DNA from: Sphaerolaimus hirsutus
Lineage: Eukaryota; Nematoda; Chromadorea; Monhysterida; Sphaerolaimidae
Assembly: GCA_964036195.1 (NCBI GenBank)
Contig: OZ038458.1
Coordinates: 13,095,832-13,159,831 of the forward strand
Reading direction: 5' to 3'
Length of the DNA stretch: 64,000 nt
This document shows, one piece after another, positions 1 to 64,000 of the stretch. Made by a program: the position numbers and the translations under genes. Every line of letters begins with the position of its first letter. Position 1 is the stretch's first letter. Below the pieces are notes generated by a model that worked only from the letters and a program-made list of their open reading frames with translations, was not told where the DNA came from and searched no databases.

Positions 1-155
1 GCATTTTAAGGGTCTGGGACTGCTCCCTGCATTTCTGGCGCTAGGGCTGATCATGCGCAAAACAGCTCTCAACCAAAATTTAAAAACTGGCAGCCTAGTG
101 TGTCCACTAGACAGTGCTGTCTAATGTTGCCAATGGAAAAATTTTGAGCACTGAC

Positions 156-1249
156 CTTCTTTTGCATGACGCACGATGCGCAGCTGGTGATGCACAGGGG
201 CAGCATCATGATGAGTATGACCACGGCGGCGGCCATTATCACGAAGATAAACACAATGGTCCATACTCTGAATGAGTAGCGGCATGTGTATGAGCAATCG
301 CCCAAACCTTCGATACTGTCTGTAAGCGGGGGCAGTACATTTCCATTGGCTGAGTGATGTCAGAAATGTCAATATTTATCATGCGACATGGTATTTATAA
401 TAGTATCAACCAGGGGGCAGTCCCGAGCACCGTAAGGTATAAAGTCAAGCGTCGAAAGGCATGTAAAATGTCAATCAAAACAAAAATACGTTATTACTGA
501 ACTTTTAACATTTTGTAAAATTGCCAATTGCCAAATTGGTATGATATTTTACATGATATTTGTCATTTGATTTGACACTTTACAGGGCTTAGGACTGGCG
601 CCAGGCGGCAATCCCAAGCCCTGTAAAGTGTCAGATGTAAAGTCAAATGCAAAGTAAACTGTCAATTGTCATGCAAAGTTCAGTAATAAATTTTTTTCTT
701 TTTTGTTTTGATTGACACTTTACTTTGCATTTTACCTTACATTTGACACTTTACTTTACACTTTACAGGGCTTGGGACTGCACCAGATCGGATAATAACT
801 TGACAATTATGTAGGATATACTTGAATAAAAAACAGCCTTTATCTGAAAAGCTTCTTTGTGGTGCTTTCACTCGGACTGAATTCTTTTATAATGAATTAA
901 TGTTTCTGCAGTTCTTAAATAAAATCCAAAACGAAACATCCAATAATTATTACGTGGGTTATGAAGTTATGAATTATCAGAATTATGAAGTTCACCTGAG
1001 CAGGCGCCGTAAGAGAACAAGGTGCGGTGCACTGCTTCACAGGTATTCTCGCATTGGCTGCCCTCGCCATCAGCCTCGAAAAAGCTGCGCGTATTTATAA
1101 TCAGGTTCCATTAATTGAGCACCACCAGCAAAGTGTAGTAGTGGTTGACAAGTCCAATCCACTAAAGTGAATAAAACTGACAAAGCGGGGCAATCTGCCG
1201 CCATGGCGGCGCCGGCCAGCGCCAAAACGATTGTCAAAGTCCTCAGCAT
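156..1249 (-). CDS. Partial gene: small signal-peptide protein with one membrane helix
   Basis: I do not recognise this gene. Exon 1 (1249 down to about 1126) starts MLRTLTIVLALAGAAMA, a good signal peptide, followed by a short stretch with two cysteines. A donor at 1126/1125 leaves phase 1. This fits an acceptor at 320/319, where exon 2 (319-156) encodes about 54 residues: a Cys-containing lead (GDCSYTC), a hydrophobic helix of about 24 residues, then a cysteine cluster and MQKK before a strong GTCAGT donor at 155. Exon 3 would lie left of the window. The protein looks like a small type I membrane protein with cysteines on both sides of the helix. A better-looking GTCAGT donor at 1182/1181 gives the wrong phase for this acceptor, so exon 1's end is uncertain. 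The intron holds two tandem CWG-type elements (414-783). Confidence 0.5.
414..601. mobile_element. CWG-type inverted-repeat element, copy 1
   Basis: The left end GGGGCAGTCCCGAGC and right end GGCTTAGGACTGGCGC are inverted relatives of one another. CAG flanks both sides (411-413 and 602-604). The arms repeat short words such as tttacattt and gtaaagtgtca. It shares its right-hand CAG with the next element, and both lie inside the intron of the minus-strand gene. Confidence 0.75.
605..783. mobile_element. CWG-type inverted-repeat element, copy 2 (tandem)
   Basis: The termini are GCGGCAATCCCAAGCC and GGCTTGGGACTGCAC. It is flanked by CAG at 602-604 and 784-786. It abuts copy 1 with only the CAG between them, so one element inserted at the edge of the other. 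Confidence 0.75.
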
Positions 1250-2032
1250 ATTGGCGTTAAAGAATGGCGAAAGTCGAACACGGTAGAAATACTTGTGATA
1301 TTTCGAATAAAATCTGCGAGGAAATTCGTTGATGATTGCAAATTTTATAATTGGATCTAACACGATTGCAAGATCTACGCATTCCGATTGAATTATACTT
1401 TTTGTGTCAAAATAAAGATCGAGTAAATGCGGCGCGCATATCGTGAAGACAGTGTTGCAGTGCTGTTGCCAGCGAATTTGGGAAGGGGAATTAACGACAG
1501 CACATTCCAATTTCACAGTCGACTGGCGGATATTTTTGTACTGGCGACACAACACAAAAATCGCGCGTTCCGCGATCAGGCGGCGACACTGACCATGTCA
1601 TTCCGGCGAGCTATCAAGCCGTGACTGTTAAAACGATGCTGGCTAAAACAGTAACAACTTTATGACCGACGGTGGAACGGATGCGGGCCTACAAATAAAG
1701 GTATACGTATATATCATACCGAAGTGCCTAACCCTGCTGCACCCTACTTCCACATTTGCACACAAATTTTTACTATTACAACGCCAGCTACGGTTCGGCA
1801 ATGATCCCACCGCAAAAACAACGCGCCAACATCGGTGTGCCGTCGTAAAAACGTGAAGTATGCACAGCAAACTGCAAAGTTCGCGTGTAAAATATCTTGC
1901 AGGGAGCGATAGTTTTGCCGTTGACGCATGGATTACAGTTTAGGCGACGAGCACACCGCGCCCATGCATTTATCAAAATTGGATGGAGCGGGTTGGGTTC
2001 CGGCCAATTTGATACACCAAATGTTATATGCA
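1250..2032. other. No gene seen
   Basis: This stretch lies upstream of the partial minus-strand gene, so it may hold its promoter. It has only short open frames without splice context or recognisable protein, and I see no repeat with clear ends. Confidence 0.4.
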
Positions 2033-2572
2033 CAGTTGTTAAAAATGTATTTACAATTACATGAAAAATACATATACTCGAGCACCGGGTTAATACATCT
2101 ACATGTACTTTAAAAAGTACCTGTACTCACCAGTACGCGTACCTTTGAAAAGTAAATGTGCACAGAAAATGTATTTCTGAAATTTCAAATTGCAATATTT
2201 TTTTTCGTAAATAAAGAAACCTTGAAGAAATCATATAATTTTCCTATAGAAATTACTAAACAATGATTAAAAAATAACATCTTCCAGTGTAGAAAACGCG
2301 TTAAAATGTGAAAAGAAATTGCTTTTTACATTTTACATGAAACTTTTTACATTTTACATGTACCCACTTTTCCATATTCTATGAAGAAAAGTACATTTTT
2401 TAGGGACGAAGTACTCGCCTACATTTTCTTGGAAACAAAGGTATTTTACATGTACTCATGAGTACGGTAAAAAAGTATTTTACATTTTCCGTACTCAGCC
2501 ATATAGTAAAAAAGTATTTTACATATTTATACATATACTTAGAGAAAAAGTTCAGTTATTTTAACAACTCTG
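2033..2572. mobile_element. GTTGTTAAAA-ended inverted-repeat element
   Basis: The left end CAGTTGTTAAAAATG is mirrored by ATTTTAACAACTCTG on the right. The interior iterates words such as agtacatttt and tttacatgta in both orientations. Sister copies lie at 4727-5153 and about 56267-57198. Confidence 0.65.
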
Positions 2573-2794
2573 CAACATTTTAACAACTATGTGGTGTGCA
2601 GCTATTCAGACCTATACTTATTCTCCAGTACTCCACAAATAAAGTAGGAAAGTCGTTTCAAAACTGCTCCCTCAAATATTCTACATAAATAATTTCCGGC
2701 GGTGAGCAACTCCACGTCCACCATCCCAAGCCACGCCGGCAATCGCTCATCGCGTCGTAGCGCCAACGTCGGCGTTCCTCTGATGCCAGTTGCC

Positions 2795-2859
2795 ATGGCG
2801 CAAATTGCATTACAGCGCGCGTTTGCCGCACTGCAGCCCGCAGCGTCGCGGTCGTCAAG
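2795..2859 (+). CDS. Possible first exon in a GC-rich island
   Basis: A GC-rich island (about 2690-3060) stands out from AT-rich surroundings. On the plus strand a well-placed ATG (GTTGCCATGG) opens MAQIALQRAFAALQPAA and then serine/arginine codons up to a GTAAAC donor at 2860. The residue mix (alanine, arginine, serine, no acid) would suit a mitochondrial presequence. I could not find the next exon, and minus-strand frames are also open, so this is only a candidate. Confidence 0.2.
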
Positions 2860-3202
2860 GTAAACGGGGCGGTTTGCACGCGGCACTCGGGTCTGGGCGC
2901 CGGCGACGCGCCCACCTCGCCCGACCGTCGCATGCATGGCTTGCCGCCGCTTTGTGGCGCCGGGCGGCGGCAAAAACTGCTCGACCGGTAATCGCGGTTC
3001 CCGCAGGCAGACGCGCGCTTGGTGTGCACCACTGAGCGTGTCCGACCGTTTACCGAATCAAAGTCGGGTTTTCGACCTTTTCCGATGTCAATTGTACGGT
3101 TTTTCACGCAGTTTCGGTAATAAAAAGGGACGCCGGCGACCGTGCTGGTTTTTGTCAATGGAATACTTGCCAGATTAGTGGGGGGGAGGTTATATTCGTG
3201 AC

Positions 3203-3440
3203 TATACTCCGCGAAACCCACGCAATGCATTTTTCTGAACGAAACACCACATCATGACGTCACCATAAATAAAATAAAAAGAGACATTTCAGGACAAAAA
3301 CATGCTTTGCTTGTACCTGACTCCTCCATTTTCTTCTTAATTTTTTGTTTAAGTGCTAGCATAACTATCACCTTTGTGCATTGGCAAAATGTACAAAACT
3401 GTGTGCGGATGCATACTTTGCGGTTCCCGATGCCGGGTAT
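3203..3440. repeat. Dispersed repeat with GCATACTTTGCGG end
   Basis: It shares a long internal block with 13013-13276 and about 48652-48845: atgcatttttct, aggaaacactcc, atgacgtca, then ttaataaaat. The right end is GCATACTTTGCGG. The ends resemble inverted GGTCCGCCGAGTATAC, seen best at 13276. Confidence 0.55.
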
Positions 3441-3552
3441 ACATTTAACGATTAATGGTGAACAATGACGTGAATTAATCGCCAAGATCGCCAAAGTTCC
3501 ATGAAATTTACAGACGCAATGCTCTGTGATCTTTTTAAAGCCGAGTTGCAGC

Positions 3553-3857
3553 TAGCGTTCTAAAAATCTCTGACAAATTTTTTTTTTATATCAGAAAATA
3601 TATTTTAAAAATCTATATAATCTAAATCTATATAAGAAAATATAAACAATTTATGTATATTTTCTCCAGGTTTTTCAGGAGAGATTTTATTATATTTATT
3701 TTATGAAAAGAAAATATAAAAAATCTCCCATTTATTTTCATACATCTTTACCTATTTATATTTTGTCTGCGTTTTTTTAGAGAGATTTTATTCTATTTTT
3801 GAGAGATTTCCTGCGAATTTATTTATATTCTGAAAAACACCCATTTTTGGAACGCTA
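3553..3857. mobile_element. hAT-like MITE, TAGCGTTC ends
   Basis: The termini are TAGCGTTCTAAAAA and TTTTTGGAACGCTA. They are flanked by GTTGCAGC (3545-3552) and GTTGCAGT (3858-3865), an 8-bp duplication with one mismatch. The AT-rich interior repeats gagattttatt-like words. A right-end fragment of the same family occurs at about 15085-15193. Confidence 0.75.
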
Positions 3858-3865
3858 GTTGCAGT

Positions 3866-4726
3866 GCACTAGTGTACAAGTGAATCACTTCATGGTGCAT
3901 CGGGGCTGGTAATACTGTGAAGCTGGCAATTGATCCCTTGACAGGGTACGGGATTGGCCCCTGGATGCGCTCTAACGCGTTGCTGCACGTGATCTGCACT
4001 TTTTCCATCGACCACTAAATAAAATGTGAACAAAACAGTACAGCAGATGTTCGGTAAAACACTATTGATGTTGTGCAAGCAAAGTAAAAAAAGACAACAC
4101 AGTTGATATTGTTGACACTGAACCTATGACGCCAGAACCTGCATAACAAAAACACATGGTGTGAAAAGGTGTGTTTACATTGTTTCCGACTGTGTTTTAA
4201 ACCTTATGCACTTTAAAGAACCAGAAAAACCACCAGAAAGAAAATAGGCAGTGCGGACAACTGGGTGTTTCGCAGACCGTACCGTCAATCATATCGTCGT
4301 ATCGCGATTTGGAGACATAAAATATGTATTTACATATATAAGTGCATACCAAAATACTTCACTCAATACATGCATGCACTGTAAAAACTAAAGAAACGGT
4401 CGAGTTATCTGAAACAACTTTTATCGCTGTAAAGTGTATTTTTTAAATGCCACTGTGCCCTAATTCGTACAGATTGATCTCTTTGTCCATCAAAACTTCC
4501 CATCCCCATTAAAAATGTTTTGCACACCTGTTGGATTCAGGTTTTTACGATTTTTGCTATAAAAATGCGGTAGTGTATAAATCTGTATTTTTCCACCACC
4601 AAAGGGAGTGCCTTTACTGAGAATAGATATGTGCCTAAAGAAGCATATACCTATGCATAATGCAAATCCGAATACCTATGCATACATATGATAAATCATG
4701 ACTACCTGAGTGACGACTTTTCCATG
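3866..4726. other. No gene seen
   Basis: AT-rich sequence with short chance frames only. Around 3936-3970 there is a sequence resembling a right end of the CWG-type elements (gggattggcccctgg), but no matching left end was found. Confidence 0.35.
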
Positions 4727-5153
4727 GTTGTTAAAACGTAATTACGTTTCTCGATAAATACATATACTCGTGTACTGCGTAAATACGTTTACGTTTCCTC
4801 TCGGAAAAAATACCGGTGCTCACATACTCGCGTACTCTATAAAAGTACGCGAGTACAGAAAACGTATTTTGAGGGGACACAAAATGTCATTTTGCCAGAC
4901 AGAAAGTGACAAAGTGACAAACTTGGTAAAACACCAATTTTTACATTATTTTTGTTACAAAAATACCCATTTTTACGTTTTCCCTGGAACAAAAACTCAT
5001 TTTTACGTTTTCTCTGAAAAAATATTTTACTCACCTTTTACGCAGTGTAAAAGTAAAAATAAAATACTTTACGTTTTCTGTACTCAGGTGTGAGTAAAAT
5101 AAAAATACTTTACGTTTACGTTTACTTAAAAAAATTTCAGTACTTTTAACAAC
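4727..5153. mobile_element. GTTGTTAAAA-ended inverted-repeat element
   Basis: The left end GTTGTTAAAACGTAATTAC is mirrored by AGTACTTTTAACAAC. The interior repeats words such as tacgttttc and agtaaaaata. The open frames seen here follow these repeats and are not evidence of genes. Confidence 0.65.
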
Positions 5154-5433
5154 TCTGGACTTTTCAACAATTAATTTTATTATTGTGTTGGTGTTGGTTG
5201 GCATGGACATGGTCGAACACAAGAAGACAGTAGAAAATGCAAACTTGTTCTGAGGTAGTTTTCTATTACCTAGCAGAGCTGTATTTGGATATGCAAATAA
5301 ATGTTAGCATAGGCACCGAGTCAATTGGTGGTGGAAAAAAACAAGAACAAAAAGTGAAAATATGTCTGCATAAACAGCTTGGAAACCCGCCAGTCCAAGG
5401 GAAAACTGTCCGAAAGGATTTAAAATACAAAAT

Positions 5434-5602
5434 ATACGGTATTTCCTCAAAATACAAAATATCCCCTTGAATTGAACCCCTCGAAATTTTAGATCCTTCG
5501 CGAAATTTCTGACGAAAATATAACCCCCGTCAAATGAACCTCCTCAAGATTTGCCGGCGAAATAAAAAACCACCTGGGTGTATTTCGAGGAAATGCGGTA
5601 GT
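5434..5602. mobile_element. CCGTATTTCCTCGAA-type element, degenerate
   Basis: The left end GGTATTTCCTCAAAATAC and right end GTATTTCGAGGAAATGCGGTA are inverted relatives. The interior carries the family words ccccttgaatt and ctggcgaaat. The copy is more diverged than those at 6710 or 16455. Confidence 0.6.
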
Positions 5603-6498
5603 AGTAAAAAAATCGAGAACAATTTAAAAAAATAGAAAACTAATGTGGAAAAATTTTCGAAATTCGGAAACTCATTTTAGAAAACAGAATACTTGAAACG
5701 CAGCGACAATGGCAAAACGTATTTCCACCTATTTGTGCACGTAGTTCCAACTCTGACAAGAAAATAGGAAACGAGACTTGAAGTGCAACACCAAGGTCTG
5801 TCTGCTAAAACAAAATCTTGGTGGGATGCCAAACTTTGAGACGAACACAACATTTTAACCAAATCTGGTAAATACAAAAGGTATGCAATCTGAAGTACCG
5901 ACAATAAATATATACGCCCAAAGTATAATGATGGTGATGTGTGCGTACAGTTTATATTTATTCCAGGTATATTTGTACAGAGCTCTGGTCTAGAGCTGGT
6001 ATTTGCGCCAGTTCGTTATTGATTCAAAACTTTTTGCACACAAGTGAACAAGGAACGAAAAAAAAACAAGTAAAATCACTGTAAAAATTAAAAAAGTGAA
6101 CCATAAAATTCGTTTGGCGACGCGCGTGCAAAAACGCCATAGGCAGCTCGTGCGCAGCGCCAATGACACGAGGAACCGGACTTTGGCGGGTACCCGGCGC
6201 CATTCCATCACTACAGTCGGTGCGAGCCGAGAGGAGATAAGTATTATGACTGACTACAGACAAAACGTGCATTGCATACAATATTTTGTATAAATAAATC
6301 GCTTTGAATATTACAGAACAGTTTTTGAAGCCTCGCTAGTCAGCTGACCTCGTGGGAACAGGTATTTCAACGATTTTTTTATGCAATACTACGGCGACCA
6401 CGCGGCATCTCGCTGACCAGAGTCAAAATTACTCAAACGTCCTCAAAAGCGATTGAAAATTTCATTTGCACACATCCATACAAAAATTACAAGTCAGA
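5603..6498. other. No gene seen
   Basis: Mostly AT-rich with no exon I can support. A moderately GC-rich patch at 6110-6235 contains ggcgccattccatcactac, the terminal motif of the TAGTGATG MITE family, so it is probably a decayed MITE edge. Confidence 0.35.
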
Positions 6499-7335
6499 TA
6501 CCGTATTACCTCGAATAACCCCCCTTGAACTAACCCCCCTTTCGAAATACCCCCCCTAAAATTTTGCTGAGGAAATAATACCCCCCCCCCCCCCCTCGAA
6601 ATACCCCCCTAAAATAGAGTGTAAAGAGAATGTACATGACAAATACCGTGGTTTGTGATCTATAAACACATATACATCTATGTAAATGTTTGGTTTGACT
6701 ATGTCTGAGTACCGTATTTCCTCGAAATACCCCCCGGGGGGTGATTGTTTCATAGTGGTCCCGAGAGGGGGGGGGGTTAAACGAGGGGGGGTATTTCGAG
6801 GGGGGGGGGTTATTATTTAACAAGAACATTTTTTAAATCCCAGTACGAAATTGTCGTCTGAAACGTACGCAGACGTCGAAAAATGCAACAAAAACCGCCA
6901 TTTATAAGGTTCTGTAGACTAATATTAGTATGTAGATGGTATGTACACTGTTCTAACGTGACACCGACATTGTTTTAACGTGTGTTCTGCAGTACACAAA
7001 ACACAAACTGCAGTATTTGTCATGTACGTTCCCTTTACACTCAATTTGGGGGGGGTATTTCGAGGGGGGGGTGATTGTTTCATAGTGGTCCCGAGAGGGG
7101 GGGGGTCAAACGAGGGGGGGTATTTCGAGGGGGGGGGTATTTCGAGGAAATACGGTATGTGGAATTTTAGAAAATGTCTGGTGAAATAATAGCCCCCCCC
7201 TCGAATAAGCCCCCCTCGAATTAACCCCCCTGAACATTTGCTAGCGAAATAATAGACCCCCCTCGAATTAACCCCACCTGAAAATTTGCTGGCGAAAAAA
7301 TAAACCCCCAGGGGGTATTTCGAGGTAATACGGTA
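6499..7335. mobile_element. CCGTATTTCCTCGAA-type element with a nested sister copy
   Basis: The outer copy runs from TACCGTATTACCTCGAA (6499) to TTCGAGGTAATACGGTA (7335). A second copy, 6710-7157, lies inside it with ends TACCGTATTTCCTCGAA and CGAGGAAATACGGTA. The interiors are runs of C or G broken by tcgaaatac or taattcgagg. The inner copy shares a unique core (aacgtacgcagacg, gaaaaatgcaacaa) with copies at 14003-14429 and 16455-16878. Ends of the form TA...TA suggest a TA target. Confidence 0.75.
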
Positions 7336-8060
7336 AATATTACGACAACTGGGTGTTTCCCATATTTAGTATTATTTATCCGTGTTACAAAAGGAAAAAA
7401 TAGTCTAACACAATCACTGATTTGTCGGGAAAAACTAGGACATGCGAAATCTTAACAAAGAAAACGTTTGAAAGGCATAAAATCCGCATGACGGCACAGC
7501 AGTAAATACATAAGGGAAATTGTTTTTCTAAAACGTTTGAAACGTCAAGTGGATGAACATGAAATGAGGGGCGCATAAAATCACATTGAAACTGTTTTGG
7601 CTGTGCAAATAAATGCGACTATAGTTTTGAGAGAGGCCGCGTAGTGTCGGCGGCAAGGTCGATGTTGCATGTAATCGCGCTTTGATCGAAGGGAATGCGA
7701 AACGCATGGCACCAGAGATGGCACTTTCGAACTTGCCGTGATATGTATGATTACTCAAAAAATCATACTTTTTCTGTCACTGACGAAAATGGGGGTCAGT
7801 GAGTACCTGCCACAATACAGGTGCGTGAGCATCGCATTATCACCAGCCGTTTAGAAATCGCAAAAGTTGTTCCACCCGCACTTTTCACGCCTCATTGTGA
7901 ACTGGTGTTGACTGCACCCGGAGTTGAGTACAATGTGTCTGTATCTTTGTGTGTTTTGTGCCAGGAAAAACACTTTTTCGAAACGACAAAAAGAACAATG
8001 CGATCACGCAAATAAAATACGCAAATTTCTATTCCTTAGATACCGACTTTTCTCACCCTG
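7336..8060. other. No gene seen
   Basis: Ordinary AT-rich sequence. A moderately GC-rich minus-strand frame at 7530-7760 has no splice context or recognisable motif. Confidence 0.35.
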
Positions 8061-8228
8061 GTGCCAGTCCCAGACCCTGTAAAATGTCAAATGTCATGCA
8101 AGTGTCAAAAGTCATGGAAAATGCCCTGCAAAATGGCAACGGTTGCAATTTTGCAGGGCATTTTCCATGATTTTTCATAGTTTGCATGACATTTTACAGG
8201 TCATTTTTACAGGGTCTGGGACTGCCCC
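8061..8228. mobile_element. CWG-type inverted-repeat element
   Basis: The termini GTGCCAGTCCCAGACCCTG and CAGGGTCTGGGACTGCCCC are near-perfect inverted repeats. The flanks are CTG (8058-8060) and CAG (8229-8231). The arms repeat aaaatgtcaaatgtcatgc and ggaaaatgccctgc. This is one of the cleanest copies and a good consensus source. Confidence 0.85.
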
Positions 8229-8550
8229 CAGGTGACCGCAAATAACTGCAACACTAAAATACGTAATCATGCATCAAGTGCGCAACTGCGCTCACTCAAC
8301 ACAGCAACACAGCACAACGGCGCCAAGTGGCCGGGCAAACTTCACACTGATAGTGGACGCGTCGCAGACGAGGCACTTACAGCCGCGGTGGGCGCGGCGG
8401 ATAACGGTGGCCGCTGACGTGCAGAACGCACGCACAGTGTCCTTGAGGGACAAACTCTGAGACGGCTGGCGGGAACGCTCCGGGCAACGTCATACGGACA
8501 CTTTACTCGCCCAGCGCATATTGTATTAAACATATGAATACCTGTGTATT

Positions 8551-8750
8551 TACCATATTTCCTCGAATTACCCCCGGGGGGTATTTTTTCAGGGTGGAAA
8601 GTTTGAGGGGGACTTCTCATAGGGGGGTATTAATTCATAGTGGCGATTTTGAGGGAGACTTTTTCGAGGGGGTTATTTCGATTGGGGTATTTCTAAGGGG
8701 GGGTATTTCGAGGGCATATTTCGAGGGGAGTATTTCGAGGAAATACGGTA
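8551..8750. mobile_element. CCGTATTTCCTCGAA-type element
   Basis: The left end TACCATATTTCCTCGAATT and right end TATTTCGAGGAAATACGGTA are inverted repeats. The interior repeats ggggtatttcgagg variants. The open frame through it is repeat-derived. Confidence 0.7.
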
Positions 8751-9473
8751 AGTATCGTATTTGCATAGTTCAGCAAAGGTACGCCATGCCTGATTTCGGT
8801 CTTGTACAGCAGTATCGAGTATATTTTATGAGTTTTAGTTCAGCGTCTACCATGCATAGGTATTTATGTGTCGGCGATATTTATACATAAGTAAGGTAAG
8901 ACGCGCAAACGCTGCCGCCGATAGACGACGTCCTAACGATTTTACCATGATCCAAACTCAAAGGTGTAGCCAGTCAAACTGTGGAATGCGCAATTTATTT
9001 GGGTAGTTTAGTATGAACAATAATGATGGAATGTGACCGCTGGCGCTGTGTAAACCGAACTTTCCTAAATGAAATTTTCTCATCATTGGTGACTATAGTA
9101 CTGTAATTAAAATAGGTACCTAGAATCGAAGGGTGTTGATAACAAATCGATCTCGTGAATTGATGTGTTATTTCTGTATCGTATTGAATTGCTAAAACAA
9201 AACCTCGTTCTAGTGTTTTCGTTCGATGTGACTGGTCAGACTGGGGAACGCGATATATTCGTGGGTAAACGCCTATATTTATTGACATTCATCAATTTAA
9301 TCAACAATTTTATAAAATTATCGTATACAAAATGCACGGCTGCAAAAAGGCTCATGAGTCATTCACTATTCATTCAATCATGAACGGCAAAGGTGAAAAT
9401 GATCATTGCAATCGTATTTGCCAGTAGTTCTTCCATTGTAAACGGCATCAGCACAAAACGATCGAGGCGTATT
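8751..9473. other. No gene seen
   Basis: AT-rich, with short frames only and no repeat having paired ends. Confidence 0.35.
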
Positions 9474-9697
9474 CACCGTATTACCTCGAATTATTCCCCC
9501 ATCGAATTAACCCCCCCTCGAATTATTCCCCCATCGAAGAAACCCCCCTCGAATTATTCCCCCATCGAATTAACCCCCCTCAAAATGGGCTGGGGACATA
9601 ACAACCCCCCTCGAAATACCCCCCCCCCCCCCTTCGGAATGATGTACGACATGTACGTAATAAATACGTCATGTATGCAATGTACATGATGTATTTA

Positions 9698-10252
9698 TAG
9701 GGTGGCCCACGTCAGGTGCACGGTTTCAATTGGCTCCCAACACGTCAATTTTGAATGACAACTGCTCAAAGTTGGTATGGGGGTAGATAAATGTACCCCA
9801 TTTGTTGTGTCATGTGCACGGTTCCACCTCACAAAAATTGATGTCGGAACGTGAAAAAAGTTTAATACGTGTTTGATCGTGGCACATGTCAGGCAATCGT
9901 CTACCAAAGCACCAATTATTCATAAAAATAGTCCAAATTTGGCATGGCAGTAGATAAATTTACCCTATTTAGTATGTTAAGCACACACATAAATATCACT
10001 AAATTTTAACATTTATCACATTGTATGCAAAACAACGTCACTCCACAGGACCATCTACAATGGGACACATTCAAAAACGTAAATATGAAACTCTTTCACG
10101 TTCTGACACGAAATCTTGCGATATGAAACCGTGCACTTAACACAACAAATGGGGTACATTTATTTACCCCCATACCAAATACGAGCAGTTTTCATTCAAA
10201 ATTGATGTGTTGGGGACCAATCAAAACCATGCGCCTGACGTAGGCCACCCAG
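9698..10252. mobile_element. TA-type element, AGGGTGGCC ends (nested)
   Basis: The left arm (AGGGTGGCCCACGTCAGG, then the atgggggtagataaatgtacccc block) is inverted on the right (ttacccccatacc ... GACGTAGGCCACCCA). The arms exceed 100 bp. It interrupts the larger element at a TA, as the sister copy at 56.6 kb shows. Confidence 0.75.
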
Positions 10253-10285
10253 TATATTACTGCTAATTTGCATTGCAGCGACACA

Positions 10286-10762
10286 TACCGTATATCCTCG
10301 AATAAGTCCCCCCTCGAATAAGTCCCCTCTCTCGAATAAGTCCCCCCTCTTGTGAGTGTGAGGAAAAAACAACTCCCCCCTCATATAACTCCCCCCCCCC
10401 ACTTTGATAGGTAGAAAACATTTCACAACATTTCACATTTACAGAAAACATTTTATGTATTTAATTTGTAAATACATCTATTATCTTGCAGCCAGAGTTA
10501 ATTAACATTGCTTTCACTGCTTGAATTGAGAATTATGTATTCCCACAAATGATTTATGTTACCAAATTTACCTGATTTGTGCAGTAAATAAATCATACAT
10601 TTTACTGAAAATTCTCACGAAACAATATCCCCCCCTCTCGAATAACTCCCCCTCTCGCATAACTCCCCCCTCTCGAATAACCCCCCCCCCTCTCTAATAA
10701 CTCCCCCCTCAAAAACTTATGACAATAAACTCCCCGGGGGACTTATTCGAGGATATACAGTA
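10286..10762. mobile_element. CCGTATATCCTCGAA-type element (nested)
   Basis: The ends are TACCGTATATCCTCGAATAAG and CTTATTCGAGGATATACAGTA. It splits the host sequence acacaTAgactag at a TA. The interior is ctcccccctctcgaataa-type iteration. Confidence 0.75.
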
Positions 10763-10866
10763 GACTAGTTTGTGTAGCTATCTACGTTTTTATGTCCAAA
10801 TATATCCTGCTTGGATACATTTATTACCTGTTTTGGGTACACAAATCCCTACTACTTACTACGATC

Positions 10867-11495
10867 TAGGGTTGGAAAAAATCGATTTTTTTTAAACGCC
10901 TTGATTTAACATAAAATCGCCCAAAATTGGGGTATAGAGAAAAAATATATGTATGTTTAGTGTCAGACAATATATTGTTATGTCTATTGTGGTCATTTGA
11001 TGACTGTGGAGTCATGGAATAGCATTATAAGTAGTTTTTTTTCTTCAAAAATATCCATTTTACGTCGACTTATTACGTACATCGCCTTTTGTCGAATGTT
11101 CGTGACTTCAAGTGAAGTTCAGCATGGAATAGTGCTTAAATAAGGTTGTAAGAGAAGGATAATACATTGACAGTGATGTTACACAGTGTAGAAGTATGTG
11201 GGAGCACATTGGTTTGATATTATATACTACACTAGCATATCACGGCTTACATGGTAACATGAATAAATGAAAGATTTTACACTGAAAATGCCCCAAAACC
11301 CATGAAAACACCACAAATGGTAATATGTATGAGAAATTGCGCGCTTGCGCGCAAAAAAAATGCAAAATACCTAGTGCAAGTCTACCAGAAATTTTGCCTT
11401 TTGATTTTTTAAAATAAAAATCAGTTTCCATCCTTTGATTTTTTTTAAATCAGATTTTTTTTTAAATCAATTGAAAAAATCAAGTGCCAACCCTA
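10867..11495. mobile_element. hAT-like element, TAGGGTTGG ends (nested)
   Basis: The termini are TAGGGTTGGAAAAAATCGA and GTGCCAACCCTA. A perfect 8-bp duplication CTACGATC flanks it (10859-10866 and 11496-11503). The unique core (gtcagacaatatattgttatg, gactgtggagtcatgg, gcgcgcttgcgcgc) is shared with 35616-36279 and, more distantly, with 34975-36323, 38035-39560 and 29370-29817. That suggests a common autonomous parent outside the window. Confidence 0.9.
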
Positions 11496-11697
11496 CTACG
11501 ATCCTTACAAAAATTTCTGGCGAAATAATAAACCCCCCTCGAATAAACCCCCCTCGAATTAGCCCCCCCCTCAAATTTTGCTGGCGAAAAAATTAACCCC
11601 CATTGGGGTATTTCGAGGTAATACGGTATGTTCAGTAAAGCCATAACAGTAGATAAAATCGGTTTTCCTGCTATACTCATAAGACCGTACACTAGAC

Positions 11698-11837
11698 TAG
11701 TAATGAAAAAGCGTCAGAAAAAAGCGACAAGCTCCAATGGCGCCATGGCGCCATTCGAAAACAGAGCGCCAGGCGAGGCGACGAGAGCGCCACGGTAAAA
11801 AAAGCGCCAGTGGCACCGCGGCGGCATTCAATCACTA
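11698..11837. mobile_element. TAGTGATG-family MITE, GGCGCC interior
   Basis: The left end is TAGTAATGAAAAAGCG and the right end CAATCACTA. The interior is aatggcgccatggcgcc-type palindromic repetition. The target duplication is imperfect (cactagac/cactacag). Confidence 0.6.
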
Positions 11838-12187
11838 CACTACAGCTTTTTGTGAAAGAAATATCAATCGTGACGTCATCGCCAATAAAAAATGTTTGCT
11901 TCAAACGGTGATGCGATTTCGCATTTTATGCATTTCTATTTTTGCGGAAGCCGCATCGTCAGTACCGTATGACCTCCAGTCAGTAGGACCTCTTACCTCC
12001 TATTTAATTTGTCACATTTGCTCTGCACCTAAATACGATTAGAGGGTACCTCTTATCAGAGGTGTACATAAATACTATTGTTTTCAGCATGTTTTACAAA
12101 CATTCAATCAACAACTCAATTCATATTTTAAAATTGGAATGTAACAACATGGTGAACCAATCCTAATATTTACAAAATGACTACCTG
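11838..12187. other. No gene seen
   Basis: AT-rich sequence between two elements with no supported feature. Confidence 0.35.
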
Positions 12188-12621
12188 GTGCCAGTTCCGC
12201 AAGTGGAAAAGTTAATAGTTAAAAGTTAAAAGTTGAGTAAAATGACAAATGGCAAGTTAAGAGTAAAGTTAAATGATAAATGATTAGTTAAGAGATAAGA
12301 GTAAAGTTAAGAGTCAAGCAAGTGTATCAAAATCTTATTTTTCGTATCCAGATCTTATGTTTTTCTATCCAAACATTATGAGATAAGATAACATAAGATT
12401 TGGATACAAAAACATAAGATCTGGATATGAAAAACAAACATTTGGATACACTTGCTTGACTCTTAACTTTACTCTTATCTCTTAACTAATCATTTGTCAT
12501 TTAACTTTACTCTTGTCTCTTAACTCATCATTTATCATCTAATTTTACTCTTAACTTGCCATTTGTCATTTTACTCAACTCTTAACTTTTAACTCATATT
12601 TTCCACTTGCGCAACTGGCCC
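12188..12621. mobile_element. CWG-type inverted-repeat element, long arms
   Basis: The ends are GTGCCAGTTCCGCAAGTGG and CCACTTGCGCAACTGGCCC. CTG is duplicated at 12185-12187 and 12622-12624. The two arms, over 150 bp each, are built from repeats of agttaagagtaaagtta and their complement, around a centre with aacataagat. The transcript would fold into a long hairpin. Confidence 0.85.
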
Positions 12622-12947
12622 CTGGATAAGTATGTTTAGCTCGATTTAACTTGCTAAAACCCACTGGAGTAAGTGCAAATGCTTTTAAATGCAACATCGC
12701 ATGTTGTTGGCCATATTTGGTCACTGTTTTTGCCGTTTCAAGTGTTTCTAGCACGCTGTGTAAGCATACCCATACCCCTTATTGGAGAGGTGCTTGTATA
12801 TTTATTTTGTCACTTAAAAAAATATAGTCAAAATTGCACCTCTTTAATATTAGAGGGTACATCTCATTGGAGCATTTTTTTTTCCTATGGGATGTATTTA
12901 GGTAATAGGGTATTTATCTGTTGGATGGATTCTAGAATAAATTCCAC

Positions 12948-13870
12948 TAGGGTTGGAACAAAACACTTTTTCAAATGTCTGAAATCAAAATCAGATTTTT
13001 TTATATGCAAATATGCTCGGCGGACCGCACGCTATGCATTTTTCTTAAGGAAACACTCCATCATGACGTCATCATTAATAAAATAAAAATGATTCCAGCA
13101 AAAAAAGAAAAAAACATGACACGAAAAAACATTCCTCGTTTGTACACGACTCCGCCTTTTTCTTTTTTTAAATATTTTCCGTTTTGTGAAAGTGCATACA
13201 TAAGTATCCAACTCGCGCGTTATCGACCAAGACACCAATAATTTTGGGCGCATACTTTGCGGTCCGCCGAGTATACCCACACACACACCAGTTGACATCA
13301 AAATTCGAGTCAACTAATATCAACAAAATTTTGGTTAATTAGATGATATCAACTAGTGATGGAATGGCGCCTTGGCGCTGGCGCCATTTGAGGGCGCCAA
13401 AGGGCGCCGCGCCATGGCGCCATTGGCGCTTGGCGCCTGGCGCCCATTTTCTGAATGGCGCCATGGCGCCCTTGGCGCCTGGCGCCCTTTTTCTGTAGCG
13501 CCCTTGGCGCTTGACGCCCACTTTCCGAATGGCGCCATGGCGCCATTGGCGCCTGGCGCCCTTTTTTCTGGCGCTTTTCCATCACTAATATCAACTTCCT
13601 TTGTGTTGGAGAATAGTTAATTTTCTAAAGTGACACTTAATTTTCATTGTTTCTGTTAATTGTGATGCTTTACTTTTTTTGTTATTTAGTTGACATTCAT
13701 TTGACACGAATTTGTGATGTCAATTAATGTGTGTGGTGGGCGCAATGGGGGGCTCAACTTGTAACTGAAATTATGTGCATGTGCGCCAAAAGGTAAAATA
13801 CCTGGTTCATGTATACCACAAATTTTGTCTTTTGATTTAAAAAATCAGTTTCCACCCTGTAATTGAGGAA
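12948..13870. mobile_element. Composite: decayed TAGGGTTGG element with inner insertions
   Basis: The left end TAGGGTTGGAACAAAAC (12948) belongs to the hAT-like family. The right side is degenerate near 13850. Inside lie the GGTCCGCCGAG-ended repeat (about 13013-13276) and the GGCGCC MITE at 13354-13587. Confidence 0.5.
13354..13587. mobile_element. hAT-like MITE, TAGTGATGGAA ends, GGCGCC interior
   Basis: The termini are TAGTGATGGAATGGCGCC and GGCGCTTTTCCATCACTA. A perfect 8-bp duplication ATATCAAC flanks it (13346-13353 and 13588-13595). The interior is a near-continuous array of ggcgcc palindromes with cattttctgaat spacers. This makes alanine/proline/arginine-rich open frames on all strands that should not be called genes. 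Confidence 0.9.
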
Positions 13871-14002
13871 ATAAGACTCAAAAAATCATGTGATATCCCT
13901 AGATTTCAATAACCTTCTTTATTTTGTCTTCGAATGTCTTCAAAGCTTCTTTAAATTTTTTACAAAGTCACAGTTTTACAACAATTTTGGTAAAAAAGTA
14001 CC

Positions 14003-14429
14003 TATCGTATTTCCTTAAAATACCCCCGTCGGGGTAATTGTATCAGAGTGAGAATTTTGAGGGGGGTTAAACGAGGGAGGTATTTCGAGGGGGGCTTATT
14101 ATTTCGCCAGAAATTTTTTGAAATTTCAGTATAATTACTGAATTGTCGCCTGTAACGTACGCAGACGAAAAATGCAACAATAACACCTATACATAAGAGT
14201 CTGTTGACTTATATAAGTATGTTGATGGCATAAACACTGTTCTAATGTAACAATTCATCATTTTTAACGTGTGTTTTGCATTGTCCGAATCACAAACCAC
14301 AGTTTTCTCATGTACGTTTTCTGTACACTCAATTCAAGGGGGGGGTATTTCAAGGGGGGCTAATAAATTCGTAGTGGTCACTTTGAGGGTGGGTATTTCG
14401 CAACGGGGGTATTTCGAGGGAATACGGTA
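14003..14429. mobile_element. CCGTATTTCCTCGAA-type element, core-bearing subfamily
   Basis: The ends are TATCGTATTTCCTTAAAATAC and CGAGGGAATACGGTA. The unique centre (gtaacgtacgcagacg, gaaaaatgcaacaa, tacataagagtctgttgac) matches 6710-7157 and 16455-16878, so these three are one subfamily about 420-450 nt long. Confidence 0.75.
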
Positions 14430-14754
14430 TTTATTTTTACTTTACCCATGATTCTGTTGTACTGTATTTATTTACGTAGTATTCTAAATCACCTAGGTAT
14501 TTTATAAATTTTTCTGTATTTATCAGCCCACGTCACAAGTTAATGAGTGACTTGCTTTCACTTTCTAATAACAGGTTTTGGCTACGATTCAACTGAAACT
14601 CCACCCACACAATGTCGTCAATCATAACACGTAGACAACAATTACATCCCCAATTAAAAGTATTCAAATTGGCGTTTACGACGGTCCAGCGCGATGCGTT
14701 TAAATAGTGACATTCAGGATAAGAGACCAGTCAAAAAGAAAGAATCCTTCGAGG

Positions 14755-15380
14755 ATGAAATACACAGCTGCGGTGGTTTTCGTTGCGGCGGTTGTCGCGC
14801 TGGGATCTGCGCAGTCTTCTGGGTTTTTGGTCGGTTGCCAAGTTTCATTGCGGTTGACAACTGGTAGCAAATGGAGTTGACGTGTCACAGAAACGCCGCT
14901 TCGAGTATCCACGTTGGGGCGACAGCGTCGGCGGCAGCATCAACCAGGTAAATACCACTTTTAAACTCTGAGAGAAAAATACAGCCCCCTTGAATAACTC
15001 CTCCCTTTTGAATAACTCCCTCCTCAAAAACTCTGACGAAAAATAACTCCCTGGAGTCTTCTTCAAGGATATATTGACGGTAATTATATTTTCTCTGCTT
15101 TTTTCAGAGAGGTTTAATTTTATTTTATTTCTTTCATTTTCTGAGATTAAATTTAATTACATTTTCTGATAAACACCCATTTTTGGAACGCTAATGACAA
15201 TTGGGGGGCGCGCAGGCCGGAGGCCCGTCCGGGGCGACGCAACACCTGCTGCTCAAGGCGGGCATGTTCGACCGGGCGGGCGCGGCCGTCGCCGAACGGC
15301 AGAGGATGCTGGCGGCTGCGTCGCGCGTCCGCAACTGCTTCCTCAGCCCCGCCCAGTGCATGGCCCTGGGGGAAATGTGA
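14755..15380 (+). CDS. Neuropeptide-type precursor with allatostatin-C/somatostatin-like C terminus
   Basis: Three phase-0 exons: 14755-14829, 14891-14947 and 15216-15380, encoding 98 residues. Exon 1 is a signal peptide (MKYTAAVVFVAAVVALGSA). Exon 2 opens with a basic site, KRRFEYPRWGD. Exon 3 ends RVRNCFLSPAQCMALGEM and a stop. The C-F-L-S-P-A-Q-C loop (Cys85-Cys92) has six residues between cysteines and the spacing of the arthropod allatostatin-C core R-Y-R-Q-C-Y-F-N-P-I-S-C, including R-x-R before the first Cys and Pro at the same place. Secretion and disulfide closure are inferred. No dibasic site sits directly before the loop; RQR (72-74) or Arg81 could be used. The first exon, if unspliced, runs into a stop. 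Intron 2 holds decayed inverted-repeat elements. Function as a ligand is inference from the motif. Confidence 0.7.
14948..15215. repeat. Intron 2 of the peptide precursor: decayed elements
   Basis: Contains a CCCTTGAATAACTCC-type fragment (about 14975-15081) related to the CCGTAT family. Next to it is a right-end fragment of the TAGCGTTC MITE (about 15085-15193, ending TTTTTGGAACGCTAA). Neither keeps both ends. Confidence 0.5.
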
Positions 15381-15738
15381 CTGACCAGCGGCACTCTCGT
15401 CTGCAACCTGCCCCGCTAGGCTGAAAAATGCGTGCTTTCCGCAGATTTCCCCGCAAATATTGCTGAAATATACCTAGGTACATATATATATAGGTATATT
15501 GAAAAAATCGGACACTGAACGCCGGTGCAACAAACTGCTATTTTTATCGTTCGTAAAAAGCTGTGTCATGCAATGAATGTTGAACTGATAGATAAACATA
15601 AATGATGAGTAGATATAGTCCGGTATTTATGAAGGTACTATCTAAACGGACATAGGTAAACCGATTACCCATTATTGACAATTTTGTAGTTTGTTCGAAC
15701 TTTTATGGCAGAACAATTTTAAATGTAGGTGAATTAAA

Positions 15739-15868
15739 TACCGTATTTCCTCGGAATACCCCCTCGAAATACCTCACATATAATACCCCCCCCCCTCGTT
15801 TAACCACGCTCAAAATTTCCACTCTGAAAACATAAACCCCCCGGCGGGTAATTCGAGGAAATACGTTA
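15739..15868. mobile_element. CCGTATTTCCTCGAA-type element, short
   Basis: The ends are TACCGTATTTCCTCGGAATAC and TAATTCGAGGAAATACGTTA around c-run/g-run words. It is a short deletion derivative of the same family. Confidence 0.7.
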
Positions 15869-16454
15869 GTCGTTTTTTAACGAATGTTGTGATTTGGTTT
15901 TCAAGTTATTTTTTATACCTATCAACATTTTCGGCAATTTTTTTTCTTCATATTTTCACATTTTTTCATTCAAAGCGTTAGTGAACTGCTTTTTTCATTC
16001 CCATCTTTTTGCCACACTCACGTTTCCCCATTCATATGCTTACCTAATTGAGAAAAAAATTCTTTCAAGATTGTACATCATTTAGGATAGTAGATAATAC
16101 ATATTTAGGATGCACTCGATTAAATTCGAAAATTTAGCCATTCCAGATCATTTTGATGCGTGGTTGAATCTGACCAGATCAACGTGTTTCACGGTTGTGA
16201 TTTTTACGCAGTAGCGAAAAGGGCGTAGTCGTTTTGTATTTCTGTAATATGCCGTATATCCTAGAAATACACCCAGGGGGTTCATTAATTCGTCAACAAA
16301 TTTTGAGGAACGTTTATTCGAGGGTGTTTTTTTTTCGTCAGAACTTTTCGTGAAGGACCGTATAGTAAAGAATATGCCTATACATACCCAAAACTGGTAA
16401 TAACTGTGACAAAACAGGGTATATTTGGACATATTATATATATATATACCTATA
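15869..16454. other. No gene seen
   Basis: AT-rich. A left-end fragment of the CCGTAT family (gccgtatatcctagaaatac, about 16252) with a decayed right side near 16365 is the only recognisable item. Confidence 0.35.
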
Positions 16455-16878
16455 TACCGTATTTCCTCGAAATATTGAACCCCGGGGGTGATTGTTTCAG
16501 AGTAAGAATTTTGAGGGGGGGTTATAAACGAGGGGGGTATTTCGAGGGGGGCTTATTATTTCGCCAGAATTTTTTTGAAATTCCAGTACTAAATTGTCGT
16601 CTGTAACGTACGCAGACGTAGAAAAATGCAACAATAACCGCTATATATAAGAGTCTATTGACGTACATAAGTGTGTAACGCTGTTCTAACGTAACAATTC
16701 AGCCGAATGACAAACCGCAGTTTTGTCATGTACGTTCTCTGTACACTCAATTTTTTTTTTTTGGGGGGGGGGGTATTTCGAGGGGGTGGGTAATTATTTC
16801 ATAGTGTCCATTTTGAGGGGGGGGGTATTTCGAGACGGGGGTATTTCGAGGGGGGGGGGGGTTCGAGGAAATACGGTA
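16455..16878. mobile_element. CCGTATTTCCTCGAA-type element, core-bearing subfamily
   Basis: The ends are TACCGTATTTCCTCGAAAT and CGAGGAAATACGGTA. The centre matches 14003-14429 and 6710-7157. A further fragment with a right end CGAGG/GGAGGAAATACGGTA follows at about 16980-17079. Confidence 0.8.
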
Positions 16879-17317
16879 GGTATGTATTTATATATCAACA
16901 CAAAGTAGTTTTTGTGTAGCCGCGATACAAATTGACAGAAATTTATACATCATGTACCTTGTCCATTACATTATTCCAGACGGGGGTATTTCGAGGGGGT
17001 TATTTTTCCTCAGATCGTTCAGACCTGGGGGTATTTCAGGGGACGTCAATTCAAGGCGGTAATTTGGAGGAAATACGGTATGTTATTGGTGCAAATAGGC
17101 CGCCGGTGACAGATCTGTCAGATAAGGTAGGTAAGTCGTAACGCAATTGCAAGAAGCCACATTTGAGTGTGTTGACACTGACCTGTTTAAACTCAACACG
17201 TGAAGATTTAAATGGGAATTGACAGGTGATTTTTCAAGGTTGCTCACACTTATGTTTAATTCAAGCTTTGGAGTAACAATGCAGTTATTTACCCTAAAGC
17301 AAAGTGTTGGGAATGTA

Positions 17318-18230
17318 CATGGTCTGGCTGAAAAGTCCCCGGGCAGTGCTCGCCATTCGCGCTAGGGGTAAGCTACGCTCATAAAATTTTGACACGTTAA
17401 CATATCAGGTGTTTTGAGTTCTCACCCAAAATTTCGCCCCTCTAGCTCCACCCATTGCGGAACTGCGGGGGTTCAATTTCGGTCATTTTGTACTGATGTA
17501 CAAATGGTGCTCTAGCTCAACGCTGCTTTAAGTTGTGATCAAGAAACTTTGGCTAGTGTAAGCCACCAGTGTTGGCAATGTGCCAGCACTAACCAACATT
17601 AGCTATGATATCATAAGCCTAGTTCATATTGTCATTACTGCCACTACTATCACTACCAAATTCAGCATTCTGCCTCTCCTTCTCAAAAAGTGGTTAATAC
17701 AGGATGCATTTTGCATGCACACTGCTGTTGAACACAGATAATGTGTCCACCACAGATTAGTAATGAAACATAGGGAAATTTTAAACACATAACTCACTTA
17801 CTGCACATTTCAAAACAACATTAAAAGCACTGCATTACACATGATCTCAGATGATCACCACAAATATCAATCACAGTTCCCACGTTTCTTGCACATCACC
17901 CTGATCTGCATATTTATTTTACCTTAATAGCAATGATGTTGATAAAAGTGTTGAATATTATCAGCACATTGCCAACACTGGTGGCTTACACTAGCCAAAG
18001 TTTCATGATCACAACTTAAAGCAGCATTGAGCTAGAGCACCATTTGTACATCAGTACAAAATGACCGAAATTGTAACCCCCACAGTTCCGCAGTGGGTGG
18101 AGCGAGAGGGGTGAAATTTTGGGTGAAAACTCAAAACACCTGATATCTTAACGTGTCAAAATTTTATGACCGTAGCTCACCCCTAGCGCGAATGGCGAGC
18201 ACTGCCCGGGGACTTTTCAGCCGGACCATG
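17318..18230. mobile_element. Long-terminal-inverted-repeat element, TA target
   Basis: The left arm begins CATGGTCTGGCTGAAAAGTC and the right arm ends GACTTTTCAGCCGGACCATG. The arms are about 270 bp (17318 to about 17590 and about 17960-18230) and include the shared tract ccaccagtgttggcaatgtgc. TA flanks both ends. The central 370 bp has no coding frame, so it is non-autonomous. Confidence 0.85.
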
Positions 18231-19671
18231 TAAGGATGTGAGAAATCACACATGTGATATGAATGTTTGTAGTTTGTGTGATGAATGTGAGATTTGAAGT
18301 GTGAACGTAACAGTGGGCAGTGCCATTTGATAGGTGGAAGTCTACTCTAAGAAAAAGTTTTATCATAATTCCTCTCATAATCAATCATTATATTGTGCTT
18401 TGGGTTACAGTTTTGGATAAGCACTTAAAATATTCCCCACACTCTGCTACATCCAAAAAATACCTAATACTCGTGTAAAAAAGATAAGAACGCAGAGAGA
18501 ACAGCAGTAATTAAAGAACTGAGATTTTCCATTTACATTTGCTAAAACAGTCTGAGAGGAAGTTATTTACTTGGGTGTCCAAACAGCAGAAAATGTTTAT
18601 GGGGTAAAAATATTTATGTGTATACTAGACTTGTACCTATGTACCTACACACTGAATGGTAATTCCAAAGTTTGGATTATATACGTAAATACAGAGCGAG
18701 TTCAAAAAATTGAACACCATTTCCCAATAAATACTGCCGCAAGTTTATTTTTTTTTTTTCAAACGCAACTGCTCATTTTTTGTCTGTAACTATCGGATTA
18801 GTCGCTTGACACAGTTAATTTTCACTTTTTATTTCATAGGCCATAAAGAACTGGTGCGTAGGGCAATGGCACATATTTTCACGAGCTCCGGCAAATCTGC
18901 GCATTATTGCAGGCATCACAATAAACTGAATTGAATTCTTAACGCACGACGCTCATTTTTTGACAAACGAAATCCTTCGAAGTGAATCATGAACCCGCAA
19001 CAAACACGTTTCAAGCAAACACCGGATACCAACGTGTGCGCTGTTTTAATAGCTCTGGCTCCTCTGCATCTGTCGAGAAAATCTTTCGCCTTTTACTAAA
19101 GATTTCCGTGCAGAGGAGCAATTTATGAGTGTTACACTCAATTTTTGGGATCCCAACACCTCGTTGGGATTTGCATTTGGAGGTTGACGCCTTGTTTCGT
19201 TTTACGCGAGTTGTGACGAACATAATCCATGTGAATAGAGCGGGCTTGAATCTCACTGGTGCCTTGTTCTCTAGTAATTTGAAATTCATTTATTAGAAAA
19301 ATACATGCAATGCCATCAGGTAAAAAATGTTCCTTGTCCAATAATTTATATTTCTTTGTGTTAAGAGATGGCGACGGGACACTTGCGCGTCACCATGGAA
19401 ACGCGAAATGAAACGAAATGAAGTGCCATTGAAGTAATGAACGTCCGCGTGGATTTAATAACGGGTATCTGATACAACAGGTTACATTGCGAGCTTGTAC
19501 ACTTGTAAATATAATCGCTAAGCTTACCGGTCAAAGCTAAATTACTGTTATTGTGCGAATGTCCTGCGCACGGAACGGAAACGTCGTAGCTGCGAAGTAT
19601 TAGTCGAATGAGGACACTCAGGAGTGAATCCTGTCCAACAAACACAACCTAAACAAATACAAAACCCCAAA
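18231..19671. other. No gene seen; upstream region of the next gene
   Basis: AT-rich with chance frames. The last few hundred bases presumably hold the promoter and 5' leader of the gene at 19672, but no diagnostic motif can be named. Confidence 0.35.
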
Positions 19672-20940
19672 ATGTACCCGCAAGTGCACCAACCAATGGG
19701 GTACCCACCGCACGCGGTGCCCATTCCTCAAGATTGGCAAGGACCGACGCAGCCAATGCCGAACTACGGCTACCCGTACAATGGCGTCGGCCCGCCGCAG
19801 CAGTGGCACCCTGGCGGCGGTGCGATGCCGCAAATGATGGCACCTGGTTGCCAGTCAGGTCAAGGCCAGTGGCCGGCTCAGCAGGTGCCAGTTCCGCAAA
19901 ATGAGGAGTGAGAAGTGAAATGACAAAGGCGAAGTGAAAGCGCAAAGGCCAAGTGAAATGGCAAAGGCGAAGTGAAAGCGCAAAGGCGAAGTGAAATGGC
20001 AAGTGAATTGGCAAAAGCGAAGAGAAATTAATTTTATTGTTTTACTTTTTAATTGCTTCGCCTTTGCCATTTCACTTCTCGCTTCTCATTTTGCGGAACT
20101 GGCGCCAGGTAATGCACCCGCCGCCCCAGTGGCTGGCTGCACAGAGGCACTTGGACATGTCCGCCAGCATGGGCTACATTCCACAACACCATTATGTGGA
20201 CAGCAACGGAATGATAGACCAGCAGACTGGGATGGTCTGTTATTACTGTGATTGTGAATTATGGAGGTTATAAAATGTCGTATTAAACGCAGGCTATGCG
20301 CAAAGTACCCAGTGCGCCAGAACTTCAACACTGGGTGAACGAGCCAGAGCTCATGGCAACAAAACACGTTGACCAGAGTGAAAATGCACCGCCAAACTAT
20401 CAAAGGGCGCCGCCACCACCACGGCCTAGACCAGGGGCGGCCAAAATCCACGTGCTGCCGTCGCCGCCACTCCGCGCGCCCGCACCGAACAAAGTCGAGG
20501 CGTCCGCAAACGTGGAAATCTCCACCATGGTCGTAACAACGATCCACATGCTCGTACTCGCCGTGTTGTCGCTGAGGGGAGTCTATATATTTGTGCGATA
20601 CTTCGGACAGAACTCATACTTTCCAGCCATGTTCTACGTGCTGCAGGCAGCTGGCATGCTAATGATAGCGTTTGACATCGCCGACATCGTGTTCATCAAG
20701 AGCAGGATGTACAAAGGTCTTATGATCAGCGTGTTGACATTCAACATAGTGTACATTATGCTTGCCGCTTACGGTTTATATGGAACCATCGAGACGATAG
20801 TTATGTACTTTTCCTATGGTCACTTCTACACTGAAATTATTTGGGTTGTGGGCTATTTTGTGGAGCCAATTTTGACCGTGGTGTCTTTTGCGCTAAAACT
20901 AGCTGTACTGAAAAAGTGGAAATCGTCTATTCATCCGTGA
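19672..20940 (+). CDS. Proline-rich four-helix membrane protein
   Basis: Three exons, all phase 0: 19672-19884, 20109-20234 and 20293-20940, encoding 328 residues. I do not recognise a named family. The first 190 residues are rich in Pro, Gln, Gly, Tyr and Met (MYPQVHQPMGYPPHAVP, APPPPRPRPG), typical of a cytosolic disordered tail. Four hydrophobic helices follow at roughly 192-216, 227-247, 255-282 and 296-320. The protein ends with a short basic tail (KKWKSSIHP). Acidic residues occur in helix 2 (FDIADI) and the third loop (TIETI). Intron 2 is a compact 58 nt. Intron 1 (19885-20108) is an inverted-repeat element; unspliced, the frame would end eight codons later (VPVPQNEE, stop), while splicing joins CAG-CAG to GTA-ATG in frame. 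Confidence 0.75.
19885..20108 (+). mobile_element. Introner-like element: a transposon that is exactly an intron
   Basis: The element 19885-20105 starts GTGCCAGTTCCGCAAAATGAG and ends CTCATTTTGCGGAACTGGCGC, a near-perfect terminal inverted repeat. CAG precedes it (19882-19884) and follows it (20106-20108). The 5' splice site GT is the element's own first two bases. The 3' splice site AG is the duplicated CAG. The empty site reads CAG followed by GTAATG, an ordinary exon junction sequence. The arms repeat aagtgaaatggcaaaggcg and its complement, so the transcript folds back and brings the splice sites together. Use of these exact splice sites is inferred from frame restoration. Confidence 0.85.
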
Positions 20941-21074
20941 TTTTTATAGGATTCTGATGAGAAAGTCAGATTGAGTCAATTTATTATCCTATCCTATTGC
21001 TACTCCAGACGTATAATACTAGATAAAAAGTCCTCAGTGTCAGACAAACTGCTTCATGGGCGCATGGTCATGTG

Positions 21075-21795
21075 TAGTGATGGAATGGCGCCATTGGTAC
21101 TCTTTTTATGTGGCGCCTGGCGCCCACATTCTGAAAGGCGCAATGGCGCCCTTGGCGCCTGACGCACTGCTTTAAAAGGGCGCCAAAAAGGTGCCAGCAG
21201 GGTGTCAAGGCGAGTGCTGTGTAAATGAAAAAATAAATAAAAAACGCATGTGGACAATTGAAATTCGCCAGAAAAATGGACTACCTAAGTGGTGCGAGTG
21301 GGTGGAAATCTTTTGTCCAACGGTTCATCAGATGTGTCTGACGGGTCAGAAGAGTAGAAGACAAGAATGATGGACCGTCGAACTTGCAAAATTATAAATA
21401 AATGGATTCAAATCGTTGCAATTCCGTTTTGGTCCATTTTAAGGAAACATCGATTGGAAAAGTCTATTTGAAGCGAATGGATTGTTGTCAAATGACAATT
21501 TCCATTGTGTTTGAATTCATCATGTGGTTTTTATAAAAAAATTTTGTTGCTAGTGGTGTTTTTGTTCATTACATTCTGTAGAACGAGAATTAAGAAGTGA
21601 ATGTGTGTACCACGGTGCTGTAGCAACATTTTTAGCACATGCAGGGTGTTGTAGGCACTTATTTATCCTGGCGCCCTTGGCGCTTGGCGCCCTATTTTCC
21701 AAATGGCGCCATGGCTTCCTTGGCGCCCTCTTTCCGTGGCGCCCACTTTCCGAATGGCGCCTGGCGCCCTCTTTTCTGGCGCTTTTCCATCACTA
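21075..21795. mobile_element. hAT-like MITE, TAGTGATGGAA ends, GGCGCC arms
   Basis: The termini are TAGTGATGGAATGGCGCC and GGCGCTTTTCCATCACTA. They are flanked by a perfect 8-bp duplication GTCATGTG (21067-21074 and 21796-21803). Unlike 13354-13587 it keeps about 400 bp of non-repetitive centre (21200-21600), which may be closer to a founder copy. Confidence 0.9.
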
Positions 21796-21803
21796 GTCAT
21801 GTG

Positions 21804-22417
21804 TAAGAAGACATAAATACTGTGTTATGGGCTTGTATGTGTACTGGGACCCTCCGTCAGAATGCCATGGCGGCATGCCATTTTCAGTGTCATAAAATCA
21901 GAATCACCACATCTAGAAATAAATCTTCTCATGAAAAAAGATTGCTTTATTTGACAGGATAAATCATTTATTATTTCGTGTAAATATGAATGGAGTAAAG
22001 TAGTGACAGTAAAAATTGCAGTGAAAAATTGAAAGTAAGCATCAATGTTTGACAGTTTATATAATATAATATTATCCATGTGTGAGAGAACTGATTGACT
22101 ATCTTTGCCTTGCCCTAAATTCATCAAATCAATTTAAATTCTTGAGTGGCCAAAGTTTCGAAATTTTATCGGATTGTCCAGTCTGCAACACAAGGATAAG
22201 GAATACTGAAATCGTTTCCTTGATAATCACTGGCTGTATCAAAACGCATACGTTATCCAGAACTAACGCACAAAAGAAATGAAAATTAATGCAATATAAA
22301 TATGCGTGAGTATACTCAATTTCACAGTCCACCGTCAATTATAATTGGCCCAGTAACTGCGCATCGGCTCAACTGTATGGTGTGAGGGGATGCGGTAGAA
22401 TGGCGTCACACACACCG
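21804..22417. other. No gene seen
   Basis: AT-rich, chance frames only. Confidence 0.35.
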
Positions 22418-22788
22418 GATGTCAACTGGTTTCGGTGTCAACTCGATTTTAGTTCAATTTAGGTCGCAGGGCAATTTTCAAGTGCACATGCGGCAATGTC
22501 GAAAAGGATTAAATATTGCCACGTGCATTTGAACATGGTTTCACAACCAATCAACTGAAATCTAAATGGATACCAGTCAGCCCAGTTGACATCGGGTTTC
22601 ATTGTCATCAGATGTCAACTGAACTGAATGGTTTCCATCAAGATTTAAGTTAATGGGTTGCAAAACTACGTTCAAATGCACATTGCAGTATCAATTCTAT
22701 TCGGACATAGCCGCATGCACACTTGAAAACTGTCCTGCAACCTAAATTTAACTCAAATTAAGTTGACACCGAAACCAGTTGACATCCA
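22418..22788. mobile_element. Inverted-repeat element, GATGTCAACTGG ends
   Basis: The left arm GGATGTCAACTGGTTTCGG, ggtgtcaact, caagtgcacatgcgg is mirrored by ccgcatgcacacttg, agttgacacc and CCGAAACCAGTTGACATCC. Related tgtcaac/gttgacac arms occur at 43330-43745. Confidence 0.7.
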
Positions 22789-25424
22789 GTTTGTAGCGCC
22801 AATTAAAACTATTCATTTCCAGTCGACAGGTTTACTCAATCTTTGACACAACCAGTGATGAGACCCTACACGGTGTATTTATGTATTTATTTGTGCGTAT
22901 ATATGGTAATGATTATGAAGACATGTGAAGCGCAACTAACCCAAACATAGTCAGACTAAACAGTTTACAAATACAGACGACGGCCAATTGCACTACACAA
23001 TGAGCAGAATGACAATGATTTTTCTAAATAAAATTCTGACGGCTAAACAGGATCGAACTAGCCCTAATGCAAAAAAATCCTTGAATGACAATAATCACAA
23101 CGAATAATCACAGCAGGACAACAATTAGCCGGGGTACAGGGAAAAGGGCACCGATGTATAGGACGAACATGAACAAGTTGTGCACTGAAACGCAGAAAGT
23201 AGTCAGTGCGTCCACATTCTGTCCATGAGTATAAATAATTTATTTTTATCAAAAGTGTAGGTAAATAGTCATGTGAAGAACAGTTTTTGCATTTAAAAAA
23301 TGATGACGTCTTTTGATGTCACTGCCCTGTCCAGATAACACATAAGGCCATGAAAATTGGTCACGAACATAATTTTCCATGTTTCCACTGATAAATTACA
23401 ACAACTGTGCCGGTTTGTCACTCACATGACCAACTACCACTAGCATTTCATTACACGTGAACGGAAAAAAGTGGGTCCTTTCTAACTGATGGTAGATACT
23501 TATTTTCTGCTTGCTACCATTTACCGTGATTGGAGCAATTTAAATACAGTGCAAGCTAAAGTTTAAGTAGACAGCCAGCGCCGTTCAGCTTCCGGCCATG
23601 GGGGAAGTTAGGTTGGGGCACTGCAGATTGAAACACAACTTTCACCGTACATTACCAAGCTTTGTAAAATTTGTGAGTATTTTAAGTATTTTGTCACTTA
23701 TTTTAACAGCCAATCAGTGGTAAAAAATTTCCTCGTTCAGCCGATACACTGAAAATTGACAACGGATAACCAAACGATTTAATTGAAATTTTCCCCGGAA
23801 TAATGGGACAGCGTGCTTTTCGAGCAATCGTTTTTATACTGTAACTTCCATCATCAATTCAATTCCGTTAAAAAATACAAGCACACGGTCACCTGTAAGC
23901 ATTTGCACGTAGGACATTAATTTGCATAAATACTTATGCAAACGCGCTAAGCTGGTGGGATGGCAAATACTTACAGTGAGAACGGATATGGCTGTGCATA
24001 ATGTATTTATGATATCATAATCTGTGCAAACAATCACGACAGAGGAAGAAATTAGCCACAGACTTCCCATTTTTCATTTCGCATACTCCGCATAATTTAG
24101 TTGACCTCAAATCGACAAGAAATTACCACGCACCCCACTCCTGCATAAAAATTCGAACTGCGATCGCATTTTCAGCACAGAAACTATAAATCCAAGATGC
24201 ATGTTGCCCTTAGCTACAAAAAATATGCAGTTGGGCAGGAATTAACTGGCTGAATGGCCCATAATTTAGGCCATATTCTAAAATTCTTCCAAACTGCTGG
24301 TATGATATATTATCTTCCCTCTTCCAGCAGACATCCCACAACCAACTAAATCCAGCTGGGAGGCTAACATGAATTTTGATTTGAATTATTTGAATTACAA
24401 AGCACAGAAAAATCCACGCTGCAATGGCATACATTATTCACAAAGTACCTGCCCATGTATTCCGGGTTTAAGATGGGTAAACAATGAAACTAAGAATGAT
24501 GACAATAAGAAAGAAAATGAAGGTAGTTTGACGCAATCAAAAAATCGGATATGCAGAGAATGTTCAAGAGGCTAGCATCAGAAATATGCACACATTGATT
24601 TTAGTTTTAAGTTGTCATTCCCTGATTATCCTCTACATGAATTGACTCATTCACAGTAAGCAACGAATTACGTAGGGTTGCAAGTTGCAACCATTTTATT
24701 TTTTGTATCTAATCTCGAGCATTTTTCGATATTGAATATCGAAAATAAGGAGAAAAATCGACACCAGAATAGGTATCATTTTTAAAGAAACATTGAATAT
24801 CAATATCGAAAAGTAATATAATACAGTTGCAACCATGCGCATATCCACTCTGGGAAGTGTCAAAATGGGGAAGAAGCACTAATGGCGGACCGTTTTTCAC
24901 CCATTTGCTAATTCGGGCGGCAAAAAAATGTCAAGCTAGAAACACCACCCAACAACTTGTGAATACAAAAACAAGATGAGCAAAGTGGGTTTGAGTATAG
25001 GCCTTTCCCTCAAACCCACACATTAATGAAAAGTCAGGAATGCAGACACCCAAACACCGGAAAACCCAAAGACCACGGCGCCTACAAAAAGAGCCATTGG
25101 ACTCATGCCAACAAAAGTTTGAGGTCCATTTGAACACTGCAAACATTAGGTCCATAAGAGAGGAAAACGGGGAGTAAATATTTTTGAGATGAAAAATGAC
25201 ATAAAATGTGATGGAGGGGTGAAGCGAGGGTAGTGTATGGTAGTAACTGCGTGGTAGTAGCGGTAAGGAACCAAACCTACTCGGATAGGAACTAGGTAAT
25301 GTTGTACTTATTCATCTCAGAAGTGGGTCAACACACACAGCAAAGTCAATTAAGCAGCAGCTGAACGGCGGTGACAAAATGACCCACTTATGGTGCAAAT
25401 AATTGCAATTAAGCACATTTGTAG
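22789..25424. other. Long stretch without a supported gene
   Basis: About 2.6 kb of AT-rich sequence. I checked the open frames here for splice context, signal peptides, Cys patterns and recognisable domains and found none. It may contain 3' or 5' untranslated sequence of unannotated genes. Confidence 0.35.
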
Positions 25425-25868
25425 TAGGGTTCAAACGATACAGCGGTATCGATACCAAGAAACAAAAACAATGGTATCGGTTTAAAAAACAGAGAGTAAA
25501 GATATCGGCATCGGAAAAAGTGAGAATCTCATGTTTCGAAAAGAAACCTGATGTCGTATTTAAAAAATCAAACATTTTAAAAACTGAATTGTTTTCGCCA
25601 GTGGATTACCGTTTTTGCAGACAGGCTTATGTTTTTCATTTGCTTTGGTAATTTGACAACTCAGAAAACATTTTCTAAATCCAAATCCATAATTTATGCA
25701 TATAAATATTTGGATAGCAAATTGGATTTGAATTTTTACACAAAAAGTGCATATCGTGCGAAAGGAGTCTTAATATAGGCCCCGTCTTAGTATTGGGAAG
25801 GATATTTAAGTCCTAAAAAATTGAAATGGCAGTATCGGTATCGAAAAGCCAGTATCGTTTGAACGTCA
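25425..25868. mobile_element. hAT-like element, TAGGGTTCAAACGATA ends
   Basis: The left end is TAGGGTTCAAACGATAC. The right end, ATCGTTTGAACGTCA, has lost its final consensus. A perfect 8-bp duplication ATTTGTAG flanks it (25417-25424 and 25869-25876). The arms iterate ggtatcgatacc-like words. Confidence 0.8.
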
Positions 25869-26061
25869 ATTTGTAGGAATAATTGTCAGCGTGAGTGCAA
25901 CCAGCTCTACATGCCGCAACTTCCGCAAATGGCACAAATGCGCAAGCAAAGTGGATGACAACGATGAAAGCCAAACAGCGCCGCGGCTTGGTCAGAACAC
26001 ACTCACTGGCATCGGAAATTGCAGTGCCCGTACATTGCGAAAGGGGGCGCAAAAGAACCGG

Positions 26062-29000
26062 TCAGAAGAAAGGCTGCTGGGCTGCGCCGGTGGCCGGGGC
26101 GGCCGTCTGCCACGTTTGCGGCGGGAACGGGTTCATCTGCGTGGGCACTACCGTTTAAACGCATGTGCTCAGCAATGAGTGAAATGAAAAATGAAATGAA
26201 ACGGTCACGTTTGAGTCCTATTTTCTGGTAGCTGAAAATTTCCATCTTTCAATTTTCAATTTCGGAAGGCAAAAGTTTTACGTTTCCATTTTCCAGTGGT
26301 CAAAATATTTTTACCATTCTATTTGGTTTTCTTTGGAAAATAAAACTGTTTTTTATCTTTGCATTTTACAGCAGCAAATTTTGTTGCCTTCCCATTTCCG
26401 TTTCATTTTCAGAAGATGAAATTTTTATCTTTCCGGTTTTCGGTGGCTGAATACAGGGGTCTCCAAGATTTTGGCCCTCGCGGGGGTTGGATAGATAGCA
26501 AATCGGGGGGGGGGGGGGGGGCTGGGGGGGCTTGGGGGGCTGGCGGGGGCACAATATATAATAGGCTTTTTCAAGGTTAAGAAGGCAGAAAGGGGAAAAA
26601 ATCGCTAATAATCAGTTAAAAGTAGCCAAAAGTAGCTTTAAAATGGCTCAAAATAGGTATATAACCATGTATATAGCCGGAAAGCACGAAGGTGAAAACC
26701 TATAAAATGGTGCGAAAATTAGTTATTTTGAGCGAAAGTTGGGGCAAAATTTCTGAAAAACCACTCCAGATAGATAGCTGAGCAATTTGGGGGGGGGGGG
26801 TCTTTGGGGGTAGTAGCCAAAAGTTTGGCCTCGGGATAGATAGATAGCTGAGCGGCCTCCGGGATAGATAGATAGCTGGCCGATTTGGGGGGGCAGCCCC
26901 CCCCAGCCCCCCCTAGGAGACCCCTGGCTGAATGAATACCTTTCCGTTTGTGATAATTTCCGGCAAGTGATAATGTTTTTACCTTTCCAGCAGCAATTTT
27001 TTTACCTTTCCATTTTCTGTAAATATTTTCACACCCTAGCTCCAGCTCCAAATGGTCAAATAAGCCCAAATAAAGAGAAACCCACTTGGTGGGCGGCAAA
27101 CGGTTGCGCTCCCATAGCAGAGCCGCTGTGCTGCGGCCAGTACGGCTGCATCATGGGATTGGGGTTGTGCTGCGGCGCCGGTCCCGCCGCGCCCCACCCG
27201 CCGTAGTAGTTGGGCGTGGGCGCCACGGGGGCCGGCACGGTCGACTGCGCCATCGGACCGCCGCTGCGCCCGTGCGACGCGGACGGCGAGCTGCGATAGA
27301 AATGAACTGTTGGAATGGGACACATAGGTTTGGAAATAAACTTTTTTTTAAACAGCTGGATTTTTTCGGATCATTTTTAAGGATCAAAATAGGCTTTTTA
27401 GAAGTGAGCTTGGACGTCATAGTGGCTAAAAAAAGACAGCTGGGGGACACCGCTAAAGTTAGGTGAATTTTTAAATTCATGATTTAAAGAAAAACTTCCG
27501 GTAGAACAATGCCGACCATCCCTAAATTGACCAGTGATTAGAAAAAATCAATTGTTATTTGTATTTTAAAGATTACAACGAACAATCAGAGGCGACCACG
27601 ACAAAAGTGTTCAAATCGCAATGAACAAACAGGTGCGCGCGCTGGTTCTTGTCCTTCATGTCCAAATTCTGCACGAGGCTCATGAGAGACGTGTCCAAGT
27701 CGCTCGTGAGCAACTTCCCATTAGCGGTCGTCTTGGGCTGGCTCGCCGCGTTCGACGGCGACGGCGGCTGCGCGCTGCCGCTCATGGCCGACCGCTGCGG
27801 CTGCATCGCGCTGCTCAGACTCACGCCCGAGGGTTGGTTGAAAGCGTTGCCGAAGTCCGCCGCGAAGCCGGTGCCCGTAGTGCCGCCGTTTGGATATCCT
27901 GTAAGTAAAATTTGACATGTTTTGGGCAGATCGTAGGTACTCGCGTGAAATTGAAACCCAGCTGTTCCTGACGCCTCGTGTGGCGATAAAAAAACTTCAC
28001 GATTGCGAAACCATCGACCTTTCGTGAAATGATTCATGAGCAGTCAAAGCACGCACAAAGACATCAATACATCAAAGAAGCTACACTGACCATCAAACTG
28101 TTGCTGGGAGCTCTGCGATTGCGGCGCGGCCCACGACTGGTTCCCCTGCTGCACTTGCTGGTTCTGCGACAGCATGGCTGCAAAAGGGTTATAAGCTTGG
28201 TCGGCGGCGCCAGCCATTTCAAACTGGCCGCCGGTAGCGGTGGCTGGACGGCTGCCACTGTTGGCCGCCCAGTCGTCGCTCAGCCCCAGCAGGTCGTCGA
28301 TGGCGCTGGCGTTCTGCTGGCTAGGTGCCGCGCTGCTGCTGGACGTGGTCGAGCCGGATGGCGTCCATGCAGATGATTCCAGCTGCGATCGGATTACGTG
28401 GTGCGATGGCATCACTAGGGTCGGTTGGATTTGATTCAACCGTTTGAATGTCTAAACGCTTTATAAAACAAGGTGACATTGAAAGAGACACGAACCATTA
28501 CTACCTAGGGTTGGGACGATATATCGTATCGAATATCGACTGTTTTTTCATATCGAATATCGATATCGAAAATTTTGAAAAAATATCGAATATCGATATC
28601 GAATATCGACCATTTTTTTCGATATTATTCTATATAGACCCCTTCCCTGGCCTGACTTAAAATGTGCCAGGAATGGCACTGTTAGAAAGTGATTTTGTTG
28701 GAAATTTTCAAAAAATTTGTGCCCAGGCGCATGCTTTGTCGTCACATGACAGGTATGTCCATTTCAGCAGTTGCAAACACCTCAAATGTTGTGAAAATGC
28801 ACTCACAAATGTCCACATCAGAGTATGTGCCACGGCGCTGGCACAACGCTACATTTTCGTTACTACATCAGTCAAATTTCAGGGGGTGGGGAGAATTTAT
28901 GTTTATTTTATGTAAATTTGTATAATCTACTCTTCAGTAAGGAGATGATTAACCTGGTTTGTGACCAAATGGAAATACAAAATGACACTGAAGTACAAAT

Positions 29001-32000
29001 AACAAGTAACAAAAGTAAAATATCGAAATATCGATATCGAATATCGAGCATATTTTCATATCGAATATCGATATCGAATATCGAGGGTCCATATCGTATC
29101 GATATCGAATATCGAGTGTCAGAAAAAAATATCGAATATCGAATATCGATATCGAAAAGTCATATCGTCCCAACCCTATTACTACCCATGAAAAGGTGCA
29201 AGTAAACATCACAAACCGATTCAGGGATGTGCGCAGCCACGTTCGCAGCCGTATCGTCGGCAGCCTTGGATCGCGCTTTCAACATCTCCAAGTACCTACA
29301 AAAGAGATCCAACAGTCACGATGACAAAATTCCCCCATCACTCAAAAAATCCAGACCCATACACCCACATAGGAATGGCCGATGTTTTTGAACCGTCTTT
29401 TTTAATGTCATTTTTCAGAAAGACAGAGGCATCGAAACCGTAGTTTTTTATTATAAAAAACACCAGCCACATTTTTTAGTAAATACTTGTGCACTAGGAT
29501 TAGCCTTCTCTTATAACCTTATTTAAGCACTATTCCATGCCAAACTTCACTTGAGTCGCAAACATCCGACAAAAGGCGATATGCATAATGAGTCGACCTA
29601 AAATGGATATTTTTGACAGAAATATCCACTTATAATGCTATCCCATTGCTCCACAGCCATTCTATGGCTATATTTTACATCACAAAGTACTGGTACTTGT
29701 CTGATATACCTGTATGCTGTTTCATAACCAAAATTGGGAGCTTTTAAAAAAGACAGTCTTTTAAAAAAATGTCTTAAAAAAGACAGGTCGTTTAAAAGAC
29801 ATTTTTTCCATCCCTTACACCCACACTGACCTAGCTTCCTCCTCCAAATACCTCCTTTTGGTATCATCATCCAAATTCAGACTGTCACCCCTGCCCCATC
29901 TTTGCTCCCCGCCCTCTGCAGCAAACCGCTGCGGGGCGACATTGGCGCTGTCATTTGCAAAAGCGGCGGCGGCGACTACGGGCGCGACGGGCGGCACTTT
30001 TCCGCCCTCCAGCGCGCACAGGTGTCCTTCGAGTGCGTCCATGAGGCTGCTGGGTGCGCGCGATAGGTCCGGGATGTCGCCCTTGTCGATGCCCACCGAC
30101 TGTGATGGGCACGGGTGATATTTAAACGTCTGTTAGAATTTGGAGTGTGCTAGGCCGGGTATTCCACATTCACCAAGTAAGAACGGTGATAAAATGTATT
30201 TAGCAAAGTAGTACTTCCTGACATATAGTTCTCACAACTTCCATGTTAAATACAATCTTATCTGTCATTCATTAACATCACCCCTACTTCCATTATCATT
30301 TCAAAACAATTAATATTTCTTTTTACTTGTCAGTTGACAAAGTGCCAACCAGTATTGTGAAACTCACTTCAGCCACTTTGAGAAATTCAGAGACGCCATC
30401 CATTCTGGAAACAAATGCTTTGTACAGCGTCAGTGCCTCGCGGCATTGCTTCTTGTTCATCTCGAAATATTTCTCTGAAAAAGTGAAATATATCAGTCAA
30501 ATTCAAATTTTCCTGCGGCTTAGATGAACTCACCGAGCAAGTTGATAATACCATCATTGTAACAGGCAAAAAGCCTGATCATGTCGCGGAACATCAGTAT
30601 GAAAGCGCTGTTGATTACACCATTCGTGAGATCGTCGGACCGGACCTGCGGTCGATAATAACGATTAGTCACAATGAAAAAGAGGGAGTGACTAGGGTTC
30701 GAAAAACGTATTTTTAAATTTTTTTAAAATGCCTCCAATTTAAAAAACCAACTAATCTTTTGAAATAAAAACCGTGATTTGAAAAATTCAGATTTTAAAA
30801 AAAATCAGTTGAAAAGAATCAAGTGCTATCCCTAGAAGCGACATTTAACAAACCTTGAATTCGAGCAAAGCAACAATTTGATTTTGCAGCACAGGAATCG
30901 TCTTCAACAACTGAAATGGAGAAAAAGCAAATGATAAGCCATTTTCGTAACAACACAAAAACATTCCTCTCAGCTCACATTATCAGTGCCCATCGTCCTA
31001 AACATCCCGTCCTCCCTACCACGTTTCACCTTGCAAAAATCGTAGGCCATTTTACGGTATGCGTTCGTCTTTTCGGTAATGTATTTTCCATACTGCCGCA
31101 CGTGCGTCGACATATCCAAACCTGTGACAGAACGAATGGTGTCGACCAGTGATGTAAAAAGCGCCGGGGCTTTAGCGCCAAGCGCCATGGCGCTTTTCTG
31201 ACCCCAGCGCCAAGCGACAATGGCGTAAATGGCGCCAGGCGCCAAGGCGTTTTTTGCTTTGGCGCTAGCGCCAGGCATTTTGTTTTTGACACCAAAAGCG
31301 CCATGGCGCGTTTACTTCACTAATGTCCACTTTCTACAGTGACCAAAGTACAGTGAAAAATTGCACTTGCCAGCGGCAGATGATCGGTCTATGAAATCAG
31401 TAACATCCATACGAGCATTACAAGATGCCAAGTACTGCATGAAGCGCTGTAAAGTTGGCGGGGAAATGCATTTTTGGTGCAATATCGACATTCACAAGCC
31501 TGTTTGTTTTGAATTTTGTAACGTGATAAAATTTTGGGACAGATAGCGCAGTTTTGGCTTAAAGCATAAAACATGCTTACGGACACCCTGAGCTTTTCTG
31601 AAGCTAAATATGAAATCTCAAATAGTTTTGTCTTACCATTGACTATAAAAAGTTGCTTTTGATCACAGGGACGTATCCAGGATTTTTGATCGGGGGGGCT
31701 GTTTGTTTACGGAGGCCGGCGAGCGGGGGGGGGGGCTCAGCCCCCCCCCCTAAAATTTTACGTATACAGGGGCGGAATGGCGCCATGGCGCTGGCGCCAT
31801 TAGTAGGCGCAACGCCATGGCGCCATTGGCGTTGGCGCCAGCGCCTTGGAACGCTGTATATGTATGTAAATATACATACAAATACAGCAAACAGCACACA
31901 ATTGAGCATGTTTGTAACGATTTCGGCCACAGGGAACAAATCTGTAGATAATACATCACGTTTGGTGAAAAATGCGCGCTTGCGCGCAAAATTTTTTTAC

Positions 32001-32719
32001 GCTGACGTTGAAAAAGTGCCATTTTCCGGTCACTTTTTTGTCTCAGCCCGGGAGGGGGGGGGGGCTGCAGCCCCCCCCGCCCCCCCCCCCCTGGATACGG
32101 CCCTGTTTGATCACAATAAAGTTATATGGAAAGTATCGGCATCGTGCCAGATGCAAGGTGCCATGGTGCCTTTTCAGACACTTTCACTTAACTGCACTCG
32201 ATTTTCATAAAGTGACATACAGAAATGATATTTTGACAGCTTCCCTTCCAATTGAAAATAAACTCAACGCAAAGTAATATAGTACATCTGATTGGTAAAT
32301 CAAAAAATGTATAATTACCTCATTTCCATAGCACATAAGATTGTGCATCGTAATCAGTGATTTGAATACAACGGCCCAATGCTCACTGTGAGTCCTCTCG
32401 ATTAATAAGTTTGCCAAGTATGGAATATTCACATTCGGCTCATGGGTACAATGCAACAAGTCTGCAAATCAGGTGACTTTTAAAATGTTTCACTGCAAGT
32501 GACTTCTGTTAATTAACCTGGCGTAAATGAGATTCTAAACTAACAATCGAGATGCTTCTTTTTCGGTCCTATAAACTCCTCAGTGGTCGCCTTGCACACG
32601 ACCTTGCCGATCTGCGAGCCGGCGATAGTGAACTTCGCAGAGTTCAGCCGGTCGTTCAAAGTCTGCCCGCCGGTGGAGAAGGGCAGCGGGTTGTGCAGGA
32701 AGTTGCCGCTGCGCTGCAT
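26062..32719 (-). CDS. PICALM: AP180/PICALM-type clathrin assembly protein (UNC-11 family)
   Basis: Thirteen exons in consistent phase: 32719-32545, 32461-32319, 31446-31371, 31121-30979, 30910-30854, 30645-30534, 30474-30368, 30099-29831, 29295-29217, 28382-28091, 27898-27631, 27290-27086, 26136-26062; 666 residues, close to human PICALM. Residues about 19-290 form the ANTH domain, which binds PIP2 through [14 protein letters not shown] (43-56); other family blocks are [37 protein letters not shown] and [16 protein letters not shown]. The Ser/Gln/Ala-rich tail has a DLL clathrin-type motif (417-419), NPF at 452-454, and NPF again at 644-646 for EH-domain partners. These proteins recruit clathrin and cargo at the plasma membrane, including synaptic vesicle endocytosis. 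An in-frame TAA just upstream fixes the ATG; an 18-residue N-terminal extension is unusual. Intron 3 has a GC donor. The exon 11-13 joins are the least certain. Confidence 0.93.
26454..26926. mobile_element. hAT-like element, CAGGGGTCTCC ends
   Basis: The ends are CAGGGGTCTCCAAGATTTTGG and CCTAGGAGACCCCTG. The flanks GCTGAATA and GCTGAATG form an 8-bp duplication with one mismatch. The interior carries ggatagatagcaaatcgggg-type words and G runs. It lies in the last intron of the AP180 gene. A related partial copy is at about 37440-37840. Confidence 0.8.
28506..29178. mobile_element. hAT-like element, TAGGGTTGGGACGATAT ends
   Basis: The ends are TAGGGTTGGGACGATATATC and GTCCCAACCCTA. A perfect 8-bp duplication TTACTACC flanks it (28498-28505 and 29179-29186). 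Both arms are arrays of atatcgatatcgaat. The middle (about 28635-29010) is unique. It fills most of AP180 intron 9. Confidence 0.9.
29370..29817. mobile_element. hAT-like element in AP180 intron 8
   Basis: The ends are TAGGAATGGCCGATG and TTCCATCCCTTA. A perfect 8-bp duplication CACCCACA flanks it (29362-29369 and 29818-29825). The core (ataatgctatcccattgctcc, catccgacaaaaggcgatat) is the inverse of the core in 34975-36323 and 38035-39560. Removing it leaves an intron of about 80 nt. Confidence 0.85.
30693..30834. mobile_element. Short hAT-like element in AP180 intron 5
   Basis: The ends are TAGGGTTCGAAAAACG and AATCAAGTGCTATCCCTA. The flanks ggagtgac/gaagcgac match at 6 of 8 positions. The interior is poly-A/T words only. 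Confidence 0.65.
31147..31322. mobile_element. TAGTGATG-family MITE in the GC-AG intron of AP180
   Basis: The ends are CAGTGATGTAAAAAGCGCC and GCGCGTTTACTTCACTA. The flanks gtgtcgac/atgtccac match at 6 of 8. The interior is a ggcgcc/agcgcca array. Intron 3 (31122-31370) would be about 65 nt without it. Confidence 0.7.
31666..32105. mobile_element. hAT-like element, CAGGGACGTATCCAGG ends
   Basis: The ends are CAGGGACGTATCCAGGATT and CCCTGGATACGGCCCTG. A perfect 8-bp duplication TTTGATCA flanks it (31658-31665 and 32106-32113). A GGCGCC-rich patch at about 31768-31860 may be a further insertion. It lies in AP180 intron 2. Confidence 0.88.
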
Positions 32720-34139
32720 CTTGGCCCGGTTAAATTACGGAACCGAATGGCCGCAGAACCTGAGAGACGAAATACACTATCAATTCTGGGTCAGTCTCGC
32801 CGCAGTAGACAAAAGTCAATCGAAATACGTATGTAAATCCAGTTTACACGCTGGCAATAACTTAGCGAACGGGGACTGGAAAACAAGCGAGTTTGGGCGG
32901 TCGCGCGCACGCACTCGCGCGCAGCTGCACTAAAAACATACACCGGCGGGCTGGCGAACGCTGCCGCGCTGCGGCAACTCTGATCGCACGCTTCACGCAC
33001 TTTTAAGAGCGTCAAAAGACATGACCGCAGCCGTTGAACATCGCACCGGCACAACGTACTCATGTGCAAGTCTTACGACAGGATGCCTAATGGACCGCCG
33101 AATGAATTTCTGATCGGGCCACGTATGGTAACTTGGTACACGTCCAAGTTATATGTTGCGTGTTGTATTTTGAGCGATCGTTTCCCAATGTTTGCTAAAA
33201 AAAAATCGTTAAATTTAGCTGCAAATTGCAAACTTTCACGTTCATAATCAATATTTTGTTTTTATACAGGTTATATACCTATTCTTAGCTCATTTGGTGT
33301 AAATTTATAGTGATTTCGAAACTTTTGGCCGGTTGCCAACTTGTCATACGGGGTATCTCGGTGAATTTTCGGCAGAGAAGCCATACTCGTCCCAATCACA
33401 TCCGAACCATCGATTGCGGACACACATATTCATCATTTGGAGTGGTAACTGCTGCCAAATGAGTGAGTCATAATTTTAGCTGCCATCAAGCTGCGGTAAT
33501 AGCTGATAGCCTTAATGACTCACGATTGGCTGTGCAAACAATCATTTTATTTCTATTGAATACGTGACATTTGGATGCAACGAGTACGAATGTCCCATTC
33601 GACTGACGGGTTCGCACGGTGTGCATCTTCGTGTCATGGCCGAAATGCGCAGCTTTCTATGAACTGTTTCAGTGTCCTTGTGACATTCAGGGGTTCGCGG
33701 GCATTCTTACCTTATGTAATACGTACCAAAATGGTGTGGAGGGGATGATCTTTCCATAAAGTAATTTGTCAATGGAAAAATGTGCACTTCACGGTTGCTT
33801 ATGTTTCCTATGTCCATAAGCCACAAACATTGTTTGACCGGAATACAGAAATACAGGATAAATTTTCCGGGTTCTGGATAATTAGTTCCGGGCTATCAAA
33901 ATATTTGACAGTTGATTCGCGTGATACTGTCGCTGATGGCAATTCATTGACGTCATTAGTCAGGGGACGATCACGAAAACTCTTGCAAAACAGTAGAACG
34001 AGTGTATCCATCATTTTATCGCTCGCGGACGTGACTGTCGTGCGAAAGCTGCTTATACATTTACCTGTACAAATTCATGTAATCTGTCAGTGGTGTGAAC
34101 ACTTGCTGCCCTTTCAGATCTGCTGGCAAAACGGCGGCC
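32720..34139. promoter_or_regulatory. Divergent intergenic region between AP180 and cytochrome c1
   Basis: The two start codons face away from each other about 1.4 kb apart, so this stretch should hold both promoters and 5' leaders. A GC-rich patch at 32860-33020 follows the AP180 start. On the cytochrome c1 side, CTTGCTGCCCTTTCAG (ends 34118) looks like a 3' splice site, which would make a spliced 5' leader. No named promoter element is identifiable. Confidence 0.4.
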
Positions 34140-37100
34140 ATGGCGGCGAGAAGACTGGTCAGTATTCGAGTCATTGATTTGGCAACTATCCAAAAGATTA
34201 TTGGTCATAATATTTGCAGGGCTTGGCCGCTGCTGCGTTGGCGGCGGGCGCTGGCGGCACGGTGCTCTACGCGTTGGAGCACCAGGTGTGGGCGGGCGAG
34301 GTGAAGTTGCACGCGCCCAAAATCGAATGGCCGCACAGCGGCTGGCACAGCTCGCTCGACGTTGCCAGGTGTGGATGGGTTTTGTTTTGCGCGAATGAGT
34401 CCAGTTTGAGTTGAATTTTGTTCTGAGATGCCGTGGTTGTTGGCTGTAACGGCACATCGTCGCCTGTTGTCGGCAACTTCCCGCCAGGGCTCTGGTGTGC
34501 ATGACAGCCCGAAATAAAGTCTGCTGCACTTTTATTCGACGTTTCACGTTTCAGTGTACGACGTGGCTACGAGGTATACAAACAGGTGTGCGCCGCGTGC
34601 CACTCTGTGCGATTCCTCAAGTACCGGCACTTTGTCGACACTTTCATGACCGAAACTGAAGCCAAAGCTGAAGCCGCCGAGGTAATAATCTTGCATTCGT
34701 CGCTCAAGAACACATCGACCTGCATGAAAATATACCGATACAGGCGCTCATCAGCGACACGGACGACGCGGGCAAGCCGATCCAGCGGCCGGGCATTTTG
34801 AACGACGCCCTGCCCAATCCGTACCCCAACGACAAGGCCGCCATGGCTGCGAACTCTGGCGCACTACCTCCGGACCTCAGTGTTATTGTGCTGGGCAGAC
34901 ACGGTGGAGAGGTATGTTCAGCTAACGGTACTGACGGATATATCGTTGCATCCTTTGTTTATTGGGACTGAGGCTAGGGATGGATAAAAAGCGCTTTTTT
35001 CAACGACCCCCCGCTTTTTTTAAAAAAGCGCTCTTTTTTAAAAAAAACGCGCTTTTTTTGCTTTTTTTCAAAAAATGTCAAGACATTTCTTAGAAAGCTC
35101 CTAAATATAGTTCGGAGTCAATATATACAGGTATATCGTACAGGTGGCAGTACTTGTGATGATACATAGCCATAGAATGGCTGTGGAGCCATGGGATAGA
35201 ATTATAAGTGGGGTTTTATGCCAAAAAATCCACTTTTTATGTTGACTCGTTATGTAAATTGCTTTTTGTCAAATTGTAGTTAGTTCAAGTGGAGTTAGGC
35301 CTGAAATGGTGCTTAAATAAGGTTATAAAAGAAGGCTAATACATTGAGACTGATGTTTCCCACTGCATAAGTATGTGGAAGCGCATTGGCTGGATATTAT
35401 ATACTACACTAACATATCACGTCTTATTTTTGCATGATAGCATGCTGGAGTAGAAGCATTGACACTAAAAATACACAAAACCAATGAAAACAACCACCAG
35501 TGTTTATGTGCATGTGAAATTGCGCGCTTGCGCGCAAAAAAAATACAAAAAGTATAAATATAAATACAAAATAAAAAATTTACCAGCAAATTTCTTTTTT
35601 TTAAAGTGCTGGGACTAGGGTTGGAACAAAAATCAATTTTTTTAAACACCTTGATTTAAAAAAATTAAAATTAGATTTTTTTAAAATGGGATTAAACTTA
35701 AAAATATGTATGTTAAGTGTCAGACAATGTATTGTTATGTCTATTGTGGTCATATTATGACTGTGGAGTCATGGGATGGCATTGTAAGCAGTGATTTCTT
35801 TCAAAAATATCCATTTTACGTCAACTTATTACGTATATCACCTTTTGTCGAACATGTCGAAAATGACTTCAAGTGAAGTTCAGCATGGAAAAGTCTTAAA
35901 TAAAGTTGTAAGAGAATGCTAATACATTGACAGTGATGCTACACACTGTAGAAGTATGTGGGAGCACATTGGCTGGATATTATATACCACACTAGCATAT
36001 CACTGCTTATTATTACATGATAGCATGAATAAATGCATCTTTTACACTAAAAATGCCCCCAAACCCATGAAAACACCACCAGTGGTAATGTGTATTGGAA
36101 ATTGCGTGCTTGTGCGCAAAGAAATCGCAAAATACCACAAATCTACCACAGTTTGCAAGTCTACCACAAATTTTTCATTTTGATTTAAAAAAATTAAAAT
36201 CAGTTTCCACCCTGTGATAAAAAAAAAATCAGTTTGTGTTTTTAAAAAAATCAGTTTAAAAAATCACGTGCCAACCCTAGCTCGGACCCTTGCGCTTTTT
36301 TTTAAAAGCGCGTGCCATCCCTAACTGAGATCCCGTGCACCCCGTGCTCATAATCCTGGTGCTCATCGTAGGCTCCGCCCATATCGGGGCTGCCTACGAT
36401 GAGCACCAGGCGGGGGGGGGGTGTGGCGGTGCAGCACCGCGGATTAGCGGCAACGGCTCGCACATCAAGAACGTATGCCGAAAGCCGCCGGCTGGCGCGG
36501 CGGCCGGCATGCAACAGCTGCAAACATCAAACACAAAGGCCCGAAGTATTGAAGTAGTTAGCGATCCAGTAAAATTAGCGCCGGCCAGCCAGCCGTGGTC
36601 CCTGCACGTGTCATGATCAAATTCTATCTTTAAAATGATTGTTTAACAAATTAATTGAAAAGTTAAACTGAAAAATCAAGTTGAACTATTAATAAAACGG
36701 TGTAGAGATAAGACGGTCAGTTACCGCACGTGACTTTGATGTTTGCCGCCGTTGCGGCCGGCTGCCGCGCCTGCCAGCGGCCGTCGGCACACTCACTTGT
36801 TGTGCGAGTCGATGCCGCTGATCCGCGATGGGGGCTTACATGAGCATCGGTTCAGCGTTGTTTATTAGATACGGGCACAAGCGAAAATTTTTGAATTTCA
36901 CAACCTTATGCCGCTCCACACACAGCGATTTGTAAAACAAGTTCGAACGTTTTTTGGCAACGTATGAATACCGTATTTCTTCTAAAAGAAGAGCGCCGTT
37001 CTATTTTTTTCGTCAACCTCCAATAGAACGGCAGGTAAACAAGTGAACGAAAAAAATAGAAAGGCGCTCTTCTTTTAGAAGAAATACGGTATTCATACTT

Positions 37101-40100
37101 TGCCAAAAAACGTTCGAACTTATTTTAAAAAGCGCTGTGTGTGGAGCGCCATTCCGCATTCTCGTGTTGTTGGTTCTTGGAAAAAAAATTCTTTTGGATC
37201 TCCGGTGTCCGCCTTAATCAAGGTAATGTACGTGCAAACTAGCGATGGTAAACTCACCATCAGAAAAAGACCAGTGGTGCTAAAAAATTAGCTGCCAATT
37301 CTGCAAGTGGTCAATTGACAAGAAAACTGAAATTGAAGTAATAAGTAACTTTATGTGTTAAGTCAAATGGCAAGTAATGAATGAATGTTTGTCACTTGTG
37401 CGTTTTACATGTCACTTGACTTACCAGTTAAGACCCCTACACGACTTCCATGACCAGGGTTACTCAATAGGGGTTAGTTTCGGGCTACTATCCTCTAACC
37501 CCCCCCCCCCCCAATCGCCCAGCTATCTGGAGCGATTTTTGAGAAATTCAACCCTAATTTCCGTTCAAAATCGCTAATTTTCATACCTTTTTATAGTTTT
37601 TCACCTTCAAAATCACGAACGAGTTCATGGGTTTTATTCCACATTTTCAGCTATTATTAGTACTATGAATATGTGGTTAATCTTATATACCCATTTTTAA
37701 CTATTTTTTCACATAGCGATTTTTCTCTATTTTATTCCTTCTACACCTTGAAAAAGCGTATATATTGAACCCTCGCGGTTTTCAGCTAACTATCCCTCCT
37801 GAGGAACGATTTGCTATCGATCCAATCCCCGATCAAACCCCCGTATCGGATATCGACTGTTTTTTCATATCGAATATCGATATCGACAATTTTGAAAAAT
37901 TTAGTATCGATATCGAATATCGATAATTTTTCGATATTTTTCAATATTTTCTTCCATTTTAGACACTGTTTGATAGCATTGACGGTGCGACGTATCCGGC
38001 TTTTTTGAGTGAACGCAGTCTGGCCAGTCAGAACTAGGGTTGTAAAAAACGTTTTTTTTAACTCCATGTTTTTTTAAAATAAAAAACGTTTTTTTAAAGC
38101 TCCCAGATATGACCTTGTGTCAACATATAGAGGTATATCAGACAGTGGCAATACTCTGATGTTATATATGACCATATAATGGCTGTTGAGCCATGGGCAA
38201 CGATGGGTAAGTTCTCCAAAAAAAAACACTTTCTGTGTTTTGAGTTTTTCAAAAATGAATACCTGTGTTTTGAGTTTTTTATCGAAAAAAACTTGAGTAA
38301 CTCTGTTTTTATTTCTGTGTTTTTTGTAAAAACTCGAGTTTTCCCCCAAAAAATTCTGATTTACAGCATTTTTATGTGGAAACAGCGGTTTTCTTATAAA
38401 ATATTGGTTTTGCACATGTTTGAACCCCACATAACATATACTCGGCGTACGTGATACTCTGCCCTCGCACTGATTTATGTCTCGTGTTGGAAGCGTGCCA
38501 ATGATTATTAATCATGCGATTTCCATAAAAATATGAAAAAAATTCATCGATGTGAATATGTTAATGAAAAACATTATAACAACAATCAATTTTGTCATCT
38601 TTTTGTGACACTCGGACGCGTTAACCATCGTTGGCACACTTCCAGCGGGAACCACGCGTGCAGGGTGTAAAGTAACCGGAGTATATGTGTATTCATTCAA
38701 GTGTTGAAAACGTCCATAAAAATGTCCTCAATGTGGACATCCACCCACATCACAACACCAGCATCAACAAAATGCTCACAAACAACAATTTACGCAGTAC
38801 TCCAAAATTCTTCAATGGATGTGCACTGTATGGAAGACTACAGAATTGATTTGAACTACAACTATATTTAAACATGTCCACCAGGAGATGTGCATGCTAT
38901 CTTTAATTTATTTTTTGTTCCATCATAAAATATGAATACATTATGTACATATTTACATGCTATACTTGCATATCTTATCTTGTTTAGTTTAACTGAATTC
39001 ATGTGTGTTCTGAAAATGTGTTCAACCACTTCGCTGAAAAAAACTCAAAAACTCAAAAAACTTTTCTGTGTTTCTGTGTTCTCCAAAAAAAAACTCATTT
39101 GAGTTTTTCAAAATTTGTGAGTTTCCGTGTTTCTGTGTTCAATTTCTGTGTTTTTTCCATCGTTGGCCATGGGATAGCATTATAAGTGGTGATTTGTGTC
39201 AAAAATATCCATTTTTGTCGACACGTTTGTATATCGCCTTATAGTCGAATGTTTCGTGACTTCGGGTAAAGTTTGGCATGGAATAGTGATGAAACAAGGT
39301 TATAAAAGGAGGTTGTTATTTTGGGAGTGAAGTTACACACTGTGGAGGTACATGGAAATGGATACTTTGATACTAAAAATGCCACAAAACCAATGAAAAC
39401 AACCACCAATGTCAATTTGTGTGTGAAATTGGGCGCTTGCGCGCAAAAATTTTGCAAAATACCTAGTGCTTAGTACTAATACTAGTACTATTTTTAGAAA
39501 AACATTTCGGACGTCATGTTGTTTTTTTAAACGTTTTTAAAAAAACATCGGCCAACCCTAGTCAGAACTAGGGTTCAAACGGGATCCCGATCCCGAATCA
39601 TGAGCGATTTCGGGATTTTGTGATCCCGATCCCGCAATTTTTGTAATCCCGATCCCGAAATTTTTTAACCAATCCCGATCCCGGAAAATTGGCCAACTTT
39701 TTTAAATAACATTTTTTGCCGTAAGAAATGTGACCAGGAAACTCTGATATCCAAATTACAGCACTTTTCCGGCATTCGTGCGTGTTTTTAGACCTATTTT
39801 TGCGGTAAATTAGAGAAAATCCTTCAATATGATAACTTTTTGAAAGTCCCAATCCCGATCCCGAAAAAATGGCAATAACGGCCCCGATCCCGAGACACTA
39901 ATCCCGATCCCGAAAGCTCAATCCCGATTCCGAAATCTCAAAAAGCCAATCCCGATCCCGAAAAGTCAGTCCCGTTTGAACCCTAGTCAGAACTCATCGT
40001 ACAGTGATGTCTTGTAGTTTTGGAAAATAACAGGTGATAAATTATTTTTCATTTAATATCGAAGGTCCGTATCGTATCAATATCGAATATCGAGTTTCAG

Positions 40101-41618
40101 AAAAAATATCTAAAATCAAATATCGACTTCGAAAATTCATATCATCCGAACCCTATGGGCCTGTATAACAAAATATTCAACCAAGACCCGTGGAACTTGT
40201 CTCTTTCCATCGACATTCGTAATCCGTGTAGCCGTAGACCATTGATCGCGAAAGCCAATCTGCTGCTATACTGAATCGCTCATGCAGGACTACGTGTTCT
40301 CGCTGCTGACGGGCTACGTGGACACGCCGGCGGGCATCGAGGTGGACGAGGGCAAGGCCTACAACCCGTACTTCCCCGGCGGCGTGATCGGCATGCCGCA
40401 GCAGCTGTTCGACGAGGGCATCGAGTACGCCGACGGCACGCCCGCCACCATCAGTCAGCAGGCCAAGGACGTGTGCTCCTTCTTGCGGTGGAGCGCCGAG
40501 CCCTACCACGACACTAGGAAGCGGATCGCCTTGAAGGTTAGTGTCTGAGTGTTTGTGTACATAAATGTGTGCACTGGCAAGAATGTTCCTTTTCTCACAA
40601 AACTCGAGGGGGGATGGTAAAATCCAAAAATGGTTGTCTTGCCAAAATCGGCACCATGTAGGGTAACCGGCGTTTTTCTTAAAAAAGCAGCAACAGTTTT
40701 TTAAACGGAAGCATCGAATGCAGCAAGCCGACATTTTTGTACTCATTCACGTGGCATTTAGCAAAAAAATTCACGACTGCTTCAAAATACTCATACTTGT
40801 ACCGTATTTCCTAAGTAACGATGTATTGAACTGCTTATTTTTCACTTTTTCTTCTTTTTTTACCTTCTACACCTTGCAAAACTGTTGCAAATATTGTATC
40901 CCACGAACCCGTCACTATGGTTCAAACGGGATCCCGATCCCGGATCCCGTGAAATTCCGGGATTTAGCAGTCCCGATCCTGATCCCGAAAATTTTCAAAT
41001 CCCGATCCCGAGAAACTCCCAAGTCCGGGATCCCTATCCCGGAAAAATTAGTGGAAATAATAAAAAGTGAAAAAATGACATTTTTGCATGCAAAAATGTG
41101 AACACAAACCCCCAGCGTCCATTTTATGCCAATTTTCTGGCATCCAACAGTGGTTTGAAACCTTTATGAACAACTGTGGATGCCAGAACATTGGGCAAAA
41201 TCTTTATCCCAAAACCCCAATCCCGATCCCGAAAAAATGCCAATCCAGATCCCGATCCTGTGACCCCAATCCCGGCCAATCCCGATCCCGATCCCGAAAT
41301 CTCAAAAAACCAATCCCGATCCCGAAAAGTCAATCCCGTTTGCCGTTTGAACCCTACCCGTAACTTCTCCCATTCTTTTGCATTTTTTCATGTCTATGGC
41401 TCCATGGAAGTCAAAATATAGGAATATGTTTCTAATCAATCATCGGTGAGCATATAAATACAGATAACTGTTTCCAGGTATTGTTTTTGATCCCGCCGCT
41501 GTCGCTGCTGCTGCTGTACTGGAAAAAGCACACGTGGACGATCCTCAAGTCGCAGAAGTTCTCCTGGCGCACTGTCAAGGGCCGCGAGCCGCCCAGCAAA
41601 AAGCGCCCCGCACCCTAG
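34140..41618 (+). CDS. CYC1: Cytochrome c1, respiratory complex III
   Basis: Six exons in consistent phase: 34140-34157, 34220-34368, 34555-34681, 34744-34911, 40288-40536 and 41478-41618, giving 283 residues. Cytochrome c1 passes electrons from the Rieske protein to cytochrome c and is anchored in the inner mitochondrial membrane facing the intermembrane space. Visible signatures: the heme site CAACH (68-72), RHGGEDYVFSLLTGY, NPYFPGGVIGM with the expected axial Met190, DGTPATISQQAKDVCSFLRW, and a C-terminal helix (about 238-252) followed by basic YWKKHTWTILKS. The N terminus MAARRL plus an Ala/Gly-rich helix is a short bipartite-type presequence; the ATG lies in GCGGCCATGG. The loop ALISDTDDAGKPIQRPG diverges from the usual acidic VEVxDGP form. 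Intron 4 (34912-40287) is 5.4 kb and packed with nested transposons, while introns 1-3 are 62-186 nt. Confidence 0.95.
34975..36323. mobile_element. hAT-like element, TAGGGATGGATAAAAAGCGC ends
   Basis: The ends are TAGGGATGGATAAAAAGCGC and GCGCGTGCCATCCCTA. The flanks actgaggc/actgagat match at 6 of 8. The arms iterate gcgctttttttaaaaaa. It carries the shared hAT-like core and contains the nested element 35616-36279. Confidence 0.8.
35616..36279. mobile_element. hAT-like element nested in 34975-36323
   Basis: The ends are TAGGGTTGGAACAAAAATC and ACGTGCCAACCCTA. The flanks GCTGGGAC/GCTCGGAC match at 7 of 8. The core closely matches 10867-11495 (gtcagacaatgtattgttatg and gactgtggagtcatggga). 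Confidence 0.85.
36340..36860. repeat. Inverted duplication with coding-like GC-rich arms
   Basis: Two levels of inversion are visible. TGGTGCTCATCGTAGGC (36359-) is followed at once by its complement GCCTACGATGAGCACCA. The GC-rich tract 36435-36530 reappears, diverged and inverted, at about 36740-36850; read on opposite strands both suggest R-I-S-G, S-H and C-R-(K/R)-P-x-A-G-A-A-A-G. It lies in the large cytochrome c1 intron. I do not recognise the product. Confidence 0.5.
36905..37155. mobile_element. Large palindrome, CTCCACACACAGCG ends with CCGTATTTCTTC centre
   Basis: From the outside in: gctccacacacagcg, aagttcgaacgttttttggca, then gaataccgtatttcttctaaaagaagagcgcc, each mirrored on the right. 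The inner CCGTATTTC...GAAATACGG part resembles the CCGTAT family termini. The outer arms suggest insertion of one palindrome into another, or a single 250-bp fold-back element. Confidence 0.7.
37440..37845. repeat. Partial copy of the CAGGGGTCTCC-type element
   Basis: Shares words with 26454-26926: C runs then aatcgcccagctatctgg, aaaatcgctaatttt, atatacccattt, gatttgctatcga. The ends are not clean. It abuts the next, atatcgatatcg-type element. Confidence 0.5.
38035..39560. mobile_element. hAT-like element, TAGGGTTGTAAAAAACG ends
   Basis: The ends are TAGGGTTGTAAAAAACG and CATCGGCCAACCCTA. GTCAGAAC flanks both sides (38027-38034 and 39561-39568). It carries the shared hAT-like core in two halves, split by the element 38198-39165. 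Confidence 0.88.
38198..39165. mobile_element. hAT-like element, CAACGATGG ends (third nesting level)
   Basis: The ends are CAACGATGGGTAAG and TTTTTTCCATCGTTG. A perfect 8-bp duplication GCCATGGG flanks it (38190-38197 and 39166-39173). The arms iterate tttctgtgttttgagttttt. The 550-bp centre is AT-rich with no coding frame. Confidence 0.88.
39569..39985. mobile_element. hAT-like element, TAGGGTTCAAACGGG ends
   Basis: The ends are TAGGGTTCAAACGGGATCCCG and CCCGTTTGAACCCTA. GTCAGAAC flanks both sides (39561-39568 and 39986-39993). The arms iterate aatcccgatcccgaaa. Sister copies are at 40916-41356 and 63924 to the window edge. Confidence 0.9.
40916..41356. mobile_element. hAT-like element, TAGGGTTCAAACGGG family
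   Basis: The left end TATGGTTCAAACGGGATCCCG has one change. The right end is CCGTTTGAACCCTA. The flanks cccgtcac/cccgtaac match at 7 of 8. It has the same gatcccgatcccg arms and lies in the last intron of cytochrome c1. Confidence 0.85.
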
Positions 41619-42903
41619 GATAATTTTTGGTTGATTTTTTTGCACTGTTTGTGAGCGTCAAATTTTGCGTTGGGAACTTTAGCTAATGCTACTGGGTGCA
41701 CTACACGGGGTTTTTTTCTGATGTGAGATTGTGAGATTTGTCGCTCATTTACTAGCGTGGATTTGCGTGGAAGGCATATTCGTTAAGTCGAAACACCAGA
41801 TGATCGCTGCTCAAAACGCAATTCCAGATTTCTTGTGGTTGCTGAAACTTCATGTAGAATTCTTTGTTATCAAGAATTTATCTTCCAGTTAGAAAAAACA
41901 AATTGTGGGAAATGCATCTGCCGGGATATCCCTGAAGTGCAGTCTTATTTATCGTTTGTCGCTGTTATTTATATGCGAATCTTATTTAGGAATCGATTTT
42001 TTTTCTGCTAGTACCCAGTGTGAATATGATTCGGCGTGTCGTAATTTACGTACTGTGTACTTTTATGCTAATAATTTGCTAATATTGATCCAATGAAGTT
42101 GGGTGGAGCCACGGTAATCAGTTTCATTTATTTTATTTTTATAATTTATTTGTTTATTAGTGCTCAGGTTGAACTGAAATTGAAGCCCATTTGCTGATGA
42201 TATATTTTTCATCGACCAACTTCGTATTACAAATCGATTCTTCTATAGCATTGATTCAGTTTAGATTGTGATACGTCTATATCACCCCTCCCCGGTGCAA
42301 CTGCACTTGGTGGGTGCAGTTTGGCCATGACGCCATGTCGAAAATCAGCTGGCGTCCTACGCAGTGTTTTATCTACTGCATTCTTCGTTTTGTTATTTGT
42401 GTACGACGCGCGTATGTTCTTGCCGCACGCTTCTCGTTGGGACACCGGGTGGTCGTTTCATTCGTTCCAGACAGTCCTCTCGTTTTTCGATGATTAAATT
42501 TTGATAATTATTCCGTCTACTATCCAATCGGTGTCCGCATTGCTTTTCAAAGCATCACTACAAACATTGTGCCATTTGGCAATCGATTACATCGATCTAT
42601 TTGTACGTTGTATACATTTCGGTTTGCAGTTTGATGCCGTGTGTCCCATTTCATAATTGATTGCGACTTGTTTTACCACTAACCGCCGCCTGCAGCCAAC
42701 CCGCATGTGTACAAGACGGAAACACTTTTCACCATGGTGTAAACACATGCGTGTGCAACTTTTTGCGCCGTTTTTCACCGTTGCTCAACATCACGTCGGT
42801 CAAGTTCACCGTGTGACATCACTGAATTAGACGAAACGTAAATACATATTTACGCCGCTAAAACGAGCGAAACCGATTTCCCGCTGGTACTCCCAGGTGC
42901 GAC
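41619..42903. other. No gene seen between cytochrome c1 and the ground-like cluster
   Basis: Contains the 3' untranslated region of cytochrome c1 and the upstream region of the next gene. Open frames lack splice context. Confidence 0.4.
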
Positions 42904-44070
42904 ATGGTCAGTTCGGAGTAGTGCGCCCAGGTGCCACTCCCAGACCCTGTTAAAAGCCCGGTAAAATGTCAAATGTTATGCAAAGTGTCAAAAGTCACGG
43001 AAAATGCCATGCAAAATGGCAAACGTGCGTTCATGACATTTGACATTTTACAGGGCTTTACAGGGTCTGGGAGTGCCGCCTGGCTTCACAGCGAGTTGTT
43101 TGATCACTGCCTTTTTTCATTGCCTTGGAACTGCAGGTTACCCCCGGCTGGCTGCGGTTTTCGATAGTGTTCGCGGCCGCGTGCATCGCTGCGGTGCGGT
43201 GCTGCAGCTTCGACGGCCAAACAAACGGTCAGCACATTATGGGTGGCAGCTTCGCTCGCTGCCGGGTTTCGGACCTTGTCTCGTGCATTAGTCATTCGGA
43301 AGGGTAGAGGAGAATTGACTATTGACACATTATGTCAACTCGGATCTTGGCTTCGCGTGTCGCGTAGCTATCTTCCTATGCCCTGGCTGTAATATTTATT
43401 TTTAGACATCACCGCATGTGCATTTGGAGAAAGCTCTGCGACAAGTGAAGCCGAAATTTGGGTTGACACACATGAGTGAACTAGTGTGCGGGACACCAAT
43501 GTGTAAAAAAGTGTGCGGCCCATAAACACAACAATGGCGGCCCACACACTAGTTGACACATGTGTGTCAACCCAGATTTCTGCTTGACGTGTCGCAGAGC
43601 GATCTTCAAATGCACATGCGGCAATGTTGAAAAATAAACATTACGACTAGTGCATTTGGAGATCGCTCTGCGACACGTGGAGCCGAAATCCCAGTTGACA
43701 CAGACCAGTTGACACACGTGCGTCAACTAGTGTGTGGGTCGCCAATAGAGCAGCCACGGTGCAATCCGTACACGTCGCAGACAACCGATATGACGACTAC
43801 GACTTCGCCGGCGACCGCGACTCCCAGTTCGGCGAGGAGTTCTGCGCCGACGACCGGCTGCTCGCGTTGACGCGCCGAGTTGTCGCCGAAAACTCCAATA
43901 ATCCACGCGGCGCCGCCGTGCGGCTGCAGCAGGCCTGCCAGAATGAATTCGGCGGCAAGTGCCAGACGGTGGTCAGCGACTGCCCATTTGGATACGTGAA
44001 TTGGTATAGCGGGAAGATTTGCAAGGTGCGAACTGCTGATGGACTGCACGTGCTTGTTTGGGAGGATTGA
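42904..44070 (+). CDS. Secreted ground-like-type protein A
   Basis: Model: ATG-only exon 42904-42906, exon 43137-43227, exon 43754-44070; 136 residues (127 if the acceptor at 43780 is used). The start is a signal peptide (VTPGWLRFSIVFAAACIAA), and removing the first intron supplies its Met. The C-terminal 75 residues have one Cys, a helical Leu/Val/Ala stretch with LQQA, then EFGGKCQTVVSDCPFGYVNW, YSGKICK and a terminal LVWED. This Cys spacing with FGG and a VxS-C-x-F-x-Y-V core resembles the nematode ground-like domain; that assignment is from memory of the family pattern. Unlike genes B and C, the domain has no intron after FGGK-x-Q. Both introns contain inverted-repeat elements. The one-codon first exon is the weakest part. 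Confidence 0.62.
42931..43079. mobile_element. CWG-type inverted-repeat element in ground-like gene A intron 1
   Basis: The ends are GTGCCACTCCCAGACCCTG and CAGGGTCTGGGAGTGCCGC. The flanks are CAG (42928-42930) and CTG (43080-43082). It lies 24 nt inside the 5' splice site. Confidence 0.85.
43330..43745. repeat. Inverted-repeat region, GTTGACACA words, in ground-like gene A intron 2
   Basis: Several tgtcaac and gttgacac arms alternate with blocks containing tcgcagagcgatcttcaaatg and gcatttggagatcgctctgcg. At least two fold-back units can be traced. Related to 22418-22788. Confidence 0.55.
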
Positions 44071-44954
44071 TTCGAAGATTAATTGACACCCAAAGATTTT
44101 GATTGTAGTGATTAGAAGTATGGTTGGGGCGGGGTGATGTGTTTGTGCAAGTGAAAAATTTAGACGAAAAAAACATTAGTGCAATTTGCACTAAACCTCC
44201 CAGGCATGCTTCTCATCATTGTAAGCTATTGAATTTGTATTCATATTGTCACGATTTATTGCCGCAAATATTATGGTTATAGTCTTCGAAGTTATGATTT
44301 TCTATTGACATTGATCTATTTATGTGAAGGTATTTACCTATCAATTGTAGACGCCTGAATTCAAACTGTTATTATGTCTTTATGCTGAAAAAATTATAAT
44401 AAAATTTACAATTTGAATAGTGGGAAAAGGTGCACATTGTACAAATAAGTACATACTTAGGTATATTAAAAACCACACAATAAATTTAACTGACAATGTA
44501 ACTTGAGCAACGCCACACACTCTATGATGTGGATCGTCATATTAAAATAAGTGCAAAACCATTTCAGCAATCTAGGTGCACTTTTTCTGAATACCGTTTT
44601 GGTTCCATACCTACTCAGTCAGTGAAACACCTAGGTATTCCGTCTCACGGAACAGCACTACTGCACTTATGAGCGGTTGCCGCAGTGTAAAAATTACATC
44701 AATATTGCCATAACGGGCAGGTATTTTGCTCAATTTTCATTTACTAAAACAATGGCACATGCGTGTGTGTACGCGTTCACAACACTTGACATTGATAGGT
44801 CAACAGAGTTCTGGTGACAGTGTTCTGGCATCGCATCCTTTGTTTTCCCCATCGCTCCTCGCCACAAACAATCATCTCACAAATAAAAAAGTGCAAAAAA
44901 ATCCCGCACCCGTGATCCAGGCGACTCGCATCGACAATTCACAACTCTGCAGTC
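44071..44954. other. Intergenic, ground-like genes A to B
   Basis: AT-rich 3' and 5' flanks with no supported gene. A TTATAATAAAATTT stretch near 44390 could serve polyadenylation of gene A, but this is weak. Confidence 0.35.
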
Positions 44955-45849
44955 ATGCTCAAGCCGTGTCACTTGCTCATGATGTTGCTGCTTGTACTGG
45001 GCCATTTGCCTAAACACATCAGCGCGTGCGGCGAAGAAGGTGGTGGCGATGATGGCGGAGATGGCGGAGATGGAGATGGAGATGGTGGAGACGGAGGGGA
45101 TGACGGAGACGATGGAGGAGACGATGGAGGAGACGATGGCGGCGACGATGGCGGCCAATCGGCCGAAGGCGACATAGGCGAGGAGGATGAGGGAGATGCG
45201 CAGGAAGAGACTGATGATGGAGATGGTTCGGACAGCGGCTCGAGTCGCGCTGGTGCCAGTTCCGAGCCCTGTAAAGTGTAAAGTCGAGTGGCAAATATCA
45301 TGTAAAAGGGCATGCCAATTTGTCAATTGTCATAGAAAGTGTCACTTGTCATGCAAAGCTCAGTAATACAATAGTTTCTCGTCTCTTTTTTTGTTTTCAA
45401 GGACATTTGATGCTTGACTTACACTTTAAATACATGGCTCAAGACTGCGACCAGGTGCGCATTCACTCGGGCGCTTTCACACCGTGTATACACTTCTCAG
45501 CTGACGACGGCGACGCCGACGAGAAGGACTACGGCAGGAATATCGCCGACTGCCGGTCGACCGAGATGCAGCCGCTCGTGGACGAGGCCATAGCCGAGCA
45601 CGCGAACGCGCCGCGCGACGCCGCCAGGGCGCTCCAGGACAAGGCCGCCGCGCAGTTCGGCGGAAAGTTTCAGGTGCGTTCAAACTATTTTGCACTGTGC
45701 CTGTGCTGTTGATTTGTCACACTTGGAACCGTGTTTTCAAATTTCAGGCGGTTGTATCCCAATGCGACTTCGCCTATGTTAATTATTACGGGGAGCGGAT
45801 ATGCAAAACGGAAACTAATGAAAGATTCGTCCTCGTGTGGCAGGATTAG
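44955..45849 (+). CDS. Secreted ground-like-type protein B with acidic Gly-Asp repeat
   Basis: Exons 44955-45252, 45501-45673 and 45748-45849; 190 residues. The signal peptide MLKPCHLLMMLLLVLGHLP precedes a low-complexity linker of Gly-Asp repeats (GGDDGGDD) and Glu/Asp/Ser, about residues 28-100. The domain is ADCRSTEMQPLVDEAI, a helical stretch, FGGKFQ, then VVSQCDFAYVNYYG, ERICK and terminal LVWQD. It matches protein A and C in Cys placement and ending. Exon 2 is 173 nt, the same as the homologous exon of gene C. Intron 1 begins exactly at the first base of a CWG-type element (45253). Its own CAG (45454) would give a stop after splicing, so the acceptor at 45500 is used in this model. Likely an extracellular or cuticle-associated protein by family analogy. 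Confidence 0.75.
45253..45451. mobile_element. CWG-type element occupying the 5' splice site of ground-like gene B
   Basis: The left end GTGCCAGTTCCGAGCCCTG and right end CATGGCTCAAGACTGCGAC are imperfect inverted repeats. The flanks are CTG (45250-45252) and CAG (45452-45454). The element supplies the GT donor of intron 1. The sequence after it (GTGCGCATTC) could have been the older donor of a 46-nt intron. Confidence 0.78.
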
Positions 45850-46414
45850 ATATTTTTCGCGATTTTATTCGGTTGTTGTCGTTTTTTTGCGTAACCTGTG
45901 TGAAAGAATACCTAGTATTTATGTATGGGTATGAGCGAGTGAAATTGCGTCTTGTAAATCCAGTATTTATTCACATCGATTCGTCGAACCCTGCCGAATG
46001 TATCAATGAATTGTTTACTGTTTGTCAGACAATAATACCGTGTGTACTGCAACTCGTGTGTATTTTTCTGTTGAATAGTTCATGATTTCCGTACGTATAC
46101 ATCAAGTATCAACATACGCACATTTTGTACAGTTGGTATATTTATTCAAATCTGTAGTATTGATGAAAAGCAACGGTCGATAATGTGCGAAAATGTGAGC
46201 AGCTTATCTAGCATTATCAGACTCAGGATCTAACAACCCCCAACAGGCTTTTTCAGTCCAGTTGGGTATATTTACTCTGCTCGACAAATTTGGCTTTCTT
46301 TGCCAGTCGTGCCAATGTTTGTATCATGTAGAAGCACACTGAGCCGGGCATCATCTACCTAACTTCCGATCGGATACATTGAATCGGACTGCCTGAAACA
46401 AACCTGTCGATCTG
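45850..46414. other. Intergenic, downstream of ground-like gene B
   Basis: AT-rich with no supported gene; presumably includes the gene B 3' untranslated region. Confidence 0.35.
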
Positions 46415-46610
46415 GGGCGACTACCAAACCCTGTAAATGTCAAATGTCATGCAAACTACCGAAAGTGACGTAAAATTCCCTGTAGAATGTCAAACGACCA
46501 GTGGAAACAAAACAAGAAGAAAATTTGACATTTTACAGAGCATTTTGCCACTTTGCATGACATTCGACATTTTGCAGGTCGTTTTACAGGTTCCTGAATG
46601 GGAGTGGCAC
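46415..46610. mobile_element. CWG-type inverted-repeat element
   Basis: The ends are GGGCGACTACCAAACCCTG and CCTGAATGGGAGTGGCAC. CTG is duplicated (46412-46414 and 46611-46613). The arms carry aatgtcaaatgtcatgcaa and its complement. Confidence 0.75.
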
Positions 46611-46911
46611 CTGATTGCATTTCGTCCTAGCACAGACACTAATTAGAGCGCCATCGAAATGACGTGACACTTTTGTTTCACGCCGTTGATTAAAACGTTT
46701 ATGAAAACGGCCATACAATGTGCCATCGTTTCAAACATTACAATAGAATACAAAACACAACACATTCATGGTGCATGATGTACAGCGGCGTAGAAATCAC
46801 TGGCGTCGGCAATGCGATGACGTTCTCTGCATGGTTGAACACACGAAAGAAACTTGCCCTGGAATTGACGAAACACTGACGAAATTTATTTTTAGAAATA
46901 AGATACGCCTG

Positions 46912-47060
46912 GGGCCAATTCCGCAAGCGGACAAGTGACAAAAAATGTGGTAACTGAAATAAAAACTCGTTAAGTTTTAAGTCAAGTGGCAAGTAAACTT
47001 GTAAGTGACAAGTATTTTCAGTAACATATTTACTTTTGACTTGACTTAACATTCAGCCAT
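46912..47060. repeat. Left end of a CWG-type element
   Basis: The end GGGCCAATTCCGCAAGCGG follows CTG (46909-46911) and leads into agtggcaagtaaacttg words. No clear right terminus was found, so it is truncated or decayed. Confidence 0.5.
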
Positions 47061-47172
47061 ATTTCTTATGATTTGTCTCATGCAGAAACGGCACATGTTT
47101 TTGCGCCAAGGTCACATCTCCTCTTGCAAATAGGACAAACAAAGGTAAATACAACGGCAACTTCCCGCACAG

Positions 47173-49015
47173 ATGACTTGTCAACTTCAACGGCTCATGC
47201 CGCTACTATTCCTTTTAACCCTCTGCTTATTATCTAGTCAGCTGACCAGCGGATGCGGTGACGCGGGCGGCGGCGGCGGTCAGTCCCTTTGACACGAGCG
47301 ATTTCCATTTTTCATCCCGTACGGTTTACATGCTCACGATTTTCATGTTATTTTGTGCCACTTTACTAGCTAAGTGTGACACTTTACTTGCTACTTTACT
47401 GTTCCAGTTTTCATCCCAAGTATGACACTTTATTTGCTAAAAGTACCTATGTCACTGTTCATACCAAAGTTGTGTGTTTTGCGTCAATTTACTTGCTGGG
47501 TATGATGCTTTACATGCTTATTTATGTTTAAATGTCTGTGGTCTGTAAACCGTAATATTTACTTCGACACGTAAACTGCTAGACTTTGGGATGAAAAGTG
47601 TCACATCAATTTGGCATGTAAAAACATGTCTCGGCAGAAAACCGGATGTTTTAGCAAATTAAATGGAGCATTTTAGATGAAAACAGTGAGCATGTAAACC
47701 ATTAGGGATGAAAAGTGGAACACACTCCTTGACACTTGCCTTCACTCATGACACGTCACGGAATTCTCGCACACTCGCGCACAGGCGACGGCGGCGGCGG
47801 TGACGGCAGCGGCGGCGGCCCTTCTGATGACGGGGTTGGCGGCGGCCGGCCGGACGGCGGCGGGCAGCGCGACCGCGGCCTCACTGGCGACGAGTGGGGC
47901 GACGTCGACAAGGCGCCAGAGGATGAGGACCCGGGTAGGATTCACTTTGATTATTGGATGTGTTTGCTGCTTAAGAAGCCTTAATAGGAAGCGATTTGTA
48001 GGGATTCTAAGTTGAGGAGTGCCATACTATCTGCCATAGAAATGTTGAGTTCTCTGGTGCTAATTCCGATTGGCGTGAAGTGAAGTAGGTAATGAACGAA
48101 AAAAGTAGTAAAATGTGTAAACGATTACCTAGTCTAACTCTAAGTGACACGTCGTGACGTGTTAAGCATAATATGCAAATAATCAAAAACTGACAGGCGA
48201 AATTGTTTGTGACATGAAAAGTGCCTGGTAAATCTTAAAGTAGGCACGAATACCTTACTTCAAACTTCCAACTTGTCATCCATCACTTAAATACACATGT
48301 ACACATTTGATTACCTCATACTTCGGATTTTCACTCGAATAAGTTTGACTCGGAAACCTGTTTATCGAACAGTTGTATTTTTAGCCCCGCACAGACACAG
48401 ACACCAGTAAAGAGGGCGACCAGAAATCGGAGGAAGTGACATCGTGCAAAGACTCCGACCTGGAGCCGATCATCACGGAGATAGTCGAAAAGAACGGCGA
48501 TCACCCAGCCGAGGCGGCCCTCGAAGTTCAGATCCGACTGGAGCAGGAGTTTGGCGGAAAGTTTCAGGTGCATTTAGACATTCGAACGCGACTCTAATAA
48601 CAGCAACTTCATTCTACCTTCTCTTCTGCCAATATCTTGATGCCTAAACTACGCATTCCACACGCTATGCATTTTCTGAAGGAAACACTCCATAATGACG
48701 TTATCGTTAATAAAATCAAAATTGTTTAAAAAACGTTTCAGGACAAAAACATTCTTCGCTTGCACACGAATCCGTATATATTTTAGTGAAAGTGTGTGCA
48801 TAAGTATCCAGCTCGGTTATATGTTGACTAAGACATAAGTAATCTTGTACTTAGCCGCCCGCAAAGTTCAAGCCACGTTACACGGAAACGCGAACCCCTG
48901 CGACGCGCAGGCGATCGTGTCGCCGAACTGCGACTTCGCCTTCGCCAACTATTACGGCGGTCGCATCTGCAAAACTGTGGTCGGCGACAAGTGGGCCCTC
49001 GCGTGGCAGGACTGA
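47173..49015 (+). CDS. Secreted ground-like-type protein C with Gly-rich linker
   Basis: Exons 47173-47278, 47785-47934, 48395-48567 and 48911-49015; 177 residues. The N terminus MTCQLQRLMPLLFLLTLCLL is a signal peptide. A Gly/Asp-rich linker (GGGGDGSGGG and DDGVGGGRPDGG) spans the exon 1/2 junction. The domain is SCKDSDLEPIITEIVEKNG, a helical segment, QEFGGKFQ, then IVSPNCDFAFANYYGG, RICK and terminal LAWQD, homologous to A and B. The 173-nt third exon and the phase-0 junction after FGGKFQ are shared with gene B. The last acceptor was chosen by homology: the frame upstream of 48911 is also open (NANPCDAQ), so a slightly longer exon 4 is possible. Intron 3 contains the GCATAC repeat family. 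Confidence 0.72.
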
Positions 49016-50614
49016 TACCAGCCTGTACATACATTAATGATTATGTGACATTCATTTTGGTGCTACTGCTGGGTAGATTTGAATTCACCATGGTGTTTTT
49101 ACTTGTAAAAAATGAAAGATTTTGCTCGTGTTGTTTGTCATATCATAACGCTTAAGGAGTGATGCAAAAGCGCCATGGCGCTGGCACCTGGCGCAACTGC
49201 CAGAGCAAAAAGCCCCATAGCCAAAAAGTGTTGGCGCTTTTTGCATCACCACCCTTGAGCATGTAATGTGCTTACGCACACTAGTTTATTTCCGAAACTT
49301 TAAAACTAAAGGAAACGCATCTGAGTTTACCGGAATGAGTTTTTTCCGATCTCCGTCAACTGTAGTTGACGAACACCTCATTCCGGTAAATACAAATATC
49401 GTTCAAAGAAGATTTCTGAGTTGACTACCTATATTTTTTTATTTTTAACTAGTCATAAACTAAATAGTGTGCATGGTGCAAATGAATCAATCGACGATAT
49501 TTCATGGTTGCGTGATAATTATATGCTATAGATGCTTGAATTCGTTCAGCAGTGCGTGCCGGCGGGCCTTACTTGTTCAGCACAATGTAAATAACACGTT
49601 ATGCTCTTCCGGAACAGTGTTTTTGCGATAATAAATTAATGCTATCCATCATGTAAAACGAGTGATATGTACATCATACATAAGTAGAGTAGAAACGTTT
49701 TAACGAGGTAATCTAAATGATCAGATAGGTAATAATTAATTTACGTGGAAACATTTCTTTATGCGCCCAGAGAAAATTGATGCAAAATGTCTCTGTACAG
49801 ATTCAGTTAGCTGCGGTGTAGAAAGTTAGTGTACAAACAGTAAAATAACCCACTGAGTTAAAAAAATAATGCGAAACTGGTGGAAACATTGAAAACAAAC
49901 AAGCAAACTTGTGGTATTTTTATCTCGTCCCATCAGATATTCTGCCGGAGTCGACGGTCACCACAAGGAGCACCTCACAATAAATTACAAACCATACCTT
50001 GAAAGTATCATGATATTGTTCAGTTACAACAATAATGCTGCAAATATTTGGAAAATTCTCCTAGAAAAAATTTGCTGCCCAGTTTATGTTAATACTCAGA
50101 AACTCAGAAAAATTTGATCCGCCTAGGGTTTTTTTCCGAATATTTGCTGCACGAATGCAAGTAAGGCTGGGTGGAATAAATTTACGTAAGTAAATTGCAG
50201 TTTCAACAAGATGATCTTGGTATTGGTATGAAAACCACATGGTATTCAGATCTCACAGAAGCAACATTACAATAAGCATTCACTGATAACAGGTGAGATA
50301 ACATTTTTTCATCCAGCAAAATCCATGCTGCGCTGTTAAGCAATCATGGATGCAGTGAAAAGAGCACTCACTAATATCTACTTGAAAGGATAATGATTTA
50401 ACAGCACATTAGGCAGTGTTTACAGGAAAAATTATGACGACAATTCTTTATGTTTCATATTTCAAGCAATTTCAATGAGTTTGCGGCTTTTTCCATCGAA
50501 TATGAAACTTAAAAAAGGTTTTTGTCGTCACAAATTTTTCCCGTAACCACCACCCCACATGAACCACCTGGATGAGGCAAAAGCTGACACAGTGGCATCT
50601 AATTGATCCCGTCA
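49016..50614. other. Intergenic with two small elements
   Basis: A TAGTGATG-family MITE lies at 49157-49250 (AGTGATGCAAAAGCGCC and TTTTTGCATCACC). A fold-back at about 49275-49440 carries acgcatctgagtttaccgg, tgagtt and caactgtagttga, related to 63190-63380. The rest, 49450-50610, shows no supported gene. Confidence 0.5.
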
Positions 50615-53480
50615 TCAATAGGTCACCCCGGGTGGCTTGTTGTACATGACTTGCGGCTGGCCGTACATGGGCATGCTGTCCTGTCTCTCCCTGATGCACC
50701 GGTAGGCGGCCCAGACGATGCACAGCGCCCAGCACTCGAGCATGAACAGGAACAGATACACCACCATCATTATTATGCCAGCAGTCAGGATCACTGAGTG
50801 GGGTGGGTGAGGGATGAGCATTTGAAAGTGTTGAAAGGTTTTGGAATAATGTGTACTGTACCGTACAGTAGGGCATCACGCACAAAATACCACATTTGCT
50901 TGAATAATTCCCGTTCTTGAATAGGTCCCCCCTATAATAATTCCTCCTTGAAAAATTCCCCCATGTTAGAAGAGTGTGGAAAAAATTACCCCCCCCCTTT
51001 AGGCATATTAAAATTTTTGGGTCCAATTTGATCAAAATAGGCATGTGATTTTGTTAATAAGGCATGTTTCATGAGAAATGAGTTAATAAAATGCTCGAAT
51101 GCTCGAAAAGGACGAAATAATAATCCCCCATTGAAAAAATCACTACTTTAATAGTTCCCTTCAAAAAATATCCGCAGGGGAATTATTCGAGCAAATACGG
51201 CTACAGCTAGTGATGCAAAAAGCACCATGGTGCTTTTCCCCTCTGTGGCGTCATAGCAAGATCGCGCCAGGCGCCGGGAGAAGGCGCACAGAGAAAAAGC
51301 GCCAACGAATAAATACCAATGGTTAAAGAAATTTAAATTTCGATCTTTTTGATGGTGTCGGTGCTATTGGTACTTTTTTAAACATGGTAGAACCGAGCAC
51401 CAATAATCAAATGCGATCAAGCGCAAAAGCACCATGACGCTTTTGAATCACTAAACTAGAGCACCTTCGGTTACTTTTTGGCGCAACCTCAAAGACTAAA
51501 TTTCAACGTGTGAAAAACGAACATGTTGTCTGGGTCATGGACAGGTTGTTCTGCGAGCCCTCCATACCAATCATGAACGCGAGCGCCTGTCCCTCACTGG
51601 CGACCATAACCAGGAGCATCAGTTCGCATACAAACAACGTGAAGATAGTAATAGCCTGAGATCAAAGTAAATGTCAACTTAAATGTCAAGTAAAAAGTGA
51701 CAGAGAAAAAGAAAAGGTGTCTAGGTAAATCTACTCACGGACATAACGATGTGCGGAACGATCATGCCAGGCTGGTCAGAGTGCACTCCATACAGCAGGG
51801 CAGCTATCACCGCCAACCACACGACCACGCCAAAGAAGCCAACGCAGAATTGCACTGTGAACTGGGCACCGGCCAGCGCCTGCGTAACACAATTTTAAAA
51901 AGTAAATAGATACATGGGTGCCCAATCACCAGGGGGCAATCCCAAGCCCTATAAAATGCCCTGTAAAATACCAAACATCATGCACAAACACCGTGCACAA
52001 GTGATGTAAAGAGCCCTGCAAAAGGGCCACCAACGTTACCAGCTATAGCCATATGGGGCCAGTTCCGCAAATTGAGAAGTGAGAAGTGAAATGGCAAATG
52101 CGAAGTGAAATTAGAAGTGAGAAGTGAATTGAGAAGAAATTGTCAAAACCGAAGGGAAATTACTTTATATTTATTTACTTCGCTTTTCCCAATTTACTTG
52201 CCATTTCACTTCGCTTTTGCCAATTTTCTTCGCAATTCACTTCTCACTTCTCATTTCACTTCGCATTTGTCATTTTACTTCTCACTTCACAATTTGCGAA
52301 ACTGGCACCCGAGATAGCTATTCGATAAGGCTGGGATTGACACACGTCAGACGCGCACACCTGAACAGTGATGAGCTCTGCAAAGTGCAGGATGACGAGC
52401 ACGGCCTCGACCATGCCCAAGTATCTGGCGCCGTCGGTGGCCGCGCACGACCCGCAGCAGCAGCGGTATTCATCGTCGCCTGCGGGGAATCAAAGAGTGA
52501 AGTCCTCTGTCAACAGGATATTAAATATGGCATGTTGACTTTAACTGGTAAATTACGTAAGGTTCCAAGTTCTTGTATTGATAAGGTTTTTCAGGTCATT
52601 TGTCGAGAAACGTTGTGAAACGAGAAGAAATTCAAGATTTCCTATTTCATGACGAGCCAATTGGAACCTTGTCCCAAATTATCGCCGAATATGGCATTTG
52701 ACAGAATGTGGGACTGGTGTACGGTTATCCACTCAGTTCTTTGTAAATAAAATGTACAGGGTGCGAAAATTTAGACGCCCCCTCTAGATTTCGAATAACT
52801 TGTCACTGGGTAGTCGGATTAACGTCAAATTATAGGTCAACATTAACAACTAAATAGGAAAGGATCCCTGAAAATATAGCTCCACTCGTTCTCAAGTTAT
52901 TCATGCAAACCCGTAATTGTCACTACCAACACCTCGTGACAATAGGCATTGAGCAATAAAAACGCACAATAACCAGTGCAAAATCTTTATTATGAAGGAG
53001 TGATGAGCACCGACTCACAAAATGCAACAAATGATCACTCAATGTAACCAGCACTCTTATGAATAGCCAACTGCAACCGATCTGCAGCTTCATCTGCAGC
53101 TTCTGTTTTGTCAATGTGTATTGCCACGAGGGGGTAGTAAAGCGACAATTATCGCTATTTGACTGAATAACTTGAGACCGAGTGGAGCTATTGCAGCCAT
53201 ATTTTCAGGGATCCTTACCTATTTAGTTGTTAATGTTGACCTAAAATTTGACGTTAATCCGACTACCCAGTGACAAGTTTTTCGAAATCTAGAGGTGGCG
53301 TCCAAATTACCGCACCCTGTATGTCCAAACGGCCAATTTCCTATTCATTCGTGGATAAGGCCTACTCAAATCAAGCGAGTTCCAAAGCAACTTCAAGCAC
53401 GAACCAGGTCTGCGGTTGCCGTTGCCCACTCCTCGCATGGCCACGCCTCCCTGGCCACCACCATACCCTGCCATGGCCAT
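50615..53480 (-). CDS. Four-helix membrane protein with N-terminal Cys cluster (LAPTM-like?)
   Basis: Five exons in consistent phase: 53480-53405, 52479-52361, 51879-51739, 51655-51523 and 50793-50615; 215 residues. The N terminus is Gly/Arg-rich (MAMAGYGGGQGG). A cysteine cluster, EYRCCCGSC, follows, then TDGARYLGMVEAVL entering helix 1. Helix 2 is in FCVGFFGVVVWLAVIAALLYG, helix 3 in AITIFTLFVCELMLLVMVA and helix 4 in ILTAGIIMMVVYLFLFMLE. The tail is basic then Pro/Tyr-rich, ending PPGVTY. Cys cluster, LG-x-(V/I)E motif and four helices recall the LAPTM/tetraspan group of endosomal proteins, but I cannot assign it firmly. Exons 1 and 4 use GTTCGT donors. Introns carry a TA-type element, CWG-type elements, a CCGTAT-like element and a TAGTGATG MITE. 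Confidence 0.75.
50886..51201. mobile_element. CCGTAT-related element, ATTTGCTTGAATAATTCCC ends
   Basis: The left end ATTTGCTTGAATAATTCCCG is mirrored by GGGAATTATTCGAGCAAATACGG. The interior words are attcccccttgaa-like. A related fragment at about 60682 starts ACCGTATTTGCTTGAATAA. It lies in the last intron of the four-helix gene. Confidence 0.65.
51208..51453. mobile_element. TAGTGATG-family MITE
   Basis: The ends are TAGTGATGCAAAAAGCACC and GCTTTTGAATCACTA, with gcgcca words near both ends and a unique centre. The target duplication is not convincing. It lies in the same intron as the previous element. Confidence 0.65.
51933..52308. mobile_element. Two CWG-type elements in tandem inside an intron
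   Basis: The first begins GGGGCAATCCCAAGCCC after CAG (51930-51932); its right end is unclear. The second, 52056-52308, has ends GGGCCAGTTCCGCAAATTGAG and CACAATTTGCGAAACTGGCAC and arms of agtgaaatggcaaatgcg. It matches the 19885 introner in ends and words, but flanks ATG/CCG do not show the CWG duplication. Confidence 0.65.
52755..53321. mobile_element. TA-type element, TACAGGGTGCG ends
   Basis: The arms start TACAGGGTGCGAAAATTTAG and end CCAAATTACCGCACCCTGTA, with long inverted arms (attcgaaataacttgtcactgg, agtcggattaacgtca). The outer TA pair fits Tc1/mariner-type insertion. No transposase frame, so non-autonomous. It lies in intron 1 of the four-helix gene. Confidence 0.85.
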
Positions 53481-54488
53481 CTTTTTGTAGCTATTCGATT
53501 ATTCACCCTCAGTAGTTAAATAGAACGGGCGAAATTGCAGTGCGATGTCCTTCACCCTGTTGCTAATGTGATTACGATGGTGCGAGGTACTGAAAAATGA
53601 CAAGTTGGAATGTGAGTTCGAATGATATGTGAAGGTAGAATTTAGTTGCCGAGTAGGTGTAATGTATCCAACAATGACCAAACGTTGATGACCGGCTCGG
53701 CTATTATTCTAACGGTAGTGATAAAAGAAAAAAAGTGCATATTTTATCGTTGAAAAGGCAGTGGGAAGATAAATATATCCATATCGCGGTGCGTGATGGT
53801 GTGAAACTACATATCGTGAATATTTACATACCTATTTTATATCAGTAAACTACATGCGTCACGCATCTCCAACAAAAAAGTACGATTTGACCACGTAAAA
53901 TTTGTGAAAACATGCAGAAACGATATTATTCTCTGGGCCGTCTAGATCACACAGTGCCGGCAGGTATGCACATGAAACGGCGGCATGACTCATGCTGCGG
54001 CGACGTGCATGCACCCTGTGCATAGGCCACCGGTCGACCGATGGAAACACGGTCGCAGTAATAAAATGCCTAGCAATACATGCATGTATGGCATGTATGA
54101 ATTGTGCTGATGGTGTATCTTGTAGAGTTTTATTTAAAAAATACAGGGTTGACGGTACCTACATACGTTTGGACAAGAGTTCTACAGGAGGTATAAAGTA
54201 TTTCCGACAAAATCTTATGCTGGCGACGACAACCAGGTACCGAATAATCTGTTCAATGTATTGGTGTTGCAAATTGAAAATGTATCGGGTACACAACAGA
54301 GATAACACAACCAAACAGCCAGGCTGCCTAGGCCAGGCGCGCATCAACATGTATACGCGCATGTCGTTGGTAGTGATGGGGAAAACAGACAAAAACGCCA
54401 CCAAAATGTGCCAGTACTCAACAGTAAGCGCTGATAAATGCAAGTGCCGATAACGGTGTATACTTCATCCTGCACTCTACTAAATATT
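53481..54488. other. No gene seen; upstream of the four-helix gene
   Basis: Presumed promoter side of the minus-strand gene. Open frames on both strands at 53990-54450 lack splice context and recognisable sequence. Confidence 0.35.
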
Positions 54489-54654
54489 TACCGTATTTCC
54501 TCGAAATACCCCCAGGGATACATTGCACACATGACGTACGTTCCAGACGGGGGTATTTTTCGAGGGGGTTTATTTTTTTCCTCAGCGCGCTCAGACCTCG
54601 GGGGTATTTCAAGGGGGGCCAATTCAAGGCGGGATAATTCGAGGAAATACGGTA
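54489..54654. mobile_element. CCGTATTTCCTCGAA-type element
   Basis: The ends are TACCGTATTTCCTCGAAATAC and TAATTCGAGGAAATACGGTA. The interior shares cagacgggggtattt and cctcagcgcgctcagacc with the fragment at 16980-17079. Confidence 0.8.
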
Positions 54655-54944
54655 CAACAACACCATTTTCGACGTAGTTTTCGCCGGCGCCAGTCCACCA
54701 CTACCTCCAGCAGTAGTAAACGCGGCGCGTGTAAAATGCGCCGCGCGGCCCATGCGGAATGCGCGGCGGCGCGGTCGTTGTGCAGTAGCGTGCACACGCG
54801 CGCTGCCAACCTGCGCGGCGTGGCTGCCTTTGCGCGTGAGACAGCCACTAGCGGTGGAATGATACGACGGGTAGATGTTGATATTCGATAGTTTTCAATG
54901 GCGCTACACGCTTTTTACCGAAATTTGGAAGACTCATAGATCAA

Positions 54945-55815
54945 CTTTGAACGCATCTGAGTATACCATGAGGTTAGGGTTCAAACGATATGACTTTTCG
55001 ATATCGATATTCGATATTTTTTCAAAATTTTCGATATCAATATTCCATATTCGATATTTTTTTCTGAAACTCGATTTTCGATATCGATACGATATGGAAC
55101 CTCGATACGATATGGAACCTCGATATCGATATTCGATATTCGATATTGAAAAATGGTCGATATTCGATATTTTGATATTATCGATATTCGATATTGCGAT
55201 ATGCTTTTGGTATAGCAAGGCATATTTCAAGTGGCATATTGTATTTTCATGTGGTTGCACACATGTTTAATCATCTCTTTACTGAAATTTGAATGGTGCA
55301 AGTGATTTTAACAAGCTTTACATCACTCAATGGTAGAAAATAGAAGAAAAACATGATCAATCAAAGTGTATCAGACAAATAACAATTGGTAAATATTACA
55401 GTTCATCCTAACCTAATTGCTTAAGGGCATGTTGCAACAAAAAAAGTATATCAGCGTTTTCTGGCTTCAAATTTAGCACTCCAACAACAATGACATTATA
55501 AATACTGTACTTTTACTCATCAAAAACAATACTATAAGCACATCAGATCTACCATAAACATCTCAAAATGAAAATGAAAAGTAAATTTGGGGACACAATA
55601 CAGGTTCGATATATCGAAAAAATGGTCGATATTCGATATTCGATATTTTTTCAAAATGTTCGATATCGATATTCGATATTCGATATTAAAAAAATGGTCG
55701 ATATCCGATACGATATATCGTTTGAACCCTACATGAGGTGTCTATCAACTACTGTTGATAGGGATTAAAAATAGCCTATTCCGTTGAACTCAAATTCGTT
55801 CAACGGTAGGCGCAA
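54945..55815. repeat. Fold-back element split by a hAT-like insertion
   Basis: The left piece (tttgaacgcatctgagtatacc) and right piece (aggtgtctatcaactactgttgatagggat, then ttccgttgaactcaaattcg) parallel the continuous copy at 63190-63380. The element 54975-55731 sits between them. Confidence 0.65.
54975..55731. mobile_element. hAT-like element, TAGGGTTCAAACGATAT ends
   Basis: The ends are TAGGGTTCAAACGATATG and ATATCGTTTGAACCCTA. A perfect 8-bp duplication CATGAGGT flanks it (54967-54974 and 55732-55739). Both arms are ttcgatatcgatattcgat arrays. The centre (about 55210-55600) is unique and AT-rich. Confidence 0.92.
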
Positions 55816-56266
55816 TAGTTTTGTCATCAAAAGTTCGATTCAAAATCTATGAAAAATATTTTTTTGGGTGACGATGATATTAGAAGCAGTTTGAATATTT
55901 AGTACATTCTATATGAAAACCCGACTCGAAGGTTCGATATTCGATATAGGGTATCATAAATCGTTCCAACTGCACAAACGCCTGACGCTCGTACCAATGG
56001 TCGTTTTGGGGGACGCCGGTTGTTGCCAGCGCAGTCATTGCTTACCTTGTTATATTTACGATGTTAAAGTCTTGGGTGATCACGGAATATCACTATGTCC
56101 AAGAAGACCATGCCAGTAAAGGTGCGTATTATCGATTTAGACTTTGGGGATGACGACCTTTCACAAATATATATTTACACATGCCTAGGTATGTACCTAA
56201 ATATAACACAATCCATACATACAAGATTTTTATTTCATATTCCATACTCGCTATGTGTCAACACCA

Positions 56267-57198
56267 CAGTTGTTAAAATGTACGTACATTTACTCGAAAA
56301 ATACGCGTACACGAGTAGTAGGTAGATACATTTACATATACTTTAATGTAACATAAAGTAATGTACCGTATTACCTCGAAATACCCCCATGGGGGTTTAT
56401 TATTTCGCCAGCAAAATTTGAGGGGGGGTTAATTCGAGGGGGGGTTTATTCGAGGGGGGGGTTTATTATTTCGTCAGAAATTTTCGTAAGGATCGTAGTA
56501 AATAGTAGGCATTTGCATACCAAAAACAGGTAATAAATGTGTCCAAACAGGATATATTTGGACATAAAAACGCAGATAGCTACACAAACTAGTCTATGTG
56601 TAGCTGCAATGCAAATTAACAGTAAAATACATCATGTACATTGCATACATGACGTATTTTTATGTACATGACGTACATCATTCCAAAGGGGGGGGGGTAA
56701 TTCGAGGGGGGGGGGTTTATTATTTCCCCAGCCCATTTTGAGGGGGGGTTAATTCGAGGGGGGGGTTAATTCAAGGGGGGGGATAATTCGAGGTAATACG
56801 GTAGTCATTTTTACGCGTACATTTTAAAAGTACACGCGTACAGAGAAAATGCATTTTTGTTGCTAAAATCACTATTTTCCGTTGCAAAAATAAGAAAATT
56901 TTGAAGAAATCATACAATTTTTCTACAAAAAAACTAAAAAATCACTCAAAAACGACATCCATTTTGTTTTCCAGTGTAAAGTTCACTCTTACATGTAAAA
57001 AGTAGTAGCTTTTACGTTTTCCGAGGGAAAAGTACTCGCTTTTACATGTTTTCCCGGGAAAAAAGTGTTTCACTCACATTTACGCATGAATACAAGTAAA
57101 AAAAGTATTTAACATTTTCTATACTTTTTGGTGAGTAAAAAATAAATACTTGCATTTACATATACTTTTAAAAAAAGTTCAGTAATTCTAACAACTCT
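56267..57198. mobile_element. GTTGTTAAAA element carrying a nested CCGTAT element
   Basis: The outer ends CAGTTGTTAAAATGTACG and GTAATTCTAACAACTCTG match the copies at 2033 and 4727. The intact 440-nt CCGTATTACCTCGAA element 56364-56803 interrupts it. The words tacatttact and tacgttttc fill the remaining arms. Confidence 0.7.
56364..56803. mobile_element. Intact 440-nt CCGTATTACCTCGAA-type element
   Basis: The ends are TACCGTATTACCTCGAAATAC and TAATTCGAGGTAATACGGTA. Its centre includes ccaaacaggatatatttggac, gatagctacacaaactagtc and catgtacattgcatacatg. It is the reference for the broken copy at 9474-11628. Confidence 0.85.
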
Positions 57199-59900
57199 GG
57201 TCAACACAATCGTCGTAATATCGACCGGGTTATTTCAAAAAGTAAACAGAGCATACATAGTAGATACTACATAAATTCGCAAAATTTGTACGGGTGAAAT
57301 GTATCAAAATACTGCACGCGACACCCTCCTCAATCAGAATAAAATCAGTTCGATATTTTCAGCCAAAATATTGGGATCTAACTTACATTAATACACGACT
57401 AAGTGGATATAACAAATAGCATCCGCCAATGGCGGTAATAATACGGCACTAGGCGATGCAACGCAGAGCGCAGAGCACACATGTGGACATTGGCTGGCCG
57501 CGGCTGTCAACAAATCCGCTGCGCAGGTACAGCGGCACGGCGCACAGGTGTATGTACCACCGTATACTGAGGAATGTGGGCGCCATAGAGAATGGTGTAG
57601 GTTTGTTTGCTCAGTGTGCATGCATCGAGCTGGGCAGGTAAAGCTATGAACACCGTTTTGAGGCTAAAATGTGAACTCAAAAATTTATTCTTAGCGTTTT
57701 TCGCAGCTAACCGCAGCGGTGTTGCAATGCTTGTCGAATGAAATTGGTATCACGCAGGGTTCTGTTTCGAATTGATTATACCTGCTTACCGCAATAAGCG
57801 GAAAATCGTCAATCGATTGCGAAATCGTAGCGGCTGCAGTGCAATGCCGCAATTTTACCTGAGCTTTATTATTGGCGTGCTGCCTGCGATTCGGGCCAAA
57901 GCAAATAGCAAATATTTCACCAAGGCCGAGCGGCCCACGTTGAAAATTTAGAATATATTGGATCGAAAGGCTGTTTGAAAATTGAATGAGTGTGTGCGGT
58001 TTATTCCGTGAATGCGACACAAGCTACCACCCGCATATAGGGAATTGTGCCGAAACAGAGACCTGGCAGGTGCAACAAGTGATCGCATAAAAAAGGTGCG
58101 AAGCGCCAAAGAGAGCACCGAGCAAAAAGTGCATTAAAGCTATCTAATCAGCCAACATATATTCATTACTATACATTCTGCATTTTTTCCACGAGAATTC
58201 TGATATCATTTGAAAACGGCCACTCCTATGGCGTTGCCCTCCTGGGCAGTTGCAAATCACATCAAAACGAAATAAAAAATACATGATAAAGGGCCATTGT
58301 ATGATATTGAGGGCGCCAGAGACCATCCAAGCTTAATTTAAGTAAAATTTGAAGCGCTGCTAAAGAAAAACAGCGTCAAATAGACCGCATCCATGCACTG
58401 ATTCATGCAAACATTGAGCCCACTGCACACGCTCAATGCACACACAGACAAAAACAGGGGCGAGCAAGGGTACACGTGCAGGTAAATTCGGCGGTCGGGG
58501 CCGTGGCCAAGGTCGTCCGAGTGAATGATGCACGCACCGGTGTTTTGTACATTTGTGCAGTTGGTTGCACGGCAAATGGATCAATATTCTACACTAAATA
58601 GAATGCCGAGATAGATTCTGAACTGTGATTGTTAATATGGCGACACTTCTCACGTCTAGGACTAAACATAAGAGTTTTATAAAATTGATGACTATTGACA
58701 ACTGATGTGAATTTAACGCTGCAGCGGTAACACAAAACGCAGCTCTGTGGATTTGGATTTGCGAATTTTTACTTTGTTACGCTGAAACGGTGTAGCAAAC
58801 GGCAGAATCACGTAGATCGATGTAAATATTTATATCGTAAACGTGTACATAAATAAATGTCAACGAGATAAAATAGGTAACTTTATTAGAACCCATGTCA
58901 ATAATGAAACTTAACGATTCAAATCAATCATCAACGAAAAGCAAAAAAGTTATTGTGGAAAGGTCTCTAACAGCCTGTAATGTAATCAGACATTCAACTG
59001 CACATATAAGGCTCGAACTCAATTCGAATTGTGACCCAAGGTGAAAAATGGGAGCCAAAGAATCGAAATGACCGAAAAAAATATATGGCCGTGACTTGTT
59101 ACTGTGATTGACTGAACTCAAATTTTGGTCAGGGTGATTTGATGAATAGTGTCTGAAAATATACCTACATTTTTTCATACTAATTATTTTGCATGCAAGC
59201 ACACTGCACTCAAGCTTCGGTAGACTTATAAAAATTAATGATTGGTTCAGCTGATGTATTTACCGTATTTCTTCGATTATATTGACTGCCAATGTATTGA
59301 TGTATCACAAGCTATTTTCGGGCAATGTAAATGAGCACGGCAAAGTGACTTAACCGTATATTTCTCATTCCCGCACTTGTAGTTCCGCATGCAAAAACGT
59401 TTGAATTCGGAATGCAAAATTTCAGTGTCTAGTTTTTTTTTGCGATGGGCCTGACTTCTTCCAAAAATTACAATCTTTGAGAATACCAGTTTCGCGCCCG
59501 CGCTACGAAACGCGTTCGGAACACAACTCATAATTTCTGTGTGCATAGCACCCATTGGGTGGTGTGAACTGTTGCATTTGAATGTTTGACAAATAAATTT
59601 TGAGAACTGGATAGATTTAGCTGTCGAAAACTTACACTTGAATTTTATGAAGCAGCAGAAAATGAACTTTTTGCAGGTGGTGTCTACGGTCATTATGATG
59701 CCTACAAGACACATTTTTATCGGTAAAAAACACTAGGTGCGGTGCACGCACTGTGGCATGAAATTTTGAAATCAAGCAGCGACGTAAAAGTTTATTTACA
59801 GGATCTGGTCTGAGAACTGCGCAGTGCCACTCACGGGTTTTGTCGCACGGTTTTTTTGGTGCCATGCTTTTAGACCTGTGCACATGGAGTGTGGTCATTA
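57199..59900. other. Long stretch without a supported gene
   Basis: About 2.7 kb. Moderately long minus-strand frames at 57691-58020 and 59277-59714 have no signal peptide, splice context or recognisable motif. I would not annotate them. Confidence 0.35.
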
Positions 59901-61438
59901 TGACATGTTGTGTACTTTAACATGTTGTGGAATATAACATGCCATCATGGGAATATTACATGTTGTGGAAAGTGACATGCCAAAAGTTGAAAGTAACATG
60001 TCAAGCGTGAAAGTAACATGCCACAGCCCAAAGGTGAATGTAACATGCAAAGCGTGAAAGTAACATGTCATGCACATGCGGTCACAAGTTGTAACTCATG
60101 CATGTGAAAAAGTTATCAGTGATTGATCATTATCATCATGTTTGTCAAGGTGTGAATTCTATGCATGTTCACGCACGCAAATCAAACCCACACCATGTCA
60201 ATAAATAGACCACAAATTGTTAATTGATACAATCTGTTGTTTTTTAGTTTGGCAAATGGTTTTTAGCTTTATCCTTGTGACGCTGTTAAAATGATAAGGA
60301 TTATAGCTTGTTAATATTATTCATCAATATAAAAATATATCTTTCTCTAGACAGCACAGCACACACAAGTTAGTAAATATATTAGTACACATGACTAAGA
60401 ATATAAGAAAAATAGCAACAAACATTCACAATACATTCAATGTAAACTTCAAAGCAAAATATGCAAGTAACAAGTAAATTTTAACAAAAAAGCAAGCTGT
60501 GCAAAAAATTTCCATCATAACAAAAAATACTTCGTATTTTCCAAAATGACATTTCACGAAATTTTTGATTTTAGAATTTTTCTAGAAAAAATTGGATGTT
60601 TTTCTAGGAGTTAAATAAAAAGTCTGAAAGCAAAATAAAATTTTGAAATTAGCCATCGTAAATGCTACCAGAACTCACTAATTACCGTATTTGCTTGAAT
60701 AAATCCCCTTGATAAATTCCTCCCCTTGAATAATTCCCTGTCAAATATGACATGATAAAAATAATTCCCATGCAGAAACATTTCTAGCGAATTCAGTAAA
60801 ATAAAACCAAATAAATTCGACCAATGTTAGGCACATTTTGTGGCTGCTGCAGTGCTTGCAATTGCTGCAAAGCGGCAGCCAACTGCGCCTGAAGAAATTG
60901 ATTTAGTACTTGCACATCAAAAACGTGTGCCATAGGTCCAGCCAGCGGTACCAATACCTGCCCAGCGTCACTTATGACAAAAAAATCAATGTCAAAAACT
61001 ACAATATTTGTCCAAACTCACTGTACCGCTATCAGCCATGACTTCCAAGTTAACCCATTCGACAAAAAAACGACAACAGATTGTATCAGATGATTAAAAA
61101 ACAACAGGTTGTATCGATTAACAATTTGGCCTATTTATCGACATGGTGTGGGTTTGATTTGCGCGCGTGAACGTGCATAGAATTCACACCTTGACAAACA
61201 TGATGATAATGATCAATCACTGATAACTTTTTCACACACATGAGTTACAACTTGCGACCGCATGTGCATGACATGTTACTTTCACGCTTTGCATGTTACA
61301 TTCACCTTTGGGCTGTGGCATGTTACTTTCACGCTTGACATGTTACTTTCACCTTTTGGCATGTCACTTTCCACAACATGTAATATTCCCATGATGGCAT
61401 GTTATATTCCACAACATGTTAAAGTACACAACATGTCA
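59901..61438. mobile_element. Element with about 350-bp terminal inverted repeats
   Basis: The left arm starts TGACATGTTGTGTACTTTAAC, and the right arm ends with its complement, GTTAAAGTACACAACATGTCA. Along both arms match gtggaaagtgacatgccaaaag, ttgatcattatcatcatg and tgtgaattctatgc-type tracts, up to about 60250 and from about 61080. Within the arms the word agtaacatgccacagcc/aagcgtgaa repeats. The 830-bp centre is AT-rich with a CCGTAT-family fragment at about 60682-60780 and no transposase frame. Confidence 0.8.
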
Positions 61439-62715
61439 AAGTGGATTGACCCGTGCACATGCACCATGATTAATAAGACTGAATTGAAATACCTAAAAGA
61501 GATTCTAAAATGGGAGTGGTGAAAATCCAGACGATTTTGGACAAAAATTTACGCATTAAGATGTAAATATTCACATCCGCAGGTGCTTGCGCTTGGTCAC
61601 ACGTTTTTTTCAATAGGTATTCAGGTCCTCAATATATATTTTACAAAATTGGGCGGTGTTTGAGGTACCGAGTCAAATTTAATATCCGGCGTCAGTGGCG
61701 AGTGCCGTTTTCGTAGTACATAGAAAACCTCATCAGTAGCACTGAGCAGACGCAATCCAAAAATTCTGACAAAAAACAGCCAGTTTACATTCAAAGTGTT
61801 TGTAGACGTTAATAGAGCTACAGCGGAGACGTACGATCACAATGACAGATTTGTTTAGCACCTCTTTCCCGGCGTCGCAGCTCCAATGCCGCAAGCATGG
61901 CGCCAAATTAAACTCATATAAATATTTAAAACACTATTTTAGCTTAAGATCACGCATATAGCAGTGGAACTGAACTGAACCGTCATTTTCTATGATCATA
62001 AAAACACTCGGTAAGCTTGCAAAATTATGGACATAAAATGGGGGACTGCATTTTTTGCCAATTTCACCGGGTGTTGAGCGCGATTTTTGGCGCCATGAGT
62101 GTAACAATAAAAAGTAAACAACATTCCAAAAGACAGTAGTGGAGGATGTGTGCATTGTCGGTTGCTTTCCAACAAAAGCTACATCCCAAATTAAACTTGG
62201 GCACTGGAACTGGAGGCTTGTTCTTATGCTGCAAATACGATATGCTATCGTTACCGTGTAAATTATTGTTGCAGATATCATCCCACACGTTTATGGCCAA
62301 TATTAAACATTTGTGACAGTGAGCAATAGGGCTACAGTTGCAAATCTTGATAAATATAATTTAATATGACTGCGACTCAAAGAATAACCTTCTTCAAAAT
62401 TTATGAACACGATGGGTTGCTAATTGATAACCCGTGGAAGCATGTTTCTGAGGATAAACACAGAATAAGCAAAAGAAATTTGCTGTGCGACAAAAGTATT
62501 TAACACGCGCGACAGAGAACGAAGTAAAGCCCATTAAACGACTGCAAAATATTCAAATGCTCCTTCAACCCATAAAGTATTTATAAATATGCAAATGTGA
62601 GTGGAGATTAAAGACAAAAAAGCAGCGATGTTCGGATTTGAAACGGGAAAATTCTACACCATAACTCAGGGACTAGAGGCCAGACTGAATAACGACTGCA
62701 TCAAGATGTCACTTC
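61439..62715. other. No gene seen
   Basis: AT-rich; chance frames on both strands only. It may include the 3' untranslated region of the minus-strand exon that ends at 62716. Confidence 0.35.
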
Positions 62716-63085
62716 TCATATCCTGTTCAAATTGGCTTGCTGGGGCACCCTCTTTTTCAGATTGAACAATGTCATTTTGGTCGGCTTACGCACCTCCCCA
62801 TTTGGCTTGGGCTCATTCGGCTGCGGCGCAGTGCACAACGATGTTTTTGGCGTTTCCCAAAGGGCACTGGCGTCAGCGCCATTCAAATTGGCGCCTGGCG
62901 TTGGCGCCAGCGATGACACGCCATACGGTGAAGCCGCAGTAGTTGTGAAATCAACCGCGTTGGCGCTGGCGCGCAGATGCTGTTTTGTTGGTGATATCCG
63001 TCTGCCCAGTTTGGAAACCAGTGATAGCCTGTCTTTTTCTTCTTGGCTGACCGTTTTCAAAATTCGTCCCTGGATTGTATTGGCC
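62716..63085 (-). CDS. Last exon of an unrecognised basic, Ala/Pro-rich protein
   Basis: A 370-nt minus-strand exon follows a good acceptor (ATTTCTCTCGCAG, ends 63086) and runs to a stop, encoding about 123 residues. It starts ANTIQGRILKTVSQEEKDRL and includes SLVSKLGRRISPTKQHL. A Ser/Thr/Ala/Pro-rich middle follows, then NEPKPNGEVRKPTK and a basic end, NLKKRVPQQANLNRI. Composition suggests a disordered cytosolic or nuclear tail. No domain is recognised. The middle contains ggcgcc-like words (GCGCCAGGCGCCAA), so a short MITE-derived piece may have entered the coding sequence. Upstream exons should lie between here and the right edge or beyond. Confidence 0.4.
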
Positions 63086-63189
63086 CTGCGAGAGAAATCA
63101 CTAGGTGGGTAAAGTCCGCAACTTGGTGATATTGAGATGAGCAATTAGGCACTATTGGTGACCGTGTTTAGATTGATACAGCCGATGGC

Positions 63190-63380
63190 GATGCGCACAC
63201 TAGTTTACTGCCAGATTTTGGTAAACTTGTAGATCGGTTTTGAACGCATTTGAGTTTACCAGAATGAGGTGTCTGTCAACTGCAGTTGATGGGGATGAAG
63301 GATAACTCATTCCAGCAAACTGAAATGCGTTCAAAGACGATTTATGAGTTTGTCAAAATCTGGCAGTAAACTCAATCAAT
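63190..63380. mobile_element. Fold-back element, TTTACTGCCAGATTTTGG ends
   Basis: The left end TAGTTTACTGCCAGATTTTGG is mirrored by CAAAATCTGGCAGTAAACTC. Inside, tttgaacgcatttgagtttacc and tcaactgcagttga form further inverted pairs. Related copies are at about 49275-49440 and 54945-55815. Confidence 0.7.
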
Positions 63381-63923
63381 GTCGTATGTTTTGTGTCAAT
63401 CTGAACACCATCATCCATAACACCACCAGCAAAGTGACACGGATTGGTTTAAACTACAGTCACTCGTTCTCAACGATATTTTTCTAGATTTTAGTTTGGA
63501 CTAGACTGTAAGTTATTTACCAGGTCACAACATCAAGCTAAGGATTACACACGAAGCGGGAAAAGCGGAGATAGGATTTATCACGAAATTAGCACGTTGC
63601 ATAATGCATACAGTGCTGTTCAACTACCACCCAACTGTGGGGGTTTGAGGGGTAGTAGGGGTAGAAAAGCTTTTCTGCAGGGTTTTGAGAATAGTATTTA
63701 ATCGTTAAGTCTGGAAAAAATCAAACTTGAAACTTGAAAGGTCAAATGTCACTTTCAGTTGGACCGTTTACAATTGAAATTAATAAGTTATGAATTAAAA
63801 TAATTCTTATACGGTTTAGAAAAGCCCCAAGTCATGCATATATTTATGTAAAAGATGTATCGCGGTAAAGCAAAACGCGCCAAGAGCTTTCAGCAAAGTG
63901 TAATCAGTAGCTTACACGACTAC

Positions 63924-64000
63924 TAGGGTTCAAACGGGACCGTAGTCCCTCAGTCTCGGGTACGGGGAAAAAATAAGCGATTTTGGTCCCGGTGCCGACT
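63924..64000. mobile_element. Left end of a TAGGGTTCAAACGGG hAT-like element, cut by the window
   Basis: It begins TAGGGTTCAAACGGGACCG and continues with gtctcgggtacgggg-type words, a variant of the gatcccgatcccg arms at 39569 and 40916. The right end is outside the window. Confidence 0.7.

Follow-up and report, generated by a model that had tools for sequence, protein, structure and literature searches.

The origin of new introns is a long-standing question, and the locus described here poses it in a concrete form: has a transposon that entered a coding exon become an intron, with its own edge as a splice site? The window, that is, the whole stretch of DNA that was analysed, is 64 kb long with a GC content of 41.8%. 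It carries three tandem Ground-like domain genes, two recognized by Pfam matches of fragments and the third by its similarity to those two, together with genes for cytochrome c1 and for a PICALM/AP180-type ANTH protein. The Ground-like domain is typical of nematodes, and judging from these genes the host is likely nematode-like.

Several features of the surroundings may be recorded here. The Ground-like array (42900–49012, plus strand) consists of three small genes, two of them with acidic or glycine-rich spacers, with foldback elements in between. The cytochrome c1 gene has a 5.4-kb intron (34912–40287, plus strand) containing several repeats, and the PICALM-like gene has a probable GC-AG intron (31122–31370, minus strand; CTG/GCAAGT...CACAG/GT, slashes marking intron or element edges) whose removal joins conserved residues in frame. 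A U5 spliceosomal snRNA gene (19050–19170, plus strand; 95.2 bits, E 1.7e-15) lies about 500 bp upstream of the interrupted gene, and a tRNA search found none.

An inverted-repeat element within a CAG codon

On direct reading, the element, designated E6, is a 221-nt inverted-repeat sequence at 19885–20105 (plus strand), starting with GTGCCAGTTCC and finishing with GGAACTGGCGC, and is flanked by a CAG triplet on either side (19882–19884 and 20106–20108). Its arms (19884–19934 and 20056–20106, 51 nt each) are 92% complementary. The motif GTGCCAGTTCC, with at most one mismatch, is found at seven sites in the window, two of which are E6's own ends, against 0.93 expected.

E6 interrupts a gene on the plus strand that looks like a membrane-protein gene; its N-terminus is rich in Pro and Gln, and its last exon is long and has hydrophobic stretches. 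Its predicted exon 1 (19672–19884) is an open frame of 71 codons from an ATG and ends in the left CAG, and exon 2 (20109–20234, 42 codons) begins right after the second CAG. It is followed by an ordinary intron of 58 nt (20235–20292, GTCTGT...ACGCAG), placed by frame continuity, and by exon 3 (20293–20937), whose 215 codons lie within an open frame of 217 and include probable membrane-spanning stretches. No Pfam family scored above its cut-off for this gene (best DUF6264, 17.5 bits against 31), and no relative of the exon 3 protein was found in viral contigs.

If the element is retained, the frame from the ATG at 19672 meets a TGA at 19909, eight codons past the left CAG, and stops are present in all three sense frames of E6; the downstream exons are open nevertheless. 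Joining 19672–19884 to 20109–20234 gives a single open frame of 113 codons. Because the frame is bound to be restored when the element and one target copy are taken out, this continuity speaks for an insertion into an exon and not for splicing. The first-pass annotation had described the same element between its two CAG triplets, the in-frame joining and the early stop, and its coordinates and all of these statements were right.

That exon 2 is coding is suggested by its codon score of +0.30 bits per codon in the frame predicted by excision (−0.41 and −0.52 in the other forward frames), on a noisy measure that spans −0.52 to 1.01 in leave-one-out scoring of 14 training pieces. Of 5,129 open 126-nt windows taken from outside annotated genes, 56 scored at least as high, as did 3 of 756 windows of similar GC content; these comparison windows overlap, and the training set comprises 17 exon pieces from the same 64 kb. 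Exon 1 scored +0.25 in its own frame and +0.14 in another. The score of exon 3 was 0.00 in its own frame (−0.47 and −0.32 in the others), so the call of this exon rests on its open frame.

The inverted repeats, the CAG on both sides, the CWG flanks of related elements described below and the coding-like exon 2 in the frame predicted by excision make it almost certain that a CWG-targeted miniature inverted-repeat transposable element (MITE) has inserted into a coding exon, at a CAG codon that was copied in the process. In an orthologue free of the intron, the site would read CAGCAGGTAATG.

A CWG-flanked, NuwaI-like family

E6 is not alone in the window. Terminal motifs adjacent to CWG occur at 28 sites (6, 1, 10 and 11 with 0, 1, 2 and 3 mismatches), and the mean of 20 simulated sequences was 0.00, 0.05, 0.70 and 4.45, respectively; these counts are descriptive, the patterns having been picked after the elements had been seen. 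Eight members with two recognizable ends, 149–434 nt long, could be delimited: besides E6, these are E1 (414–601), E2 (605–783), E4 (8061–8228), E5 (12188–12621), E7 (42931–43079), E9 (46415–46610) and E13 (52056–52308), all seven given without strand. CWG is present on both sides in seven of the eight, while CWG triplets make up 2.8% of the window. Five have identical flanks, namely CAG on both sides for E1, E2 and E6, and CTG on both sides for E5 and E9; E4 is flanked by CTG and CAG, E7 by CAG and CTG, and E13, with ATG and CCG, has no CWG. Partner ends of E3, E10, E11 and E12 were sought, and none was clear (E11 reached a score of 23, shuffled sequences at most 21).

Two properties of these elements bear on splicing. 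First, GT stands at exactly one end in seven of the eight members (E1 has none), with GC or GG at the opposite end, and the GT end of E6 faces the upstream side of the gene. Second, the right arms of E5, E6 and E13 contain no AG for 203, 81 and 154 nt, respectively, when read on the given strand and for 146, 160 and 107 nt when read on the opposite one, compared with 5–16 nt in five control palindromes. The other five members have no long AG-free arm, save E1 on one strand (83 nt).

Further observations concern the repeats themselves. E1 and E2 share a CAG and form a tandem (CAG-E1-CAG-E2-CAG, 411–786), as if one had inserted into the duplicated target of the other. The elements at 8061–8228 and 42931–43079 constitute another subfamily, whose ends are CCAGACCCTGT(A/T)AAA and which carries inner GTAAAA-like and TTTACAG motifs that are splice-site-like inside the element and not at its edge. 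Palindromic repeats with other ends (for example TGTCAACTGG), outside the CWG family, were seen at 22410–22794, 36908–37152, 43333–43744 and 63202–63372. In database searches, a 23-mer from the element interior gave no match, a 19-mer of the terminus matched four prokaryote records among genome contigs, and a 15-mer of the terminus matched at least 120 stretches in viral contigs, which were judged from the pattern length to be chance matches.

The first-pass annotation knew of no description of this particular family, with its CWG targets and its ends; however, in the passages of PMC4482050 on this group, CWG target duplication is the published hallmark of NuwaI, a member of the PHIS superfamily (PIF/Harbinger, ISL2EU, Spy, Pangu and Nuwa). 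The same passages give NuwaI inverted repeats of 12–61 bp that usually start with GGG, autonomous copies that encode a PIF/Harbinger-type DDE transposase and a Myb/SANT protein, and an occurrence in 16 animal genomes, of which 12 belong to bony fish and the others to a beetle, a crustacean, a mollusc and an anthozoan. The family described here shares the CWG duplication, the 51-nt repeats of E6 fall within that length range, and GGG is found at one end of E1, E4, E5, E9 and E13. It differs in that the ends of E6 begin with GTG and GCG, that the scanned stretches of the window held no transposase, and that the NuwaI hosts given in those passages include no nematode. Translations of 1–10000, 14501–19500, 21501–26500 and 52501–62500 in all six frames gave no Pfam match, and those of 26501–32500 (minus strand) and 39001–42000 (plus strand), each in three frames, yielded no transposase. 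Since E6 is short, has inverted repeats and a target duplication, belongs to a group of several copies and was found to be non-coding (a check made for E6), it is likely a MITE-sized copy of a CWG-targeted, NuwaI/PHIS-like family.

Candidate splice sites at the edges of E6

If the host tolerates E6 because the transcript removes it, the 5′ splice site would be the first bases of the element (GTGCCA, 19885–19890), whose GT stands directly behind the target CAG. The 3′ splice site would, with less assurance, be the duplicated CAG (20106–20108), the first AG past a pyrimidine-rich right arm, so that in the exact case the intron would equal the element plus one target copy.

To score these sites, donor and acceptor weight matrices were built from 21 introns modelled in the window (10 in PICALM, 5 in cytochrome c1, 2 in Ground-like genes, and 3 and 1 in two membrane-protein genes), with known sites scored leave-one-out. 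The introns were placed by homology, except for the last ones of PICALM and those in membrane-protein genes, for which frame continuity and eye were used. The element-edge donor scored 2.15 bits within a range of 0.29 to 10.1 for known donors, only one of the 21 being lower, and the duplicated-CAG acceptor scored −0.74, below all 21 known acceptors (−0.71 to 9.95).

We then ranked all 245 removals that preserve the open reading frame, with the gene's own second intron out of training, which shifts the scores slightly (the edge donor to 2.5 bits). The edge donor is part of the top-ranked option, with the acceptor at 20292 (12.08 bits), and of the fourth, with the acceptor at 20129 (7.87 bits); it recurs in 3 of the top 25, the third time with an acceptor at 20144. 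The exact excision of the element plus one CAG ranks only 43rd. The donor proposed in the first-pass annotation thus figures in the best-scoring option even though it is weaker than 20 of the 21 known donors, and the edge of the element probably serves as a splice donor.

The choice of acceptor is more delicate. The element may supply just the 5′ splice site and form part of a larger intron, with 19884 joined to 20293, thereby skipping the 42 codons of exon 2, or to 20130, thereby losing 7 codons. Both outcomes are in frame, both belong to the high-ranking removals given above, and their acceptors (9.58 for 20292 and 5.37 for 20129) beat that at 20108 (−0.99). On the other hand, 20109–20234 scores as coding, so that skipping it would cost the protein, and the AG-free tract favours the duplicated CAG: it is the first AG after 82 AG-free nt (20025–20106, counted up to the AG of the duplicated CAG), a length reached or exceeded upstream of about 3% of window positions, whereas known acceptors are preceded by 12–72 nt (median 36, n = 21) and those at 20129 and 20292 by just 19 and 24 nt. 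The 37 nt upstream of the duplicated CAG are 68% pyrimidine (known acceptors 41–70%, median 57%), and the exact intron would span 224 nt, near the median of 208 nt for the 21 introns. Splicing from the edge donor to an acceptor elsewhere appears rather unlikely to us. The claim that the transposon is exactly an intron therefore stands as an insertion with a candidate donor at its edge, while its acceptor half is challenged by the low score of the duplicated CAG, its rank and the better AGs downstream; an intron made up exactly of the element and one target copy is a tentative proposal that falls somewhat short of even odds. The odds for edge-donor splicing and for the exact intron overlap with those for an edge donor joined to another acceptor.

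A different arrangement is suggested by the sequence CAG/GTAATG at 20106–20111, which as a donor scores 4.44 bits, more than the element edge. If this were the ancestral donor of an older intron (20109–20292), E6 would merely sit at that intron's 5′ edge, and other introns of the window have the related donors GTAATT and GTAATA. This would render 20109–20234 non-coding, against its codon score and against its GC content of 0.571, which compares with 0.328 for 20235–20292, and it would leave aside the strong donor of the second intron, at 20235 (7.47 bits when that intron is kept out of training). We consider an older intron highly improbable.

The RNA of E6 is predicted to fold into a very stable hairpin (−124.3 kcal/mol, z −11.35; none of 200 shuffles as stable) whose stem pairs both candidate splice sites and may either bring them together or hide them. 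Together with the weakness of the splice sites, such a hairpin would fit a recent, unspliced insertion that breaks this allele or gene copy. In ungapped comparison, the arms of E6 are the best matched (46/50; E13 45, the other six 14–33), as expected of a young element, and an insertion too young for downstream decay would leave the frames open, so that a fresh break would look identical. Yet there is a GT donor precisely where the element was inserted, and in gapped alignment the E6 arms (50/56) are not the best of the eight, which makes the youth of E6 uncertain. Insertions into coding sequence are also usually purged by selection. A broken gene is, in our judgement, unlikely. Programmed DNA removal was also considered and dropped, since nothing at the locus bears on such removal.

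We return to splicing from the element's own edge. The stop upon retention, the open downstream exons, the edge donor in ranks 1 and 4, the AG-free tract and the near-median length favour this reading; the donor weaker than 20 of 21, the acceptor weaker than all 21, the rank of 43 among 245, the better CAG/GTAATG donor and the hairpin weaken it. Weighing these, we put at roughly 50% the probability that the element inserted and has been tolerated through splicing from its own edge, with the duplicated CAG as acceptor or with the AG at 20129 (21 nt on) or the next intron's acceptor at 20292 used instead or as well, all of them in frame.

One candidate in the window

E6 stands in an exon and bears the marks of DNA transposition, as is characteristic of an introner. 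None of the 21 other modelled introns has inverted-repeat edges (at best 12 of 20 positions, compared with 19 of 20 for E6). Since an introner needs recurrent intron creation and the window gives no further case among 21, no intron-making family is demonstrated; one candidate is insufficient for an introner family. Of the label "introner-like element" in the first-pass annotation, the transposon-like exon insertion remains, along with the edge as a candidate donor.

That annotation had also proposed counting copies whose edges equal introns, and within the window the others, E8 apart, lie elsewhere. E7 (some 24 nt into intron 1 of a Ground-like gene, 42907–43136, placed by eye), E12 and E13 (inside intron 51880–52360 of a minus-strand gene) are located inside introns and not at their edges, on gene models made partly by eye. 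By eye, the intron holding E11 belongs to the third Ground-like gene, a minus-strand gene probably has E1 and E2 in one of its introns, and no host gene is evident for E3, E4, E5, E9 and E10.

E8 is ambiguous in this respect. This family end, CTG/GTGCCAGTTCC, with an arbitrary right limit (45253–45300, plus strand), is positioned at or just inside a phase-1 intron of a Ground-like gene, and its edge (CTG/GTGCCAG at 45253) looked at first like a second, independent edge donor. We rejected it: the edge donor scores 0.86 bits as against 4.75 for a donor at 45226, also in phase 1 (phases by eye), the far end was not found (score 23, shuffled maximum 22), and a paralogue next to this gene carries an intron of phase 1 at a similar position (by eye).

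Comparison with known systems

Introners made by DNA transposons were reportedly described by Huff et al. in 2016. In C. elegans, the DNA transposon Tc1 can be removed by splicing from exons in which it resides, imprecisely and at cryptic sites. E6 resembles Tc1 as a DNA transposon in an exon of a nematode-like host that may be removable by splicing, and differs from it in that its own edge is the candidate donor. The likeness to DNA-transposon introners is closer, as edge and duplicated target would give the splice sites, inverted repeats and short target duplications are common to both, and the proposed removal preserves the frame.

Introners that carry a 5′ splice site and co-opt a 3′ site are described in section 7 of PMC9860276. 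In the passages of that source on their distribution, introner families range from 5 to over 2,000 copies in a genome, whereas a single, sequence-based candidate is at hand here; as far as animals and land plants are concerned, this 2022 survey found introners in two groups only, both of them animal, with copepods being named. In the copepod Eurytemora affinis, many lineage-specific introns have unusual GA or GG donors that follow AG, and the main text names no transposon source (PMC5714493); the candidate donor of E6 likewise follows AG but is GT. For ten Caenorhabditis species, 168 RNA-confirmed gained introns are given in the passages of PMC9169325 on intron gain, which name no transposon source. 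Among the matches listed in a search of titles and abstract beginnings of open-licence literature, no introners were reported in nematodes or from NuwaI.

How a NuwaI-type group might generate introns can nevertheless be outlined. With CWG targeting and GT at one end, a correctly oriented insertion into a CAG of the coding strand would rebuild CAG/GT...CAG/, AG-free right arms such as those of E5, E6 and E13 would make the target copy the first AG, and the target preference would itself be a proto-splice site. That such a group generates introns in this nematode-like animal is improbable on the present data. If E6 is not spliced, it is an ordinary MITE insertion; if it is, a transposon that prefers the exon side of a splice site as its target would provide a simple rule for which insertions become introns.
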